NCBI RefSeq assembly: GCF_008727925.1
Contig: NZ_VTWT01000004.1
Coordinates: 1 to 64,000, forward strand
Length of the DNA: 64,000 bases
Reading direction: 5' to 3'
From: Adhaeribacter soli
GTDB taxonomy: Bacteria > Bacteroidota > Bacteroidia > Cytophagales > Hymenobacteraceae
How positions within the stretch are numbered: the first letter of the stretch is position 1; each line of letters begins with the position of its first letter. Shown here in pieces: positions 1-64,000 of the stretch. The notes beneath the pieces were generated by a model, which saw only the letters and a program-made list of their open reading frames with translations, was not told the origin of the DNA and made no database searches. The position numbers and the translations under genes were made by a program.

Positions 1-535
1 CCGTAGCCATCGGGGATATTGACGGTGACGGCAAGCCCGACCTGGCTATCGCTAATAATAGCTCCAATACTGTTTCAGTTCTTCGGAACACAGGCAGCAG
101 CGGCACGGTAAACTTTGCCCCCAAAGCAGATTTCACCACAGTTACTAATCCTTATTCGGTTGCCATCGGGGATATAGACGGTGACGGCAAGCCCGACCTG
201 GCTATCGCTAATTCTAATTCAAATTCAAATAATGTTTCAGTGCTTCGGAACATAGGCAGCAGCGGCACGGTAAGCTTTGCCGCCAAAGCAGATTTTGTTA
301 CAGGAAGTAGTCCTTTTTCCGTAGCCATCGGGGATATTGACGGTGACGGCAAGCCCGACCTGGCTATCGCTAACATTAATGCCGGTAGTGTATCAGTTTT
401 TCGGAACATAGGCAGCAGCGGCACGATAAGTTTTGCCGCCAAAGTCGATTTTACTACAGGAAGTAGTGCTCGTTCCGTAGCCATCGGGGATATAGACGGT
501 GACGGCAAGCCCGACCTGGCTATAACTAATAATAG
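1..535 (+). repeat. Near-identical FG-GAP DNA repeats
   Basis: Four in-frame copies of a block starting GCCATCGGGGATAT and coding IGDIDGDGKPDLAIxN start at 6, 162, 324 and 480, so the spacings are 156, 162 and 156 bases. The about 45-base core is almost unchanged at the DNA level, while the intervening bases differ. This points to recent expansion or gene conversion. More copies may lie left of the window. Confidence 0.85.
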
Positions 536-3500
536 CTCCAATACCGTTTCAGTGCTTCGGAATAATCCGGTTATATTATCTGCCAATGCCAATTTATCGG
601 CTTTAACGTTAAGCTCCGGCACGTTAGCTCCGGCATTTGCGGCCGCTACTGCTTCTTACACGGCTTCGGTTGCCAATGCAACCACTTCTATAACAGTAAC
701 ACCAACCAAAGCGGAAGCCAATGCTACTATAACAGTAAACGGCACTGCTGTAACCAGCGGAAGCGCTTCGGGGGCAATTGCTTTGAATGTTGGCAGCAAC
801 ACCATAACTACGGTAGTAACTGCGCAGGATGGTACTACAACCAAAACGTATTCAGTTGTAGTAAACAGAGCTTACAGCCCGCCGGGCAATGCCCTGCATT
901 TTGATGGCGCAAACGATTATGTTGAAGGTCCCGCCATTGCAGCAACCAGTATAAAAACCATGGAAGCTTGGGTAAAATTCGGCAGTTTTAGCGGCACCCA
1001 GGAAATACTCAGCAAATCTGTGAATGATTCTGGTTTTGAACTGGTAACCGTTGGGAGCAATTTGTGTTTTTATGCTATGAACAGCGCCAGCAATTTCAGC
1101 TTTATCACTTACCCAGCTATAGGTAATTTAGAAACGGGCAAATGGTATCATATAGCCGTCACCTGGGATGGTACCAGCAGAGCTTCCATGCGGCTGTATG
1201 TAAACGGAATAGCTGTAGGAGCTCGCACCGATGTGGGCAACCTGACTTCGGTTAGCAACCCGGCTGGTAATTTCCGGATAGGGGCATGGTATGGGTATGA
1301 TATCAGGTATTTTAATGGAGCCGTAGACGAAGTAAGAGTCTGGAGCACCAACAAAACGCAACCAGATATTCAAGCCGGCATGTTAAATGCCATCAGTCCG
1401 TCGGCCACCGGCTTGCTGGCCTATTACAATTTCGACAATGGTGCAGCCAGCGGCAGCAATGCTGGTTTAACAAATTTAACCGACCTAAGCCCGAACGGCC
1501 GCAACGGCACACTTACCAACTTTACCTTATCCGGAGCAACCAGCAACTGGGTAGAAAGTTATGCGATGGTAGTTCCGGTAGTGGCTGCGGCCAGCAATAT
1601 TTCGGCTACCAGTTTTACAGCTAACTGGTCTGCTCCGGCAGTAGGCACGGTAACTAATTATTTGCTTGATGTTTCTACTAATTCAGCTTTCAGTACTTTT
1701 GTAAGCGGTTACAGCAGTAGAAATGTTGGCACGGCTACTTCGTCAGCGGTAACCGGTTTATCTCCTTCAACGCCATATTATTACCGGGTTCGCGCCGATA
1801 AAACTTCGGTAACCGGCCAGGGTGCTAATTCGGGCACAACCATAGTCACTACGCTTTCAAATAATGCCAATCTTTCAGCATTAGCTATCAGTTCCGGTAC
1901 TTTAAATCCAACTTTTGCTTCGGCAACCACCAGCTACACGGCTTCGGTAACTAATGCCACTACTTCTATAACCGTAACGCCAACCGTTGCCGAAAGCAAT
2001 GCAACTATAACGGTAAACGGAACGACAGTAACCAGCGGAAGTGCTTCTGCGGCAATTGCTTTGAATGTGGGCAGCAATACTATCACTACGGTAGTTACCG
2101 CGCAGGATGGCACCACAATCAAAACCTATATTGTAACGGTTACCAAGGCTGAAGCAGCACCTGTTATTACGCTTCAGCCGGCAACTATTGCGGTTACCGG
2201 TGGGCAGCCAGCCGGCTTTACGGTAGTGGCAACCGGCAACGGTACGCTCTCTTATCAGTGGCAGGTCAGTACCGATGGCGGAACTACTTTCAATAACCTG
2301 GGCAACGGGGGTATTTATAGCGGAACAACTACAAACAGCCTTGCCATAAGTAACGCCCCCATTTCCCTTTCCGGTTACCAGTACAGGGCAATAGTGAGTA
2401 ACGGAACCGCAGTAAATTCCAGTGGGGCGGCTTTAACAGTAACGATGCCAGCTTTTAATAATAACCGCACCTGGATAGCCTCCGGAACACCAGGCTTTTC
2501 TACCGTGCAGGCTTCGTACACTTCAATGGCAATAAATGCTGCAGGTACGCCTTATATAGCTTTTCTGGAAGGCAGCACAAGCAAAAATGTTATGGTTATG
2601 AAGCAAACCGGCTCTGGCTGGCAGGCAGTAGGCACAACCGGCTTCCCTGCAACTTCAGGGGCTGAAAAATCACTTGAACTGGTGCTGGATGCCGCCGGGT
2701 TACCGTACATAATTTACCAGGATGCCAGCTATAACGGCAAGCTAACCGTTAAGAAGTTTGATGGAACAAACTGGCTTACAGTTGGCTCTGCAGGTTTTTC
2801 AGCCGGTCAGGCCTATTATCCTTCCTTGGTTTTGGACGCTTCCGGCAAACCTTACGCAGCTTATATGGATAATACCAACAACTATAAAGCCACGGTAAAG
2901 AAATTAAACGGCTCCCTTTGGGAAACAGTAGGTACTGTTGGCTTTACTACAGATATGGCCTGGTACATTTCCCTGGCCCTTGATCCTTCCGGAACGCCTT
3001 ATTTAGCATTTCAGGATGGCGCCAGCGGCGACAAAGCTACCGTAATGAAATTTAACGGAACGACGTGGCAAGCAGTTGGTACAGCCGGTTTTTCAGCAGG
3101 AACTACCTATTATAATACATTAGTTCTGGATGCTGCCGGTACGCCTTACGTAGCTTATGTTGATGTTATAAACGGCAATAAAGTTACCGTAATGAAATTT
3201 AATGGTTCAGCCTGGGCTTCCGTGGGTACAGCCGGTATTTCGGCTGGGGCTGCGCAATATATATCTTTAGCACTTGATGCTGCTGGCACGCCTTATGTAG
3301 GGTATACAGATGCTAGCAACAGCAGTAAAGCTACCGTAATGAAATTTAACGGCGCTGCCTGGGCAACAGTAGGGACATCAGGCTTTTCTTTAGGAGCAGC
3401 TACTTTTACTTCCCTGGCGCTTGATGCTTCCGGCATGCCTTACCTGGCTTACCGGGATGGAGGCAATGCAACCAAAGCAACCGTTATGAAATTTGCCGCT

Positions 3501-6500
3501 TCGGATAATGCCAACTTGTCGGCTTTAACGCTAAGCTCCGGTACGCTAAGCCCGGTGTTTGCTTCGGCAACCGCCAGCTATACGGCTTCGGTACCCAATG
3601 CAACCACTTCAATAACGGTAACGCCAACCAAAGCGGAAGCTAATGCCACAATTACGGTAAACGGAACGGCTGTAACCAGCGGAAATGCATCTGTTGCAAT
3701 TGCTTTGAATATTGGCAGCAACACCATAACTACGGTAGTAACAGCCCAGGATGGCACTACAACCAAAACGTATTCAGTGGTGGTAAACAGAGCTTACAGC
3801 CCACCGGGCAATGCTTTACATTTCGCCGGCAATCAACACGTAGAAGCTGCAAATTCGGCCACTATAAACCAGTATGTAAGTACCGGCCAGCTTACTGTTG
3901 AATATTGGGTTCGGCCGGTAAATCAGACAGCTTCCCTGGCCACTACCATTAGTCATCGGGGAGATGCCAATAATAATGGTTTTGTAATGGAAGGAAATAA
4001 TGCCGGTTGGGACCATTGGGTTAACTTTAGTGGAAACTGGTATAAAGTAACGTTCCCATACACTTCAAACATCTGGCAACACATTGCCATAGTTGCCCAA
4101 AACGGCCAGCCCTTAAAAGGGTACTTAAACGGCGAATTGGTTGCTACCACGCCTACATCTGGTGCCATGACCTTTAATTCGAACGCATTAAGGATTGGTA
4201 ACAACACGCAAACCAACGTTAACCGTTATTTTTCGGGCGCAATAGATGAACTCCGGATTTACAGCACCGCGTTAAGTCAGGCCCAGGTAAAAGCAGATAT
4301 GTTGAATACTACAGCTGCCGTTCCGGCAAGCCTGAACCTGCATTATGATTTTGATAATGGCATTGCAGGAGGTACAAATACGGGCATAAATACAGTTTCT
4401 GATTTATCCGGAAACGGGAATACAGGCAGCCTGGCAAATTTTGCCCTAACCGGTAGCAGCAGTAACTGGGTGGAAAGCTATGCGATGGTAGTTCCAACTG
4501 CAACCGCAACCACAGCCATTGGTTCAACCGGCTTTACAGTAAACTGGACTGCCCCGGCAATAGGTACGGTTACCAATTATTTGCTGGATGTTTCAACCAA
4601 TAGCACCTTTACTGCCTTGGTTAGCGGCTACAACGGCAAGAATGCAGGCACGGCCACTTCGGAAGCGATAACCGGTTTATTGCCGGCTACTACTTACTAT
4701 TACCGGGTAAGGGCCGCTAAAACTTCGGTAACCGGCCAGGGCGCCTATTCAGCTACCATTATGGCCAAAACGCTTTCCAACAATGCCAACCTGTCGGCTT
4801 TAAGTTTAAGCGCCGGTACATTAAACCCGGTGTTCGCTTCGGCAACTACTGCTTATTCAGCCTCTGTAATCAATACAACCACTTCTATAACGGTAACACC
4901 AACCGTTTTCGAAAGCAATGCAACCATAACGGTGAACGGAACGGCTGTAACCAGCGGCAGCGCTTCCGGGCCTATTGCTTTAAACGTGGGCAACAATACC
5001 ATTACTACGGTAGTCACGGCTCAGGATGGCAGTACTACAAAAACTTATACCATAAGCGTAACCAGGACTGGTTCAGCTAATGCTAATCTTGCTAACCTGA
5101 CGTTGAGCAGCGGCACCTTATCGCCTGCTTTTAATTCTAATACTGCCAGCTATACGGCTTCTGTAGCGAATGCAGTTACTTCTATAACAGTAACACCAAC
5201 GGTAGACGCCCCTTTCGCTACGGTAAAGGTAAGTGGAACTACGGTTGTGAGCGGAAACCCGTCAGGTGCTATTGCTTTAGCAGTTGGCAGTAATTCGATT
5301 ACCGTAGAAGTTACCGCGCAGAATAATACCACGAAAACCTATACGATAGCTATAACCCGTGCCGCCCCGGGAACCTCAATCTGGAATGGCTCAGCTTCCA
5401 CCAGCTGGAACGACCCGAATAACTGGAGCCCGGTGGGCGTGCCGACTTCCACTTCTACGGCAACCATTCCGTCGGGCGTAACGCCGCCGGTAATTACCAG
5501 CGGTACCATTTCGCTTACAAACCTGATCGTGAATACCGGCACATCCTTTACGGTAGCGGGCGGCACCTTCAACCTATCGGGAAATATTACTAACAACGGC
5601 AATTTTGCCCAAACTGGCGGAACCTTTAACCTGAACGGTACTACCAGCCAGGCCATTGGCGGAACGAATCCGGTCACATTCTTTAACTTAACAGTAGGAA
5701 TGAACAACGCTGTGATGAACACAGATGTAAACGTACAGGGCGTACTGACTTTAACCGGCTCCATAGCCACTGCCGGCCACGTGCTTACCCTGCTTTCCAA
5801 TGCTTCCGGCACGGCTATGATCGTGAACAGCGGCGGCGTAGTAAACGGTAACATCACCATGCAGCGCTTTATCGATGCTTCTGTAAACACTGGAGCGGGC
5901 TACCGCCATTTTTCGTCGCCGGTGCAAAACACTACCGTTGCCGATTTTACCACCTCAGGGTTTGCCCCGGTTGTAAACCCGGTTTATAATACTGCCGCTA
6001 ACCCAGCCAGCGTGAAGCCATACCCGAACGTAATGAGCTACAACCAAAACCGCATTGCTGCTACCAACGCTACTACTTCCGATTTTACGTTCGGCTGGCA
6101 GTCGCCGGGGGCTTTAACCGATGTGCTTGCTCCAGGAAAAGGCTACACCGTAAACCTGAAAGCCAGCAGCAAAGTAGACCTGGTCGGCGCTCCTAATAAC
6201 GGCAACGTTACGTTAACCAACCTGAACACGGGAGGTCAGGCCAATTCGGGCTGGCATTTATTAGGCAACCCGTACCCTTCCCCGATTGCCATCGACCGGT
6301 TTGCTGTTCCCGCAGGTTTCTATCCGGCGGTGCATACCTTCCGGTCGACGGGGCAATATGCCGGCTCTTATGCAAGCTACGTAAATGGCGTGGGCAGCAT
6401 TCCGGACGGGATCTTGCCGGCTATGCAGGGTTTCTTTATGCAGTGTACCACCAATGTTGCCAGCTTCATGTTTACCAACGCGATGCGGGTTACTTCATAC

Positions 6501-7220
6501 AGCAACCCTTCCTTCTATAGAGTAGCAGCCGATACCCGTCCTTTGCTGACGTTACGACTTGCCAACAGCCTGAATGAGGCCGATGAAGCTTTTGTGTACC
6601 TGGAGAACGGCGCCACCACCGGTTTCGAAGGGAATATGGATGCGGTTAAGCTGCCGGGCGGTAACGTTTCGCTTTATACCATGGCCGGAACAGAAGCCTT
6701 ATCAATAAACGGAATCGGAACAACTGCCAGCCAGCGCGTCCCGCTAGCAGTTAGCGGCGCAGCCGGCAACCTAGTCATCAGTGTAGAAAGACTGGTCAAT
6801 TTCAGTGGTTACGACGGCGTGCTGGAAGATAAAATCAACAATAGCTTCACCACGCTTTCTGCCGCTTCGGTGTATAGTTTTAGCCATACCGGAGGGGTAG
6901 TTGCCAACCGGTTCGTGCTGCACATAAACGCCAGGGTTTCCGGTACCAACGATGCCATGAACGGCATAGCGGTAAACGTGTACCCGAACCCCACTAGTGC
7001 AGAAGAAGGCTTTACATTGGTAATGCAGGGGTTAACTACCAGTAAGCTAACTGCTTCTTTATACAACAGCCTGGGCCAGGAGGTGCAGACCCGCCATATT
7101 AGCGTAAGCGGCGGAAAGGGTACCGAAGGGTTCAGTACTGCCAGGCTGGCCAAAGGTATTTACACGCTAAGCCTTACTTCAGGCACGGCCAGATCTGTTC
7201 GGAAAATAATTGTGCAGTAA
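1..7220 (+). CDS. Giant modular T9SS-secreted adhesin, 5' end outside the window
   Basis: The reading frame (codons beginning at base 3) is open at the window edge, so the N-terminus and signal peptide are missing; about 2405 residues are visible. In order: four FG-GAP/VCBS calcium-binding repeats (IGDIDGDGKPDLAI); a cadherin-like beta-sandwich (NANLSALTLSSGTL, about bases 585-870); a LamG/concanavalin-like domain (890-1560); fibronectin type III (1570-1850); a second cadherin-like domain; an Ig-like domain (2155-2440); about seven propeller-like repeats with PYVAYTD and KATVMKF (2450-3510); a second cadherin-LamG-Fn3 block (3510-4780); two more cadherin-like domains; a long passenger region; and a type A T9SS sorting domain (VYPNPTSAEEGFTL to KIIVQ). 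Family knowledge: such proteins cross the outer membrane by T9SS and are cell-surface anchored or released. The role in adhesion or glycan binding is inferred. A strong terminator follows. Confidence 0.9.
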   Translation, partial: VAIGDIDGDGKPDLAIANNSSNTVSVLRNTGSSGTVNFAPKADFTTVTNPYSVAIGDIDGDGKPDLAIANSNSNSNNVSVLRNIGSSGTVSFAAKADFVTGSSPFSVAIGDIDGDGKPDLAIANINAGSVSVFRNIGSSGTISFAAKVDFTTGSSARSVAIGDIDGDGKPDLAITNNSSNTVSVLRNNPVILSANANLSALTLSSGTLAPAFAAATASYTASVANATTSITVTPTKAEANATITVNGTAVTSGSASGAIALNVGSNTITTVVTAQDGTTTKTYSVVVNRAYSPPGNALHFDGANDYVEGPAIAATSIKTMEAWVKFGSFSGTQEILSKSVNDSGFELVTVGSNLCFYAMNSASNFSFITYPAIGNLETGKWYHIAVTWDGTSRASMRLYVNGIAVGARTDVGNLTSVSNPAGNFRIGAWYGYDIRYFNGAVDEVRVWSTNKTQPDIQAGMLNAISPSATGLLAYYNFDNGAASGSNAGLTNLTDLSPNGRNGTLTNFTLSGATSNWVESYAMVVPVVAAASNISATSFTANWSAPAVGTVTNYLLDVSTNSAFSTFVSGYSSRNVGTATSSAVTGLSPSTPYYYRVRADKTSVTGQGANSGTTIVTTLSNNANLSALAISSGTLNPTFASATTSYTASVTNATTSITVTPTVAESNATITVNGTTVTSGSASAAIALNVGSNTITTVVTAQDGTTIKTYIVTVTKAEAAPVITLQPATIAVTGGQPAGFTVVATGNGTLSYQWQVSTDGGTTFNNLGNGGIYSGTTTNSLAISNAPISLSGYQYRAIVSNGTAVNSSGAALTVTMPAFNNNRTWIASGTPGFSTVQASYTSMAINAAGTPYIAFLEGSTSKNVMVMKQTGSGWQAVGTTGFPATSGAEKSLELVLDAAGLPYIIYQDASYNGKLTVKKFDGTNWLTVGSAGFSAGQAYYPSLVLDASGKPYAAYMDNTNNYKATVKKLNGSLWETVGTVGFTTDMAWYISLALDPSGTPYLAFQDGASGDKATVMKFNGTTWQAVGTAGFSAGTTYYNTLVLDAAGTPYVAYVDVINGNKVTVMKFNGSAWASVGTAGISAGAAQYISLALDAAGTPYVGYTDASNSSKATVMKFNGAAWATVGTSGFSLGAATFTSLALDASGMPYLAYRDGGNATKATVMKFAASDNANLSALTLSSGTLSPVFASATASYTASVPNATTSITVTPTKAEANATITVNGTAVTSGNASVAIALNIGSNTITTVVTAQDGTTTKTYSVVVNRAYSPPGNALHFAGNQHVEAANSATINQYVSTGQLTVEYWVRPVNQTASLATTISHRGDANNNGFVMEGNNAGWDHWVNFSGNWYKVTFPYTSNIWQHIAIVAQNGQPLKGYLNGELVATTPTSGAMTFNSNALRIGNNTQTNVNRYFSGAIDELRIYSTALSQAQVKADMLNTTAAVPASLNLHYDFDNGIAGGTNTGINTVSDLSGNGNTGSLANFALTGSSSNWVESYAMVVPTATATTAIGSTGFTVNWTAPAIGTVTNYLLDVSTNSTFTALVSGYNGKNAGTATSEAITGLLPATTYYYRVRAAKTSVTGQGAYSATIMAKTLSNNANLSALSLSAGTLNPVFASATTAYSASVINTTTSITVTPTVFESNATITVNGTAVTSGSASGPIALNVGNNTITTVVTAQDGSTTKTYTISVTRTGSANANLANLTLSSGTLSPAFNSNTASYTASVANAVTSITVTPTVDAPFATVKVSGTTVVSGNPSGAIALAVGSNSITVEVTAQNNTTKTYTIAITRAAPGTSIWNGSASTSWNDPNNWSPVGVPTSTSTATIPSGVTPPVITSGTISLTNLIVNTGTSFTVAGGTFNLSGNITNNGNFAQTGGTFNLNGTTSQAIGGTNPVTFFNLTVGMNNAVMNTDVNVQGVLTLTGSIATAGHVLTLLSNASGTAMIVNSGGVVNGNITMQRFIDASVNTGAGYRHFSSPVQNTTVADFTTSGFAPVVNPVYNTAANPASVKPYPNVMSYNQNRIAATNATTSDFTFGWQSPGALTDVLAPGKGYTVNLKASSKVDLVGAPNNGNVTLTNLNTGGQANSGWHLLGNPYPSPIAIDRFAVPAGFYPAVHTFRSTGQYAGSYASYVNGVGSIPDGILPAMQGFFMQCTTNVASFMFTNAMRVTSYSNPSFYRVAADTRPLLTLRLANSLNEADEAFVYLENGATTGFEGNMDAVKLPGGNVSLYTMAGTEALSINGIGTTASQRVPLAVSGAAGNLVISVERLVNFSGYDGVLEDKINNSFTTLSAASVYSFSHTGGVVANRFVLHINARVSGTNDAMNGIAVNVYPNPTSAEEGFTLVMQGLTTSKLTASLYNSLGQEVQTRHISVSGGKGTEGFSTARLAKGIYTLSLTSGTARSVRKIIVQ

Positions 7221-7263
7221 AGCCGACGTTCTTTGCAGGTAACTGCACTGAGCTGCTATACTA

Positions 7264-7308
7264 ATAAAACAAATGGCCTGCCTACTTATGGCAGGCCATT
7301 TGTTTTAT
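7264..7308. terminator. Perfect 19-bp hairpin, transcription terminator
   Basis: ATAAAACAAATGGCCTGCC (7264-7282), a 7-base loop and the exact reverse complement (7290-7308). The right arm ends in TTTGTTTTAT, giving a T-rich tail. It begins 44 bases after the adhesin stop codon and should terminate that transcript; its symmetry means it could work in both directions. Confidence 0.85.
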
Positions 7309-7326
7309 GGTAGGTGCTGTTTGTAA

Positions 7327-7356
7327 ATTCAATACTCATTCAATACTCATTCAATA
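7327..7356. repeat. Short 11-bp tandem repeat
   Basis: ATTCAATACTC occurs twice in tandem (7327-7337, 7338-7348), followed by a partial third copy ATTCAATA. It lies in the otherwise gene-free stretch 7309-7904, which also holds a 16-bp palindrome CTTTGGTAGACCAAAG at 7526-7541 and the left arm of an inverted repeat. I see no coding sequence in that stretch. Confidence 0.7.
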
Positions 7357-7626
7357 TCAAGCAGGCAGAATAGGAAAGCTTCAAATTATTTAAGTAATTA
7401 GCTAAATGCTTTCGAGAAGAAGTCTATTTGCTTCTTTAGGACACTTTATCCAATTTATTGGGGAAATTATCGAACTATTTTTAAGGCAAAACTAAGCCCC
7501 ATTTAATGTGAAGCGGCTCTTTTAACTTTGGTAGACCAAAGGAGTGAAATATCGAACTTTATTCACCAGGATTTAACCGTTCTTTCAGAATATTGTCGTT
7601 GAATTTAAGTGGTCTTTCTACTAAAA

Positions 7627-7662
7627 CCCACCTTAAAAAGTGACTTTAAAAGTCCACTTTGT
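7627..7662 (+). repeat. Left arm of diverged inverted repeat around the Septu module
   Basis: CCCACCTTAAAAA, a variable centre, then TAAAAGTCCACTTTGT (7647-7662). The reverse complement of 14080-14116 reads CCCACATTAAAAA, a variable centre, then the same 16 bases TAAAAGTCCACTTTGT. The arms enclose about 6.5 kb. Confidence 0.6.
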
Positions 7663-7904
7663 GCTGAAGATTTATAGGGTAGATAGTCACAATAAATGTA
7701 ATACATTCAGATAACAAGTCAAAGATTTTGCCTGAATGGTTGCCTGCAGTTTAAAATTTATTTTGGCAATGATATATCTGTTTACACTAAGTGATTATAT
7801 CATTGCCTTATTTTATTATTTTTGGTTTACAACATTTGGTTTTCAATTAAAGTTATAATTAAAAGACGGCCAACAGACTGCCATCATTCCTAATTTTTAT
7901 TATT

Positions 7905-9194
7905 ATGTTCTTAAAGGAAATATATCTTAAAAACTTCAAGTGCCATGAAAGGCTCTTCTTAGATTTTTCTAATCCTCCTGAGCTTAAACAGCGTATACGA
8001 AAAACCACTTTCCTTTTAGGTGAGAACGGTACAGGTAAGAGTGCCCTGTTAAAGGCAATTGCCTTGGTGACGGGAGGCAGTAACGCTTTGAGTGATATTT
8101 TTGGAGACATCGAAGAATGGATTCAAAACGGCAAAGATTACTGTGAGATAGCGGCAGTCTTAACAACTGCAGAAGGTGAACTTCGGAATATTAGCCTTAG
8201 GTTGGAAAGGGGCTCTCACCTGACCGATGTAGTAAACAAAAATCGAAGCACTCTGGAATTGATTGACAATGCTATTAAGAATGCTGATAGAAACTATTTT
8301 GTGATTGCTTATGGAGCCTCCAGACGCTTAAACAAGTCTGGAGATAATTACTTTCCTAATCACTCTCAACGGTCAAATTCATTCCGATCAACGAATATCC
8401 GTTCACTTTTCAATCCGGATGCGTTGCTTGTCTCGCTTAGTAACTGGGCCATGGAACTTGACTATTCCCAAGGCACCGTTGGTTTACAGCTTATTAAAGA
8501 TGCTCTTGATAACTTTCTTCTGGAGAACGTTAAATTTAAAGCTATTGATAAGGAAAAAGGTAAAATAATCTTCTCAACACCTGACGGTGACGTTCCTCTT
8601 GAACAGCTGAGCGACGGTTATCAAAATGTTGCGGCTTGGATTGGGGATCTTATGTATAACCTGACAAGAACCTTTAAGGATTATAAGGAACCATTGAAGG
8701 CCCGGGGATTATTACTGATTGATGAAATTGACCTTCACTTGCACCCAAAATGGCAACGGCAGTTGCATGCTTTCCTCAAAGATAAATTACCTAATTTTCA
8801 AATTATAGCAACCACGCACTCACCACTCACAGCACAGCAGGCTGAAGAAAACGAACTCTATGCTCTCAAAAGAGAAGATGGCAAAGTGGATCTGATAGCT
8901 TTCAAAGGTAATCCATCAAAGATGCTGATCCACCAGCTACTGATGTCACCAGTATTCGGACTACAAACAGATGAATCTCTAATAATTCAAGAGGCAAAAG
9001 CAGGCGTTAGAGAGTATAGAGCAAAAGGGTTAAAAAGTCAAAAAGATAAAAATGAGCTTGCAAAGTATGAAGAGCTCCTTGATAACACCCCCTTTAATGT
9101 TAGAGAAAATTCACTCCTTTCAGGCAAAGACATTTCTTTACTTCAGGAAATCAATTCTCATCTTAAACCAAAAGATACATCGACGGATCTATGA
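7905..9194 (+). CDS. ptuA: Septu-type AAA ATPase PtuA
   Basis: A 429-residue SMC/RecF-like ATPase. It starts with a typical beta strand for this class (MFLKEIYLKNFKCH), followed by Walker A GENGTGKS (39-46), signature LSDGYQ (235-240), Walker B LLLIDEIDLHLHP (269-281) and H-loop TTHSP (303-307). The next gene overlaps its stop codon by four bases (ATGA) and encodes a PtuB-type HNH nuclease, so the two are translationally coupled. Family knowledge: PtuA and PtuB form the Septu anti-phage complex, in which the ATPase assembles with and controls the nuclease. A retron system uses the same pair as its effector; I found no reverse transcriptase in this window. At 429 residues it is close to or slightly shorter than known PtuA proteins. 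All catalytic motifs look intact. Confidence 0.85.
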   Translation: MFLKEIYLKNFKCHERLFLDFSNPPELKQRIRKTTFLLGENGTGKSALLKAIALVTGGSNALSDIFGDIEEWIQNGKDYCEIAAVLTTAEGELRNISLRLERGSHLTDVVNKNRSTLELIDNAIKNADRNYFVIAYGASRRLNKSGDNYFPNHSQRSNSFRSTNIRSLFNPDALLVSLSNWAMELDYSQGTVGLQLIKDALDNFLLENVKFKAIDKEKGKIIFSTPDGDVPLEQLSDGYQNVAAWIGDLMYNLTRTFKDYKEPLKARGLLLIDEIDLHLHPKWQRQLHAFLKDKLPNFQIIATTHSPLTAQQAEENELYALKREDGKVDLIAFKGNPSKMLIHQLLMSPVFGLQTDESLIIQEAKAGVREYRAKGLKSQKDKNELAKYEELLDNTPFNVRENSLLSGKDISLLQEINSHLKPKDTSTDL

Positions 9195-10075
9195 TACAGT
9201 TAACTAGAGTTAGAACAGTTCCGCCTATACACTCAAACTTTTTCGGAGCTAAAAGAAAACAGTTAAACCTTGAGCTAATAAAACAGAAATTAAAAGGAGA
9301 ATTAAATGAAGAGGGAGGTAATAAGTGGAATAGCCAAATCTGGAAGGAAGCGAAGGAGCAACTACTTATAGAAACTCACAATAAGTGTGCTTACTGCGAA
9401 ACTCCTACTAGCGTTGTTGCATATGGTGATGTTGAGCATTTTCGTCCAAAGAGCGTTTACTGGTGGCTTGCCTATTGCTATGAGAACTACCTTGCTTCCT
9501 GTACTATTTGTAACCAAAAGTACAAGAAAGACAAATTTGAATTGGAAACTCCTTCCAAAAAACTGACAGGTCCATCTGTTACAAATTCTACGACGGCAGC
9601 GGAACTCATTGAGGTAGCAGCCAAATTGACGCCAGACCCTATATCCGACGGAGAAGGAATGCCTTTTGCACAATTCGAGAAGGATATACTAGGTGAATCG
9701 GCCCTACTTCTTCACCCCTATCACCAAAATCCAGCTGAGTTTTTTGCATATGAGCCTATTCTGGCCAATAAAGAAGTTGTCGTTATCCCTACCAATCCAA
9801 ATTTTAACAGAATGGTTAAAGCCGCAGAAGATTTTTATGGTATAAACCGTCAAGAATTAATGGATCTTCGCTTCCAGGCTTACATACAATATATGACCTT
9901 CCGACATGTTCTTAGCAACCAAAATTTACCAGCAAATCTTCTAACGGCCTGTTCAAACAGATTGGAAGAAATGAGGGCTGATTTCGCAGCTTATGCAGGA
10001 ATGATAAGGTATTTTGATACAAAAGATCTTTCAGAACTACCTTGGGATTTTAATATTAATTTAACAGGCTCATAA
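9191..10075 (+). CDS. ptuB: Septu-type HNH endonuclease PtuB
   Basis: A 294-residue HNH nuclease of the PtuB (TIGR02646-like) family. The first zinc pair CAYC is at residues 66-69, the catalytic stretch VEHFRPKS at 81-88, the aromatic YWWLAYCYENY about 90-100, and the second pair CTICNQKYK at 104-112. It starts inside the ptuA stop codon (ATGA overlap). Family knowledge: PtuB is the nuclease of Septu and is thought to cleave nucleic acid when PtuA releases or activates it during phage infection. The next gene converges on it with only nine bases between stop codons, so the operon probably contains just these two genes. I see no frameshift or missing key residue. Confidence 0.85.
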   Translation: MIQLTRVRTVPPIHSNFFGAKRKQLNLELIKQKLKGELNEEGGNKWNSQIWKEAKEQLLIETHNKCAYCETPTSVVAYGDVEHFRPKSVYWWLAYCYENYLASCTICNQKYKKDKFELETPSKKLTGPSVTNSTTAAELIEVAAKLTPDPISDGEGMPFAQFEKDILGESALLLHPYHQNPAEFFAYEPILANKEVVVIPTNPNFNRMVKAAEDFYGINRQELMDLRFQAYIQYMTFRHVLSNQNLPANLLTACSNRLEEMRADFAAYAGMIRYFDTKDLSELPWDFNINLTGS

Positions 10076-10084
10076 TAATTTAGT

Positions 10085-11692
10085 TCATACAGGAAATCCA
10101 ACTGGCGTATCAAGCCCACATTTTGTCATAAATGGGTTGGTGAAAACTGAACGAACTTCTGGCGTGAGGAGGCGTTCACGCGCTTGCTTCCATGCTTGTA
10201 CTTTGTTTGGACTGTACATTCTTTTCATATTGTTAGCATTTAGCGGCCCATTCAGCTTGCCCCAGTGTATCGTATGAGGAATGCCTTTCGCTGTAAGCCT
10301 ATTTACAACGTTGGCAAACACTTGGTGATTACTTTTGGTATCAAGTCCATCCATTTCAACCACACAAGTGTTGTCAAACTTTGTAAAACCTAGGGTGGCC
10401 TTAGTGCCTTTTACAAACCGTATTGCAACAGCGCCAGCAAAGGCATTCACTTTTATTTCTGCCAATATCTCCTCCAAGGTCTGTGCCAGGCTGCTAGTTG
10501 CCACTGCCAATGCGAAACTGGCAATATTTCCTGTGAACCTCGTATCTCTAAATATAGCTCCAATTGACTTAGGTGTTGGTGTAGCTGGTCGGATATTTGC
10601 TTCAAACTCCCGAGTAGTGGCCCTTTTTACGTGATCATAACTAAAATTTCCACCCAACGCTGTGAGCAAGTTTTTCATTATCCAAATAAATTCAGGACTA
10701 GGTGCAGGATCGTATCCTCCGCCGTGGTTTACTACATGGCCAGGCGGTACAGGCACTTTGTAAAAAAGAAACACGTACATGCCTTCATTTCCATCCTTCA
10801 CCACTGTATATGGGTTGAGGTTTATTTCCATATGATAGAGTTCATGGCCTGGCACACTATCTGGCATTCCGGGCAGAAGTGTTTTTAGTTTTGCGATATT
10901 CAGTGCCGCAAATGAATCTATTAAATCATCTGTATAAACCATTCCACTGATCCGGTATTCTTTGAGAAGGAACAATGGTTCTGTCTCAAGCATGATGCCG
11001 TGTATAATCCCGAATGAGCCGAAGCTTACAAGGGCTGCATTGAATAAAGCATCGTCGCGCATTAGGGTTGCACCCAACCTGGTTATTAAAGCATCGGATG
11101 CCACCGGGTAAGATGCTCGCTCCAACCATACATGACTATTGGGCCCAGTGATGAGGTGGATACCAACAATGGCGTCATGTACAGCACCTGAATACAATGC
11201 TGCACCATGTGTCCCGGTAGCTGTTGCACCCGCAATTGTTTGCCCGTTGCTTCCACCAGATGCCCTGATGCACCGAGCCGGGTTGCTTTCTATCTCCAAT
11301 AGTTTATTTAGTCGTGCAATCTGTACGCCACACTCCACCAATTTGAGGGCTGCGGGGGTTTTACCTGTATTTGTAAAAATAGGCGAGACATGTTCGCGTT
11401 TAATATTAAAAATGAGGTCAAGTCCTTTTGTCTGAACCATTCCACCGCTACACATAGCCACCGACGAAAACGACCAATTAGAACCTAATGCACGTAGTGT
11501 TTGCCTGTTTTCAATAGCTTGGCCTATAGCCCATTGCAGGTTTTCAGTAGCACGAAGGTACAGTTCGACTTCGCTTATTCCAGTGCCCACATGATCTAAA
11601 TGCCATGAGATGCCTGTAAAATTATGGGCGAAATTTTCATGCACATTTCTCCACGGGGCAGGAGGCATAAAGGGCTTAATACCAGGTCTCAT
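10085..11692 (-). CDS. FAD-linked oxidase, aldonolactone-oxidase type
   Basis: A 535-residue protein of the VAO/PCMH FAD-binding superfamily. The N-terminal half carries the FAD-binding fold: LRALGSNWSFSS (about 67-78), VECGVQIARLNKLL, then the pyrophosphate loop GSNGQTIAGATATGTHG. The C-terminus has IHWGKLN, a motif of D-arabinono-lactone and L-gulonolactone oxidases. Family knowledge: these flavoenzymes oxidise sugar lactones or polyols with oxygen. The substrate here cannot be told. No signal peptide is evident. The gene converges with ptuB and lies 24 bases downstream of a small lipoprotein gene with the same orientation, so those two may be co-transcribed. It is not a known defence gene; it may be cargo of the module enclosed by the inverted repeat. 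Confidence 0.8.
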   Translation of the reverse strand: MRPGIKPFMPPAPWRNVHENFAHNFTGISWHLDHVGTGISEVELYLRATENLQWAIGQAIENRQTLRALGSNWSFSSVAMCSGGMVQTKGLDLIFNIKREHVSPIFTNTGKTPAALKLVECGVQIARLNKLLEIESNPARCIRASGGSNGQTIAGATATGTHGAALYSGAVHDAIVGIHLITGPNSHVWLERASYPVASDALITRLGATLMRDDALFNAALVSFGSFGIIHGIMLETEPLFLLKEYRISGMVYTDDLIDSFAALNIAKLKTLLPGMPDSVPGHELYHMEINLNPYTVVKDGNEGMYVFLFYKVPVPPGHVVNHGGGYDPAPSPEFIWIMKNLLTALGGNFSYDHVKRATTREFEANIRPATPTPKSIGAIFRDTRFTGNIASFALAVATSSLAQTLEEILAEIKVNAFAGAVAIRFVKGTKATLGFTKFDNTCVVEMDGLDTKSNHQVFANVVNRLTAKGIPHTIHWGKLNGPLNANNMKRMYSPNKVQAWKQARERLLTPEVRSVFTNPFMTKCGLDTPVGFPV

Positions 11693-11716
11693 AATGGTAT
11701 ATGGTTTTTTGAAAGA

Positions 11717-12061
11717 TTAGAGATCAATATCGCTGCTACCGCTACGCTGAGAGCAATCCCAATCGATGCGTTGCTTTATTACAAAACCGGCAGTTAAAAA
11801 ACCTACTACTACATCAATAGGTTTTGTGGTCACTTTAACCCTGCTGATGCCGTTAGGACAATTACTTTTGATGTTCAATTTATTTTTGCTTTTCCATAGT
11901 GAACTATTTATGGTAGTATTATTGCAGAAATTCTGGCCTGAACCTGGACAATTGGAAGTGGGTGAGTCTACTTCTACAACCCGAATAACGCTGCAAGAAT
12001 ACAACATGCAGGTCATTGCTACAGTACTAGAAAAGAGCTTAAGATTGCGGAAAACTTTCAT
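11717..12061 (-). CDS. Small lipoprotein, Bor-like layout
   Basis: A 114-residue protein with a lipoprotein signal: basic start MKVFRNLK, a hydrophobic stretch, and lipobox LYSC, with the cysteine near residue 23. The mature part has four further cysteines (NCPGSGQNFC, SNCPN, DWDC) and a hydrophobic VVVGFLTAGFVIK segment near the C-terminus. This layout resembles lambda Bor-like lipoproteins, but I cannot claim homology by eye. It should sit in the outer or inner membrane facing the periplasm. It precedes the FAD-linked oxidase with a 24-base gap. Function unknown. Confidence 0.65.
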   Translation of the reverse strand: MKVFRNLKLFSSTVAMTCMLYSCSVIRVVEVDSPTSNCPGSGQNFCNNTTINSSLWKSKNKLNIKSNCPNGISRVKVTTKPIDVVVGFLTAGFVIKQRIDWDCSQRSGSSDIDL

Positions 12062-12236
12062 TTAGAGAAAGATTATGAGTAACTAAGGTTGGTACAACTT
12101 TATCAAAGGTTTAATAATTCAACGAGAGAGCACCTAAAAATACACTAAATGCTTTCGATAATCTCTGATTAATAATTTTCAATTGCCGGATGTTTTCTGA
12201 AAAATTCTCTCTTAGAAAGTCCAACCTTACCCCTAA

Positions 12237-14009
12237 TCAGATACTTACCGCTCCGTGTAACTTATTGTACAAAAATGATCTAGGATTTGCTTTCGCTATC
12301 TGGTCAAAATCATTCTCAGTTATGTCGATGCCTATATCTGCCAGTATATTCTTTTCGGATTTACGATTCCTCACCACGTAAAAGTCCGTTCCGAATAAAA
12401 CTTTGTTTTTTAGATTATCATTAAGCAAAGTTTGATTTAGTAATGGCTGAATTCGGGGATTATGGATTATATAACTTACATCAGCATAAACATTCGGGTA
12501 TTGAAGCATCTGGCTGCAGATAATTGAGTACCAATCCGCATATCTCCAGATCTGTTCGAGTTTACCTGGAGTAAGCTGCCCTCCTTTGCTCGTCAAAAAA
12601 GTTATCCCATTACTTGGATTTCGCACCAATTGGTTTGCAAAATTATCGCGGTCCAATTCCAAAAACCTGTTCCATTCATCATCACCCCCAAAGTGCCCGA
12701 AGCAAAGCTTCAAATGCCTTAAGTCATATTTTAAAGGTGTATCCGCATCAACATAGCCAAATAAGTCACGAATTTGCTGGCTTTTGGCTTTTTTCACCAC
12801 CTTCCGTAGCAGTTGCTCCTCAAGTAAACACAGGTAGTTGAGAGGGTGGGTGAAATTGTTACAAAAGTCACTATTCTTAGTCTCCATTAATAGCATGGGC
12901 TCATACTTACCTTTGCCACAAGGCTGTTCAAAAACGGGGTGTTTATCCCATTCTTTTTTCTTAACTCCACGGTAATAAATTGTCCCGCGTATGCAATGCG
13001 TTAGGATGGGGAGGGCATTATCTGCAGCATATTTCCAAAGCGGAAGAAGCTCTTCATCGAAGGGATAGTACCCCAAGGCAGGGTATATTTTGAATCCATT
13101 AAAATGGTAATCTTCGATGTATTTTTTTATAAAACAATCCTGAAGAATTATTTTACCTTCTTGAATCTGATACTTAAAATGCTCGTTACCTTCAGCAGCA
13201 ATTCGCCTTGGTTCTGCAAATACAAAAGGGAAGAAATTTGCCCGGTAATTTTCCTTTTGCTTTATAGCAGCTAAGCCTTCCATTTGCTGTAGGTAGCTAA
13301 AGGACCTTCCAAGTTTTCCTGCATCCATATACTCCATATCCATGGGTAAGACTATAAAGCCAGTTCCCTTTGGATACTGGTTTGTCAATTGTCCGAATAT
13401 CCTTGCTTGTTGCTTATAAAAGGCAAACCTACCGATATGCAAATATCGTTTGGCTAATTCCTTGCTTTTTGGGCCAGGAAGAACTCCTAGAAAAGACCAA
13501 ACTTTTTTAAAAACGAACCAAATTAAATTGCGACCCGGCTTAAAGAAAACAATAAGTAAAATGATAAGTAACAACTTGCTAAAAAGGGCTTCGGGAATAT
13601 TAAGTATTCCATAGCTCTCTAACTTGTTTTTTATTTTAAGCATTCTGCCTTCAATTGTTTCATCTGGTTGCTGAAGTTTTGAAAGCCATTCAAATAAAAT
13701 ATAAAACACATAAATTGTTAGAAATAGCCCCAAAAAAAAGCTGATAACCCTCAGAATATTGTTTCTGCTTAAGGTCATCTTAGCCCAGTATAGAAACTTT
13801 TTCATGGCCCTATACCAAATTTTGAATTGCCAGGTATAAGGACCATTGTACCAGAAACGGAAAACTCTAATTACTGTTGAAACTGAAGCCAAGTAATATA
13901 AGGGCCAAGGCAGAAATGTTTTCGCCAAATAAGGAGGAACGTGGTCGCCGGTGAAAATATGAGTATGGCAGTTAATGATTGGTAGGGCCTTAACTTGTTC
14001 CTGTTCCAT
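12237..14009 (-). CDS. Membrane-anchored amidohydrolase-family protein
   Basis: A 590-residue protein with the N-terminal metal motif CHTHIF (residues 14-19, the HxH of amidohydrolases). Two hydrophobic helices follow (around 85-110 and 150-175), inserted before most of the TIM barrel. Later come a histidine motif LPILTHCIRGT and the C-terminal aspartate in LFGTDFYVV. The order HxH, H, D fits a metal-dependent TIM-barrel hydrolase tethered to the cytoplasmic membrane. The substrate is unknown. About 80 C-terminal residues are homologous (about 60% identical by eye) to the tail of the chimeric gene at 34126-35229. A second copy of this family therefore once sat beside the restriction genes of the same island. 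It reads away from the IS256 remnant and has its own spacer on both sides. Confidence 0.7.
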   Translation of the reverse strand: MEQEQVKALPIINCHTHIFTGDHVPPYLAKTFLPWPLYYLASVSTVIRVFRFWYNGPYTWQFKIWYRAMKKFLYWAKMTLSRNNILRVISFFLGLFLTIYVFYILFEWLSKLQQPDETIEGRMLKIKNKLESYGILNIPEALFSKLLLIILLIVFFKPGRNLIWFVFKKVWSFLGVLPGPKSKELAKRYLHIGRFAFYKQQARIFGQLTNQYPKGTGFIVLPMDMEYMDAGKLGRSFSYLQQMEGLAAIKQKENYRANFFPFVFAEPRRIAAEGNEHFKYQIQEGKIILQDCFIKKYIEDYHFNGFKIYPALGYYPFDEELLPLWKYAADNALPILTHCIRGTIYYRGVKKKEWDKHPVFEQPCGKGKYEPMLLMETKNSDFCNNFTHPLNYLCLLEEQLLRKVVKKAKSQQIRDLFGYVDADTPLKYDLRHLKLCFGHFGGDDEWNRFLELDRDNFANQLVRNPSNGITFLTSKGGQLTPGKLEQIWRYADWYSIICSQMLQYPNVYADVSYIIHNPRIQPLLNQTLLNDNLKNKVLFGTDFYVVRNRKSEKNILADIGIDITENDFDQIAKANPRSFLYNKLHGAVSI

Positions 14010-14079
14010 ATTTTACTAAAGGTTTAGATGCAAATAAACTAACAGCCAACTCCCTGAGATGGAAATTTACGTCGTCAAA

Positions 14080-14116
14080 ACAAAGTGGACTTTTAGGGCC
14101 AAATTTTTAATGTGGG
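14080..14116 (-). repeat. Right arm of diverged inverted repeat around the Septu module
   Basis: ACAAAGTGGACTTTTA (14080-14095) is the exact reverse complement of 7647-7662, and similarity resumes at TTTTTAATGTGGG, which matches the CCCACCTTAAAAA end of the left arm. It lies about 70 bases upstream of the amidohydrolase start and about 90 bases before the IS256 remnant. Confidence 0.6.
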
Positions 14117-14206
14117 ATTAGGCTTGTTTTAAGGTAATTGTTAAAGTTAAAAAAATAAAAAGTAATAAAGCTTTTTAGGTCACTAATTCTTTTGAGATTG
14201 TAAACT

Positions 14207-14773
14207 GAACTGTGTCAAGTTAGGGAAAAGGTAAAAACTTTTAATTTTAACGGCACAGTTTTTTTATGGAAAAAGATCAGGAATTTGACTTTGAGAGTTT
14301 CAAGCAGGAAGCGATCAAAGGGATGTATGCGGGCAAGCCGCTGAACGGAGAAAAAGGCAATTTGCTCCTTTACTGAAGCATTTTTTAGAGGCGGTAATGG
14401 CCGGAGAGATGGACGCTCACTTACAGGAAGAAAGGGCAGCCGGCAGACCCAACCGCAAAAATGGCAAGACCAGTAAAAAGGTAAAGAGCCTTTCGGGCGA
14501 GTTTGAGCTGGAAAGCAGTCGGGATCGGTTAGGCAGCTTTGAGCCAATGATCCTGCCCAAGCGCCAACTCATTATCACCGAAGAACTGGAAGATAAAATA
14601 ATTGGGCTGTATGGCTTAGGTTTAAGCACCCGGGATATCACCAAACACATCAAAGAGCTCTACCAGATGGATATCTCGGCTACAGCCTTATCTTCCATTA
14701 CCGATAAGGTGATCCCGGTCATGAATGAATGGCGCTGCCGGCCGCTGGAATCAATTTATGCCTTTGTTTCCTG
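14207..14773 (+). mobile_element. Left part of an IS256-family element
   Basis: It starts with an IS256-like terminus (CTGTGTCAAGTTAGGG) about 60 bases before the transposase start. The element is interrupted at 14773 by an IS21-family element. The missing right part is not found beyond the IS21 element. Confidence 0.65.
14266..14773 (+). pseudogene. IS256-family (mutator) transposase fragment
   Basis: It begins MEKDQEFDFESFKQEAIKGM and reads into a stop after about 36 codons, because one base is missing near 14357 (GGCAATTTGCTCC where a GGCAAATTTGCTCC-type reading would keep the frame). The shifted frame continues LLKHFLEAVMAGEMDAHL, then GRPNRKNGK, IIGLYGLGLSTRDI and SRDRLGSFEP-type sequence, the classic N-terminal third of Transposase_mut. 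The protein is lost after RPLESIYAFV, where the family normally reaches its first catalytic aspartate. So all of the catalytic core is absent. Confidence 0.8.
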
Positions 14774-15067
14774 TGGATATTCCGGAGCATACTGCCCCCT
14801 TCATCCGGTAAAATTTAGGCCGGGTAAAGGGGGTGTTTTTTAAGCAACTTCTGACATTCCGGCGGATATTGACCCCTCTTTTAGCCGCAGTTGCCTTTAA
14901 TATTCCGGACCATATTGACCCCTTTGGGTCGATTTCGGAGTAAGTTGACCCCTCTGGCTGGAAAAGATTGCAATAGGTTTTGGTTCTTTGGTGCTTATCT
15001 ATCACCAGTTAGGTGATTAATCTCTCACCAGTAATAAAGAGCACCGATTGCTGGAAAACCAAAACCT

Positions 15068-16630
15068 ATGAGCCAGATCAAACAACTACTCAAACTCCAC
15101 GAGCAAGGGAAAGGCATCAAGTTTATCGCCCGCAGCCTTGCCATCAGCAGGAATACAGTCAAGGCTTACCTGGCCAAAACGGCTGCGCTGCCCGACACCA
15201 TTGAAGCCCTGCTGGCCTTGGAGGACCCGGTGCTGGAAGCCCGCTACCACGCTGGCAGCCCGGCCTACAAGGATGAGCGTTTCGAGTACCTGAAAAGCCG
15301 TTTCGATTACTTTACCGGGCAACTTAAACAAGTGGGCGTTACCCGCCTGCTGCTCTGGGAAGAATACCGTCAGCAACAGCCTGATGGCTACGGCTATACC
15401 CAGTTCTGTTTTCATCTTTCCCAGCATCTGCTTGCCCGCAAGCCCTCGATGGTGCTTCAGCACCAGCCGGCAGAAAAGCTCGTTGTAGACTTTGCCGGCA
15501 AGAAGCTCTCTTATGTGGATTCTTCCACCGGCGAGGTGGTATACTGCCAGGTGTTCACCGCTTGTCTGCCTTACTCGGATTACAGCTTTGCCATGGCCGT
15601 CAGAAGCCAGCACATCACCGACTTTCTTTATGCCCTGCGCTGCTGCCTGCAGGAGCTGGGAGGAGTGCCCCGGGTGCTGGTGCCCGATAACCTGAAGGCA
15701 GCCGTGGTGAAGGCCAGCCGCTATGAGCCCGACATTAACCGGGCCTTGGAAGACTTCGCCAACCACTATCTGACCACCGTCATTCCGGCCAGGGCCCGCA
15801 AGCCTAAAGATAAAGCCCTGGTGGGGAACCAGGTAAAGGTGCTCTACACCCGCGTCTATGCCCGTTTGCGCAATTTGCGCAACCAGCAGTTCTTCTGCCT
15901 GGCATCGCTAAACGCAGCCATCTCAGAAAAGGTAAAGGAGCACAACCAGACGCGCATGCAGCAAAAGCCCTACAGCCGCCAGGAACGCTTCTTATTCACG
16001 GAAAAGCAGCTGCTTGGCCCGCTGCCTGAGCAGGCCTTTGAGCTAAAGCATTACCGGGAGCTGAAGGTGGCGCAAAACAACCACATTTACCTGGCCCAGG
16101 ACAAGCATTACTATAGCGTGCCCTACACGTTTATCGGCACCAAAGTCAGAGTGATCTATACCCGCTCCATGGTTTACATCTATGGCAAGGGCAAGCAGAT
16201 CGCCGTGCACGTGAGAAGCTACCAGCCCGGTGGCTACAGCACCAGCCGGGAGCACATGTGATCGCACCACCAGCATTACCTGGAGCGCAGCCCGGAATAC
16301 TACCTGGAAAAAGCCAGGGATAAATCGCCGGCGCTTTACCAGATCATGGAACTGCTTTTCAAACAGCGCACCCATCCCGAGCAGGTCTACCGCACCTGCG
16401 ACGGGTTGCTTGGCCTGCAAAGAAAGTCCGCTGCAGAAGCTTTCGAGCAGGCCTGCCTGCTGGCTATCGAATACCAGAACTACTCTTACCGCTTCGTGCT
16501 CAGGCTGCTGGAAAATAACATGGCCGGGCAGCAGCAGGAACCTAAACTAAGCCAGCCGCTTCCTGTCCACGGCAATATCCGGGGCAAAGACTATTACTTA
16601 CAAACCGCCTTACTTACAAACAACCTTTAA
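15068..16630 (+). pseudogene. istA: IS21 transposase IstA with a premature stop
   Basis: Intact from MSQIKQLLKLHEQGKGIKF, with an N-terminal helix-turn-helix (IARSLAISRNTVKAYL) and an integrase core: first aspartate in VVDFAGKK, second in VLVPDNLKAAV, and the glutamate region following HYLTTVIPARARKPKDKALV. After REHM a TGA stop (16259-16261) interrupts the frame. The same frame continues SHHQHYLERSPEYYL for about 120 codons to TAA at 16628-16630, as in full-length IstA proteins of about 520 residues. A single nonsense event removes the C-terminal region. The DDE core itself survives. Confidence 0.85.
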
Positions 16631-16655
16631 AATCATAACGCTTAACTTTTAATTC

Positions 16656-17319
16656 ATGACGCAGATAGAATCACAACTAAACAGCCTCAGGCTGCCCGGC
16701 ATGTGCCGCAGCTGGCAGGCCTTACTGGAAACACGCAAAAGCCACGAACTCACTTTAAGCGAGGGCCTGGAGCTGCTGCTGCAGGCCGAAGAACAGGAGC
16801 GGACCGACAGGCGCTTCGACCAGCTTAAAATGAACGCCCGCTTCCGCTACCAGGCTTCCATCGAGGAACTACGGCTGGAAAGTTCCCGGGGCCTGGATAA
16901 AGGCCTGGTGCTAAACCTGGCCACCGGCGATTACCTGGCCAAAGCTGAGTCGGTGCTCATCATGCGCCCAGGACTACAAAGTAGCTTATTACAATGTGCA
17001 GAAACTGCTCTTGCGCACCAGGATGGCCCGCCTGGACGGCAGCATTTATAAGTTCTTCGAGAAAATAGCGAAGATGGACCTGCTCATTCTTGATGACTTT
17101 GGGCTCACCCACCTGGAGCAGCAACAGCGCCTGGACCTGATGGAGCTGATCGAGGACCGGCATGGCAAAGCGTCTACCATTATTGCCAGCCAACTCCCGG
17201 TAGCGAACTGGTATGATGTGATCGGAGAAGAAACGATAGCAGATGCTATTCTTGACCGACTGGTCCACCATTCTTACTGGATCGAGTTGAAAGGTGAAAG
17301 TTTAAGAAAAAAACAGTAA
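16656..17319 (+). pseudogene. istB: IS21 helper ATPase IstB lacking its P-loop
   Basis: It starts MTQIESQLNSLRLPGMCRSW, a standard IstB N-terminus, and is normal up to YLAKAESVLI. Family members then have the Walker A loop (GxxGxGKS). Here the sequence jumps within a few bases to codons for QDYKVAYYNVQKLL in another frame. Roughly 20 codons, including the whole P-loop, are deleted, and the frame is shifted near 16968. The downstream frame keeps Walker B (LLILDDFGL) and runs to 17319. Without ATP binding IstB cannot assist transposition. Confidence 0.85.
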
Positions 17320-17407
17320 AATTGTCAGCCCATCGAGTGCTTTAACCAAAACTTATTGAGGGGGTCAGTATCGCCCGGAACCGGGGTCAGCATCACCGGA
17401 ATATTCA

Positions 17408-17755
17408 AAAAGCTTGTTCCCGCAGCTCATTCTCAGGTTCAGCTCCCCGGTCGGTAAATTTCGCTGCCCCATTGTAGAAGGTGCTGAAGTGAAAACAGAT
17501 CCTGCGGACGGCCTCTTTAAAAATAACGATGTCGGAGGCGTAGGCGGTTTGGTAGATCATCAGCGTTCTTTGCAGTACATCATTTTTACGGGGTATTTTT
17601 ATGCTCGATGTAATGCACGTTGAAGAACCTAGCATCGCACTGCTTCTTAATAGCGTTGGTGAAGTCGAGGCAAGTTTTATGATCATCTGTTGCGATGACT
17701 ACCTCTAAGCACTGGTTGAATTTGCCGTTATACATAAAGCCTTAGGCAGTTAAGA
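17408..17755 (-). pseudogene. Unidentified gene remnant abutting IS21
   Basis: On the minus strand the sequence reads GKFNQCLEVVIATDDHKTC, then IKKQCDARFFNVHYIEHKN. A frame break near 17600 follows, then LMIYQTAYASDIVIFKEAV and FSTFYNGAAKFTDRGAEP, up to the IS21 end. It is protein-like but broken by a frameshift and truncated by the IS. I do not recognise the family. It is not the missing half of the IS256 transposase on the other side. Confidence 0.4.
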
Positions 17756-17848
17756 GGTTAGAAGGATTATCCTTAAACTTTTTCAAAATTATTTAATGTA
17801 CAAGGAATGAGTTTTACAAGCTTATATAGAGTTGTTTCACCCCTAAAA

Positions 17849-18586
17849 TTAGAGCAACTGATTCTTTTGTCTTAATGCAAAGGGAAACCAGTGCTGACGT
17901 TTTTGGCCTACAATTACAGGTTGTTGGTTGGTTAGAAAATTATCTCTTAGGTAAAATTTAGATAAGTTAAAAGCAGCATCAATCGGTAAAATATTATTAG
18001 GGCTCATCCTGTTTACCCAATTATTGCTGCTGTCAAGTAAAGAACGGGTGAAATAGCCACCGGCCAAATCTTCTACCGAAGCTTCATTTACAGAGCAGGA
18101 GTAACAAACAATAGTGCCGTTCTCACACTTGGCAAGGTGATTATCATAAAGGTTTCTTGCCTGTGCAAGGCCAAGCTGAGAACTAAAGGTTTTAGAAAAG
18201 TCTTCGCCTAAAATGCCTAAGAATTCAGGCTCAACAACCGTGCGGCAGGCATCAATAATAATTAACTGCTTCCTGCTTTTAGTTGCTAAATGTGTAAGCT
18301 TATACTGCTGCTGAAGATTCACATTTATATATGTTGCACCACGTTGAAAGCTTCCGTGGCCGGAAAAATAAACTAAGGAAAAATCGGTATTAATGTTTTG
18401 CAGGTACTTAAAAAGCGCACCAGCAGAAGGGTTACGGGCTGTTTTAACTTCTGTATTGCGCCATCCGCCACCAGTTGGCGATAGCAGAAATCTTTTCATA
18501 TTAGGAACATCCTGTTCAACCCCGGCCAAGTAACCATCATACTGCGGTTCTCCTGGGCTTCCTATAATAATAGCGCTTCTGGTCAT
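17849..18586 (-). CDS. Caspase-family (C14, metacaspase-like) protease
   Basis: A 245-residue single-domain protein with the caspase fold signatures: SAIIIGSPGEPQYDGYLAG at the N-terminus, catalytic histidine 77 in YFSGHGS, and catalytic cysteine 114 in IIDACRT. There is no signal peptide or membrane helix, so it should be cytoplasmic. Family knowledge: prokaryotic C14 proteases act in regulated cell death and as effectors in several anti-phage systems, usually activated by a separate sensor. Its neighbour upstream on the same strand, about 500 bases away, is a large STAND-type NTPase, a plausible sensor, though that gene now carries a stop codon. Both catalytic residues are present. A sensor-effector link is inference. 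Confidence 0.8.
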   Translation of the reverse strand: MTRSAIIIGSPGEPQYDGYLAGVEQDVPNMKRFLLSPTGGGWRNTEVKTARNPSAGALFKYLQNINTDFSLVYFSGHGSFQRGATYINVNLQQQYKLTHLATKSRKQLIIIDACRTVVEPEFLGILGEDFSKTFSSQLGLAQARNLYDNHLAKCENGTIVCYSCSVNEASVEDLAGGYFTRSLLDSSNNWVNRMSPNNILPIDAAFNLSKFYLRDNFLTNQQPVIVGQKRQHWFPFALRQKNQLL

Positions 18587-19086
18587 AGTATTTAGTGTAA
18601 CAGCTATAATCGAAATATAGGGGAAATTATTAAGACTTTGAGAAAAAGCCAGGTATTGTTTACTCCTAACTTGATATAGCGTGTAAAGCCGTATTCGTGC
18701 GCTTCTTGCTTAGGTCTAGCCGGCAATGGTGCAGGGGGGCGTTTCGTTTACTCGCAGCACTTGCACCTATAACAGTCCCACCGCTACCTTGGTAGCTTCA
18801 TTAGCGGCTTGCTGCTTTGTCAGCTTCCTAATGCTGTTTTGCTACCTCATGGCAACAACGCAGCCTTTGCTTAGCGTGCCTGCTCGGTCAGCCAACGCAC
18901 GTCACTTTTTGCTCCTTCTGCGTTTGCTTGATTAGGTCCCAGAAATCCCTATGCTGACTTGCCTTAATAGTATCATGGAGTGTACTCTCTAAATAGTAGT
19001 CTTTAAATTAGGTAACCAAGATAGTGTAGTAAAAATTTTTCTTAAGGCATTTTTATAAGATAGGCCATTAAATAAGAACTCAAAAT
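18587..19086. other. Gene-free spacer with a GC-rich island
   Basis: Between the caspase start and the NTPase stop, about 18670-18950 is clearly richer in G+C than the AT-rich flanks. It contains clustered motifs such as CTTGCACCTATAACAGTCCC and GGCAACAACGCAGCC. A 69-codon open frame here has an improbable composition (poly-Leu and Cys) and no recognisable features. It looks like a dispersed non-coding repeat or a remnant of a mobile element. No terminator stands out. Confidence 0.4.
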
Positions 19087-21996
19087 TTAAATAACTTCGA
19101 AAAAAGGCTTATCTGCCTCACTTCTTGCTTTATCAGCAGGTAATCGAATATCGAGTAATTTTGTGCGGATGAAGTAATCTTTGTCTACATCCTGAGTTTG
19201 CTTTTCCAATAACCTGTAAAGATTAGGCAGAGATTTTTTATCTGAAGGTTTATTATCATGATTCCCATAATGCCAACCTATCAGATATATTCCATGCTTA
19301 TACTTTTGATCTATTAAATAAGGAATTAATTGATTATTAAGAGCCGTTTCTACCTCTTTGTTCTTGCTTAATTTAACTTCAATTACAACAGAGACAATAT
19401 CAGCTTTATTTCCATTAACTTCTCGCGAAAAGGCATCTACAAAGATGTCGGTTCGTTGCCCTGTTTCCCGGCCGAGTGAAGAACGAATTTCTACTTCCCT
19501 TTTAACTAGAATATCTGTTCTTTGCAGATCCTGCACGAGGTGGCGGCGGATCACGTTGGAAAGGAAATTTTCATCCCGTACTTCATAACCTGACTTCTTA
19601 CGCCTGTCCGTAGCTTTAACAGGTATCCACAAAACCTCTGCCGCAATTAATTCATTATGTAAATCTATCTGAAAACGATTCAATGATTCCAGAACTAATT
19701 CCTGAAGGTCAGTCGCGGACTTAATCCAGCGTCGGTTTGAATCTTGACTAAGAGCGATCAAGGCATCTGGCGTAATTGGTTCCCAAGAATTACGCCGTAA
19801 GTTTTCTCGTACTTGATCAAGGTGAACTTGAACCCAATATGGAGCTCCAAAATGGATTGAAAGCTCTTTGAGCAGTTCCCAAGCAGATATTGTTCCCCGT
19901 GATGCCAATTCAGAAGCTGCAGCGGTACGCAAGGCACCAAAACTTCCTAAAGGATTTGAATTATCCCAATCATCTATATCTTCAGGTATAAGTTTGAATG
20001 CATAGGTCAGCCACAATATAAGGGTATGTAGCTGCTGTTCTTCTAGTATAGCAAGGTGCTGTAATTCCCCAGCTCTGGGATGATTTACAGATTGCCTGAT
20101 AACTGTTGCAGCTAAATTTGGATGTGTACTTAATTGTTCCCAGTGCTCCCAAGAATCAGTCCGAGCTGTCCGTGGCTTAAACAATAGCCATTTATATACT
20201 GCAATGGTTAAAGGTAGCCTATCGTTAGGTTCATTTATTAGCTGCATCGCATAATCCATTGCTGGTTTGTAGCTTAAATTAAGCATATCAACTAAAACTG
20301 AAGCACTATAATCATCTCGCCAAGCATTAAATTTAATTGCCAGAAGCATCAGATTTGAAAACTTGGCTTTTGGAAGCGCCTGATACAAAAATTTAAGTTG
20401 GTAGAAACTACTAAATTCCTTCCTGTCATCGTATGCGTCAGCTTGTTGAAATACTGCAACGTCTACAGCGGTTGGAGCAGAAATTGCAGCAAGTTTAACT
20501 AGTTCATATTGATGGTCATTATCCAAAGTGCTTTCAAGTTGAACCAGGAAACCTGACCAATTTTCCCAAAAGTTTGCTGGAAAGCTTTGTAAGTAAGCTG
20601 GACGTTGTTTCTGACAAAGCAGAATTGCCCGGTAAAGTGAAATTGCGAAGTAATTTATGCCTCCACCTAAGGTAAACCATTCTTGTGGAGGAATTGGGTG
20701 ACGTAAAATAATATCGTAGGCCAAGTCAACTACTTTATTCTTTTGAGTACTTGAAAGCTTTGCCCAGCGATTAGACTGACTAATATCAGTATCAGCAAGA
20801 AACCCTGCATTTGTCTTCTTCGAACTCAAGTAATGAAGCAGAAAATTCCATTCCCTAAAAGATGCAGTAATTCCTTGTACTAAAATTAGTTGAATATGTT
20901 TTTGTCCCTTAACTATTTGACGGAGCTTTAATTTACGGCGCCTTTTCTTTTTCAAAACATCCTTTCTCTTGCGATTCCTGATATCTTGAAAGTATTTTCT
21001 ACTTTGTAAGTTGTCTTCACTTGTTAAATCTTCGGCCTTAAACCTTGGATATAATACTCTTCTGCTTGAGGCAAACCTTCGTTTAGCTTCATGAAGCTGA
21101 TCATACCTTTTGCTGTAAATTGAACCAGGGGAGTCCGTAGGTGTTAGATCTAGTAATAAAATCAGTACCTTCGTAAGCCACTCCCTGGTCTTGGAAGTAA
21201 GTGGTGTCATAACCAATGCGTAAACATTGTCCCAGTCTTCCTGGCTTAGAAGAGTAGGCTGGTTATGGAAATTGAACACAAGGCTTTGCGGGTGAGGACG
21301 ATTCTTGTGGTGTAGAAGACTTTCAAACAGCTTAAATCGAGTTTCATCATTTGCTTCCTCTAAACTGAATGGTTGATGATGCTCATCCATTACGATAAAG
21401 AGTTTGGTCATAGCTTTTAATACGCCTGCCTCGTTTATAAATTGCCAGGAACTGCGCCAAACAAGTTTATTAATCCTGATCCAAAAATCTTCCCGTGAAT
21501 ATTGGTGGGCAAGCGCAGGCACATTTTGACTTAACCACTGAAGGCTTGCAAGCACCGATGATAAAGAAAATGCAATATCTTCCTTTTCAATTTGAAGTAA
21601 AAAGGCACGGTAAGACCCGAAGAGCTGTTCATCCTTTTCAGGAGTGAGTAATGGTAATAATTCTTCCGGGCTTAAGTGGCTGGGCCAAAGAATGCGGAGC
21701 AAATCACCTCGAAATTCATCTCTTGTATCTTCTAAAGGTATTTGCAATCGAAGTGGCCTTAAAGCTACCCGGGAATCGTTATCAATTAAATGAACCAAAG
21801 TATCCAGAGCGATGGACCGGGTAGCAAAAGGAAGCCTCACATCGAGCGCTTGATTAACCAAGATTGGAGTTAATTCTCTTACCTCACAAGCCAAGACCAT
21901 ATCAATAGCAAAGCGTAATGAGGATCTGGGAGCTTCCGGATCCGTAAGTACAGCTTGTAATTGGCTGGCAAGTCTTGGATGGCATAATTGATGCAT
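19087..21996 (-). CDS. C-terminal part of a split STAND NTPase with PD-(D/E)XK-like domain
   Basis: A 969-codon frame, the in-frame continuation of the gene at 22102-23421 after a TGA codon. Between that stop and the first ATG here the same frame stays open (NNDQREALVARLITWIKD). This part is mostly helical, HEAT/ARM-like sequence with a lysine/arginine-rich stretch (KRKDVLKKKRRRKLKLRQ). Near the C-terminus RTDIFVD (about 848-854), VVIEVKLSKN (870-879) and a following Q..PYL match the D...ExK core of PD-(D/E)XK nucleases. If expressed alone from 21996 it would lack the NTPase. The fused ancestor would be about 1440 residues. The defence role is inferred from the layout and neighbours. Confidence 0.75.
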   Translation of the reverse strand: MHQLCHPRLASQLQAVLTDPEAPRSSLRFAIDMVLACEVRELTPILVNQALDVRLPFATRSIALDTLVHLIDNDSRVALRPLRLQIPLEDTRDEFRGDLLRILWPSHLSPEELLPLLTPEKDEQLFGSYRAFLLQIEKEDIAFSLSSVLASLQWLSQNVPALAHQYSREDFWIRINKLVWRSSWQFINEAGVLKAMTKLFIVMDEHHQPFSLEEANDETRFKLFESLLHHKNRPHPQSLVFNFHNQPTLLSQEDWDNVYALVMTPLTSKTREWLTKVLILLLDLTPTDSPGSIYSKRYDQLHEAKRRFASSRRVLYPRFKAEDLTSEDNLQSRKYFQDIRNRKRKDVLKKKRRRKLKLRQIVKGQKHIQLILVQGITASFREWNFLLHYLSSKKTNAGFLADTDISQSNRWAKLSSTQKNKVVDLAYDIILRHPIPPQEWFTLGGGINYFAISLYRAILLCQKQRPAYLQSFPANFWENWSGFLVQLESTLDNDHQYELVKLAAISAPTAVDVAVFQQADAYDDRKEFSSFYQLKFLYQALPKAKFSNLMLLAIKFNAWRDDYSASVLVDMLNLSYKPAMDYAMQLINEPNDRLPLTIAVYKWLLFKPRTARTDSWEHWEQLSTHPNLAATVIRQSVNHPRAGELQHLAILEEQQLHTLILWLTYAFKLIPEDIDDWDNSNPLGSFGALRTAAASELASRGTISAWELLKELSIHFGAPYWVQVHLDQVRENLRRNSWEPITPDALIALSQDSNRRWIKSATDLQELVLESLNRFQIDLHNELIAAEVLWIPVKATDRRKKSGYEVRDENFLSNVIRRHLVQDLQRTDILVKREVEIRSSLGRETGQRTDIFVDAFSREVNGNKADIVSVVIEVKLSKNKEVETALNNQLIPYLIDQKYKHGIYLIGWHYGNHDNKPSDKKSLPNLYRLLEKQTQDVDKDYFIRTKLLDIRLPADKARSEADKPFFEVI

Positions 21997-22101
21997 AAAG
22001 TCTCTTTCGCCATTATCCCAATAGGAGTAAGGCGAATTTGCCAGGTCCTTTATCCAAGTAATAAGACGAGCTACCAGTGCTTCACGCTGATCATTATTAA
22101 G

Positions 22102-23421
22102 TCAACGCAGATCTGACCTAACTAAGGCCATAGGATCCAATGCTAATATTTCATGCCAGAAAGCAGGTTGAAGCTCTGCTAACCAGGCAACCGTTTCTTT
22201 TAAAGCTGGTACTATGCCGCCGGTCGGATCTGTTGCTGACCGGAAGAGTGGACGCAAACTATTATGTGGTAATTGAGTTAGGTTCAAATACCAGGCTGCC
22301 AAAAATTCTGCATAAGATTGATGGGTCCACACCATTCGTCCATTTGCTACATCGGTGAAAAGACCTGTATTTCTAAGCAAATCTCGAACTGTTGCAGCTG
22401 TAATTTGGGCTTTTGTTCCATTCCAAGTTACTGTGTGACCAGCTCCTACCACATATGGATCAAGTTCATTTGGACCTAGAATACCCGAAACGGGTTCAAT
22501 ATGAATTTGGCGACGATTCGTAAGTACAGCTAAAAAAGCCAAATAACCAGCCAGCAAAAGGCGTGATCTCGGATCTCCCCGATGAGATTCATTTCGGGTG
22601 CGGTCTGGCAGTTCGCACAATTCCAAACAGCCCCGCTCGTATAATCCAGCCCGACCCGAAGTCTCGGAAATACCAAAATTGGGCTGATGGGTTTTATAAA
22701 GGTTTATTAATAATTGTAAAGTAACAGGACTACTTGCAAGAGGTTGAGCATCAACTTGGGCTATTGCAGCTAAGAATAGGTCAGAATTGAATCCTTCTTG
22801 GGATACTGCTTCTCTTACCTGCTCTTGGGTTAGCGGGCTGAGGAGTAAAATAGCAAATTGCTGCGAAGAAAGATCCTTTTTAATGTTCCAAAGAGATTTT
22901 AAGACTTCAGAAAATGAGGATGGCCACACAGCATTACGGCAAGTAATTCGAAGTCTTAGCCGCTCAATCGGAAGCTTTCGAAGTATCCGCAGAATGGCTT
23001 CCTGAAGCTTGCTAATATGCAGTAAGCCCTCATCTAAACTATCCAGCCAAAGCGTGAGAATAGAATCAACCTTTAACCATAATTCAACTTTGGATGAATG
23101 CATAACTTCCCGGTATAGAACATCTTCAGTGGTTACTGATCCTAAATCCAAAAATAAATGATCTGGCAAACCAATAAGTAAGGCTCGCTGCTTATTCAGT
23201 TCAAAAGATTTGCCAATCCCTGGTTCTCCTAGCAATACAGCACATTTTAAATCTTGGTCAAGTTGGTCTAGCGTTACTCCAATTGGTTCTGCAGTCAAAC
23301 TGGTAATAAATTTTGAGCTTAGCACATAACCGTCATTATCGAGCTCATATGGGAGAGTTGTTGCTGCAGGATCTGGATTAGTAATAAGCCAACGACGCTG
23401 CCAAGGATAGTTTTTGGGCAT
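22102..23421 (-). CDS. N-terminal NTPase part of the split STAND protein
   Basis: A 439-codon frame with Walker A GEPGIGKS (65-72) and Walker B LTLWLDSLDEG (122-132). A sensor-like RLRITCRNAVWP, a helical winged region, and THQSYAEFLAAWYL (the NACHT-like helical end) follow. The architecture is that of STAND/NACHT-type ATPases, which in bacteria often sense phage proteins. It ends RSDLR at a TGA (22102-22104), after which the frame continues without further stops into the 969-codon part. A CGA-to-TGA or TGG-to-TGA change would explain the break. The start ATG at 23421 is about 320 bases from the divergent Wadjet-like operon. Without the C-terminal part the protein lacks its repeats and nuclease-like domain. 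Confidence 0.8.
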   Translation of the reverse strand: MPKNYPWQRRWLITNPDPAATTLPYELDNDGYVLSSKFITSLTAEPIGVTLDQLDQDLKCAVLLGEPGIGKSFELNKQRALLIGLPDHLFLDLGSVTTEDVLYREVMHSSKVELWLKVDSILTLWLDSLDEGLLHISKLQEAILRILRKLPIERLRLRITCRNAVWPSSFSEVLKSLWNIKKDLSSQQFAILLLSPLTQEQVREAVSQEGFNSDLFLAAIAQVDAQPLASSPVTLQLLINLYKTHQPNFGISETSGRAGLYERGCLELCELPDRTRNESHRGDPRSRLLLAGYLAFLAVLTNRRQIHIEPVSGILGPNELDPYVVGAGHTVTWNGTKAQITAATVRDLLRNTGLFTDVANGRMVWTHQSYAEFLAAWYLNLTQLPHNSLRPLFRSATDPTGGIVPALKETVAWLAELQPAFWHEILALDPMALVRSDLR

Positions 23422-23744
23422 AAAATCTTAAAATTTTTGTAATTTGTAAGATGAATATCAATAGAGGAAAGGTGTCTTAATTATTAAATGATTCAAGTTC
23501 TATCCAAGAGAAATAGTTGGAATAATATAATGAAAGGCTATAAATATAGCACTTTATATACGGATTTTAATTTCAACATTACCCAAAGACTTTTTAATTA
23601 ATTGGTTTACTAATTTAAATTGGAAGAAGAAAGCTTTCGACGTGAATTGTTAAACAATAGTAAAACTGGTACGATATATTTTATATGCAGTAGATTTGTT
23701 ATTGTTATATCAATAGTTTAATCTTATTACTCAAATATTAAGCA
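23422..23744. promoter_or_regulatory. Divergent promoter region between the NTPase and jetA
   Basis: A 323-base AT-rich spacer between two divergent starts, so it must hold promoters for both transcripts. I see no convincing operator palindrome and no strong ribosome binding site before either start. Confidence 0.4.
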
Positions 23745-25127
23745 TTGCAAAACTTAACTTCCCAAATTGCCGAACTTTACTACCAGCTCATTCCTCCAAT
23801 AGAGGAAGGGTTACTAATTTTTCGTTTACATGAGAAAATAAAGAACGGCGAGATTGATATAAATTTCTCAATTCAAGATATTCAAAGAGCTATAGAGGAA
23901 GCTAATCAATTTAATACGGGTAGTGAAAGCGTTCCGAACCGGGAGCGCCTACTGAAAAATCTACTTTCTTATTTTATAGAGCGACCAGCAGAACAAAAGA
24001 GTCGTTATACTCTTACAGAGTACGCACGAAAATTCGTGTTGCTTCTTGAACATAAGATTAATAACCCTTTCCGTAAGTTTCCACTCCGTGAAAGTTTCAA
24101 GCGTTATGCTGATTTTAACGCACAAGAGATACAACAAATTAATCAACTAGAAAGCTGGTTTAATCAAGGGTTTCAAGCTACTACAAGGGAAAATATTGTT
24201 GATCACTTAGAAGAATTGAAAGCAGATGTTCAATCATCAGTCCAGCGTTTAAACAAACTGTTATATTCTGGTGAAATATCAGTTCAAAGTATGGTTGCAG
24301 ACTTTTCGGTGATTTTTACTGACCTTGGTGAAAAAGCTGATGAAATACGTGATACTCTCCGATTAGGAAATTCATTACAGTTTGAAATTGAGCTCGTCGT
24401 CTCCAAATTTTATAACCAAACGCAAGAATTCAAACATCCCTCGACTGCAGAAGAATTCGTCCATTTCAATGATTTACACTTCGCATTTACAAGAGCTACT
24501 GAAATAAAGCAGGAAGTATTGTCGTTTTTTGAAATTGTTGATGGAAAGCTTGGTCAATTACGCGAACGAATTCAATATGCCAGCAATAAACTGAACGAAT
24601 TACAGGAGCTTTTTCGCTACCAAAGCCATTTTAAGTTAAATCTTAAAAGATTACTCGAATATGCGCTAACTGTTGTAAATCCTGAAAAGGGTCAGCTTGT
24701 TTTTCCTCCCTGGTTTCCATTCAAAGGAATTCCTGAAGAACGCTTCAAACTCACCGTAATGCCTGAATTGGAGCGCGAGTTTACCCAACGAAATATGGTG
24801 GTTGAGAATCTGGAAGACCAAGCGTATCATCGGCAGGAGCTGATTCGAGTTGAAGCGGATCTTATACGGCAGCAACGTACTGCGATCTTGATTGAGCAAT
24901 ACAAAAATCGCCTAGAACAAGAGGGCAACCTGGATTTTACAATGGAATTCTATCGTATAATAGACACTGAACATGATGAAGAAGTAGCTTTACAAGTGGG
25001 ATATGAGCTTATCCAATATACCCATGATAACCCACATTTCTTGGTTAATATATTACCTAAACTTGACAAACTTTATCTACGCAAACCTATCCTCACATGG
25101 ACAATCAATTTAAAGAGCATGACGTGA
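23745..25127 (+). CDS. jetA: Wadjet-like JetA (kleisin-type subunit)
   Basis: A 460-residue, mainly helical protein, first of four overlapping or tightly spaced genes whose last two are an SMC-like ATPase and a Toprim-type nuclease, the Wadjet order A-B-C-D. Family knowledge: JetA is the kleisin that bridges the JetC dimer and binds JetB, and the complex extrudes loops on small circular DNA and triggers cutting by JetD. The N-terminus (SQIAELYYQLIPPIEEG) looks like a winged-helix region, and a coiled coil lies in the middle. The start is TTG (23745); no in-frame ATG lies near. Assignment rests largely on context and size. I could not fix the Wadjet subtype by eye. Confidence 0.75.
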   Translation: MQNLTSQIAELYYQLIPPIEEGLLIFRLHEKIKNGEIDINFSIQDIQRAIEEANQFNTGSESVPNRERLLKNLLSYFIERPAEQKSRYTLTEYARKFVLLLEHKINNPFRKFPLRESFKRYADFNAQEIQQINQLESWFNQGFQATTRENIVDHLEELKADVQSSVQRLNKLLYSGEISVQSMVADFSVIFTDLGEKADEIRDTLRLGNSLQFEIELVVSKFYNQTQEFKHPSTAEEFVHFNDLHFAFTRATEIKQEVLSFFEIVDGKLGQLRERIQYASNKLNELQELFRYQSHFKLNLKRLLEYALTVVNPEKGQLVFPPWFPFKGIPEERFKLTVMPELEREFTQRNMVVENLEDQAYHRQELIRVEADLIRQQRTAILIEQYKNRLEQEGNLDFTMEFYRIIDTEHDEEVALQVGYELIQYTHDNPHFLVNILPKLDKLYLRKPILTWTINLKSMT

Positions 25128-25777
25128 TTTTGAACTTTAGCTTTTTGGGCCACCGAGATGTACAAGCACATTTTGCAGACTTGAATATTGCACTTTTGAG
25201 CGGACGGCATATTCAGACTGGCGAAGGCTATCTTTTTACTTTAGTGAACCACTATCAAGATGAATTTAAAATTTTCTATCGTAGCCTTTATGGTTTGGAG
25301 TTAAAACAAGCTAAAGTAGATAATACCAACTATTACTACCTTGACTTTCCAGAAGAGGGGAAAGGAAAGCTATACACCTCTGACCGCTTTAGAGAAATGA
25401 CCTCCTGGGAAATAATAGTTGCCCTTATGCTGCTAAATATGTACTATGAGCGTTCCTTTGAGCAAGCAAAGGTCATTAACTGGGAGATAATTCAAAAGGA
25501 AATCATGGAAAGTGAATTGGCACCACTATATAAGAAAGCCTTTTTCAATAATTCAATCCGGGAATTTTATACCAACTCTGAATGGAAAGTTCTTTTTGAC
25601 AAATTTAAACGCGTGCTAAGAATTTTTGATCGGTGGGGCTGGATCAAATTACAAACCGTCGAAGAAGGTGAATTCGTCTTTCTTATCCGTGAAAGTATTG
25701 ATCGATTTGGGAAGCTTTATCAATATGAAATTAGCCATTTTGATATCTTCATTGAACAAATAAACCAAAAAAAATAA
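25097..25777 (+). CDS. jetB: Wadjet-like JetB (DUF4194-type subunit)
   Basis: A 226-residue winged-helix-rich protein (kite-type) whose start lies inside the end of jetA (31-base overlap), indicating translational coupling. The sequence (REMTSWEIIVALMLLNMYYE, then FKRVLRIFDRWGWIKL) fits the wHTH layout of DUF4194/MukE-like proteins. In Wadjet, JetB binds the kleisin JetA and the JetC heads. JetC begins four bases after its stop. No disruption is seen. Confidence 0.75.
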   Translation: MDNQFKEHDVILNFSFLGHRDVQAHFADLNIALLSGRHIQTGEGYLFTLVNHYQDEFKIFYRSLYGLELKQAKVDNTNYYYLDFPEEGKGKLYTSDRFREMTSWEIIVALMLLNMYYERSFEQAKVINWEIIQKEIMESELAPLYKKAFFNNSIREFYTNSEWKVLFDKFKRVLRIFDRWGWIKLQTVEEGEFVFLIRESIDRFGKLYQYEISHFDIFIEQINQKK

Positions 25778-25781
25778 GGGT

Positions 25782-28700
25782 ATGACATATCCTTTAATCC
25801 ATGCTTTATCGACTGTTGGTGTCTTGAAACATTATAATCAAGATTACTTAATCCATAGACAACGTACTGATTTTACCGGAGCGAATGGGGTTGGTAAGTC
25901 CATCATAGCAGATCTTTTACAGTTAATTTTCATTAACGATAGACAACTTTTTCAATTTGGGACTGAAGGTTATAAGAAAGAAGCCCGGCAGATCCACAAG
26001 CTACCATACAAATGTCGGGATGCCTATGCATTCCTGACAGTAGAAGTTGAGGAAAATAAATTCATATGTATAGGAGTAAGCATTCCTAATAACTCAAACA
26101 GGCCCTTAAAGCCTTTTCTAATTACTTTAGACCCCAACAATCAGCTGCCCTTTTCAGATAGGGCGTTTTCTAAGGAGCAAATACCCCAAGCCAAACATTT
26201 TATCAACGATAAAAATCAGATCTGTATAGTAGAGGATTTAGGCCGTCATTTTCGCGACAAATATGATCTGTATTTCGAGTATTATAGTAACCGAGAACAA
26301 AAAGACGAACACTACGCCCGCTTATATGACCAGCACCTTTTGCCTATTAATCTGAGTATTCCTAGCAGTTTAAAAACGTTTGCGAAAATAATCCAATCTT
26401 TTTCGAGGGCAAGAAGTGGCGGTGATAAATCTGAAGAGTTAAAAGATTTTCTTTTTGATGGCGTTGAGCACGAATTAGAGCATACTTTTGATAGTTATAA
26501 GAATGAGATAGATAAACTTCTTCGGGATTACGATGATCTTCATTTGTTCATCAATGACTTAGAAGCTAAACAATTGGAGCTGGAGGAATTGAGCAAGCTA
26601 TTAGAATTCCAGAAAACGGCTCAGAGGAAATTACTGATAGGCACTTGTGGCAATTCATTCGCCAATAGCAATAGAGCAAGTGTTGCTCTTGACTTGAAAA
26701 TCAGAGAATATAAAACTGCTGTGCAAAAAGCAGGGCTGCTTACAAGGCAGCTTCCCCGCTTACTGTCTTTAGCGGACGGATATAAAGCCTTGCTGTCACA
26801 CTGTAAAAGGCGACTGGACGCAATTAAGACTTGTGCGGAAATTGTGAAAAGCATTGTAGAGGTTGAAAAGCAAATTAATGACCTTACTTTCACAAACCTG
26901 CCGGTTATTGTGGAGCCTTTTAATGGACAGTACCCTATTGATGAATACGATACTGGTGAGATTATCAGACGTTTTAAGACATTCGTACCTATATATAAGC
27001 AATACAAATCTATATCCGCTATTGAGCAACAAATTGAGAATCAGAAACAAATAATCCAGGAAAGGAAAGCAGTAGTATCTAAAAATATTAAATACTACAA
27101 ACTTATAAATGATTTATTCCGAGGTACAACCGAAAAGTCATTAATTGCACAGGTTTTAAAATCAGATAAGACTATTTCAACTGCTCAGGAGGCTGTTTTA
27201 TTTCATTTTCTACAAACACACTGGCAAAAACCCGAACTTCCTGGTTTTCCCTTCTATGCCGATGGGTTTGAATTCTTTGATGATGAGCAAATTATCCAAG
27301 ATGAAAGGTTAGGAGGTTATTGGCTACGCCTTAAAGATTTAAGTATTTATATTGAGAGTTTAAAGCATGAGCCGGTTCTTGGAAACACTGAATTACGTAG
27401 CAAAGCAATATCTGACCTCTTAATACACAATGAAACCATTATTAACTCCTTAAATAAAGAACTAGAGCAACTGGATCTTTTTGAGAAAGGGAAAGAATTT
27501 GAATTGAAATATGCTACAGTTTTGATTGGTCTTGATGCGCGTCTTTATGATTATGAATTTAAAAATCAACTAGCTATCACAGCGCAATTAATACTACAGC
27601 TTGAAGATAAAATTGATGGCCTGCAAAAAGAAAGAAGCGAACTACACAATAATAAAGCATTGCGATTAGTTGAAGTTGGTATTGATAAAAATTTCGATTT
27701 GCAAAAGTTGTTTGAAATCGAAAACTCTAATTTCGAGTGCTGGCAACACAAAGCAGAGAAATTTCATAATCGTGTAATAAATGACAGCGCAAAAGAAAGC
27801 GCTATGCGCGAAACATCTATTCCTGCTTTGGAACAGCAGACTAAGGATAAGAAAGAGCTTGCAGACCGCGCCACAGTAATGTATCTCAAGGATAAGGGGG
27901 ATTTAGAAAAGATCTACCCGGAACTAATAACTGAAACATTTTCGGAAATAAGTGAAGAGGAGCTGCAGGGTTATAGACAACAATATGATGACGCGAGACG
28001 GAATTATGAAAGTGCCTACCTGGCTGCTTGCAAATTATTCAAGGAAACAGCTGATGGCAATAATATGGAAATTGCATTAGAAATAAATAAAGGCAATTTT
28101 AGTTTTCAATTAATGGAGCAGGCTTTATTGGGTAGTAGAATCAAATTTCGCGATCAGATAGCTGAGGAACTGCGCACAGCAAATCGGTCGCGACATAAAC
28201 TAGTTGATTCAATCCATGAAACAATGCTTAAAATCTTCATCAGGACTAAAACAAAATATGAAGAATATCGAACTCAAGTCCGTGAACTGAATTTATTTTT
28301 TACAGGTAAAACTATTAGTAATAAGTATTTCTTCCAGGTTGAATTTGTTCCTAACTCAGAAGTACCTATTGAATGGATTAACCAATTGCAAAGTCAATCA
28401 CAACATTTATATAAACATGGTGAGCTTCCAATGGGAAACTCAGTAGAACTGTTTATTGAAGAGTTTTTTAAGACTGCGGCTCGATATAAGAAAAAGATTG
28501 CCTTCAGGGACTTGCTGGATCCTAAAACCTACTTTACCTTGGATGCTGGTCTTATTAATGAAAAAGGTAATGAGGTGCCTGGAAGTACTGGGGAAACTTA
28601 CTCTGCAAAAGTGCTTTTGGGTATCGGAAGATTGTCAAAGGTTCAAGCCCAAAATCGGCAGGGAATCAGGTTCATTATACTAGAAGAAACAGCGAATCTT

Positions 28701-28931
28701 GATAAAACAAATTTTAATAATTTTCCAGCTATTGCCGAGGAATTTGGTTACCAAATTATAACTATGACCCCAAAACCTTTTGGTGCAGACGCAACGGAAG
28801 GCTGGTATCTGCATCATCTATTGCCTGGGAGACATGATCCGGATATTAATTATCCTGTGCCGGCTAGTTATTTTAAAACGAATACCAATAAGGAAGATTT
28901 GCTATCATACCTTAATAGGGTTTCTGTATGA
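25782..28931 (+). CDS. jetC: Wadjet-like JetC (SMC-family ATPase)
   Basis: A 1049-residue SMC/MukB-type protein: Walker A TGANGVGKS (32-40), long coiled-coil arms through the middle (about 240-300 and 590-830), signature-like STGETYSAKVLLGIG (about 935), and Walker B IRFIILEETANLD (about 959-971). Family knowledge: the JetC dimer is the DNA-loop-extruding motor that recognises small circular plasmids. The length is close to known JetC proteins. It overlaps jetD by four bases (ATGA), so all four subunits should be made in balance. Both halves of the ATPase head look intact. Confidence 0.9.
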   Translation: MTYPLIHALSTVGVLKHYNQDYLIHRQRTDFTGANGVGKSIIADLLQLIFINDRQLFQFGTEGYKKEARQIHKLPYKCRDAYAFLTVEVEENKFICIGVSIPNNSNRPLKPFLITLDPNNQLPFSDRAFSKEQIPQAKHFINDKNQICIVEDLGRHFRDKYDLYFEYYSNREQKDEHYARLYDQHLLPINLSIPSSLKTFAKIIQSFSRARSGGDKSEELKDFLFDGVEHELEHTFDSYKNEIDKLLRDYDDLHLFINDLEAKQLELEELSKLLEFQKTAQRKLLIGTCGNSFANSNRASVALDLKIREYKTAVQKAGLLTRQLPRLLSLADGYKALLSHCKRRLDAIKTCAEIVKSIVEVEKQINDLTFTNLPVIVEPFNGQYPIDEYDTGEIIRRFKTFVPIYKQYKSISAIEQQIENQKQIIQERKAVVSKNIKYYKLINDLFRGTTEKSLIAQVLKSDKTISTAQEAVLFHFLQTHWQKPELPGFPFYADGFEFFDDEQIIQDERLGGYWLRLKDLSIYIESLKHEPVLGNTELRSKAISDLLIHNETIINSLNKELEQLDLFEKGKEFELKYATVLIGLDARLYDYEFKNQLAITAQLILQLEDKIDGLQKERSELHNNKALRLVEVGIDKNFDLQKLFEIENSNFECWQHKAEKFHNRVINDSAKESAMRETSIPALEQQTKDKKELADRATVMYLKDKGDLEKIYPELITETFSEISEEELQGYRQQYDDARRNYESAYLAACKLFKETADGNNMEIALEINKGNFSFQLMEQALLGSRIKFRDQIAEELRTANRSRHKLVDSIHETMLKIFIRTKTKYEEYRTQVRELNLFFTGKTISNKYFFQVEFVPNSEVPIEWINQLQSQSQHLYKHGELPMGNSVELFIEEFFKTAARYKKKIAFRDLLDPKTYFTLDAGLINEKGNEVPGSTGETYSAKVLLGIGRLSKVQAQNRQGIRFIILEETANLDKTNFNNFPAIAEEFGYQIITMTPKPFGADATEGWYLHHLLPGRHDPDINYPVPASYFKTNTNKEDLLSYLNRVSV

Positions 28932-29860
28932 ATTGGATTGCCTTAAAAGCGTTACATGAAATTTACGAGCGAGGGGAAACCAAGAAAAAGGAAACCTTAA
29001 TGAAGGATAGTCAAATTCTCTTCCTTTTACGACAAACTGGTGAACTTAAAGATGGCGTAAGCACAATTTTTAAGGGTGATGGATTTGATGCCTATTATCA
29101 AAAAAGACATTTACAAAAGTTTCTGAATTATAATCGATTTTTGGAAAATGTAGGGCTTTTGACACCGCAGTTACGTTATCAGGAGTCTGATATTCAAGTC
29201 TTAATGGAGTTGCAGAGTGGGATGGCAAGTGGTGAGCTAGTTCCAATCCGTGATGAGATCATCCAAGCAGAGGAGACAGTTAGAGGCGTATCCCAGATGT
29301 TTTTTAGAAATGAAAAATATTTGGAAAAATCGGAAAGCCTATTACGCGCAGTAAAAAATATCTTAGGCATTGCCGAACTTGCTAATGATAAAGAACAGCA
29401 ATACAAGTATGTTTTGCAATGTCATAAGCCTAAAAAGATTGTACTTTGCGAAAACCTAGACTTTTTAAAGCGACCTTCCAAGCCTAGAAAACACAATATT
29501 GAGCTTTGGTATGCTGGTGGTAAGAACATCGATAAGCTTAATTATATTGGAGAGGTCAGCTTACCGATCTTTTATTCCTGCGATTGGGACTATGATGGCT
29601 TACTTACCTATCAAGAGGTAAAGAAAAGAATACCTTCTATCCGATTATTGTATCCAAATGGAACATCAAAAAGTATAGTGCAAACTGAGCACAATAGCCA
29701 ATGGCAATCACCTTCTAACCCTAATTTATTATCTGGATTAGACCCAGCATTTTATTCCGCCAGCGAGAAGTCATTAATAGTGAGCTTAATAACTGAGAAT
29801 AATTGGATAATGGAGGAAACCAACGATTTGGTACGAATGGTAGAGTCAATGAAAAATTAA
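28928..29860 (+). CDS. jetD: Wadjet-like JetD (Toprim-type nuclease)
   Basis: A 310-residue protein with an N-terminal helical/winged region and a C-terminal Toprim fold: glutamate 175 in VLCENLDF, then the acidic cluster in FYSCDWDYDGL (219-223). Family knowledge: JetD is related to topoisomerase VI subunit A and cleaves DNA held by JetABC. This one is shorter than many JetD proteins, mainly at the N-terminus, but the Toprim acidic residues are present. It starts within the jetC stop codon. The convergent helicase gene ends 70 bases beyond its stop, with no clear terminator hairpin between them. Confidence 0.85.
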   Translation: MNWIALKALHEIYERGETKKKETLMKDSQILFLLRQTGELKDGVSTIFKGDGFDAYYQKRHLQKFLNYNRFLENVGLLTPQLRYQESDIQVLMELQSGMASGELVPIRDEIIQAEETVRGVSQMFFRNEKYLEKSESLLRAVKNILGIAELANDKEQQYKYVLQCHKPKKIVLCENLDFLKRPSKPRKHNIELWYAGGKNIDKLNYIGEVSLPIFYSCDWDYDGLLTYQEVKKRIPSIRLLYPNGTSKSIVQTEHNSQWQSPSNPNLLSGLDPAFYSASEKSLIVSLITENNWIMEETNDLVRMVESMKN

Positions 29861-29930
29861 AGACAGAATAAACTACTGCCAAAAATTTTAAGAAGATCCC
29901 TGTTCCAAACTATTGGGAAAATAAATATGA

Positions 29931-31826
29931 TTAAATAGGCTTAACGTTTTGCTCTCCAAACCATTGCTTGGCTTTTTCTATTACTGCGGGAGATGCTGCA
30001 TTATAATAAACTACAAGGTTTTCTTTTGCCCTTGTGCAGCATACATATAATATTTTTTGACTCCTGTCTTTAATGCTTGAGTAGGTTTTCTTTTTTGCCG
30101 GCGTTAATGAGGAGTAAATAGTATCACTAAATACATATTCAAAATTATATTTATTCCAACCCCCGCTATCCATTATAACTAATACATTATCATACTCTTC
30201 ACCTTTGATTTTATGTTGGGTTGAAAATGGAGTGTGGCCTTCTAGGTAGTTAAATAAATTTTGAAATTCGGAAAAAGGAAGCACTTTTACCCGATTATAA
30301 ACATATGTTTTGGAATGAATAAACTCGGTTAATTTATCATCAATCTTACAAATATTCTGTTTATCAGCGAATGAAATAACTTCCTCAATGCTAGAACCCT
30401 CCATAGAATCTAAGGTTTCTATACTTCTTTTAAGGATAGCTTTATCTTCAAAGCAATTAATAGGATATTCAGTTCTCTGGATGAATTCGTTGAATTTGTT
30501 TGCTTTGTAAAGGGTAATATTAAGTTGAATTTTAAAAAGATGTTTAATTAGGTTGTCTCTCTTAGAACCTCTTTTGCTTTCTTCAGATTCGTCCTGTTTT
30601 TTGTCATCTATTAAGGCATCCTTGTCAACATAGATTTTACTAAATTGGGAAAAAGGGGAATTCCTTGCAGCTTCCATTAAATCAGGATTTTGTTGGATAA
30701 ACTCCTTTTGTCCCGGTGTTGGAGTAATGGAAAGTTCATCGACAACTTGTCCAAATGTATATTCCGAAAAATCTTTATCTATTTTCTCTTTCCGAATATG
30801 GGAAGTTACCTTACTTTTAAATTCAAGAATTTTATCTCGGTCATATATTTCCATTAATTCTGCAAAACCGGCCTGGGGAGCAATTAAATTATGTGTTAAA
30901 TTTAACTCTTTTGTTTGCTTTACGTCTCCAAAGTCCCAGTTTATTGATTTTTTAATAAGAGATAAATCAGAAGAATTTGAATAAATGAATTTAATATTTC
31001 CATCTTTAACAAATCCATCTCGCATATTTGGGGCGTTTTGATCTTGGGAAGGTTCTTGCTCCAGACCGTCGCTTCTAAGCTGATTTGCCAGCAAAATGAC
31101 TGAATTAGGATTTCTTCGATTTTGCTTCTTCTGAATTTCCACAACTTTATTTTCAGCCAAATAGGTACCTAAATTCCCAATACTATCATCATAAATTGAT
31201 TGCATAGCATCCCCAAAAAAGCCAATAACATTTTTTTTTTGGCTTTGGGCCAAATGTTCCAAAAAAATGGCTACCACAGAAGGATGTGTATCCTGGTATT
31301 CATCAATAAATATAAAAGGAAATTTGTCCTTTATTATTTCGCAAAGAACTTTATAATCCCGAAACATTGTATGGGCAAGCTCGATTACTTCATCATGTGA
31401 AATAATGCCCTCTTTTATTCGGGTCCACTCCTTATATTGGATGCCCTTTGAAAGATGATCAAAAAAATTGGGGTCTGCCAATTCATCCCCGATCTTAATT
31501 TTTGAGTCTGGATCGTTTATAAGCCTAATTAAGGATTGTCTTAATTCCTTCTGAAATTGCTTTATACAATCCCATAAAAAATCATGGATAGTCAAAACTG
31601 TTAAATTGGGATGCATAATCCGACTTTCTATTTCCTTAACAGCTGCATTAGTGTAAGTTATGCATGCGATTTGCGCTGTAGGTTCAATTTCAATTGCCCC
31701 CTTAATGACATGCACCAACGAATAGGTTTTACCACTTCCGGCTCCTCCGCTTAGTAAAAAGTTTTTTCCCAGGCTGATTTGATGAAAAATTGACTCTACT
31801 TCTGGCTCTAGTCTTTCTTTAACCAT
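29931..31826 (-). CDS. gajB: Gabija-like UvrD-type helicase GajB
   Basis: A 631-residue superfamily 1 helicase: Walker A GGAGSGKT (27-34), motif Ia region ACITYTNAAVKEIESRI, Walker B FIFIDEYQDT (171-180), motif III region GFFGDAMQSIY, and later HKIKGEEYDNVLV with YVCCTRAKENLVV (motifs V and VI). It overlaps the upstream gajA by 19 bases, a pairing that defines Gabija. Family knowledge: GajA and GajB assemble into a large complex that degrades invading DNA when nucleotides are depleted. It is larger than the founding GajB of about 494 residues, with the extra length in the 2B-like middle. All motifs look intact. Confidence 0.85.
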   Translation of the reverse strand: MVKERLEPEVESIFHQISLGKNFLLSGGAGSGKTYSLVHVIKGAIEIEPTAQIACITYTNAAVKEIESRIMHPNLTVLTIHDFLWDCIKQFQKELRQSLIRLINDPDSKIKIGDELADPNFFDHLSKGIQYKEWTRIKEGIISHDEVIELAHTMFRDYKVLCEIIKDKFPFIFIDEYQDTHPSVVAIFLEHLAQSQKKNVIGFFGDAMQSIYDDSIGNLGTYLAENKVVEIQKKQNRRNPNSVILLANQLRSDGLEQEPSQDQNAPNMRDGFVKDGNIKFIYSNSSDLSLIKKSINWDFGDVKQTKELNLTHNLIAPQAGFAELMEIYDRDKILEFKSKVTSHIRKEKIDKDFSEYTFGQVVDELSITPTPGQKEFIQQNPDLMEAARNSPFSQFSKIYVDKDALIDDKKQDESEESKRGSKRDNLIKHLFKIQLNITLYKANKFNEFIQRTEYPINCFEDKAILKRSIETLDSMEGSSIEEVISFADKQNICKIDDKLTEFIHSKTYVYNRVKVLPFSEFQNLFNYLEGHTPFSTQHKIKGEEYDNVLVIMDSGGWNKYNFEYVFSDTIYSSLTPAKKKTYSSIKDRSQKILYVCCTRAKENLVVYYNAASPAVIEKAKQWFGEQNVKPI

Positions 31827-34018
31827 AATAATCCTTCTTTAATATAGGCAGGTATTTGCCAATTACTGTATTTTTTTCCCTCCGTGTCTTCTTTACTATT
31901 CAAAAGTATTTCCATAGCCAGGGTAGGTTTGCTACCTACAGCCTTGTTTACAAAATCATAAACGTTTATATGATTTGCCTTAAATTTTTTGACGTATTTT
32001 TTGGTTAAACTAGTAAAGGGGTATTCAGGAGTTTCGAGTAAATTACTATTTAAATGAAAGAAGGCATCCTCAAAGCTCCTGGCGTGATAGGTTTCCCCAG
32101 TGTTGTTGGTTTCATCCAATTGATAAACCATAAGTAATTTTCCTTCATTATCAACTTCCCATCTATTTAAATTTGAATTCTTCTTTAAAACTTTAAGATC
32201 TAAAGTTAAACCTTTATAATAATTAATTGCCTTATTGTTGTTGTGGAAATACATTAAAGAAGCATTGGTTGTATCTGTGGCTTCGGTCATGATACATTTA
32301 TCCCAGCTATTCTTAGGATTACCGTCTTTCCCGATTTTAGTTACTGCCTTAGCTCCATCTATGTCACTTATAATTAAAGATTTAACTCCTACAAAATCAA
32401 TGAATTTCTCAAAAATATGTGAGTAAGCCCCCACTTCTACGATAGAAATATTTTGAGAAAGTAAGGGATTGTCCGGTATTTCCTGATCTATCTTTTTCAT
32501 CATAGCAGGAAGTAAGATCCTTTCTGTATCACCTTCAATGAAAATAGCTTTGTCTGCAAAAAATAGCTCAGCCCGGTTTAAAGTTAAATATTGCTTTAAG
32601 AATTTATAACTTTCAGTTTGCCCATCACTTTCGTAAGCTTTCTGCAGGTCTTTGAGGTTTTTAGCAGTTATTTGATTTTTATTCTTTTTGCTGAAATATT
32701 TAATATCATCAAACTCGCTCTCGGCAGTAATATGCGACGAGTGGGTTGTAATGATAGTTTGAAGGTTGAAGGACGGAGTCTTTTCTCCATTACCCTTACT
32801 GGCAGAAAAGAGAATGTCTTTAATATTTTTAATGAACACATACTGCATTTGAGGATGAGTATGGGCTTCTGGTTCCTCTATAAAAAGTAAATTTATATCG
32901 GCTGGTTTTTCATTTTCTTTGTTTTCCTTTCGGAAATCTGTTAGTAATACCTCGATTTCGAAAATCATACCTATTAGGTTCATATAGCCTAAGCCGTTAT
33001 AATTTTCAGGAAGAGAATGTTCCGCGTTATGATCATACATAACTGTGGTATTCCCTTTTAATAATTCCCGGTGCTGTAAGGTGGAGACTATTTTAATAAT
33101 CGAGTCCCCGTCCTTCACTCCGCCGAACTTTCCTACTTTACTAATAATTTCTTTAAATAGGCCTTTGTAAACTTCGTCTAAATGACTATCAGTTTCACTT
33201 AAAGTATCTTTAAATTGTTTGATTTCAGCGGATTCGTTACCAAGGCTTTCCCTTTTTTCATAATATTTGGATGATAAGACAGATAAGGTTTTGTCATTAT
33301 CTTTATTGGATACATCCCGGCGGGCACTTATTATTTTTATGTTTAAAATTTTATCCAGGCGGAAGGTATTGTCTAGTTCATGAAATTCATCATCATTTTC
33401 TGCTGAAGTAGCAAGGTTATACGCTACTGTCTTTTTGTAAATCCTAAAATATTCCTGGTGATATCTTTTGAAGAAATCATAGAAAATGAATTTTTTCTTT
33501 TCCACTTTTAAGGCTTCCAATTCCTTCTTTTCCTCTTCAGTTATATCCCCTTGTATTGTATATCTTCCCTCAATTTTAGTTTCCTGTTCTGCTGCATAAG
33601 CCTTAAATGAACTTTTCATTCTTGCTAGATTTTCTTTCTGCAAGGAGTATTCAAAAGCTAAAACTATAGTTTTGTTTGCCGGATCAAGATCCATCATTAC
33701 CTGACTGATATTGGCGAGATTATCTGATTCTTCATATTCAATATATAATTTTAGAGAAATTCCTAAAAAAGGAACCTTTAAATCATCCTCAGATTCGATA
33801 ATGCATTTTAACTTCTTTTGAAAATCAATGTTAAAATCATCGCAGGTAAATGCCCGGGAATTCGTAGTCTTTTCACTTAAAAATTTATCAAGAATTGTTA
33901 GCAAGGAAGTTTTGCCGCAATTGTTTTTACCTATTATAAGTGAAAGCTCTTTTTCTACATCCAGGGTGAATTCTTTAAGTAACCTAAAGTTGTTAACTTT
34001 TATTTTCGTGATTCTCAT
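31808..34018 (-). CDS. gajA: Gabija-like OLD-family ATPase/nuclease GajA
   Basis: A 736-residue OLD-family protein. The N-terminal ABC-type ATPase has Walker A GKNNCGKTS (30-38) and a later Walker B LLFIEEPEAHTHPQ, with H-loop TTHSSH. A C-terminal Toprim domain carries glutamate about 492 in AIFIEGDTERILL and the acidic pair in SLIISDIDGAKAV. Family knowledge: GajA nicks or cuts DNA with sequence preference and is restrained by nucleotides. It is longer than the founding GajA of about 578 residues. It is first in a two-gene operon with gajB. The gene upstream (34126-35229) is separated by 107 bases and is a broken chimera. Confidence 0.85.
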   Translation of the reverse strand: MRITKIKVNNFRLLKEFTLDVEKELSLIIGKNNCGKTSLLTILDKFLSEKTTNSRAFTCDDFNIDFQKKLKCIIESEDDLKVPFLGISLKLYIEYEESDNLANISQVMMDLDPANKTIVLAFEYSLQKENLARMKSSFKAYAAEQETKIEGRYTIQGDITEEEKKELEALKVEKKKFIFYDFFKRYHQEYFRIYKKTVAYNLATSAENDDEFHELDNTFRLDKILNIKIISARRDVSNKDNDKTLSVLSSKYYEKRESLGNESAEIKQFKDTLSETDSHLDEVYKGLFKEIISKVGKFGGVKDGDSIIKIVSTLQHRELLKGNTTVMYDHNAEHSLPENYNGLGYMNLIGMIFEIEVLLTDFRKENKENEKPADINLLFIEEPEAHTHPQMQYVFIKNIKDILFSASKGNGEKTPSFNLQTIITTHSSHITAESEFDDIKYFSKKNKNQITAKNLKDLQKAYESDGQTESYKFLKQYLTLNRAELFFADKAIFIEGDTERILLPAMMKKIDQEIPDNPLLSQNISIVEVGAYSHIFEKFIDFVGVKSLIISDIDGAKAVTKIGKDGNPKNSWDKCIMTEATDTTNASLMYFHNNNKAINYYKGLTLDLKVLKKNSNLNRWEVDNEGKLLMVYQLDETNNTGETYHARSFEDAFFHLNSNLLETPEYPFTSLTKKYVKKFKANHINVYDFVNKAVGSKPTLAMEILLNSKEDTEGKKYSNWQIPAYIKEGLLWLKKD

Positions 34019-34125
34019 TTTGGTTTTCCATTAATAAAAGACCTTTATTAATTTCTAAGTAATAATTAAGGTCTTTATATATTAAGTTTTAATGTCAGAT
34101 TCTCTTTTCTATAAATAGGTCTTCT

Positions 34126-35229
34126 TTACTTAGGTCGTGCATTGAATAGGAATACCTTGGGATTTACTTGGGCTATTGGGGCAAAGGCTGCTTCGGTTAA
34201 GCCCATGCCAAAATCAGCTAGCATAATCTTTTCAGTTTTGTGGTTAAGAACCACGTAGAAATCCCTGCAGAAAAGTACCTTTCCCTTTAGTATTGGATCC
34301 TGCAGGGTTTGTCGCTGCAGTGGCTGGATGGAAGGATTGTGAATGATGTAACTTAGATCCACATATATGTTTTCAAGCAAGGAATCTTGATTGTGTTTAC
34401 CAGCTGGTTTCCAGCGGATCAGGTTCTTATTGCCTTTTTTTACTTCTTCCTGTCCAATTAAATGTAGCAGCGCGGCATAAAAACGTTTATCCAGCGAATT
34501 GCTGTCGTTTGTAAAAGGCAGCTTGAGCAAATGCACTGGGCTCAGGATCTTCAGCAAACTAATAAACTCACTGTCGGCGGCCTTTGAAGCATTCCGAAGC
34601 GGTTTTTCGAAGTCTTTTAAATTGAAGTAAGTAAAAGTGATTTCTTCTTCCAGCTGCGCAATAAATGGTTTGGCAATTTCCTTGTAAAAAAGGTTGGTAT
34701 TGGTGCTGGTTTTCTGGCCCTGCTGCCAGGCTTCGTAATCCTTCTTTAGTTGCGTATTTTTAAAGAAAAGCCGTTCAAAATCCTGCGCATCGAAAATAAA
34801 CCAATCGTAAATATTAGTAATTACCAGGTGCGTCAGGTTGTTGTTATGTTTTAGGCGCTCACGCAGGTAGTAAAGCAAAAGCTTGTGCATCGCCTTTGCA
34901 TTCAGGTTCTGCCGTGTAATCATATCAGCCTTGTTCGTTGGTTTTTTCACCTCGAACATTACACCTGCAGACGTGTTTGCATCCTTGCCGGTGTTGATTA
35001 CGAAATCAGTTTTACCTTTAGTAGCAATTAAATAATCGGGATGGTAAAAAGTATTTTTTAGAAAATCTATCAAATGGATCTTCACGTTCTCTTCGCTTTC
35101 CTTATCTTCAATCTGACCAAGTAAGGTAATTAAGCCAGCTTTAAAAGTTTTTACCTGTTCGGGTTTAGGTTTGACTAGGCGATAAGCTTTATTCAAGGCT
35201 TTCTTAGTGGAAAGTTCGGTCAGTTTCAT
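34126..35229 (-). pseudogene. Chimera: type IIG restriction enzyme N-terminus fused to amidohydrolase C-terminus
   Basis: Residues 1-286 look like the N-terminus of a type IIG (combined nuclease/methylase) enzyme. They have HLIDFLKNTFYHPDYLIATK, KTDFVINTG, MFEVKKPTNKADM (a PD...ExK nuclease core), VITNIYDWFIFDA, and LIRWKPAGKHNQDSLLEN, after which such enzymes continue into the methylase. At residue 287 (base about 34369) the sequence changes to NIYVDLSYIIHNPSIQPL and runs to the end as an amidohydrolase tail, about 60% identical to the intact protein at 12237-14009. The methylase and specificity parts, and the amidohydrolase active site, are missing. The nuclease core appears retained, which would be toxic without methylation if active, so it is probably dead or unexpressed. 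An in-frame deletion-fusion is the simplest origin. Confidence 0.8.
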
Positions 35230-35323
35230 AGCAGGTAAGCAATATAAAAGCGAACTTAAACAATTGCTATGTTACAACCAATACGACTTAGGAGATTGAT
35301 AGAATTTTTTCAGTAGTCAAAGA

Positions 35324-35548
35324 TTAATTAAACCCTTCGGAAAAGAACTCAGTCAAAGTGATGCCTAGATAAGAGCAAATAGCTTCTAACGTGCTAATGG
35401 TAATGTTGGCTTTACCAGATTCAATGCGGGCAAGGTGAATGCTGGTGTCATGGTAGAAAACCTCAAGTGTGACCTTCTTCGCTTCCCGAAGTTGTTTCAC
35501 CCTTGCGGCCACTGCATCAATAAGTTTCTGATTTTTAATTCTAGCCAT
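35324..35548 (-). CDS. XRE-family helix-turn-helix regulator
   Basis: A 74-residue protein, MARIKNQKLIDAVAARVKQL..., with an HTH of Cro/C1 type (VTLEVFYHDTSIHLARIESGKANI) and the usual C-terminal YLGITLTEFF. I chose the start at 35548. The longer frame to 35611 would run across a palindrome that looks like its own operator (35589-35604). It lies 95 bases upstream of the restriction-enzyme chimera on the same strand, a typical place for a controller (C) protein of a restriction system. Regulation of that gene and of the divergent gene is inferred. Confidence 0.75.
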   Translation of the reverse strand: MARIKNQKLIDAVAARVKQLREAKKVTLEVFYHDTSIHLARIESGKANITISTLEAICSYLGITLTEFFSEGFN

Positions 35549-35588
35549 GCCTTGCCGTGCAAGCTGCAAAGCCTTCCCTAAAATTTTA

Positions 35589-35604
35589 ATGACATATTTG
35601 TCAT
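35589..35604. promoter_or_regulatory. Palindromic operator candidate of the XRE regulator
   Basis: ATGACATATTTGTCAT: arms ATGACA and TGTCAT around TATT. It lies about 40 bases upstream of the regulator start and about 60 bases upstream of the divergent gene at 35664, so a protein bound here could control both promoters. Confidence 0.55.
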
Positions 35605-35663
35605 TATGCATTCTTTCCTGTATAATTGAGTATTGTTATACTGGTAAGCCAATAAAAGGGACT

Positions 35664-36272
35664 ATGAAGCCACAAATAATCAGCAGAGAAGAGATTATAG
35701 AGAAAGACGGAAATGAAGATCAGGTTACCCGCTGGTACTTCTCAAAAGATGGAATTCATGAGATAAACCTGGGGAATTTATTGGGTGAAAGAATAATGGA
35801 ATGCGATTGGTTGGATGAAAAGGAAACTACGCTTCTAGTAAATTATAGCGACTGGGCATCCAATTCTGTTTATGCACTTGTATCTCAGGAAGGTAAGGTT
35901 TTTAGAAAGTCGATTACTTTTATTGAAGAGTACATAGAGGAGCACGAGGTAATGATTGCCAATATTATGGGGAAAAGTTTAGGGATGGAAAACCTACACT
36001 TCAACATGGATGAAGATGATAGAAAGGTAGTGGTATTGGACAAGAGGGGCAGGTTAATTTTAGAGCCAAGGTATAAAGAAATCGGTTTTATTGAGGAGAG
36101 GCAGTGTTTCTATGCCATTACTGATTATGACCAAGAGCAGTACTTTTATCCGAATGGAGAAGAGAATGAAATGGAGATGATCAGAAGGGAGAAATTGATG
36201 AAGTTGAAGCGGGATTTTAGGCACTTTAAAAAGAGCAGTTTCACTTTTAAAAATTCTCTGTTTTTAAAATGA
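35664..36272 (+). CDS. Hypothetical protein with WG-repeat-like stretch
   Basis: A 202-residue acidic protein, MKPQIISREEIIEKDG.... I chose the ATG at 35664. The upstream in-frame extension is cysteine-rich and overlaps the regulator and its operator. Repeating beta-type segments (YALVSQEGKVFRKSI, VVVLDKRGRLILEPRYKEI) resemble WG/KWG-type repeats, which are common in Bacteroidota. No signal peptide, helix or catalytic motif is seen. It is divergent from the XRE regulator. Function unknown. Confidence 0.6.
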   Translation: MKPQIISREEIIEKDGNEDQVTRWYFSKDGIHEINLGNLLGERIMECDWLDEKETTLLVNYSDWASNSVYALVSQEGKVFRKSITFIEEYIEEHEVMIANIMGKSLGMENLHFNMDEDDRKVVVLDKRGRLILEPRYKEIGFIEERQCFYAITDYDQEQYFYPNGEENEMEMIRREKLMKLKRDFRHFKKSSFTFKNSLFLK

Positions 36273-37425
36273 CTTGAAATACTTTTTGCTGATAAAGATT
36301 CGAGGCGTAAAAGAGGGAACATAGATCAGGATTTGCTATTTTCCTATGATTTATAGGGTAAACCTGAATCAGGGAAAATCCTCCTTAAAATCCATTTGTG
36401 TTGCTGGAAATACAACTTGTCTTAGGAGTAATTAGCTCCCAAACCCGGACGGACTAAACTTGAGTAAACTCTAGAAGTTAATTTTGCTCCCATTTTGCGC
36501 TGGTTTATAGCCTTTTTTGGGTGGAGAAGGACCTGTTCAGATTTACTGAAAAAGGGAAGAGATTTTTTGAGGAAAAAGAGCTCTGTTTCCGTCAAAGTTT
36601 TTGCTTTTCTAGCTAGCCAAAAACTAGAAGGCTGATGCGGTGCTTTTTTATTCTCCTGTAAAAGGGTGTAAAACGGTGATAGAAAAGATGTTGTATGGTG
36701 GTTTGTGAGTAGAAAAATGGCGTCTAAAATGTGGGCTTTTTGGTCAATAAAATCTCCCTGATTCCAACGCCTGCTTGTTGGCTCCTCCTAGGGTATATTT
36801 TTCTTCCAATTCAACAGTAGAATTAGCCTTAAAAACAGCTAAAAAATTTGCTTTCGTGGTTCTTGCGTTCGCCTGATACTTTTAAGACCTAAATGGGAGC
36901 TAAAAGAAGCCGAATAATGGTCAGTTTTAAGCTTTTTACCCTCGTTTCTAAATTTACCACTTTTGTAATTGTACTATTTGTTGGGAACAGAAACACAAAT
37001 TCTCAACTACAAAAAGCCTTGTTTTTGATCTGATTTTTCATATCCTTTTTCGTTTTGTTTAATGGAATGTAAATAGCTTGAAGCCATCGAGTTAACTCAT
37101 GTGCTTTTGTCTCAAAATATTCGCTAAAATCGGGCTGCTTAACTCTAACTATTTTTCATTGACGTCCATTCGTTGTTTTATTGCCTGATTCTAAGAAATT
37201 AGCTTGTTTTTGCTTCCAATTTTCAGTGTTTCCCTGTTTTTCCTACTTTTTCCCCAAGATTTTGATCCTTTAAGGTGGAATCTTCGCAAATATTTCTTTT
37301 CGCCATAAAATCATTAGCAGCTCACGTTTGAGAAAAAAAGCACACCATAAATGTTGTGAAATAGGAAATAAAAAATAACCTTTGCGATATAAAGATAAGT
37401 AGCCAAAAAGGCTGCAGCTTTCTCT
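36273..37425. other. 1.15-kb gene-free region before the integrative element genes
   Basis: No reading frame with protein-like composition on either strand. It is rich in T-tracts and contains several short repeats of AGCTCCCA/GCTCCCAT type (about 36426, 36489, and inverted near 36896). Its length and position upstream of a DNA-binding protein and two recombinases would suit a regulatory region or an element end, but I could not define a boundary or att site. Confidence 0.4.
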
Positions 37426-38367
37426 ATGAAATCTACCTTCCTTCCGGATCTTGAATTCACTACCGTTTTGGAGTATGTTCAGTTTTTTGAGCGGCTTCAG
37501 GAGCCCTTGTTTACCTTAAAAGATGCCGGGCTGGTTTCGAAGCTTTTTCAGGACTGGCAGAAAGCTGGCCTCTGGTATCAGCCTTACGCCCCAGGCGAAA
37601 AAAGGCAGTGGACCAGGCTGAACCTGGAAGAATATACGTGGCTTAAATTTATTCAGCAGCTCCGGCAGCTAGGCGCTTCAACTGAGATAATTCTAAGCGT
37701 TAAGGAATACCTGTTTGCCTCTTTAGACTTAGGTGCTTACTTAAATGAGCCGAAGTACAAAACACTTGCTTTAGAAGAAATAGAGAAATCCTCACTTCCT
37801 AAGGAGAGTAAAGAGATTATAACCGGATTAGTAAAGTCAGATGAGTTTACCAAGCAACTGGATGCTATGGGGCTGCGGATCAGTCGGCTATTCGTGATGC
37901 TATTTTCTTCAATGATCCGCCACCAGGAAACCGGCGTATTCGTCTTTCCGGAAGGGGAAGTATTGATGTGGGCAGATGAAGTGTTAACTATTGATGCTGA
38001 TGCCATTGAGCTTTATCACCGGTCCCATATTTACCTATCCATTTCCCAGCAATTTGTCTCCTTTTTGCTGGAGCCCGAGAAAGAGAAGTTTATTTCCCCG
38101 CTTCAGTTGCTATCGAATGAAGAGCGGATGGTGCTGAATGCCATGCGCGATAAAACGCTCAAAAAGATCAAGATTAAGCTTAAAGGAAGAGATAAAAGTG
38201 GCAAGGCTAAATATACCCTGATTACCACCAAGGATGGAAAGATGAGCCTGGAAGATTACCGAAGGGTAGCCGGCAGCCTGGTGAGCAAGAATTATGAAAG
38301 CATTGTAGCTAAAAACATCAACGGCACCGAAGTTTACTTTGAACGGGAGCGACGGCGAATGCTGTAA
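37426..38367 (+). CDS. MerR-like DNA-binding protein of an integrative element
   Basis: A 313-residue protein. Residues about 25-90 resemble a MerR-type winged helix (FTLKDAGLVSKLFQDWQKAG, then a WTRLNLEEYTWLKFIQQLRQ stretch). The middle is helical and hydrophobic, and the C-terminus is very basic (KTLKKIKIKLKGRDKSGKAK). It lies upstream of a small hypothetical gene and a serine recombinase on the same strand, and it probably regulates or assists that recombinase. No catalytic motif is seen. The specific family is not recognised. Confidence 0.55.
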   Translation: MKSTFLPDLEFTTVLEYVQFFERLQEPLFTLKDAGLVSKLFQDWQKAGLWYQPYAPGEKRQWTRLNLEEYTWLKFIQQLRQLGASTEIILSVKEYLFASLDLGAYLNEPKYKTLALEEIEKSSLPKESKEIITGLVKSDEFTKQLDAMGLRISRLFVMLFSSMIRHQETGVFVFPEGEVLMWADEVLTIDADAIELYHRSHIYLSISQQFVSFLLEPEKEKFISPLQLLSNEERMVLNAMRDKTLKKIKIKLKGRDKSGKAKYTLITTKDGKMSLEDYRRVAGSLVSKNYESIVAKNINGTEVYFERERRRML

Positions 38368-38543
38368 AGCTTAAGAGAGGTTAAAACCTAGAATGAAGTA
38401 AATGATTAAAATATTTAACTGCTGTAATGCTGTACCAGGCCTGAGCCTGGCAGCAAGCAAAGGACCTGATTACCTCAGGCCTGATTAAAGAACCTGGCTG
38501 CGTGGCTGATAACCTCAAGCGGTAGCTGTAAGCGTTCAAACAC

Positions 38544-38957
38544 GTGTTACTTTTAACTAAACAAAACAGAGATCAAGAAAAAAATCAAAGCCAAAAAGAA
38601 AGTCAGGAGCAAAGTTTAACCAAAGCAGCGTTTTCATTTGGTAGCAGAAGAAAGAAGGAGGAGAAACCATCCTTATCTGATGCTTTACTTGAAGTTATTG
38701 CCTCAACTCCCGGCTATGAAGATTTACCGCCTGAAGAGTTAGAGGAAGTGAAAGAAGGGTTGCTGGAATTTGCCCGAATTTCCTATAGCATTTTTCAAAA
38801 GGAGTACCTGCCAGAAGCAGATGAATTGCCGCATGAAGATTCCGAAGGAATAGATATTTCAATTATTCATTCTAAAGATCGGGTAAACAATACGAAAACA
38901 GCCAAAGCAGTAAAGCCTAAAAAGCAATCTATTAACCAAAAAGTAGTAGTTTCTTAA
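38544..38957 (+). CDS. Hypothetical charged protein before the serine recombinase
   Basis: A 137-residue protein starting at GTG (there is no in-frame ATG at all). The N-terminus is glutamine/lysine/glutamate-rich and probably disordered. A short helical segment follows (LSDALLEVIASTPGYEDLPP, then EELEEVKEGLLEFARISY), then a lysine-rich tail. It ends 12 bases before the serine recombinase, so the two are likely co-transcribed. It could be an accessory factor of the recombinase; nothing shows this directly. Confidence 0.5.
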   Translation: MLLLTKQNRDQEKNQSQKESQEQSLTKAAFSFGSRRKKEEKPSLSDALLEVIASTPGYEDLPPEELEEVKEGLLEFARISYSIFQKEYLPEADELPHEDSEGIDISIIHSKDRVNNTKTAKAVKPKKQSINQKVVVS

Positions 38958-38969
38958 GTAGAAGAAGTC

Positions 38970-40565
38970 ATGAATGATTTAAAATATTTTGAAGCCTTCA
39001 CGAAGGTTAAGGATTCAGCTAAAAAAAGACAAGACACTAACGCTTTAATCTATACCCGTGTATCCTCCAAAGAGCAGGCTGATACCGGCAATAGCCTGGA
39101 AACACAGCTAAAAGCCTGCGAAGAGTATGCAGCCCGCAAAGGTTATGAAGTGCTGGAGCATTTTGGCGGTACGTATGAAAGTGCCAAGGACGATGAAAGA
39201 AAGGAGTTTCAGCGGATGCTCAATTTTATTAAGCGTCATAAGAATAAAGTTGATACAATTATAGTCTATACCGTAGACCGCTTTTCCCGCACGGGTGGCA
39301 ATGCCATTTACCTGGCAGAGAACCTCAAAAAAGAAGGTGTTCGGCTGGAATCCTGCATGCACCAGATTGATACTTCCACTGCTTCGGGTGAGCTTAATCA
39401 AGGCATTCTGTTCCTGTTTGGTAAGTTTGAAAATCAACAGCGGCGGGAGAAATGCATGGCCGGGATGATAGAAGCCCTGAAGAAAGGTTATTGGATGGGG
39501 AAGGCTCCGATGGGCTATGACTCCGTGATGCGCAACGGGCAGCAGCAGATGAGTATCAATAAAACCGGTGAGTTGATAAAGCAGGCTTTTATGATGAAAA
39601 TCAAAGAAGGCCTGAGTAATACAGCAATCATTGCTAAGCTTGGTAGAATGGGCTTGTTTCTCCACAACCAGACACTGACCAAGATCTTCCGCAATCCTTT
39701 TTACTGCGGTATTATTACCAATAAGCTCTTGGGAGCTGAAGTGGTAGTAGGCAGGCACGAGCCGCTTATTTCGAAGGAAATCTTCTTTAAGGTAAACAAC
39801 ATCCAGTCAGCTAATCCCCAAGGCTACGTAGTGCAGCAGGAAGATGAAAACCTGCCGCTTCGCCAGCATATCAAATGTGACTGTGGAACGATGTTCACAG
39901 GTTACGAAGTAAAGAAGAAAGGGCTGCATTATTACAAGTGCAACCGCATAGGTTGTAAATGTAATAAGAGTGCCAAAAGCCTGCACCAGCAGTATGTGGA
40001 TCTACTGAAGATCTACCAGATAGATCCAAGGTTAATGCCGGCCTTAAAAGTGGCTTTAACCGGGGTGTTTGATGAACTGAATGCGCAGCAGCTTGAGCAG
40101 CAGAAAGAATTTAAACGCCAACTGACGGAAGTTGAAAAGAATCTGGACAAGCTTGAAGAACGCTACATCTTCGAAGGTCTGAATAAAGATCTTTATGAGA
40201 AATATAGTGTAAAGCTGAAGGGGGAAAGAAAGGAAATAGAGGTAGAACTGGAGAAAACAGAAAAACCGCTATCGAACCGCAAAAACTTCATCGAACTGGG
40301 CCTGAAAATGGGCGTAAACCTCTGTGAATCATGGGAAAAAGGAGATTACAGGGAAAGGCGAAGAGTTCAATCTGTGGTGTTCCCGGAAGGAGTGACTTTT
40401 GACAAGGAAAAACAGGGTTATCGAACCTCCAGAGTGAATGTTTTTTTTAGCTTAACTGCTTTATTTTCAGAGCGATTGAAGGAAATGAAAAAGGGAAAAA
40501 CCAGTGATAAACCTGATTTTTCCCTTTCAGTAGTCCATAGGGGACTACTATTGGCTTTGCAATAG
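38970..40565 (+). CDS. Large serine recombinase
   Basis: A 531-residue protein: resolvase catalytic domain with LIYTRVSSKEQ (catalytic serine 32), the arginine-containing VYTVDRFSRTGGNAIYLA, and the recombinase domain GKAPMGYDSVM to FRNPFYCGIITN. Then come a zinc ribbon (CDCGTMF ... YYKCNRIGCKC) and a coiled coil (about 370-430). Family knowledge: large serine recombinases integrate or excise phages and transposons between short att sites through a serine-DNA intermediate. All key residues are present. An 11-bp inverted repeat (AAAGGGAAAAA, 40490-40500 and 40517-40527) lies in its 3' end and could act as a terminator. Confidence 0.9.
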   Translation: MNDLKYFEAFTKVKDSAKKRQDTNALIYTRVSSKEQADTGNSLETQLKACEEYAARKGYEVLEHFGGTYESAKDDERKEFQRMLNFIKRHKNKVDTIIVYTVDRFSRTGGNAIYLAENLKKEGVRLESCMHQIDTSTASGELNQGILFLFGKFENQQRREKCMAGMIEALKKGYWMGKAPMGYDSVMRNGQQQMSINKTGELIKQAFMMKIKEGLSNTAIIAKLGRMGLFLHNQTLTKIFRNPFYCGIITNKLLGAEVVVGRHEPLISKEIFFKVNNIQSANPQGYVVQQEDENLPLRQHIKCDCGTMFTGYEVKKKGLHYYKCNRIGCKCNKSAKSLHQQYVDLLKIYQIDPRLMPALKVALTGVFDELNAQQLEQQKEFKRQLTEVEKNLDKLEERYIFEGLNKDLYEKYSVKLKGERKEIEVELEKTEKPLSNRKNFIELGLKMGVNLCESWEKGDYRERRRVQSVVFPEGVTFDKEKQGYRTSRVNVFFSLTALFSERLKEMKKGKTSDKPDFSLSVVHRGLLLALQ

Positions 40566-40711
40566 TTTTTATGTCTTTACAATATCTTTAATTTTATATT
40601 GGATATCAGTGTTTTAAAGAAATAGTGTGGATAAATAAATATAGTGCTAGTATAGTGAAGTAAAGAAAAGTTGTACGCATATTTGTACGCACTATTCAAA
40701 CCACGTACACA

Positions 40712-42088
40712 ATGGGCTACTCCATCAACCTGTATTTAGACCGGGCTATTTCCGAGAAGGAACTAACCCGTTTGCATGCTTCTCAAGACCAAACTGCAAG
40801 AAAGGAAGCAGAACTGCAAATCGCTACCAAACCCCTTCAAATATTCCTTTACCTCCGCTTCCCTAAAAACACACTTAAGGTTTTTGTGGAACGTAAAGCT
40901 ACCCAAAAGCAATGGGATGCAGGCAAGCAAAGGGTCAATCCTAACTTTTACAAAGCAGGGCCTTCCGAGCTTAACCAGTACCTGGGCAACCTGCTAAATG
41001 ACGTTCAAAAATTACATGAGGCAAACTTACTGGTAGGCAAACAGACAACCCGGGAGCAGCTTCGCGAGATCGTAGACAAACTTAATTTAAAAGAGAAAGA
41101 AACCGGGCCCAAAGCAGTGTCCTTGGATGAAGCTTATAAAGAGTTTCTCCGGTTGGCAGATCATCTTAAAGCAGCCAATACCAAAAAGAACTACGTAACT
41201 GTTTGGAATCACCTTGTAAAGTACACCCAGGAAAAAAGAAAGCCTCTTGACTTCTCCTTATTTACTTCCAGCTTCCCGAATACTTATTCTGAATACTTAG
41301 GCCAGAAGGCTGAACTTGGTTACAATACCATTGGCAAGCACCTGCGCATCCTCAAAACGTTCCTGTTCTTCGCTACCGATGAACGTAACTATAACCAGCT
41401 CCAAGAATTCAGAAAATGGAAAGCGCTTTCCGAAAAGGAAAAAGAAATCTACACCCTGACGAAAGAGGAGTTGATGAAGCTCTACAAACATGAATTTGAG
41501 CATTCCCGGCATGCCCAGGTGCGGGATGTATTCTGCTTTGCCTGCTTTACCGGCTTGCGCTTTTCCGATGTCGATAATCTGAAATGGGAAGCGATTAAAA
41601 AGGATCACATAAAAGTGCTCCCGGTAAAAACCCGGCACCGGGATTCCAAGGCTATCAATATTCCCTTGAACAGCTTTGCCCAGGAAATATTAGCCCGCTA
41701 CAAAGGGAAAGATAAGCCACTGCCGGTGATCAGCTCTCAGAAGTCGAATGAGTACCTAAAGGAAATAGGGCAGCTTTTAGAGTTTAAAGATCCGGTGAAA
41801 GTTTTAAAGCATGTTGGTAGCAGCACAAAAGAAGAATACGTTGAGAAATGGCAGATCCTGACCTTTCACGTTGCCCGGAAAACTTTTATTACCACCTCGC
41901 TCATTTTGGGAATGCCTGAAAGAGTCGTAAGAGAATTCTCCGGCCATAAATCAGAAAAGGATTTTGCAAAGTATGTAAAATTAGCGGACACGTTTAAAGA
42001 GCAGCAAATGCATCAGGCCTGGAACGAAGATGCCTTCAAAGAAAAGCCCGCTTCTATAAATATGAAAAAAAGTGTAACAGTTAGTTAA
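40712..42088 (+). CDS. Tyrosine recombinase / integrase
   Basis: A 458-residue phage-type integrase with an N-terminal arm-binding region, a SAM-like core-binding domain (about 140-235) and a catalytic domain. Catalytic residues: arginine in FTGLRFSDV (about 282), lysine in TRHRDSKAINIPL, HxxR in FHVARKTF, histidine in FSGHKSEKD, and tyrosine in AKYVKLAD (about 421). Family knowledge: such integrases move Bacteroidota conjugative or mobilisable elements. It starts 147 bases after the serine recombinase on the same strand. Having both recombinase chemistries next to each other suggests a composite or stacked element. Confidence 0.9.
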   Translation: MGYSINLYLDRAISEKELTRLHASQDQTARKEAELQIATKPLQIFLYLRFPKNTLKVFVERKATQKQWDAGKQRVNPNFYKAGPSELNQYLGNLLNDVQKLHEANLLVGKQTTREQLREIVDKLNLKEKETGPKAVSLDEAYKEFLRLADHLKAANTKKNYVTVWNHLVKYTQEKRKPLDFSLFTSSFPNTYSEYLGQKAELGYNTIGKHLRILKTFLFFATDERNYNQLQEFRKWKALSEKEKEIYTLTKEELMKLYKHEFEHSRHAQVRDVFCFACFTGLRFSDVDNLKWEAIKKDHIKVLPVKTRHRDSKAINIPLNSFAQEILARYKGKDKPLPVISSQKSNEYLKEIGQLLEFKDPVKVLKHVGSSTKEEYVEKWQILTFHVARKTFITTSLILGMPERVVREFSGHKSEKDFAKYVKLADTFKEQQMHQAWNEDAFKEKPASINMKKSVTVS

Positions 42089-42212
42089 CTGTCCAGATAC
42101 AACTTTATAAAATTCTTAATTTTACATTTAGATAGAGTGTCCACACAAAAGGATTTATCTTTTTTCATTGTTGCAGCCGATGAGGAAATTACGGATGAAG
42201 CCTGTAATCAAC

Positions 42213-43328
42213 ATGAAACACTTTAATCAAATACAATTTTTAATGAACACAACAACAATTAACTATTGGAAAGGTGAATATCCCGAAATTCAAGAAGAGC
42301 TGCATCGGGTCGTTAAAATGGCTTATCATAGCGGGGTAGCTACTGCAAACTGGATCCTTCCTTCGTATCTGGACCAAACCGCCATTGCTTCTACAGAGGA
42401 AACTTTCAGGCTATCCCTGGAAGGCCATTTAAAAACGCAAATGGAGTTAAGGCTCTCCTTAAACAATCCATTCAGATTGTTAAGCGGGGATTTAAGTTTG
42501 GAGCAGCTAGCTGAAAAGTTTTCCAGAGCTTATCTATCAACATCCTCTCCTGAAGAAGTACTTCAATGGCTCAAGGGGGTAGACATGTATGAGGTCCGGG
42601 TTACTGATTTAGCAGTAGGTGTTTCCCATTACTTACTAAGGAAAGAACTAGTTAGGATTCTAAGCATAGGCTATGATGGCTGGATAATTGAAAATGAAAA
42701 TATTTCTACCGAAACAGAAGTTACGAATCTTTCTGATGAAGACCAATCTAATGCAGAGAACAAAGAACTTGATGCTTTCAGTCCGGCTGAAAGAGTAGCG
42801 CCAGAAGGTAGTAGCCCAGAGGATAGTAATGGAATCAAGCGACAAAAGAAGAAGAGCCCCAGAGCTGAGGCGATGGAAAAGTTGCATGGATTCCCTTGGA
42901 TAAACGAGCCAACTAAACTGGCTATAATCAGCATTCATAATTATCTTCTAGAGAATAAAATGATTGAGCCTTCTCTCTCAGAATCTGATTTAAGGGCTCT
43001 TTTCTCCGAGAAAGGCCCTTTAGAACCGATTCGATTTTTAAAAGCTTCCGGAAAGCTAGTGATGCTTTTTAGATTGCTCGCAATGGATGTTTTAAAATTT
43101 TCAAACAAAGGGCCGATCTTGGATGAGTTTTCCAAAAGTGAAATCAGGAGCTCCTCTTACTGGCTGTTCCCTCGACTGATAGGCACCTTTAGGAATAAAA
43201 AGGGTGAAAAGTATAATACAGACCAGCTTTCTAAATCAGCCAGTCAATGGCAGGTAGACAAACTACAAAAAATGGACTGGTTTATACAAATGAAAGAAAC
43301 CCTTACGGCTGCCTGTAAACCCAGGTAA
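42213..43328 (+). CDS. Hypothetical protein of the integrative element
   Basis: About 371 residues from the ATG at 42213. Alternative in-frame starts are 42180 and 42243 (MNTTTINYWKGEYPEI), the last of which gives the cleanest N-terminus. Helical, with a charged linker (KRQKKKSPRAEAMEKLHGF) before a C-terminal domain. The position after the integrase recalls RteC/Tra-type accessory genes of Bacteroidota elements, but I do not recognise a domain. It ends just before a strong terminator. Confidence 0.55.
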   Translation: MKHFNQIQFLMNTTTINYWKGEYPEIQEELHRVVKMAYHSGVATANWILPSYLDQTAIASTEETFRLSLEGHLKTQMELRLSLNNPFRLLSGDLSLEQLAEKFSRAYLSTSSPEEVLQWLKGVDMYEVRVTDLAVGVSHYLLRKELVRILSIGYDGWIIENENISTETEVTNLSDEDQSNAENKELDAFSPAERVAPEGSSPEDSNGIKRQKKKSPRAEAMEKLHGFPWINEPTKLAIISIHNYLLENKMIEPSLSESDLRALFSEKGPLEPIRFLKASGKLVMLFRLLAMDVLKFSNKGPILDEFSKSEIRSSSYWLFPRLIGTFRNKKGEKYNTDQLSKSASQWQVDKLQKMDWFIQMKETLTAACKPR

Positions 43329-43348
43329 AGAAGAAAAGCCAATTCAGG

Positions 43349-43377
43349 AAAGACCGCTATTTGCGGTCTTTTTTTTT
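43349..43377 (+). terminator. Rho-independent terminator
   Basis: AAAGACCGC, loop TATTT, GCGGTCTTT, followed by a run of Ts: a perfect 9-bp stem with a T tract, 20 bases after the preceding stop codon. Confidence 0.9.
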
Positions 43378-43470
43378 GCCTTATGAATTATGGTTTAAGA
43401 TTTTATGGGTGGTAAATAAAGTAAGCTGAAGGAAAACTGGGTGATGTTCTGAATTTTCAAGCATGTAAAT

Positions 43471-43520
43471 CTGGGGTAAGTTTAGTAAAACTGGGGTAAG
43501 TATTTCAAAACCGGGTTAAG
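43471..43520 (+). repeat. Three iteron-like repeats at exact 20-bp period
   Basis: CTGGGGTAAG at 43471-43480, CTGGGGTAAG at 43491-43500 and CCGGGTTAAG at 43511-43520, separated by 10-base AT-rich spacers. The 20-base period places them on one face of the helix, as for iterons or recombinase/excisionase arm sites. They lie between the terminator and the excisionase-like gene. Confidence 0.7.
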
Positions 43521-43941
43521 AAAAATCCTGCCATTGTTAAGCTGATTTTAGCGCTGTAATGTTGTAAAAATTAATAACCCAAATAAAAACAAAACAATGT
43601 TCACAAAACAAAAAACACATTTCTTTAAACTTGGGAAATCAAGATCATTTAGCTCCAAGCTTCTTTACCCCAATATTCAAAAATATCGGTTCGCTTTCCT
43701 AAATGTAACTCCTTACAAGGTGGTTGTTGGCCATGTCTGCAAGAGCATTTTTAATCCTTTTATCAATCAATTCAAATGTCCACTTGCCAGGATTAAAAAA
43801 CTGAAGCAGAGCATAATGGTTGGATTGGCTTACCAGCTTCAACTCTTAAAGGGTGATGCAGGCCTTTTGCATATCCTTTCCAAAGCCTGCCTCTTTTGCT
43901 TATTGTCTCACACATTTTATACCTGGTTAAATTAATCCACT

Positions 43942-44253
43942 ATGTCACAGAAATTCTTTTTCCAACTAAGCCTTGAAGAAGCAGAGGGCTGCTTTAAGAA
44001 ATGGGCGCAGCAGGCGCTGCTGCAACTACTCCACCAAGGGCAAGGCCTTTCACTGGCAAGCCCAAATCCCTCAAAAGAAGAAGATGTCATTACAATTGCT
44101 GATGTCTGTAAGCTTTTCAAAATCTCCCGGCCGACAGTAAACGATTGGATGAAGACCAATAAGCTTCCATACAGGCGCATAGGTAGAAGGGTTTATTTTA
44201 TCAGGCAGGAAATACTGGCTGCTTTACAATCCTTTAACCGGAGAGCTAAATAA
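43942..44253 (+). CDS. Excisionase-like helix-turn-helix protein
   Basis: A 103-residue protein. The C-terminal half is a MerR-type excisionase domain (TIADVCKLFKISRPTVNDWM, then KLPYRRIGRRVYFIRQEIL), the form found in Xis/HTH_17 proteins. The N-terminal part is a short helical extension. Family knowledge: in Bacteroidota mobile elements these proteins bind near att sites or origins and steer excision. The phased repeats at 43471-43520 are a natural candidate target. A 35-codon frame overlapping its stop codon (44253-44360) is too short to support. Confidence 0.8.
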   Translation: MSQKFFFQLSLEEAEGCFKKWAQQALLQLLHQGQGLSLASPNPSKEEDVITIADVCKLFKISRPTVNDWMKTNKLPYRRIGRRVYFIRQEILAALQSFNRRAK

Positions 44254-44515
44254 TGAAAAGGCAAAAAAGAATTAGTAAAGCAGTTATTCAGGCGGAAGTG
44301 CCCCTTTGCAGCCCCCTGAAGAAGATAATTACTCTATGGGAAATTAGAGAACTTATGTAGCAAGCAAGCAAGCTACTGCAGACAAGAATAAAAGATGTCT
44401 TTAAAATTAGAAACTTTGAGCGAGGACTCGGCATGAGTGATCCGGATGACTTTCCTTGTGGAGCCCAAAAGTAGAGAACTGATTTAGTAGTATAAAAAAA
44501 AATATTGATTAAGTT

Positions 44516-45004
44516 ATGAAGAAGTTAAAAGATCTTACGCTGCCGGTTGCAGGTAGGGTAAGCCCTGATTTAAAACAAAAATTTGAGAAAGCTGCCGATG
44601 AGCTTGGTTTAAGCTTAGCGCAATATGTATCCATGATGCTTTACCTGGCAGAATATAGTGAAGCGGGCCTTTATAAAATAAAATCACAGTTACTAGGGCC
44701 TGTTAAGAAAGAGGATCCTCAATGTAATATTCGAGAAAAGAAAGATAAAGCGGTTTGGGAAAAAGCTCCATTTTCCGATATGCTTTCAGCTGTTCTTAAG
44801 AATGAAGAGATACTAGCAGAAATTTATGTTACAAATGGTAACAAGCCGATATTGAGTAATGAATTGGTAAAAAATGGTTTCAAGTACAATGTTCTTTTGC
44901 AAGGTGAGTATCTGGAAAGCACTTATTACTATTATACCGGTTTGCACGGCTGGGCCTTTACCGACTCCTCTAAAAAGTATGTTGTAATTACTAAGAAGGT
45001 TTAA
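44516..45004 (+). CDS. Putative ribbon-helix-helix protein of the element
   Basis: A 162-residue protein. The N-terminus (LPVAGRVSPDLKQKFEKAAD, then ELGLSLAQYVSMMLYLAE) fits a ribbon-helix-helix DNA-binding fold, as in MobC/TraY-like or Arc-like proteins. The remainder is a beta-rich extension without a recognised motif. It is separated by three bases from a small membrane-protein gene, so the two form a unit. One GTTAC-N5-GTAAC site lies within the gene (44828-44842) and many more lie downstream. It is a candidate binder of that array (inference only). Confidence 0.55.
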   Translation: MKKLKDLTLPVAGRVSPDLKQKFEKAADELGLSLAQYVSMMLYLAEYSEAGLYKIKSQLLGPVKKEDPQCNIREKKDKAVWEKAPFSDMLSAVLKNEEILAEIYVTNGNKPILSNELVKNGFKYNVLLQGEYLESTYYYYTGLHGWAFTDSSKKYVVITKKV

Positions 45005-45006
45005 CC

Positions 45007-45213
45007 ATGGAAAATGTAGTTTTTGACATAAACCCGGCAGATCTGCAATTCGAAGGCACCCTGAAGGAGACAAGTGGTTTTTCAGGTATGAAAGGTGCTT
45101 TTATCCTGATTATATTATTAGTAGTTATTGGATTTCTATTCTGGTACTTCTTGAAAGAACCGGTCTATGAAGAGAGTCAAAACAGGTTTGAGAAATTAAG
45201 AAGGGTGCTTTAA
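45007..45213 (+). CDS. Small single-pass membrane protein
   Basis: 68 residues with one clear transmembrane helix (AFILIILLVVIGFLFWYFL, about residues 31-49) followed by a basic tail. It starts three bases after the preceding stop codon. No family recognised. Confidence 0.55.
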   Translation: MENVVFDINPADLQFEGTLKETSGFSGMKGAFILIILLVVIGFLFWYFLKEPVYEESQNRFEKLRRVL

Positions 45214-46231
45214 TTTGTACCCTATTTTTTTGCCCTGAATGAAGATGTGGCACAAAACTAATGCCAATATCCTCAAATTGCTTAGGTTTTTGTAGAGTGT
45301 TGAGTTAGAAATCAGAATGAATTCCAGAAAAAACTGAAGGAAATATCCTGCTAAGGTTACCATAAACAAGCCATCAACAATTCTATTGCCCTATGCCTGT
45401 CAAGGACACCTTCCTACTTAATCCTTACAAAGGCTAAGTACTAAAATACCCAGTGTATTTGTTGAACTCCAAAGAGTAAAGATAATCTAAAGCCGCATAT
45501 AGCTTTGGCAAACGATAATGTCCAGTTACAAATTGTAACATCAATATTCCACGGAATAGATCTGATGCAGAATAAAAGCTAACTGTAACGGAGGAACTGC
45601 AAAAGAGGCTAAAGGAAGAATAACCTATAGTGAAGTTTAAACTGTGTAAAAGAAAGAAGTTCTGATTATGCTACAGTCAAAGTAAGGCATCTGCCTTTCA
45701 CTAAACGTAAAGCCCTTTCGTTTTACTGCATAGACCATACCTAGCACTTTGCTTAAACTCCAAAATTTAAATATGATTATATTGGATATTCTATTGTTAC
45801 ATTTTGAAACCGATTGTTAACTTTTGTAACAATTTCAAACCTATAAGATTAAAATTGCTAAAAATTGTTTTTTCTTTAAGTCTTCCCGGATAATAGAGTA
45901 ACAATTTGTAACTCTAAAAAGCACCTGTCCTTTTGCAGTTAAATTTAATAGAAATTGCTTTTAAATGAAAGTGATTTTAGTCTTCAAAAATGTGTGTAAC
46001 TAATAGTTACTAGGGTTCTTTAGCTTGTTTTATTGGACAGAAGCTGCAAGGAAACCTGTTTTAATATTTACATCTTCAATGAAATTTACTTTATGCAGAA
46101 ACCATTCAAAATCTTCTGCTAACCTGCAACAACTTTTAAAATTATCGTATATTTATAAGGGCAGTTGATTGGTTAAACCATTTCATCCGTGATTGTCGGT
46201 CTAAGCAACCTAAATCGTATCAGAGTGCCTA

Positions 46232-46288
46232 TAAGCCGTTGGGCACCTGGCAAGCCTGAAAACCTTAGTCGGGAATGCGCCAACGGCT
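46232..46288 (+). other. Hairpin with long loop, possible structured RNA or element site
   Basis: AAGCCGTTGG (46232-46241) pairs exactly with CCAACGGCTT (46279-46288) around a 37-base insert that is more GC-rich than its surroundings. A T/A-rich tail follows. I do not recognise an RNA family. Confidence 0.35.
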
Positions 46289-46295
46289 TTATTAT

Positions 46296-46592
46296 TTAGT
46301 TTGTTACTAAAAGTAACAGGACTTTATAAGCCAGTAATTGGCTATTAATCAAACTGTATTTATTTCTGATATCTGCTGATTTTCGCGTAAGCTTTTTAAT
46401 CACTGAAGCTATCGTTTTTGTTCTTTCTGTTAAGAAATCTGCATGGTTCTTGAACTCCAAGTAATCCTGCCAAGCGTGTAAGTGGTACATATCTATCTTC
46501 TCTAGCACATCCAGTCTCTCCAAGTAAGGCAAGTATTCAGATGGGTGTTGATCTGGGATTGCAATTTTGTTGCTCCATTCTACTTAGGCATA
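46296..46592 (-). pseudogene. Start-less protein-like fragment
   Basis: On the minus strand the frame reads EWSNKIAIPDQHPSEYLPYL, then ERLDVLEKIDMYHLHAWQDY and TERTKTIASVIKKLTRKSAD, to a stop at 46296. Upstream there is a stop codon and no in-frame ATG or GTG. The composition looks like real protein, so it is probably the tail of a lost gene. Family unknown. Confidence 0.3.
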
Positions 46593-46860
46593 ATTCGCGA
46601 TCTGATTTTTATTCCTTTGCTCAGTAATGATGTTACCTTGCACCCATTCACTTGGGAAAAGATAATGCCGTACTAGAGCTGATTTCTTCTGTTTTAATCC
46701 TCCAGAAGTAGAACCGAAAAATTGTATTATCAACAAAGCTGTTGTAACGATTAGTAACAGTTTAATTTAAATCAAAAGCCACCGTTTTGCTAAATAAATT
46801 AATTAGTTTTGAACGATCTGGTTTGTTTTCCATTCATAGATTGAAACCAAATTATTAACT

Positions 46861-47037
46861 ATGGAAAAACAACTTACCGATCACGTAGGAAAACAAACAG
46901 TAGAGCAGCTTGAAAAAATGATTGAAAATTGGGAAAACAGCAATAGTCCCAAGAAAGAGAACTATATTAAAATTATGAAAGCTGCATTAAGAACTGCGTT
47001 AAGAAAAAGAAGAATTGCTAATGTATTAGCGGCATAA
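46861..47037 (+). CDS. Small hypothetical protein
   Basis: 58 residues, MEKQLTDHVGKQTVEQLEKM to RRIANVLAA. Helical and basic at the C-terminus. It begins with ATG after an AT-rich leader and ends at the base of a strong terminator hairpin, which supports it as a real transcript unit. No family recognised. Confidence 0.55.
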   Translation: MEKQLTDHVGKQTVEQLEKMIENWENSNSPKKENYIKIMKAALRTALRKRRIANVLAA

Positions 47038-47072
47038 TAAACCTGCTATTAAGATTCCAATAGCAGGTTTAT
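47037..47072. terminator. Bidirectional terminator
   Basis: ATAAACCTGCTATT (47037-47050), loop AAGATTCC, and the exact reverse complement AATAGCAGGTTTAT (47059-47072). A perfect 14-bp stem between two convergent genes, the small ORF and the type ISP enzyme. Confidence 0.85.
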
Positions 47073-47092
47073 CAATTAATTGTTTCTGGTAT

Positions 47093-50000
47093 TTATTCAA
47101 ACTTTACTTTTGGCAAACCTTCCACAATATCAATGGTTTGTACGCTAACGTTTATAATGCTTAGCAATAGGTCCAGGATATATCTTTCATTGCCGGTTTC
47201 CATTGCCCAGTCGTTAGGGTCGTTTTTGATGCCGCTATCTTTGTGAGTGGTTACGGCATATCGTTCCATGATCCAGTCTATCGCGGATTTGCCGTTTACC
47301 ACGTAGTCATAGGCTTTTTCGGGAATGTTGGTTATGGTTATTTTGCTGTTGTAGAGGATGGTTTCTTTCTGGCCTTTTGTTGGGAAGCGCATTTTTTCTA
47401 CTTTATACATACCGTTTTCGGCTCCGGTAACGGTTACGCCTTCGTAAGCTGGCACATTTTCGTAGTTCAAGTGCAGGTCTGCAAGTTTGCGGCCGGCTTT
47501 GCTGAAGGCCCAGAAATCACGCACGTCCTCAACCAAAGGCAAGCGGGGTAACATTTTCTTGAGGTCGTTGGCGAACTGGGTGCGGTATTGTGGGCTATGC
47601 AGAAAACCGTACACGTAATAGAAAATGTCTTCCTTTTTTACGGTTTTACCATACTGTTTTTGCGCCCGTTCCAGGATAAAATCACTAACCCCATCGCGCC
47701 GGATGTATTCGCTTTCTCCAACAGCATCGAATAAGCCGGGGCTTTGCTTTTGCCGCTCTTCGTAATAGTAAAGTGGAAAACATTGCGATTTACCAATTAA
47801 TTCTAAATCAGGAATTGTATCGCAAATAATAGAAGAGAATTCTTTTGTAACTCCTACACCTGAAACACAGATAACTAAATTTTCAATATATTTTGCAGGA
47901 AATAGCTTTGGAATTAAATATACCATTTCGTTCAGCACTCTGGAAAAATATAAATGCTGTTTAAAAAATGGCCTATAAATACCTACTGTTGTATTAGTTG
48001 GGTCATATGAATGTGTCTTGTTTTTTTCTAAATCCCATATTAATGCTCTTGTCCAACTAATTTTCTTAGAATCAAATTTCAAAAAAGTTTTTACATCAGA
48101 AACAGGGTTATCCTCTATTACTTTATTTAACTCTTCTCGCTGGCTATTATAAAAATTAATCGAAGTTAGAATGTTGTTGTTTAAAACTTCTTTTGAAGAA
48201 TTATAGCACCAGGCATCACGTTGAGTTTTTACTCCATTCGAATAATAAGGCACAAAAAATGTTGCTTTGTTTGTTTTATCATCTTTATCCCCAATCGGAA
48301 CAAACGTACTAAATGCATCGTTCCGCTCATTTATCCAATCACCGTGTTCATTTGGAACAAGCGTTTTCCATTCCATTGCTTCGTTGCCGACAGATTTAAA
48401 CTTCTTTACAATTGCAAGCTTATCTTCCCGGCTTAAATAATCACCAATGTCGTGGTAATGTATAGTGGCTTTTTTTCCGTTTTCCATACTGTTTTTCACC
48501 AATAAGGTGATGGAAATGGGCGTGCGAGAACCGGAACCGAATATTTTACCGCCTTCTTTCCGGCTTAATTCGCCGCTGGTGCGCTGGTTGCCCCTTAAAT
48601 TGAAAACATAAATGGAAGAGAATTCTTTTTCTAAAGATTTCCGGAAACCGTCGGCACTGTTACCGTCTAACCAAGCCCCGTTAGAAACAAAGCAAATTAC
48701 GCCCCCACTTTTATCTATACGGTCAGCACTCCACCGGAAAGCTTTAATGTATGAATCGTATAAGGAATTTTTATTAGTAGCATTGGTCTCCTTTGCATAG
48801 GTAACTGCAATCCGGGAATCCAGTTTCGGGTAGCTTTGGTTTTGCGCATTGTCGTTGGCTGATTTCTGCCCTACCGAATACGGCGGGTTACCGATAATCA
48901 CACGCAGCGGCGCTTTCTTTTGCTTCTGTACCCGTTCGGAGTTTTGCGGGAACATTTCCGAAAACAGCTTTTCGCTTTCGTCACTTTCGCCTAACTGAAA
49001 GGTGTCGGTAAGGCAAATGCCGTCGAAGGCCTGATAATCTTCGGCCCCCACAGCATCGTGGTAAGCATTTTCGATGTTTACGGCCGCAATGTAATAAGCT
49101 AGCAAAACGATTTCGTTGGCATGAATCTCTTGCTGGTATTTGCGTAGCAGATCTTCTTTTTTAATCAGGCCACTTTGCAGTAAGCGGGTTACAAACGTGC
49201 CGGTACCGGTAAACGGGTCCAGGATATGCACGTTCTCATCGGAAATGCTGCGCCCGAATTCCTTTTTCAGTACATCGTTTACCGAATGGATAATGAAATC
49301 CACTACCTCAACCGGCGTGTAAACTATCCCCAGCTTTTCCACCATTTTCGGGAAAGCGGTTTTAAAGAACTTATCGTACAATTCAATAATAATGCGCTGC
49401 TTACCTTCGGAGTTGTCTATCCCGCTTGCCCGCATCTTCACCGATTCATAGAATTTCTGCAGCGTTTCGGCATCCTTATCGAAGTTCTGGTCTTCCAGCA
49501 AATCAAGCATGGTTTGCATACTCACCGAAATCGGGTTGTTCTGCACAAACGAATACCCTTCGAACAGAGCTTCGAAAACCGGCTTGGTAATAATGTGCTG
49601 GCTAAGCATTTCAACTGCTTCCTGCTGCGTAATGCTGGGGTTTATATTTTTCTGAAGGCCACCCAGGAAATTGGCAAAAGCTTTTTCATGGGTTTTATCT
49701 TCGGCAATTAACCTGCTTATGCGGGCAACCTGGCGTTCGGCAATTTCGGCTACGCTTTTTGCCCATTGCTCCCAATAGCGGCGGTCGCCAACTTTGTTTA
49801 CCATCCGGGCAAAAACCACGTTCTGCAACTGCTCAAACTGGAGCGCCAGCTGTTCGCTAACGGCTTTGGCCGCCACATAACCTGCCGGGTCGTCGTTTAC
49901 CACCGAAACCTGGCCATTCTGGTTAAAAGTTACTTCCGGCCGGCCGATAATGATGCGGTCGGTGCGTTTTTTATTCAGCTCAATTTTATTAACAGTGGCG

Positions 50001-50833
50001 TTAAAGCGGTCGTCGTGAGCACGTAAGGCGTTTAAAACTGTCCAAACTACTTTATAACGGTCATTATCGTCTAAGGCCAAGGCAGCATCCATATCGGAAG
50101 GCACCACCACCGGAATAATGATGTAGCCGTACTTTTTGCCCGGCGCTTTCCGCATAACCCGCCCAACTGATTGCACCACATCTACCTGCGAATTGCGGGC
50201 CGAAAGGAACATAACGGCATCCAGGCTGGGCACATCTACGCCTTCGCTTAAACAGCGCACGTTGGTAAGTACCCGGCATTCGTTTTCTTCGGTTTCCGCT
50301 TTAAGCCAGCTCAGCAATTCATCGCGGTAAGGGGCAGACATAGTGCCGTCTATGTGCTGCGAACCCACCGAAACCATTTTTACTTTTTTCTCTGTTGGCA
50401 AAGCGCTGATGTAAGCCTCCGTAGCGGAGTTGAAGGTGCCGGTTATTTTCCGGGAATCGGCAATATTAGAGCAGAAAGCCACGGCCCGGCGCATTGGTTC
50501 CGGATCACTTTCTTTCAGCAGGCCTTCGTCGCCGATCATTTGTTTGGAAAGCGCATTTATGCAGCCAACCAGTTTGGAGGCATCGTCGGTAGTAATTTCG
50601 CTTTCGTAACCGGCCAGCATTTTCTGCACGGCTGGCGGTACATCTTGGTCGCTTAAGGTAAGAATGAGCACTTTGTAATCAGTGAGCAAGTCCTTCTCTA
50701 CTGCTTCACCAAAACCAATGCGGTAAATTTCCTGGCCGTAAAGTTTTTCATCGTCCATCGAGCACAACACTGCATCGGCCTGGGCAGCCTTGCTTTTGGT
50801 ATCGTCACTATAAAGCCGGGGCGTTGCCGTCAT
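47093..50833 (-). CDS. Type ISP restriction enzyme, 3' part (helicase end, methylase, target recognition)
   Basis: 1246 codons continuing the gene at 50808-51956 in another frame. It opens with MTATPRLYSDD (helicase motif III), then VRCLSEGVDVPSLDAVMFL and QSVGRVMRKAPGK (motifs V and VI). A helical coupler follows, then an N6-adenine methylase with motif I VHILDPFTGTGTFV (about residue 530) and motif IV IIGNPPYSVGQ (about 648), and a C-terminal target-recognition region. Family knowledge: type ISP enzymes (LlaGI, LlaBIII) are single chains of about 1600 residues with nuclease, helicase, methylase and recognition domains. The downstream part could still be translated from the ATG at 50833 and keep methylation without cutting, but this is speculative. 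Confidence 0.85.
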   Translation of the reverse strand: MTATPRLYSDDTKSKAAQADAVLCSMDDEKLYGQEIYRIGFGEAVEKDLLTDYKVLILTLSDQDVPPAVQKMLAGYESEITTDDASKLVGCINALSKQMIGDEGLLKESDPEPMRRAVAFCSNIADSRKITGTFNSATEAYISALPTEKKVKMVSVGSQHIDGTMSAPYRDELLSWLKAETEENECRVLTNVRCLSEGVDVPSLDAVMFLSARNSQVDVVQSVGRVMRKAPGKKYGYIIIPVVVPSDMDAALALDDNDRYKVVWTVLNALRAHDDRFNATVNKIELNKKRTDRIIIGRPEVTFNQNGQVSVVNDDPAGYVAAKAVSEQLALQFEQLQNVVFARMVNKVGDRRYWEQWAKSVAEIAERQVARISRLIAEDKTHEKAFANFLGGLQKNINPSITQQEAVEMLSQHIITKPVFEALFEGYSFVQNNPISVSMQTMLDLLEDQNFDKDAETLQKFYESVKMRASGIDNSEGKQRIIIELYDKFFKTAFPKMVEKLGIVYTPVEVVDFIIHSVNDVLKKEFGRSISDENVHILDPFTGTGTFVTRLLQSGLIKKEDLLRKYQQEIHANEIVLLAYYIAAVNIENAYHDAVGAEDYQAFDGICLTDTFQLGESDESEKLFSEMFPQNSERVQKQKKAPLRVIIGNPPYSVGQKSANDNAQNQSYPKLDSRIAVTYAKETNATNKNSLYDSYIKAFRWSADRIDKSGGVICFVSNGAWLDGNSADGFRKSLEKEFSSIYVFNLRGNQRTSGELSRKEGGKIFGSGSRTPISITLLVKNSMENGKKATIHYHDIGDYLSREDKLAIVKKFKSVGNEAMEWKTLVPNEHGDWINERNDAFSTFVPIGDKDDKTNKATFFVPYYSNGVKTQRDAWCYNSSKEVLNNNILTSINFYNSQREELNKVIEDNPVSDVKTFLKFDSKKISWTRALIWDLEKNKTHSYDPTNTTVGIYRPFFKQHLYFSRVLNEMVYLIPKLFPAKYIENLVICVSGVGVTKEFSSIICDTIPDLELIGKSQCFPLYYYEERQKQSPGLFDAVGESEYIRRDGVSDFILERAQKQYGKTVKKEDIFYYVYGFLHSPQYRTQFANDLKKMLPRLPLVEDVRDFWAFSKAGRKLADLHLNYENVPAYEGVTVTGAENGMYKVEKMRFPTKGQKETILYNSKITITNIPEKAYDYVVNGKSAIDWIMERYAVTTHKDSGIKNDPNDWAMETGNERYILDLLLSIINVSVQTIDIVEGLPKVKFE

Positions 50834-51956
50834 ATACAGGCGCTTTTTTGGCTTTCAGGAAATTATCGTTGTGTACTTTGGTAAAAGCAGATTCATCTTC
50901 GCCAGCCAACGAAACGCCGGTAGTGCGGTGGGCTTCGTCGCAAATAATCAGGTCGAATTCCCCGAAGCCGTTTTTAATAAGTTCTTTCTGTGCCCGCGCT
51001 ATTACTTCAATGGATTGGTAGGTAGAAAATACCACCGTCATTCCTTTGCTTTCGCGGCCTATAAACTGGTTGAACTGGTGCAGAATATCGTTGGTATTAG
51101 TAGAAGCCGGCAATGCTAGATCCACTACGCTAAAACTGTCGCTGTCGTCGTTTTTGGTGCGTTTCTTTGAGATTTCCGGATCTGAGCAAATACAAACTGC
51201 GTTGATCGGTTCTTTAGCAAAGGCACTCCATTCACGTAAGGTCTGACCTAATAAGGCAATGCTAGGCACGAGGAACAAAACCATCCCATTGCCGCCTGTT
51301 TCTTTTTCGGCAATTTGCAGAGCAGTATAGGTTTTGCCGGTGCCACAAGCCATTATGAGTTTGCCCCGGTTGTTGGTTTTAAAATGTTTGTGGGCTTTGG
51401 CTAAGGCGTCTTCCTGGTGCGGCTTCAGTTTCCTATCACCAATTCTGGATTGTTCACCATGAATACCGTTCTCCAGCTTTTTCCAATCTACAGCGGCTTC
51501 ACGTAACTGGTACAGGTTTAAGCGCGTTACCGGCGGTGTTTGGTTTTTAATGGCTTCTTCAGCATTTGCACCCCATTTTTTACCGGTGGTATCTATCCAG
51601 AGCCGTTGCGCAAAGTTTACACTTTGCAAGTTCTCGTTTTTAAATGCCCGGCTGGAAGTGGAAAGAAAACTATCTACAGCCGGTTTATCGATGGTTTTTC
51701 CTTCCTGGTAGCATTTACACTGGATCGCCCAATAATCACCGTCGTGAGTCATAGCCACAAGGTCAATGCCCGTATCGTTGCCGCCTAGGTCTTCTTTTCC
51801 CGGGAACTCATTCCAGAGCCATACTTTCTTAAACCGGTCGGAATAAATCCGGTCGGTTTTTAAGTAAGCCTGCATCAACCTCTCAAAGCGGTCGCCTTTA
51901 TCGCGTTCAGAAAAAGAGAATTTGCGGTATTTGTCGAGTATTTTGTTAAAAGACAT
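50808..51956 (-). CDS. Type ISP restriction enzyme, 5' part (nuclease and helicase start)
   Basis: About 382 codons from the ATG at 51956 (MSFNKILDKYRKFSF); a GTG at 51971 is an alternative. A Mrr-like nuclease has D65 in GGNDTGIDLVAM and Q79/K81 in WAIQCKCYQ. Then come helicase Walker A MACGTGKTYTAL (202-213) and DEAH 340-343 in LIICDEAHRTTG. After FLKAKK the frame runs into APVYDGNAPAL and stops at 50808. Removing one base from the A6 run of the coding strand (50844-50849) would give KKRLYMTATPRLY and join it to the 3' part. So a one-base insertion split a single gene. It could be a true mutation, phase variation or a sequencing error. Confidence 0.85.
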   Translation of the reverse strand: MSFNKILDKYRKFSFSERDKGDRFERLMQAYLKTDRIYSDRFKKVWLWNEFPGKEDLGGNDTGIDLVAMTHDGDYWAIQCKCYQEGKTIDKPAVDSFLSTSSRAFKNENLQSVNFAQRLWIDTTGKKWGANAEEAIKNQTPPVTRLNLYQLREAAVDWKKLENGIHGEQSRIGDRKLKPHQEDALAKAHKHFKTNNRGKLIMACGTGKTYTALQIAEKETGGNGMVLFLVPSIALLGQTLREWSAFAKEPINAVCICSDPEISKKRTKNDDSDSFSVVDLALPASTNTNDILHQFNQFIGRESKGMTVVFSTYQSIEVIARAQKELIKNGFGEFDLIICDEAHRTTGVSLAGEDESAFTKVHNDNFLKAKKAPVYDGNAPAL

Positions 51957-52035
51957 GTGTTTTGGTAGCACTAATAATGCTTTGCAAAATAGGGCATTTC
52001 AGCCAATACTTCAGATTAAGGGGTAAAATTAATTA

Positions 52036-52051
52036 ATTGTAGTTCTACAAT
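52036..52051. promoter_or_regulatory. Operator copy 1, ATTGTAGTTCTACAAT
   Basis: A dyad with arms ATTGTAG and CTACAAT around TT, identical to the copy at 52103-52118. It lies about 80 bases upstream of the restriction gene start in the divergent intergenic region. Confidence 0.7.
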
Positions 52052-52102
52052 ATTTTTTTTATAAAACCCTTGCTTTTTCTGAAAAACGCCTATACTTTTA
52101 CA

Positions 52103-52118
52103 ATTGTAGTTCTACAAT
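52103..52118. promoter_or_regulatory. Operator copy 2, ATTGTAGTTCTACAAT
   Basis: The second identical 16-base dyad, 67 bases from the first and only 9 bases before the ATG of the HTH-metallopeptidase gene. Binding here would block that gene's transcription start or translation. A TTG...TATACTTTT arrangement between the copies (about 52070-52099) is a candidate Bacteroidota-type promoter. Confidence 0.7.
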
Positions 52119-52127
52119 AAAAATAAT

Positions 52128-53366
52128 ATGCCTAAGAATAAAAGTAACGTTTTTAATGTCGATGATTTATTAAACAGCCTATTTCCGGTGGAGACGTTAA
52201 GCGAAATGTTTGAGAAAAGAATTAAGGAACTCAATATCGCTCCTACAACTGCCCTGGAAATAATAGATATAGAGTACCGAGCATTACAAGGCATTTTGCA
52301 AGGAACAAGTAAGCAGGTAGATAATACAAATTTTATAAAACTAGCCAGTTTTTTGAAATTACCGAATGAAAAAATTTTTAGCCTGTACTTGAAAGCTTTA
52401 GAAAAAAATTTTCCAGAAGTTTCACCTTATTCTCAAGATAAAATTGATTATATAAATGCAAATTTTGACTTGGCAACACTAAGGAAAATTGGGTTTATTA
52501 AAAGCATTACCGATTATCAGCATATAGAAGAAAAAATAAATTCCCATTTCGGGTTAAAGACAATATTTGAGTTTAAGCTGCCTTCTAATAATGTGGCATT
52601 TAGTGCTGGACTTACGAAGCCAAAGAACCTACAAACGCGCGGTTTATGGGTTGAATCAGCAAGAACAGCTTTTGAGGTAATTGCTAATCCGCACGAATAT
52701 AATAAAGCTGCCTTAGCAAAATATTTTCCTGAGATAAGATGGAAATCAACTAATGTAGAATTGGGTCTTTTATCTGTAATAAGGGATTTATATACATTAG
52801 GAGTTACAGTATTTTATCAGGATTCCATCTCCATAAACCACCTTAAGGGTGCCACTATTGTCGTAAACCAGAAACCCTGTATTGTACTGACTGATTATAA
52901 GGGTTTTTATTCGACTTTATGGCATACTTTAATACATGAGCTTTACCATGTTTTGTTTGATTTTGAGCTAATTAAAAATAAAAAATATCAATATCATTTG
53001 TCTGATATTGATACACTAGACTTAGGAGATCAAGATTTAGGATTATGGGAAAAAGAGAAGGAGGCAGATGGTTTTGCCCGCGAATTCTTATTTTCTAAAG
53101 AAAAATCTAATATTATTAAGCCACATATTAACAATAAAAAGTTTGTGGCTGATTTTGCAGAAATGCACCAGATCCATCCGAGCTTTATCTATACTTATTA
53201 TGCATTTGACAATGGCAAGGAAGATAAGCAAGCCTGGGCTAAAGCTAAAAAATTTAATCCTTCCTTTGATGAATTTATTAAGCTTGTTGAAAATCCATGG
53301 GATAAATCTAAACCTACAGCAGAACACATCAATTTTTTAAAGCAGAATAGTATTCTCTACAAATAA
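52128..53366 (+). CDS. HTH and ImmA/IrrE-type metallopeptidase
   Basis: A 412-residue protein. The N-terminal helical part (LSEMFEKRIKELNIAPTTAL, about 23-100) resembles an atypical XRE-like DNA-binding domain. The C-terminal half has the zinc-peptidase motif HELYH (about 269-273, in WHTLIHELYHVLFDF) with downstream glutamate in EKEADGFAREFL. Family knowledge: ImmA/IrrE proteases cleave repressors, releasing mobile-element or stress genes. Domain fusions of repressor and protease occur in antitoxin-like regulators. It diverges from the type ISP gene over a 171-base region with two identical dyads, so it probably regulates itself and the restriction gene. The next gene follows 18 bases after its stop. 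Confidence 0.75.
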   Translation: MPKNKSNVFNVDDLLNSLFPVETLSEMFEKRIKELNIAPTTALEIIDIEYRALQGILQGTSKQVDNTNFIKLASFLKLPNEKIFSLYLKALEKNFPEVSPYSQDKIDYINANFDLATLRKIGFIKSITDYQHIEEKINSHFGLKTIFEFKLPSNNVAFSAGLTKPKNLQTRGLWVESARTAFEVIANPHEYNKAALAKYFPEIRWKSTNVELGLLSVIRDLYTLGVTVFYQDSISINHLKGATIVVNQKPCIVLTDYKGFYSTLWHTLIHELYHVLFDFELIKNKKYQYHLSDIDTLDLGDQDLGLWEKEKEADGFAREFLFSKEKSNIIKPHINNKKFVADFAEMHQIHPSFIYTYYAFDNGKEDKQAWAKAKKFNPSFDEFIKLVENPWDKSKPTAEHINFLKQNSILYK

Positions 53367-53384
53367 ACCTATTAAAAAGTTAAA

Positions 53385-53978
53385 ATGAAACTTGAAAATT
53401 TAGAAGAAAAAAATCCATTAGAACCTCAAAAAAATAATGAGGTATTTGATGATGTACAAGCGTTTTTAAATTTAGTTACTCGCCAAGCTGATAAAGATAG
53501 TAGGGCTAAATATGAGAAGAAAAAAGAGAAAGAAAAGTTTGAGCGAATAAATGGGGAAATAACTTCTATCCATGAAATCCGGGAAAGGAATGAAAAATTG
53601 CTTTCAGAATTCCCACTTGATCATGAGCCAAAATTCTCACTATTCTTCCCTGCTTTGGGTAGATTAGAGAATTGGTCAGAAGATGTTCAAAAGTGCTATC
53701 AAAAACCTCCAATAGCAGCCAAAACTATAAACGAAGTTATTTATAGCAGGTTTAAAGAAGACGTTATTTCGCATATTCACTCAAAAAACCCATATATTAA
53801 ATATTGCATTAGGAAGTATAAAAATTATAGGTTTTTAGGCGAGGATGGCATATTGAAATTGGAGAAATATATTGACGATGCGGTAACTTTAATGAATGAA
53901 TGTACCTCTACATATGAATTTAGAATTAAACACGCTACAAGGTTCGGGACAGGATTTCAACCTGACTTATTCAAGTAA
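53385..53978 (+). CDS. Hypothetical partner of the ImmA-type protein
   Basis: A 197-residue protein. The N-terminal third is charged and helical (RAKYEKKKEKEKFERINGE), probably a coiled coil. The C-terminal part is alpha-helical with KYCIRKYKNYRFLGEDG. No signal peptide or catalytic motif is recognised. The 18-base spacing after the HTH-metallopeptidase gene indicates an operon, so a toxin, substrate or adaptor role beside the protease is possible but unproven. Confidence 0.55.
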   Translation: MKLENLEEKNPLEPQKNNEVFDDVQAFLNLVTRQADKDSRAKYEKKKEKEKFERINGEITSIHEIRERNEKLLSEFPLDHEPKFSLFFPALGRLENWSEDVQKCYQKPPIAAKTINEVIYSRFKEDVISHIHSKNPYIKYCIRKYKNYRFLGEDGILKLEKYIDDAVTLMNECTSTYEFRIKHATRFGTGFQPDLFK

Positions 53979-54118
53979 TTAAAATATATTAATAGGAAAA
54001 CTCATTAAAGAGAAGTGCTTGGATGGTGCCACAGAGATAAATTTCACAGTTACCCTGAGGCATTAGCATCTTTTTCTAAGTACATTATCTAGAGGCCCAA
54101 TATTGTCAAAATATAACT

Positions 54119-54793
54119 ATGTTCTACGATATTAACTCAGCCCTACAGGAGCAATTATTACATCTTCCAGAAACCGGGATGGGGTACCAGGTTTTTACGG
54201 GTTTTCAAGAAGGAGATTATGTACAGAGGAAGTTTGTCGCCCTTAATGCCAAACTTGCATTTCGAGCCGTTAATGAAAATGATTTTATTTTTCTCAGACA
54301 TCAGCCATTATTAGAAAGAATTGAAATAATTGCAGCAAGGAGTCCCTATTTAAATTTAACAAATATCTCCAATATTCATATTTTACAAGAAGCCAATAAG
54401 GTTGGCTATGCCAATGAGCGTTCTACTGCTAAGACAGGGGCTATTCATCAGCGTAGAGAATTTACAGATGGTACAGAAACATTTGTTAGATTATCTGCTT
54501 ACCAGAATGATCGGAGAATAGATAAAGTTAATAATTGCTTGCTTCCAGGCAGTTTTACTACGACTATAGATGATTATTTGCTGTGCAAAAGCAGAGGTCT
54601 GAATCCGGTTAGTCGATATGCATTACCTAATGATGAAACTATTAAATGGGCTTTTTATATCATGCCAACTAAGGCTGATCCCTTACAACGTGGAATTGTA
54701 GAACCTGCAAATGGACATATTGGAGGAGGCAAAGAAATCTATTTTGAAAATGGCACGTCCAAGAATACATTTTTAAAAGAAACTGTCTACTAA
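54119..54793 (+). CDS. Hypothetical protein with GMGYQ N-terminal motif
   Basis: A 224-residue protein, MFYDINSALQEQLLHLPETG.... The first 40 residues (LHLPETGMGYQVFTGFQEGD, then YVQRKFVALNAKLAF) match the start of the following 68-residue protein (LIKQPEQGMGYQIVDIALKN, then RKYSGLRVLNCSLLL), so the two share a small domain. The C-terminal two thirds contain RREFTDGTETFVRLSAYQND and a late GIVEPANGHIGGGKEIYF that looks like a functional loop. No secretion signal. The pair is probably an operon (8-base gap). Function unknown. Confidence 0.6.
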   Translation: MFYDINSALQEQLLHLPETGMGYQVFTGFQEGDYVQRKFVALNAKLAFRAVNENDFIFLRHQPLLERIEIIAARSPYLNLTNISNIHILQEANKVGYANERSTAKTGAIHQRREFTDGTETFVRLSAYQNDRRIDKVNNCLLPGSFTTTIDDYLLCKSRGLNPVSRYALPNDETIKWAFYIMPTKADPLQRGIVEPANGHIGGGKEIYFENGTSKNTFLKETVY

Positions 54794-54801
54794 AATTAGA
54801 A

Positions 54802-55008
54802 ATGCAGAAAATTGAATTGCCGGAGCCTTTCGTTCAATATCTAATAAAGCAGCCAGAACAAGGAATGGGCTATCAAATAGTAGATATTGCACTAAAAAAT
54901 GGTCGAAAATACTCCGGTCTTAGGGTCTTAAATTGCTCTTTACTCTTAATTGATGAAGAAGAAAATATTTTACCTGATGATATTTTTGAAGTAAATGTTA
55001 ACCAATAG
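54802..55008 (+). CDS. Small GMGYQ-motif protein, paralogous to the preceding gene's N-terminus
   Basis: 68 residues, beta-rich, consisting of just the shared GMGYQ-type domain and an acidic end (DEEENILPDDIFEV). It starts eight bases after the previous stop codon. A toxin-immunity or enzyme-regulator pairing is conceivable. The sequence alone does not show it. Confidence 0.55.
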   Translation: MQKIELPEPFVQYLIKQPEQGMGYQIVDIALKNGRKYSGLRVLNCSLLLIDEEENILPDDIFEVNVNQ

Positions 55009-55189
55009 ATTTTCTACAATATTTAGGATAAGCCTTTCGGTTGTGGTTTGAAAAATATGCTGATTAGCTTTAGTTTTATTTCGATGGTTAAACATGATAT
55101 TCAAAACTGCTAAATGGTTTTTTTTCTTTTTGGAGAAGCAGATTGTTTTACTGCCTAATCTTCTGTTCCTAGCCCTGAGGCAGGTATTT

Positions 55190-55770
55190 ACGCCTTCCTT
55201 TTTCTTCGTATAACTTTATCCAGGGTATGTTTATGAGCAGGTAATACGGTAGTGGATGCTTTACACCGATCGGTACAGAATTCATCAATTTCAACTCCCT
55301 GCAGCTTTTTATAGAGTACTTTCACTGCTTTAGCTCTCCTGCTGCCACAACTGAAAGGCAGTATCTAGTCTATTTCTAGGCAATAACCATAAATAAGTCA
55401 GTACTTACCCTTTTACGTTTACCCACAATGCTCCATAGCTCATCTATTTGCACCCTCTCATAATGTTTGTGCTAAGGCGTTACTAAAAGCTGATTCATAT
55501 GGCGGCAGAGGTTGGCTAAATGCAGTGATGACTTACATCTAGCACTTCTTCTATGTCGCGGATACCGCTATTGCGTTCCAAAAGCCACAGGATGAGTTGC
55601 CTTATGGCCGGATATGCACCTCTTTGTTGGTAATATGTTTGAAACTGCTTCTTACAATCATGGCATTACAGGCCTTGAGTGCCCTTCTTTTTTTTCGTTT
55701 TTACTATTTTGCTGCTCTGGCAGTGAGGGCAGTTTATTGTGATGCGAACATCGAATATTTCATCATCTTA
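55190..55770 (-). pseudogene. IS1-family transposase remnant
   Basis: Read on the minus strand: a zinc-finger start ITINCPHCQSSKIVKTKKKG, later CHDCKKQF, then RQLILWLLERNSGIRDIEEV, the InsA-type pattern. After frame breaks come YERVQIDELWSIVGKRKR and AHKHTLDKVIRR, the InsB-type catalytic pattern. Several stops and frameshifts break it, so it is dead. Terminal repeats are not clear. The flanking stretches 55009-55189 and 55771-55967 contain nothing recognisable. Confidence 0.65.
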
Positions 55771-56039
55771 ATCTCAAGCACTGCTTTTTTATCCCATCAT
55801 ACTTCTGTTACCACTGCCCTTTATTCTTAAGGTTGAATGAGGTTTTGATTCAGCTAGTTGAGTTAATATGAAGAATTTATCTAAAATATACCTGCTAATC
55901 ATGTAGTTTACATAGTTTGTTGATGATTGCTTAAAAGTAAAGCGCAATCTAATCCGCTTAATTAGTGTGTCCCGTCCTAGAATAAGTTGACATAAAAAAC
56001 AGCCTTACTTGGAAATAGAATAAGAGAAAAAAAGAAAGC

Positions 56040-56500
56040 GCTGTCAGCGTGATTACACCTTAGGCTATAAACTGTCGGTAGTAGCTGAGATAGAACGCGG
56101 AGATCAGTACTACAAACGAGCCCAGCAGAAGTATGGCATTCAAGGCCGGAGCACAGTTTTGGTTTGGCTTTGTAAGCACGGACGCTTAACTTGGCAGATA
56201 AACATAACCGCCATGACTCATCCCCCTAACTAGCGAATCAAAGAACTCGAAGAGCAGCTGGCCGCTACTAAAAAGCAGCTCAGAGAAGCCGAACTCAAGG
56301 CAAAACTGCTGGACACTATCATTGACGTAGCCGAAGGCCAGATAGGCATCCAGATCCGAAAAATGCCCTTGCCCAAACAGTCTGCCAACTCCGCAAAGAG
56401 GAAGCCAGGTGCCTTGCGCAGGCCTGAAGATTGTTTGGCTACTCCAACCTTCTACCAGGGCCAGCAACGAAGCTGGCTAGAGCAGGCCTCCATACAGAAG
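56040..56500 (+). pseudogene. IS3 OrfA (helix-turn-helix) remnant
   Basis: RDYTLGYKLSVVAEIERGDQ, then RAQQKYGIQGRSTVLVWLCK is the usual HTH of IS3 OrfA, followed after an in-frame stop (TAG near 56233) by a leucine-zipper-like RIKELEEQLAATKKQLREAE. Further stops follow. Not functional. Confidence 0.7.
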
Positions 56501-56553
56501 GCATAGAGATGGTGTAACAAATCCACCTGCCAATGCTGCGCGTTGGCACTCTT

Positions 56554-57171
56554 ATGCTCTACTACCTCTTGCAGCTCCAAGGCTTGAAAGTAGGCCGTGA
56601 CAACCTCTTCACCATCCTTCGGGACATGTGCCTGTTAGTAAAGCCAAAGTAAAGCTATCATAGAACCACAGATTCAAAGCCTTGGTTGAAAAAGCACAGC
56701 AACCTGGTAGAAGCACTCACCATCCACCGCCCTGAGCAGGTTTGGGTATCAGACATCACCTATATTCTCACCAGCAACGGCCACAGCTACCTTTCGCTGG
56801 TAACCGATGCTTATACCAAAAAGATCATGTGCTACCATCTGGCTGAGGATTTGCTGTTAGATGGCCGGGGGGAGGCTTTAAGATTGGCCACTGGAAGAAC
56901 TGACCGGGGACTACAGTACTGCTCTCAGGAGTACCAGCAGCTGCTGAAGCGGGCACAGGTAAAGCCGAGCATGACTGAGGAGTATGACCCTTATCAGAAT
57001 GCGGTAGCCGAGCGGGTGAACGGCATTTTAAAAGATGAGTTTGTCTTTGAGCGGGGCTTTGCCCACCACCTGGAAGCAGTGACTGTGATCAGCGAATCAG
57101 TAGGCATTTACAATAAACTAAGGCCGCATCTCTCATGCCACTATTTCACGCCCGAGCAGATGCACCAATAA
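56554..57171 (+). pseudogene. IS3 OrfB (rve integrase) remnant
   Basis: MLYYLLQLQGLKVGRDNLFT is the HTH_21 part; a TAA stop then interrupts at the expected KPKKxYHRTT position, and the frame continues to 57171. The catalytic residues are partly visible: D in WVSDITYI, D in TDRGLQYCS, E in NAVAERVNGILK. About 14 residues before the second aspartate are missing compared with the family, where an HHSDRG motif is expected. Nonsense plus deletion inactivates it. Confidence 0.8.
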
Positions 57172-57204
57172 AGCAGGCTTCAGATAAAAAAGTGGAAAAA
57201 GAAA

Positions 57205-57230
57205 ACCTCCAATACCAAAGCATTGGAGGT
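57205..57230. terminator. Hairpin near the IS3 right end
   Basis: ACCTCCAAT (57205-57213), loop ACCAAAGC, ATTGGAGGT (57222-57230). A perfect 9-bp stem 34 bases after OrfB, within the element. No long T tract, so activity is uncertain. Confidence 0.55.
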
Positions 57231-57294
57231 CTAAAGTTATTAAGGGATCTCGTCTAAAATCCGTCAACTTATTGCAGGACGAGACATTACTCTT

Positions 57295-60200
57295 TTACTC
57301 AGCTAACTTCTTGAGCTTCAAAGTTGCTTGGATGGTTCTTCCTGTAATATTCACCAGGTATACTCCTTTTGCTAAACTGCTTACATTTACCGGCAGCTTT
57401 GTTTGTCCAACTGTAATATTTACGTTCTTCTGCCAAATTATATTGCCTACAACATCATAAAGCGACAACGTAGCAGTTTCAGTTATGTCTCCGGTAATAA
57501 GTAAGGTGCAATCTTCAGCGGCAGGGTTTGGGTAAAGTAAAACTTGCGTGGTCTTTCCGGATTTGTACGCCTGCAACACCACAATTTTGCTGAATTCATA
57601 GGTACCGTCATAATCTACTTGCTTTAGGCGGTAATATACTAACCCATTGATTTCCTCCGTGTCGTGGAAAGAATAATTTTGCTGTGATGAAGTATTGCCC
57701 TGTCCATTAACTTTTCCAATCACGGAGAAAATTTTTCCATTAAAACTTTTTTCAATCAGAAAATGGCTGTTGTTTTTTTCAGTTGCAGTTATCCACTCCA
57801 ATAAGGCTCCCGGTGTTGCATTTTTAGCGGTAAAGGATAGTAATTCTACCGGCAATGGGGTACTGCTAACCTTATTGCCAACTGGAACGCTATAAGTAAC
57901 AGGGGTGGCTTTCAGCCCCAGGTTATCGGTTGCTGTATAATTAAACACCGAAGTACCGCTATAAGAAGCATTCGGTTTAAAACTTAATTGCGTAGCAGAA
58001 GCCGGAGAAAGCGTTACTGGTGCAGCAGTTAATGGGGTGCCATTGGCAAAAAGTACACCTTCCGAGGTGCTCGGCAGTGTTTCTATAGTGTAGCTTACTA
58101 CACTTCCATCAGGATCGAGAGCCGTTAAAGGACTAAGTGCTGTTGGAGTAGTAACCGTATTTGCAAGAGAATCAAAAGTTATGGCATCAGCAACGGGCTT
58201 ATAACTTACCGGAATGTAGTATGTAGCTGTATTTGCTGAATTTCCTTGCGCGTTTCGGGACTGGTACGTGAAAGTTGACAATCCGCTATAAGTTGTATTC
58301 GGATTAAAGGTTAACTGACCTCCTTGTGCAACTGTGTAATTTGTATTTACCGCCGGATTTCCATTATTAACTCTAAGTTGGCCTTGTGTAGTTTGCGGTA
58401 AGCTTGCAAATCGGTAGTTCGTTAGATTTCCTGACCCTTTAAGAGGCTTTATTGAGGTTGCACCATCCGAATTGGCAATTGGAGCATTCAGAATGTTATC
58501 GGCCGAAGGCGCTCTATCGGCTGCGCTAGCATTATTGTTTACTACCATCAATGTGTAAGTAGCTATATTAGACAAAGCCCCATCATTATCGGTTGCTCTA
58601 TAGGTAAAAGGGTAGCCATTGGCATTGTTGGTCGGGTCATATGTTAGCTGGCTTGCCTGCGCTAAAGTAACAACCTGATTGGCAGAAGCAGCTACATTGT
58701 TAACATATAAAGTACCCGCAGAAGGTAAGGTTAAAATAGTAAAGCTAACCACGGAGCCATCTAAATCAATTGCCTGAAACGGATAAATGGCCGATTGGGT
58801 AGTTGTAGTATTTCGGGTAATTTTATCAGAAGTAATATTATTTGCTATTGGAGCCATATTAGTTACCACCGGAACCGAATAAGTTGCTGGCGTAGCATCT
58901 ATTGCGCCGTTATTATCGGTAGCAGTAAATGTGAAAGAAGCATTTCCGGAAAAAGTTGCTGCCGGTGTAAAAGTTAACTGGGCAGCCTGAAGCAAGGTAA
59001 GTTGCATGCCTGTTAAAGCCGGAACTCCATTTACAAATAAAACTCCCTGCGCAGCATTCGGCAGAGTTGTAAGGGTATAACTAACAATAGTGCCGTCAAA
59101 ATCGGTAGCATTCAAAGCTGAGATTGGTGCAGCTATAGTTCCCTGACGAACAGATGCGGCAGTAACATTATTGGCTACTGGTACATTATTCGGGACGTTA
59201 ACATCTTCGCCATTAAAGGCAACCCCTTCGTAATTGGCTCCCGGCACAGTTTCGGTTATACCTGTTTGATATATAGTGCTGGTTGCACCATCATTTCCAA
59301 CCAATGGCGTTATTTTCCTGGTTGCAGCAGAGCGGGTCGGATCCAGGTAGGTAACAGTAGCGCTATTTTGGTAAGTTTTAGCGGAAACATTAGGAGCAAT
59401 ATTCACCATAAAAGTAATTGCTACCGAACCACCAGTAGGAATAGAGAAATAATTCCAAATTAAAGTGGTAGCACCAACTGCAGAAGATGAAGAAGAACCT
59501 GCGGCTGAAACAACCCCGGTAGTAGCATTTCCACCGTTATCTGCAAAACTGCCACCCGTTAAGTTTACAGAAACGTTTGAATTAAAGTTAAAGCCCGCTG
59601 GCAATAAATCGGATATAGTTACACCCTGGGCAGCGCCACCAGAATTGCTTAAGGTAATAGTATAAGTTGCAGTAGCTGTGCCATTAACTGGATTTCGGAT
59701 AACATTTGCCGTGGATGTTGTTTTGATGACCGAGAGTACCGGTTTACACGCAGTTCCGGAAGTACTGTTTGGTATCACATTAGAAATATTCTGATTTATA
59801 ATGCCAGGAGAGCCATTGGTAGCACCAAAAGTAATTGTGCCGCCTGTGGTGCCTGCCAAGCCATTTGTTACGCTGGAAGCCGCCAGGTTGCCATTTGTCA
59901 AAATAACCCCGCCGCCGCCGCCGCCGCCCGGACCGTGCGGGTCATTTGCCACAGTGTTGTTTCCTCCGTTTCCACCCCGGGCATTAACGGTTATAGTCCT
60001 TAGCCTGTTTAAATTACTTGTTTCAGCAGAAGTAAGGAGTACACTTCCCCCTGCGCCGCCACCACCACTGCCATCATTCACTACACTGGTGTTAGCGTTG
60101 CTACCATTGGCATTGATGGTACCAGTGCCGGTAATTCTTCCGGCTCGGATCATTACAATACCACCACCGGCTGCACCGCTGCTGGATAGACCATTAGCCA

Positions 60201-61308
60201 GACCACCGGTTCCATTGTTGGTTGTACCAGCGCCCCCTCCGCCGCCCAGAATCATCCTGGAGGCTTCCGTTTCGAAACCAGTGGGAATAAAAGTAAATAA
60301 AGTTCCCCCAAATCCGCCAAGAGGCAGATTTGATCTCCAGGTGTTGCCGCCAATACCGCCTGCACCACCGTTACCGCCGCCGCCGCCGCCCGAATTTTCT
60401 TCGTTGGTAGCCGGGGTGCCATCATTGCCACCGCCGCCGGCATTTCCTGGTGCTCCCCGGCCACTGCTACCATTCGGATACCCTTCGGAAGAAGTATTTG
60501 TTGGTGAAGTAGAACCATTGGTATAAACATAGGCCGGCGTGCCAGCAATTCCTTCACCTTTTTGAGCGTTATTATTCACCGTAGATAAGCTGCGGTACCC
60601 GGAATTTGAGCCCGTGCCACCTGCTAATGAGCGTCCAGCGCCACCACGGAAGCCCATACCGCTGACGTCTATCGTTCTGCTGTTAAAATTCAGTGTGCCA
60701 GCTACATCTATCCCAACCACGCCGCCAGTAGCGCCATCCCAAGCCGGGCAGGTAACGGTAGCGCCTAACGTTGCAGAACTATATTGCGGAATTCGAATTA
60801 CCTGGTATCGCCTCTGTCCCTGGGAACCATAATTTGCATTCGTGTAGCTGTTAGAGAGTGATGCAACTGTTAAATTCCCCCCTGCTAATGGAACAGAATT
60901 CGTAGCAACTGCATATTCATATCGCCCAGCCGCTAAATTTGAAATCAAATAACCTTTTCCATCACTACCGGCTACGCCGTCCCCATAAGCATCTGTGTTT
61001 TCTGAGTTTATTTCAGCGCCCTGCATTTGAATAATAAGTACCAGATCTCCTATTGAAATGGGTGCAAAAGTAATCCCGGTTACTGTCCGGGCCGCACCTA
61101 AAGTAATACTCTTATTAGTGCCGGGCGTTACGCTTACATTTGCTGGATAATAAGTATTCACGTATTGAACGCTGCCGCTTAAAACACCATCTTTACCTGG
61201 ATAAGCGCAGGATTGGGCTAAAGCGTCAATAATAAGGAGGAGGTTCAGAAAAAGTAAGGCAATTAGAATCCTTTGCTGTTTTTTGACAGCATGTAACAAA
61301 AAAAGCAT
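57295..61308 (-). CDS. Large T9SS-secreted surface protein with glycine-rich and cadherin-like repeats
   Basis: 1337 residues from the ATG at 61308 (an in-frame GTG at 61341 adds 11). The signal peptide is KKQQRILIALLFLNLLLIID to ALAQS. Then come a beta-rich domain, a glycine-rich stretch (GGGGGGNGG, about residues 290-500) as in glycine-rich loop adhesins, and a DUF11-like domain (IKTTSTANVIRNPVNGTATA). Four cadherin/Ig-like repeats follow, each with a (S/T)FTYxATDN-type motif, and finally a type A T9SS sorting domain (LLYPNPAAEDCTLLITG to LKLKKLAE). It would be exported by Sec, moved across the outer membrane by T9SS and attached to the surface. The ligand is unknown. A degenerate IS3 sits just beyond its stop codon. 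Confidence 0.88.
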   Translation of the reverse strand: MLFLLHAVKKQQRILIALLFLNLLLIIDALAQSCAYPGKDGVLSGSVQYVNTYYPANVSVTPGTNKSITLGAARTVTGITFAPISIGDLVLIIQMQGAEINSENTDAYGDGVAGSDGKGYLISNLAAGRYEYAVATNSVPLAGGNLTVASLSNSYTNANYGSQGQRRYQVIRIPQYSSATLGATVTCPAWDGATGGVVGIDVAGTLNFNSRTIDVSGMGFRGGAGRSLAGGTGSNSGYRSLSTVNNNAQKGEGIAGTPAYVYTNGSTSPTNTSSEGYPNGSSGRGAPGNAGGGGNDGTPATNEENSGGGGGGNGGAGGIGGNTWRSNLPLGGFGGTLFTFIPTGFETEASRMILGGGGGAGTTNNGTGGLANGLSSSGAAGGGIVMIRAGRITGTGTINANGSNANTSVVNDGSGGGGAGGSVLLTSAETSNLNRLRTITVNARGGNGGNNTVANDPHGPGGGGGGGVILTNGNLAASSVTNGLAGTTGGTITFGATNGSPGIINQNISNVIPNSTSGTACKPVLSVIKTTSTANVIRNPVNGTATATYTITLSNSGGAAQGVTISDLLPAGFNFNSNVSVNLTGGSFADNGGNATTGVVSAAGSSSSSAVGATTLIWNYFSIPTGGSVAITFMVNIAPNVSAKTYQNSATVTYLDPTRSAATRKITPLVGNDGATSTIYQTGITETVPGANYEGVAFNGEDVNVPNNVPVANNVTAASVRQGTIAAPISALNATDFDGTIVSYTLTTLPNAAQGVLFVNGVPALTGMQLTLLQAAQLTFTPAATFSGNASFTFTATDNNGAIDATPATYSVPVVTNMAPIANNITSDKITRNTTTTQSAIYPFQAIDLDGSVVSFTILTLPSAGTLYVNNVAASANQVVTLAQASQLTYDPTNNANGYPFTYRATDNDGALSNIATYTLMVVNNNASAADRAPSADNILNAPIANSDGATSIKPLKGSGNLTNYRFASLPQTTQGQLRVNNGNPAVNTNYTVAQGGQLTFNPNTTYSGLSTFTYQSRNAQGNSANTATYYIPVSYKPVADAITFDSLANTVTTPTALSPLTALDPDGSVVSYTIETLPSTSEGVLFANGTPLTAAPVTLSPASATQLSFKPNASYSGTSVFNYTATDNLGLKATPVTYSVPVGNKVSSTPLPVELLSFTAKNATPGALLEWITATEKNNSHFLIEKSFNGKIFSVIGKVNGQGNTSSQQNYSFHDTEEINGLVYYRLKQVDYDGTYEFSKIVVLQAYKSGKTTQVLLYPNPAAEDCTLLITGDITETATLSLYDVVGNIIWQKNVNITVGQTKLPVNVSSLAKGVYLVNITGRTIQATLKLKKLAE

Positions 61309-62071
61309 TTTAAACTTATTTAATTGGTGATTTATAATCACGATTTCAACTATGATTTAACTAATTATAAATATTGCTGATAAAATATAGCAGTTGACCA
61401 AAGCAGGATTCTACTAGCAGCGAAGCCTATTTTACTTGATAGCCTTTTCTTGCTTTTTCCCTTCTTATTTGTTCAGCCTTTAAATAATAATAAAACTAAC
61501 TTTTAATTTTATTTACAGTCTGAACAATTCGTTCAAACCCAAGTTTGACTCGTTGAATGCAGGATTTAGGCGGTTAAAAATTATTAACTAAAGTATTACT
61601 ATAAACTACTATATCTACTCTAGGGAATTTCAATCTGTAGGCTGGTACAAAAAATAGTTTAAATACTTTATGTAGACTTTGAAACCTGATGTCATTTTTA
61701 TCGTTTTAGTTTGAGGGAAAAAATATCATTTAACCAAAATTCATTTTGATTTTATACGCGTTAAATTTGGTACCTTATTTTAAAAATAACCTCTGATTTA
61801 GCGTTACAAAAACGTTACATTTTATAATATGCTAAAAAACAGGGCGTTGACTTATTTGTAAATACTTTGCTCGTGAGAGGCTTTGAGCAAGTTTATATAA
61901 ACTTTCAAACCTGTATAAGAGAAAATGATAGAAGCTGGATTAGAACCTGAATCAAAGGAAGGGGAGAACAGCTGAAGGAACAGCAGAAGCTTTTCAAATA
62001 AAGCAGCTAACCTTGGATACAAATAGTAGCCAGCGAAACCTCTTTAGCGAAATAAATAAAGGCCCTATAAT
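61309..62071. other. Gene-free spacer between two T9SS genes
   Basis: About 760 AT-rich bases upstream of the large surface-protein gene and downstream of the stop codon of the 563-residue protein. No credible reading frame, terminator hairpin or repeat was recognised. It must contain the promoter of the gene to its left. Confidence 0.5.
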
Positions 62072-63763
62072 TTACTTCACCAAGACTCTATTACGATATA
62101 ATATATTTTGGCTGCTGTTAAGGAGTTGTAAAAAGTAAACGCCAGGTTGTAAGTATGGCATATTAAACTGGAACAAATCTTTTGGCGAAATCATATCTAG
62201 ATTTTGGCTTTGCACCAATTTACCTTCAAGGGAAACAAGTTCAGCTCTTAGGGGCATCATTTTTGAATTTTGAAGCTGTACAAAAAGTGCCTTACCTGAA
62301 ACTGCTGGCTGTGGATAAAGCTTTATAGACTCAAGTTCCATTTTTTGTTTTACAGCAATAGTAGACGAATATTCAAAGCTATTATCTGTATCTATCTGCT
62401 TCAGGCGATAATAAGCCAACCCATTTAATGGCATCCTATCTTCGAAACGGTATTGTAAAATACTACTTGAAGAGCCCGCTGCATTTACTAATCCTATCGA
62501 TTCGAATTGAATACCGCTAATGGAGCGCTCTATAATAAATTCAGCGCTATTTACTTCCTGGGCGGTTTGCCATTTAAGAATTACAGATCCCTTATCAGCT
62601 TTTGCACTAAAACCAAACAAGGCAACCGGCAATGGCGCATTAAACCGGAACGCATTGCAATAAGTTACTTCTTTTCCTATTTTACTATTGGGGTCTTGTC
62701 TATCAATATCCCCACTAGTCAGTGTTTCGTCGCAAATATCAATATCACCGTCAAAGCGTCCGTTAGCTGTAATGGTTGATATGCCCTTAATAATATAAAT
62801 TCCTCTATCCCCACTTACCAGGCCATCGTTCCAGAAATCATTATGGAAAGTAACTAAACCTCCTTTATTGTTCACAAAGCGAGCGCTTTGCTGGTTGCCC
62901 TGAAAAAAATTGCGTATAATATCAACAGTACCACCTTCATTCACAAAAGCAGAGCGATTATCAAAGTCGCGGTTCACAACTAGTTTATCTGAATTGTAAA
63001 CAGATGATACAGGATTGGTCCTGAAATCCTGTCCTATACTTAAAGTTCCTTTGTTGTTTATACTGTTTGTACCGGAGCCGGAATTCACAATTAGGTCGCT
63101 AAGGATATTCAATGCGCCCATCGGTTCATTAATTACAGCTCCCTGGTTAATTGTTACTGGCTTTTCGATAGTAATAGTACCAAAATTTTGCAAAAGAGCT
63201 TCTATTGTACCGTTTTGCAATTTCAGTTCGCCTTTAATTCTGGCTACAGCATCCTTGTAATTAATGAATGTATTTCCGTTCTGGTCCAAGCCATTATTTA
63301 ACGTTAAGGTAGCAAAGTTCTGTATATGGCTTAGGGCATTCGCATATATAGTGTTTTGAATAGTAGCAATACCATAATTGCGAAAAGTTGCGGAGTTGCC
63401 CCAAAAATCAAGACCGCCAATGTGCAACGTGCCTTGATTATTTACTACTGAATTCAATGCAATAGATATTGACCTTGTAATACCATTCAAGGTGCCACTC
63501 GGCTCTATGATAAGCTGCCCAGCTTTGCTCTGATTATCTCCTACCATGAACCCCTGATTGAGTACAACATTATGCCGAATGACAACAATATCGCAGGAAG
63601 AGGGAACAATATTACGATCCCAGGTAGAAGCGGCGGTAAAATTTCCACTTCGAACAGAATAAATGGTTACTGGAATATTGCAGCTGGCGAAAGCTGAAAG
63701 TGGCAAGCTCAAAATTATCAATGCTAATAATACAAAGCTAACCAGGTCTTGCAACTTTTTCAT
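62072..63763 (-). CDS. T9SS-secreted protein with parallel beta-helix-like repeats
   Basis: 563 residues: signal peptide MKKLQDLVSFVLLALIILSL to SAFAS, then VRSGNFTAASTWDRNIVPSS (the G8-like/exported opening common in Bacteroidota). Next comes a run of repeats of INNQGTL/VNKGGL type that resemble a parallel beta helix (about 60-340), a Fn3-like segment (VALFGFSAKADKGSVILKWQ), and a type A T9SS sorting domain (SIKLYPQPAVSGKALFVQLQ to RNRVLVK). Predicted cell-surface or secreted. Its partner is unknown. The start ATG at 63763 matches the signal peptide. Confidence 0.85.
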   Translation of the reverse strand: MKKLQDLVSFVLLALIILSLPLSAFASCNIPVTIYSVRSGNFTAASTWDRNIVPSSCDIVVIRHNVVLNQGFMVGDNQSKAGQLIIEPSGTLNGITRSISIALNSVVNNQGTLHIGGLDFWGNSATFRNYGIATIQNTIYANALSHIQNFATLTLNNGLDQNGNTFINYKDAVARIKGELKLQNGTIEALLQNFGTITIEKPVTINQGAVINEPMGALNILSDLIVNSGSGTNSINNKGTLSIGQDFRTNPVSSVYNSDKLVVNRDFDNRSAFVNEGGTVDIIRNFFQGNQQSARFVNNKGGLVTFHNDFWNDGLVSGDRGIYIIKGISTITANGRFDGDIDICDETLTSGDIDRQDPNSKIGKEVTYCNAFRFNAPLPVALFGFSAKADKGSVILKWQTAQEVNSAEFIIERSISGIQFESIGLVNAAGSSSSILQYRFEDRMPLNGLAYYRLKQIDTDNSFEYSSTIAVKQKMELESIKLYPQPAVSGKALFVQLQNSKMMPLRAELVSLEGKLVQSQNLDMISPKDLFQFNMPYLQPGVYFLQLLNSSQNILYRNRVLVK

Positions 63764-63957
63764 ACCTAAATTTTATTAAGAATAAGTTAATAATGTCCGC
63801 AGGGATATTAATTGAGAAACGTAGTAATGCACTTGTTTGTAAAGTCAAACCAGCAAACGAATCTTGATAAAGGTAAAAAATATCTTAAGATACACTTATA
63901 AACATTGCAAAGGTATAATAGTTTGTTTAAAAAATAAAAATATATTAAGTTAAGTGG

Positions 63958-63995
63958 TTTGTTGCTACAAATTATGTTTGTTGCTACAAATTATG
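63958..63995. repeat. 19-bp tandem repeat at the right edge
   Basis: TTTGTTGCTACAAATTATG occurs twice in direct succession (63958-63976 and 63977-63995) and may continue beyond the window. The stretch 63764-63957 upstream of the T9SS gene contains nothing else recognisable. Confidence 0.8.
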
Positions 63996-64000
63996 TAAAT

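Follow-up and report, generated by a model that had tools for sequence, protein, structure and literature searches.

A phased GTWAC array in tRNA-Glu islands of Hymenobacteraceae and its candidate ribbon-helix-helix reader

Our results show that tRNA-Glu islands of Hymenobacteraceae carry a conserved array of GTWAC half-sites phased at 10 bp. Two complete islands of one genome contain it, and in G158, G184 C2 and G186 it lies next to integrases that share the att core of those islands. The stretch analysed, hereafter the window, is bases 1-64000 of contig C11 of a genome of 4.97 Mb in 16 contigs. We tentatively read the array as a conserved cis-acting binding site, recognised by the ribbon-helix-helix (RHH)-like protein coded at 44516, at which the islands could be maintained or silenced, and we put the chances of this reading a little short of even. 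The array and its sites are:

45214 to 46860, no strand: array region, AT-rich (34% GC), intergenic, with 15 GTWAC half-sites
44828 to 44842, + strand: GTWAC-N5-GTWAC dyad GTTACAAATGGTAAC, within the coding region of the 44516 gene
45525 to 45539, + strand: dyad GTTACAAATTGTAAC, exact match
45796 to 45830, + strand: dense block of 4 half-sites in 10-bp steps, 2 perfect and 2 with one mismatch
45898 to 45912, + strand: dyad GTAACAATTTGTAAC, exact match
45996 to 46010, + strand: dyad GTAACTAATAGTTAC, exact match
46303 to 46317, + strand: dyad GTTACTAAAAGTAAC, exact match
46744 to 46758, + strand: dyad GTAACGATTAGTAAC, exact match

The preliminary description of this DNA reported five perfect sites and an extra one at 44828, and all six are exact in the window. 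It also placed the chance expectation far below one, in agreement with the 0.11 exact GTWAC-N5-GTWAC sites expected in 64 kb against the 6 found, a number that 0/100 dinucleotide shuffles reached. Within the array region (1.65 kb), which contains just short ORFs of doubtful standing, the 15 half-sites compare with a mean of 2.76 in 20,000 dinucleotide shuffles of the same stretch, and the 5 exact 10-bp pairs with a shuffle maximum of 2 (91 shuffles with one pair and 1 with two; n=20,000). The dense block does hold four half-sites at 10-bp steps as first described, but just two of them are perfect (GTTAC, GAAAC, GTTAA, GTAAC). The site GTTACAAATGGTAAC is conserved in position in the C10 paralogue of the 44516 gene (L002:8949), a conservation that may be coding in origin.

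Genome-wide frequency and a scan of related genomes had been named beforehand as checks. The whole genome (4.97 Mb) contains 30 exact sites vs 11 for the backward-read pattern, and these are not uniformly spread: 6 are in the window, 4 at C10:244508-245464, which is the sole genomic cluster besides the window, 1 at C10:256449 in the paralogous gene and 19 elsewhere, two of which (C10:234185 and 236689) are also within the C10 island. The motif is present at related elements as well, so it is neither equally frequent across the chromosome nor missing from homologous elements. Although the region is only 34% GC, the explanation that the array is an artefact of chance or of composition in AT-rich DNA is refuted by the shuffles, by the footprinting of SRAP copies presented below and by G009, a genome of the same genus without an RHH relative, which has 11 sites vs 8 for the control pattern; we give it practically no weight.

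The preliminary description also proposed a one-turn spacing of half-sites, and the phasing is indeed strict. The 60 dyads of 11 loci show half-site distances of 10 bp (60), 20 (11) and 30 (4), with at most 2 occurrences of any other distance up to 60 bp, in counts that are not independent because the loci were chosen for 10-bp dyads and most are SRAP loci, several of them homologous copies. The same holds for the window stretch by itself, with distances of 10 (5), 30, 50 and 60 (one each), and for the C10 stretch by itself, with distances of 10 (3) and 20 (1); longer runs of half-sites retain the 10-bp step. The W positions of the 60 dyads combine as AA 22, AT 17, TA 13 and TT 8, which fits independence, and W is therefore not read asymmetrically and the half-sites fit self-symmetric units. 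The spacer is 81% A+T with AAWTT favoured, and a T before and an A after each half-site are common. We read the unit as a putative palindrome TGTWACA repeated every turn. The palindromic spacer places a second symmetry axis there, and a dimer across the dyad is thus also possible. DNA hairpins are unlikely, to judge from the W counts, since AA and TT half-site pairs cannot pair fully.

The claim that the array belongs to an integrative element was borne out. The genes and repeats around it are:

40529 to 40544, + strand: att core AGTAGTCCATAGGGGA at the left boundary of the tRNA-Glu island, ahead of the integrase
40671 to 40691, + strand: TTGTACGCA repeat in two copies spaced 12 bp, next to the integrase
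40712 to 42088, + strand: tyrosine integrase (domain matches Phage_integrase and Phage_int_SAM_5)
42168 to 43328, + strand: conserved element protein, function not assigned, 325-387 aa in relatives
43942 to 44253, + strand: HTH_17 / excisionase-like protein
47093 to 51971, - strand: cargo adjoining the array, type IIG restriction-methylation protein (PADLOC), whose two overlapping frames match adjoining parts of one PADLOC model (3-361 and 364-1640)

The other AGTAGTCCATAGGGGA copy is past the window, in the 3' end of tRNA-Glu (C11:77743-77758), and the core is this tRNA 3' end, which is found at two genomic places, C10:210469 and C11:77746, both tRNA-Glu genes. The window array is thus bounded within an island of 37 kb that runs from C11 40529 to about 77758, and the integrase end of this island is 5-6 kb away from the array. 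The second cluster lies within a 51-kb tRNA-Glu island (C10 210.5-261.9 kb), and each island has a tyrosine integrase and is flanked by direct repeats of the tRNA 3' end. With the tRNA-Glu cores known, a 13-bp direct repeat at 40594/45777 was discarded. The arrays of the window and C10 were placed in bounded islands, and those of G195, G162 (both on short contigs), G189, and G184 C1 and C23 were not. The AGTAGTCCATAGGGGA core, with at most small changes, precedes integrases at L002, L012, L014 and L017; in G158, G184 C2 and G186 the same core is beside the integrase, just the integrase end having been found, and the G167 array lies some 3 kb away from tRNA-Glu.

Since array and integrase travel together, the tyrosine integrase or its excisionase might use the GTWAC sites as arm-type sites, and G158, G184 and G186 do have two GTTAC words 11 bp apart before int. 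However, beside both cores of the window island there is instead a GTACGCA pair (40673/40685 and C11:77681/77693, each 12 bp apart), probably the integrase arm sites and distinct from the GTWAC array. There is no GTWAC within 350 bp before the window int, and the array lies 5-6 kb from the integrase, or 16-17 kb in C10. We reject this explanation for the window island and consider it very unlikely overall.

The core of these tyrosine elements follows the order integrase, 325-387-aa protein, HTH_17, O-like and DnaC-like proteins, RHH and small membrane protein, the O-like/DnaC-like pair being absent from the window and G184 C2 islands. Array and cargo come after the core genes, with the exception of C10, where the array is beyond the cargo, and dyad groups near the RHH gene number 5 to 8 per 1.5 kb in the window, G158, G184 C2 and G186. 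The presence of the O-like and DnaC-like genes before RHH in C10, G158, G186 and G189 suggests another explanation, in which the array consists of replication-origin iterons read by this module or by another initiator. Phased GTWAC runs also occur about 180-250 bp downstream of DUF5906 primase-helicase genes at 4 loci, and among the viral contigs listed there are runs in or beside genes that, judged by eye, look like those of phage primases (5 loci) or O-like proteins (4 loci). However, the array is present without the pair in the window and G184 C2 islands, so the plasmid-like initiator of the preliminary description need not act in cis; the pair is found at another locus of each genome and may act in trans. 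The sites are also spread over at least 1 kb and not contiguous, and 30 DUF5906 loci (from 71 places listed, with 1.5-kb flanks) yielded one 10-bp GTWAC pair and two loci with 9-bp pairs. We regard iterons as rather improbable. A general link to DUF5906, seen at the four loci and with a looser array at L056, was not borne out in these 30 loci beyond the pairs just given. An O-like trace in the array region scored E 0.008 with a small search target and E 0.05 on recheck, and was discarded.

Other features of this part of the chromosome deserve mention in their own right. A serine-recombinase region (XRE, 313 aa, 137 aa and recombinase; window 35324-40565) abuts the tyrosine island, and the 3' end of its recombinase runs into the tRNA-Glu core, an overlap also seen in G184 (L053:6078). 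Further upstream there are a GajB-/GajA-like pair (Gabija defence; 29931-34018, PADLOC E 2e-232 and 1e-282), to which the OLD/TOPRIM and UvrD pair in the cargo of the C10 island is related, and a four-gene run that includes a 1049-aa protein (23745-29860). None of these four proteins has a PADLOC match at 1e-5, but by order and size the run resembles a Wadjet/Mks operon. At 7905-10075 a PtuA-like ATPase (PADLOC E 2e-123) is followed by a 294-aa protein that is presumably its HNH partner (Septu).

Conservation of the sites is best seen at SRAP genes (PF02586). The seven island copies have dyads upstream (at least one between -31 and -308), at +121/122, near +550 and at +697/699, with two exceptions: the G189 copy lacks an exact dyad near +550, and no dyad remains at +697 in G184 C2. 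Dyads also precede SRAP-umuDC in G162 and G167. Altogether 9/32 SRAP loci have dyads and 23/32 do not, the 32 being 30 from a search matching 158 genomes plus L091 and L014. When six copies were aligned at three sites, leaving out that of G186, the GT.AC columns were invariant in 22/24 cases, compared with 2/6 for W, 6/15 for the spacer, 345/660 for other coding and 8/160 for other flanking non-coding columns. On this alignment, the sites are kept by selection in related islands. Sites are also found inside SRAP and just past its stop, and the G184 C2 copy retains five dyads despite two in-frame stops; taken together, these positions suggest that the sites are not operators only. A coding by-product of SRAP is likewise unlikely, since the 23 other loci have no dyads and the stop-bearing copy keeps its five.

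The same loci bear on another explanation, in which the sites are operators and their reader is a CI/XRE-type repressor (phage-like or diverged LexA-like) that works in cis or from a different island. At most array SRAP loci there are dyads no more than 75 bp away from the start codon, among them the run of four phased half-sites before SRAP-umuDC in G167, and the GTTAC-N5-GTAAC dyad has the geometry of CI/XRE sites. A CI-type LexA-like regulator of Bacteroidetes binds TTAC-AAATT-GTAA by EMSA, according to PMC8565304. In addition, GTTACAAATTGTAAC is common to the window, C10 and G158 arrays, and in G189 GTAACATAATGTTAC is found 27 bp before the start of an XRE gene (L087-L088), a region that also holds R-M genes and the SRAP array 33 kb from the RHH module. 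Set against this, no XRE gene was seen in the tyrosine-element core, independent W positions and runs of three half-sites are unlike simple HTH dyads, the arrays also lie within genes and past stop codons, and an exact dyad is present at 1/7 XRE promoters examined. A repressor of this type is unlikely in our view, and of the rival explanations it is the one we take most seriously.

That the repressor is the host's own non-canonical LexA is far less probable still. SRAP and umuDC are SOS genes preceded by array sites in G162 and G167, but S24 loci of nine genomes carry CTAA-N5-TTAG in 23/24 cases (3.3-kb locus), the sole S24 protein found in the window genome (E<=0.01) has two such boxes upstream, and in G162 and G167 umuD has its own CTAA box; no SOS gene was recognised by eye beside a dyad in 16 regions with dispersed sites. 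Among the S24 loci, the SRAP-umuDC operons of G162 and G167 are the two that have GTWAC arrays, and a single dyad stands downstream of S24 in the window genome. The boxes at S24 loci are in line with PMC8565304, where the LexA site stands at the promoter of the S24 regulator itself; in the array genomes GTWAC does not occupy that place. Host LexA was set aside as an unlikely reader, its predicted boxes at its own promoter being CTAA-N5-TTAG.

Two adjacent genes directly before the array point to a different type of reader:

44516 to 45004, + strand: ribbon-helix-helix-like protein, 162 aa, favoured candidate reader
45007 to 45213, + strand: 68-aa single-helix membrane protein, which starts 2 bp past the RHH stop

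The 44516 protein has a predicted CopG-like N-terminus and a C-terminal domain not assigned to a type. No RHH model of Pfam scored above its curated cut-off (RelB 14.6/22.4 for 44516, HicB 19.4/21 bits for the C10 paralogue), Foldseek alone gave zero matches at E<=0.001, and MazE7 matched at E=0.018. Structure comparison of residues 8-51 placed CopG in the top three positions (Z 4.4-4.6, rmsd 2.3-2.7, 40-41 residues), followed by other RHH antitoxins, with the caveat that the CopG Z is within 1 of that of unrelated chains matched to the other domain and that the AlphaFold mean pLDDT is 65. This protein had already been suggested as a possible reader, and with an N-terminus modelled as CopG-like (a weak fold match) it is the best candidate. 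Relatives were found in 8/204 family genomes at E<=1e-3 (six-sequence profile) and 5/390 order genomes at E<=1e-5, with none in plasmids and none in IMG/VR or GTDB contigs as searched by patterns of one protein. The family search gave 11 RHH places, of which G137, matching residues 81-140 only, was left out of comparisons. A one-helix membrane protein of 59-68 aa follows RHH in 10/10 elements examined, of two classes, starting between -6 and +6 bp from its stop.

The RHH proteins also differ at residues that could contact DNA, in a strand register that we take from CopG. Among five proteins with P10-A12-R14, four are coded near groups of 5 to 8 dyads per 1.5 kb, and the gene of the fifth (C10) shares a 51-kb island with its array, whereas with S or T at position 12 (n=5) four have no dyad and one has a single dyad in 20 kb, a correlation over just ten related proteins. 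Serine-recombinase elements (n=4) share only the RHH match with the core genes of the tyrosine elements, again with the small membrane protein next to it, and have ACAAWTTGT-like palindromes just upstream of their XRE-RHH-membrane genes; 11/17 ACW5GT words of four 20-kb loci fall within 320 bp upstream, a limit set post hoc. The XRE protein could be an equally good candidate reader of these sites. At the G158, G184 C2 and G186 arrays, where few spacers are free of C/G, the ACW5GT core shows no clustering; this makes the link to the serine class loose, slightly lowers the RHH reading and slightly raises the XRE and iteron explanations.

In the RHH reading, which we continue to favour, a 44516 dimer would bind each palindromic GTWAC, neighbouring dimers one turn apart would stack cooperatively, and clusters about 100-440 bp apart would become bridged. 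More speculatively, the co-translated one-helix membrane protein might tether the complex to the membrane, and the array might act as a maintenance (centromere-like) or silencing site and not as a simple promoter operator. Because it falls between genes in the window, at the ends of genes in C10 and in or after SRAP elsewhere, the array is unlikely to be a pure operator; the G162 and G167 arrays do sit at an operator-like position, and a possible 93-aa TTG reading frame starts inside the C10 triple, which, if the frame is real, would be operator-like. As functions, we infer a maintenance or silencing complex ahead of XRE operators, and these ahead of origin iterons. The 44516 protein stands as an unproven candidate because the SRAP arrays of G195, G162 and G167 occur in genomes with no RHH relative detectable at E<=1e-3 (G162 being 87% complete). 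Two further points count against it: the RHH protein of G189 has other contact residues and no dyad within about 9.5 kb, its SRAP array being 33 kb away, and 11 kb separate array and RHH gene in C10.

A bolder proposal, that array, RHH-like protein and coupled one-helix membrane protein form an NTPase-free, centromere-like tether of DNA to membrane that maintains or silences two element classes, seems doubtful to us. If the favoured reading is true, the array would be a conserved control or maintenance site of a defence-carrying tRNA-Glu island family in Bacteroidota, in which a residue of the RHH strand and the DNA half-site would form a small, testable code, and the RHH and membrane-peptide pair in two element classes offers a lead to a new mode of anchoring mobile DNA.

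Phased GTWAC runs are common in public data. Quadruple runs number at least 119 stretches in GTDB contigs (raw count) and at least 120 in IMG/VR vs 54 for the backward motif, and 45/80 viral loci have diverse spacers among the matches listed. The GTDB stretches L193 and L197 and the triple runs L046 and L048 lie close downstream of DUF3854/DUF5906 genes, by similarity alone in the case of L197. Phased GTAAC runs of L298, L302, L333, L345, L349 and other IMG/VR loci stop a few bases short of where a small zinc-ribbon-like gene begins, a phage group with 13 loci in one cluster among the matches listed (zinc-ribbon judged by eye). Non-identical phased GTTAC runs are found in Omnitrophota and other MAGs (L163, L172, L176, L183, L207 and others in GTDB), and clustering of the neighbours of GTDB runs gave few broad gene families in common.

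RHH proteins of the CopG/Arc/MetJ and ParR/TraM types bind short palindromic sites, and their dimers stack along one face of the DNA. The array resembles these systems in its palindromic sites, in the stacking proposed here and in a small element-encoded RHH protein, and CopG also by the fold match. It differs in the five-base GTWAC, the 10-bp steps, the several clusters over 1-1.6 kb, and the extra C-terminal domain and small membrane partner gene of 44516; no ParM/ParA or relaxase gene was recognised adjoining 44516, as judged without a profile search. Phage-inducible chromosomal islands and other tRNA islands have int, an excisionase-like gene, a tRNA site, defence cargo and, in some, an O/DnaC-like pair. 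All these features recur here, the O/DnaC-like pair again in some, and the window and C10 islands differ in their size of 37-51 kb. The preliminary description knew of no element with this motif, and a limited literature search found no published description of an element with a GTWAC-N5-GTWAC array, but relatives of the motif itself have been published. The site TTAC-AAATT-GTAA of the non-canonical, diverged LexA of E. anophelis, in PMC8565304, has the same core ACAAATTGT and a 5-bp spacer, but is a palindrome at the promoter of the CI-like S24 protein itself, whereas the LexA/umuD loci of the array genomes have CTAA-N5-TTAG. The GlnR box of actinomycetes, GTnAC-n6-GTnAC, as given in PMC3087709, shares the half-site and forms tandem runs of four in strong promoters; it belongs to nitrogen promoters of an unrelated phylum and has an 11-bp period, whereas the period of the array is 10.
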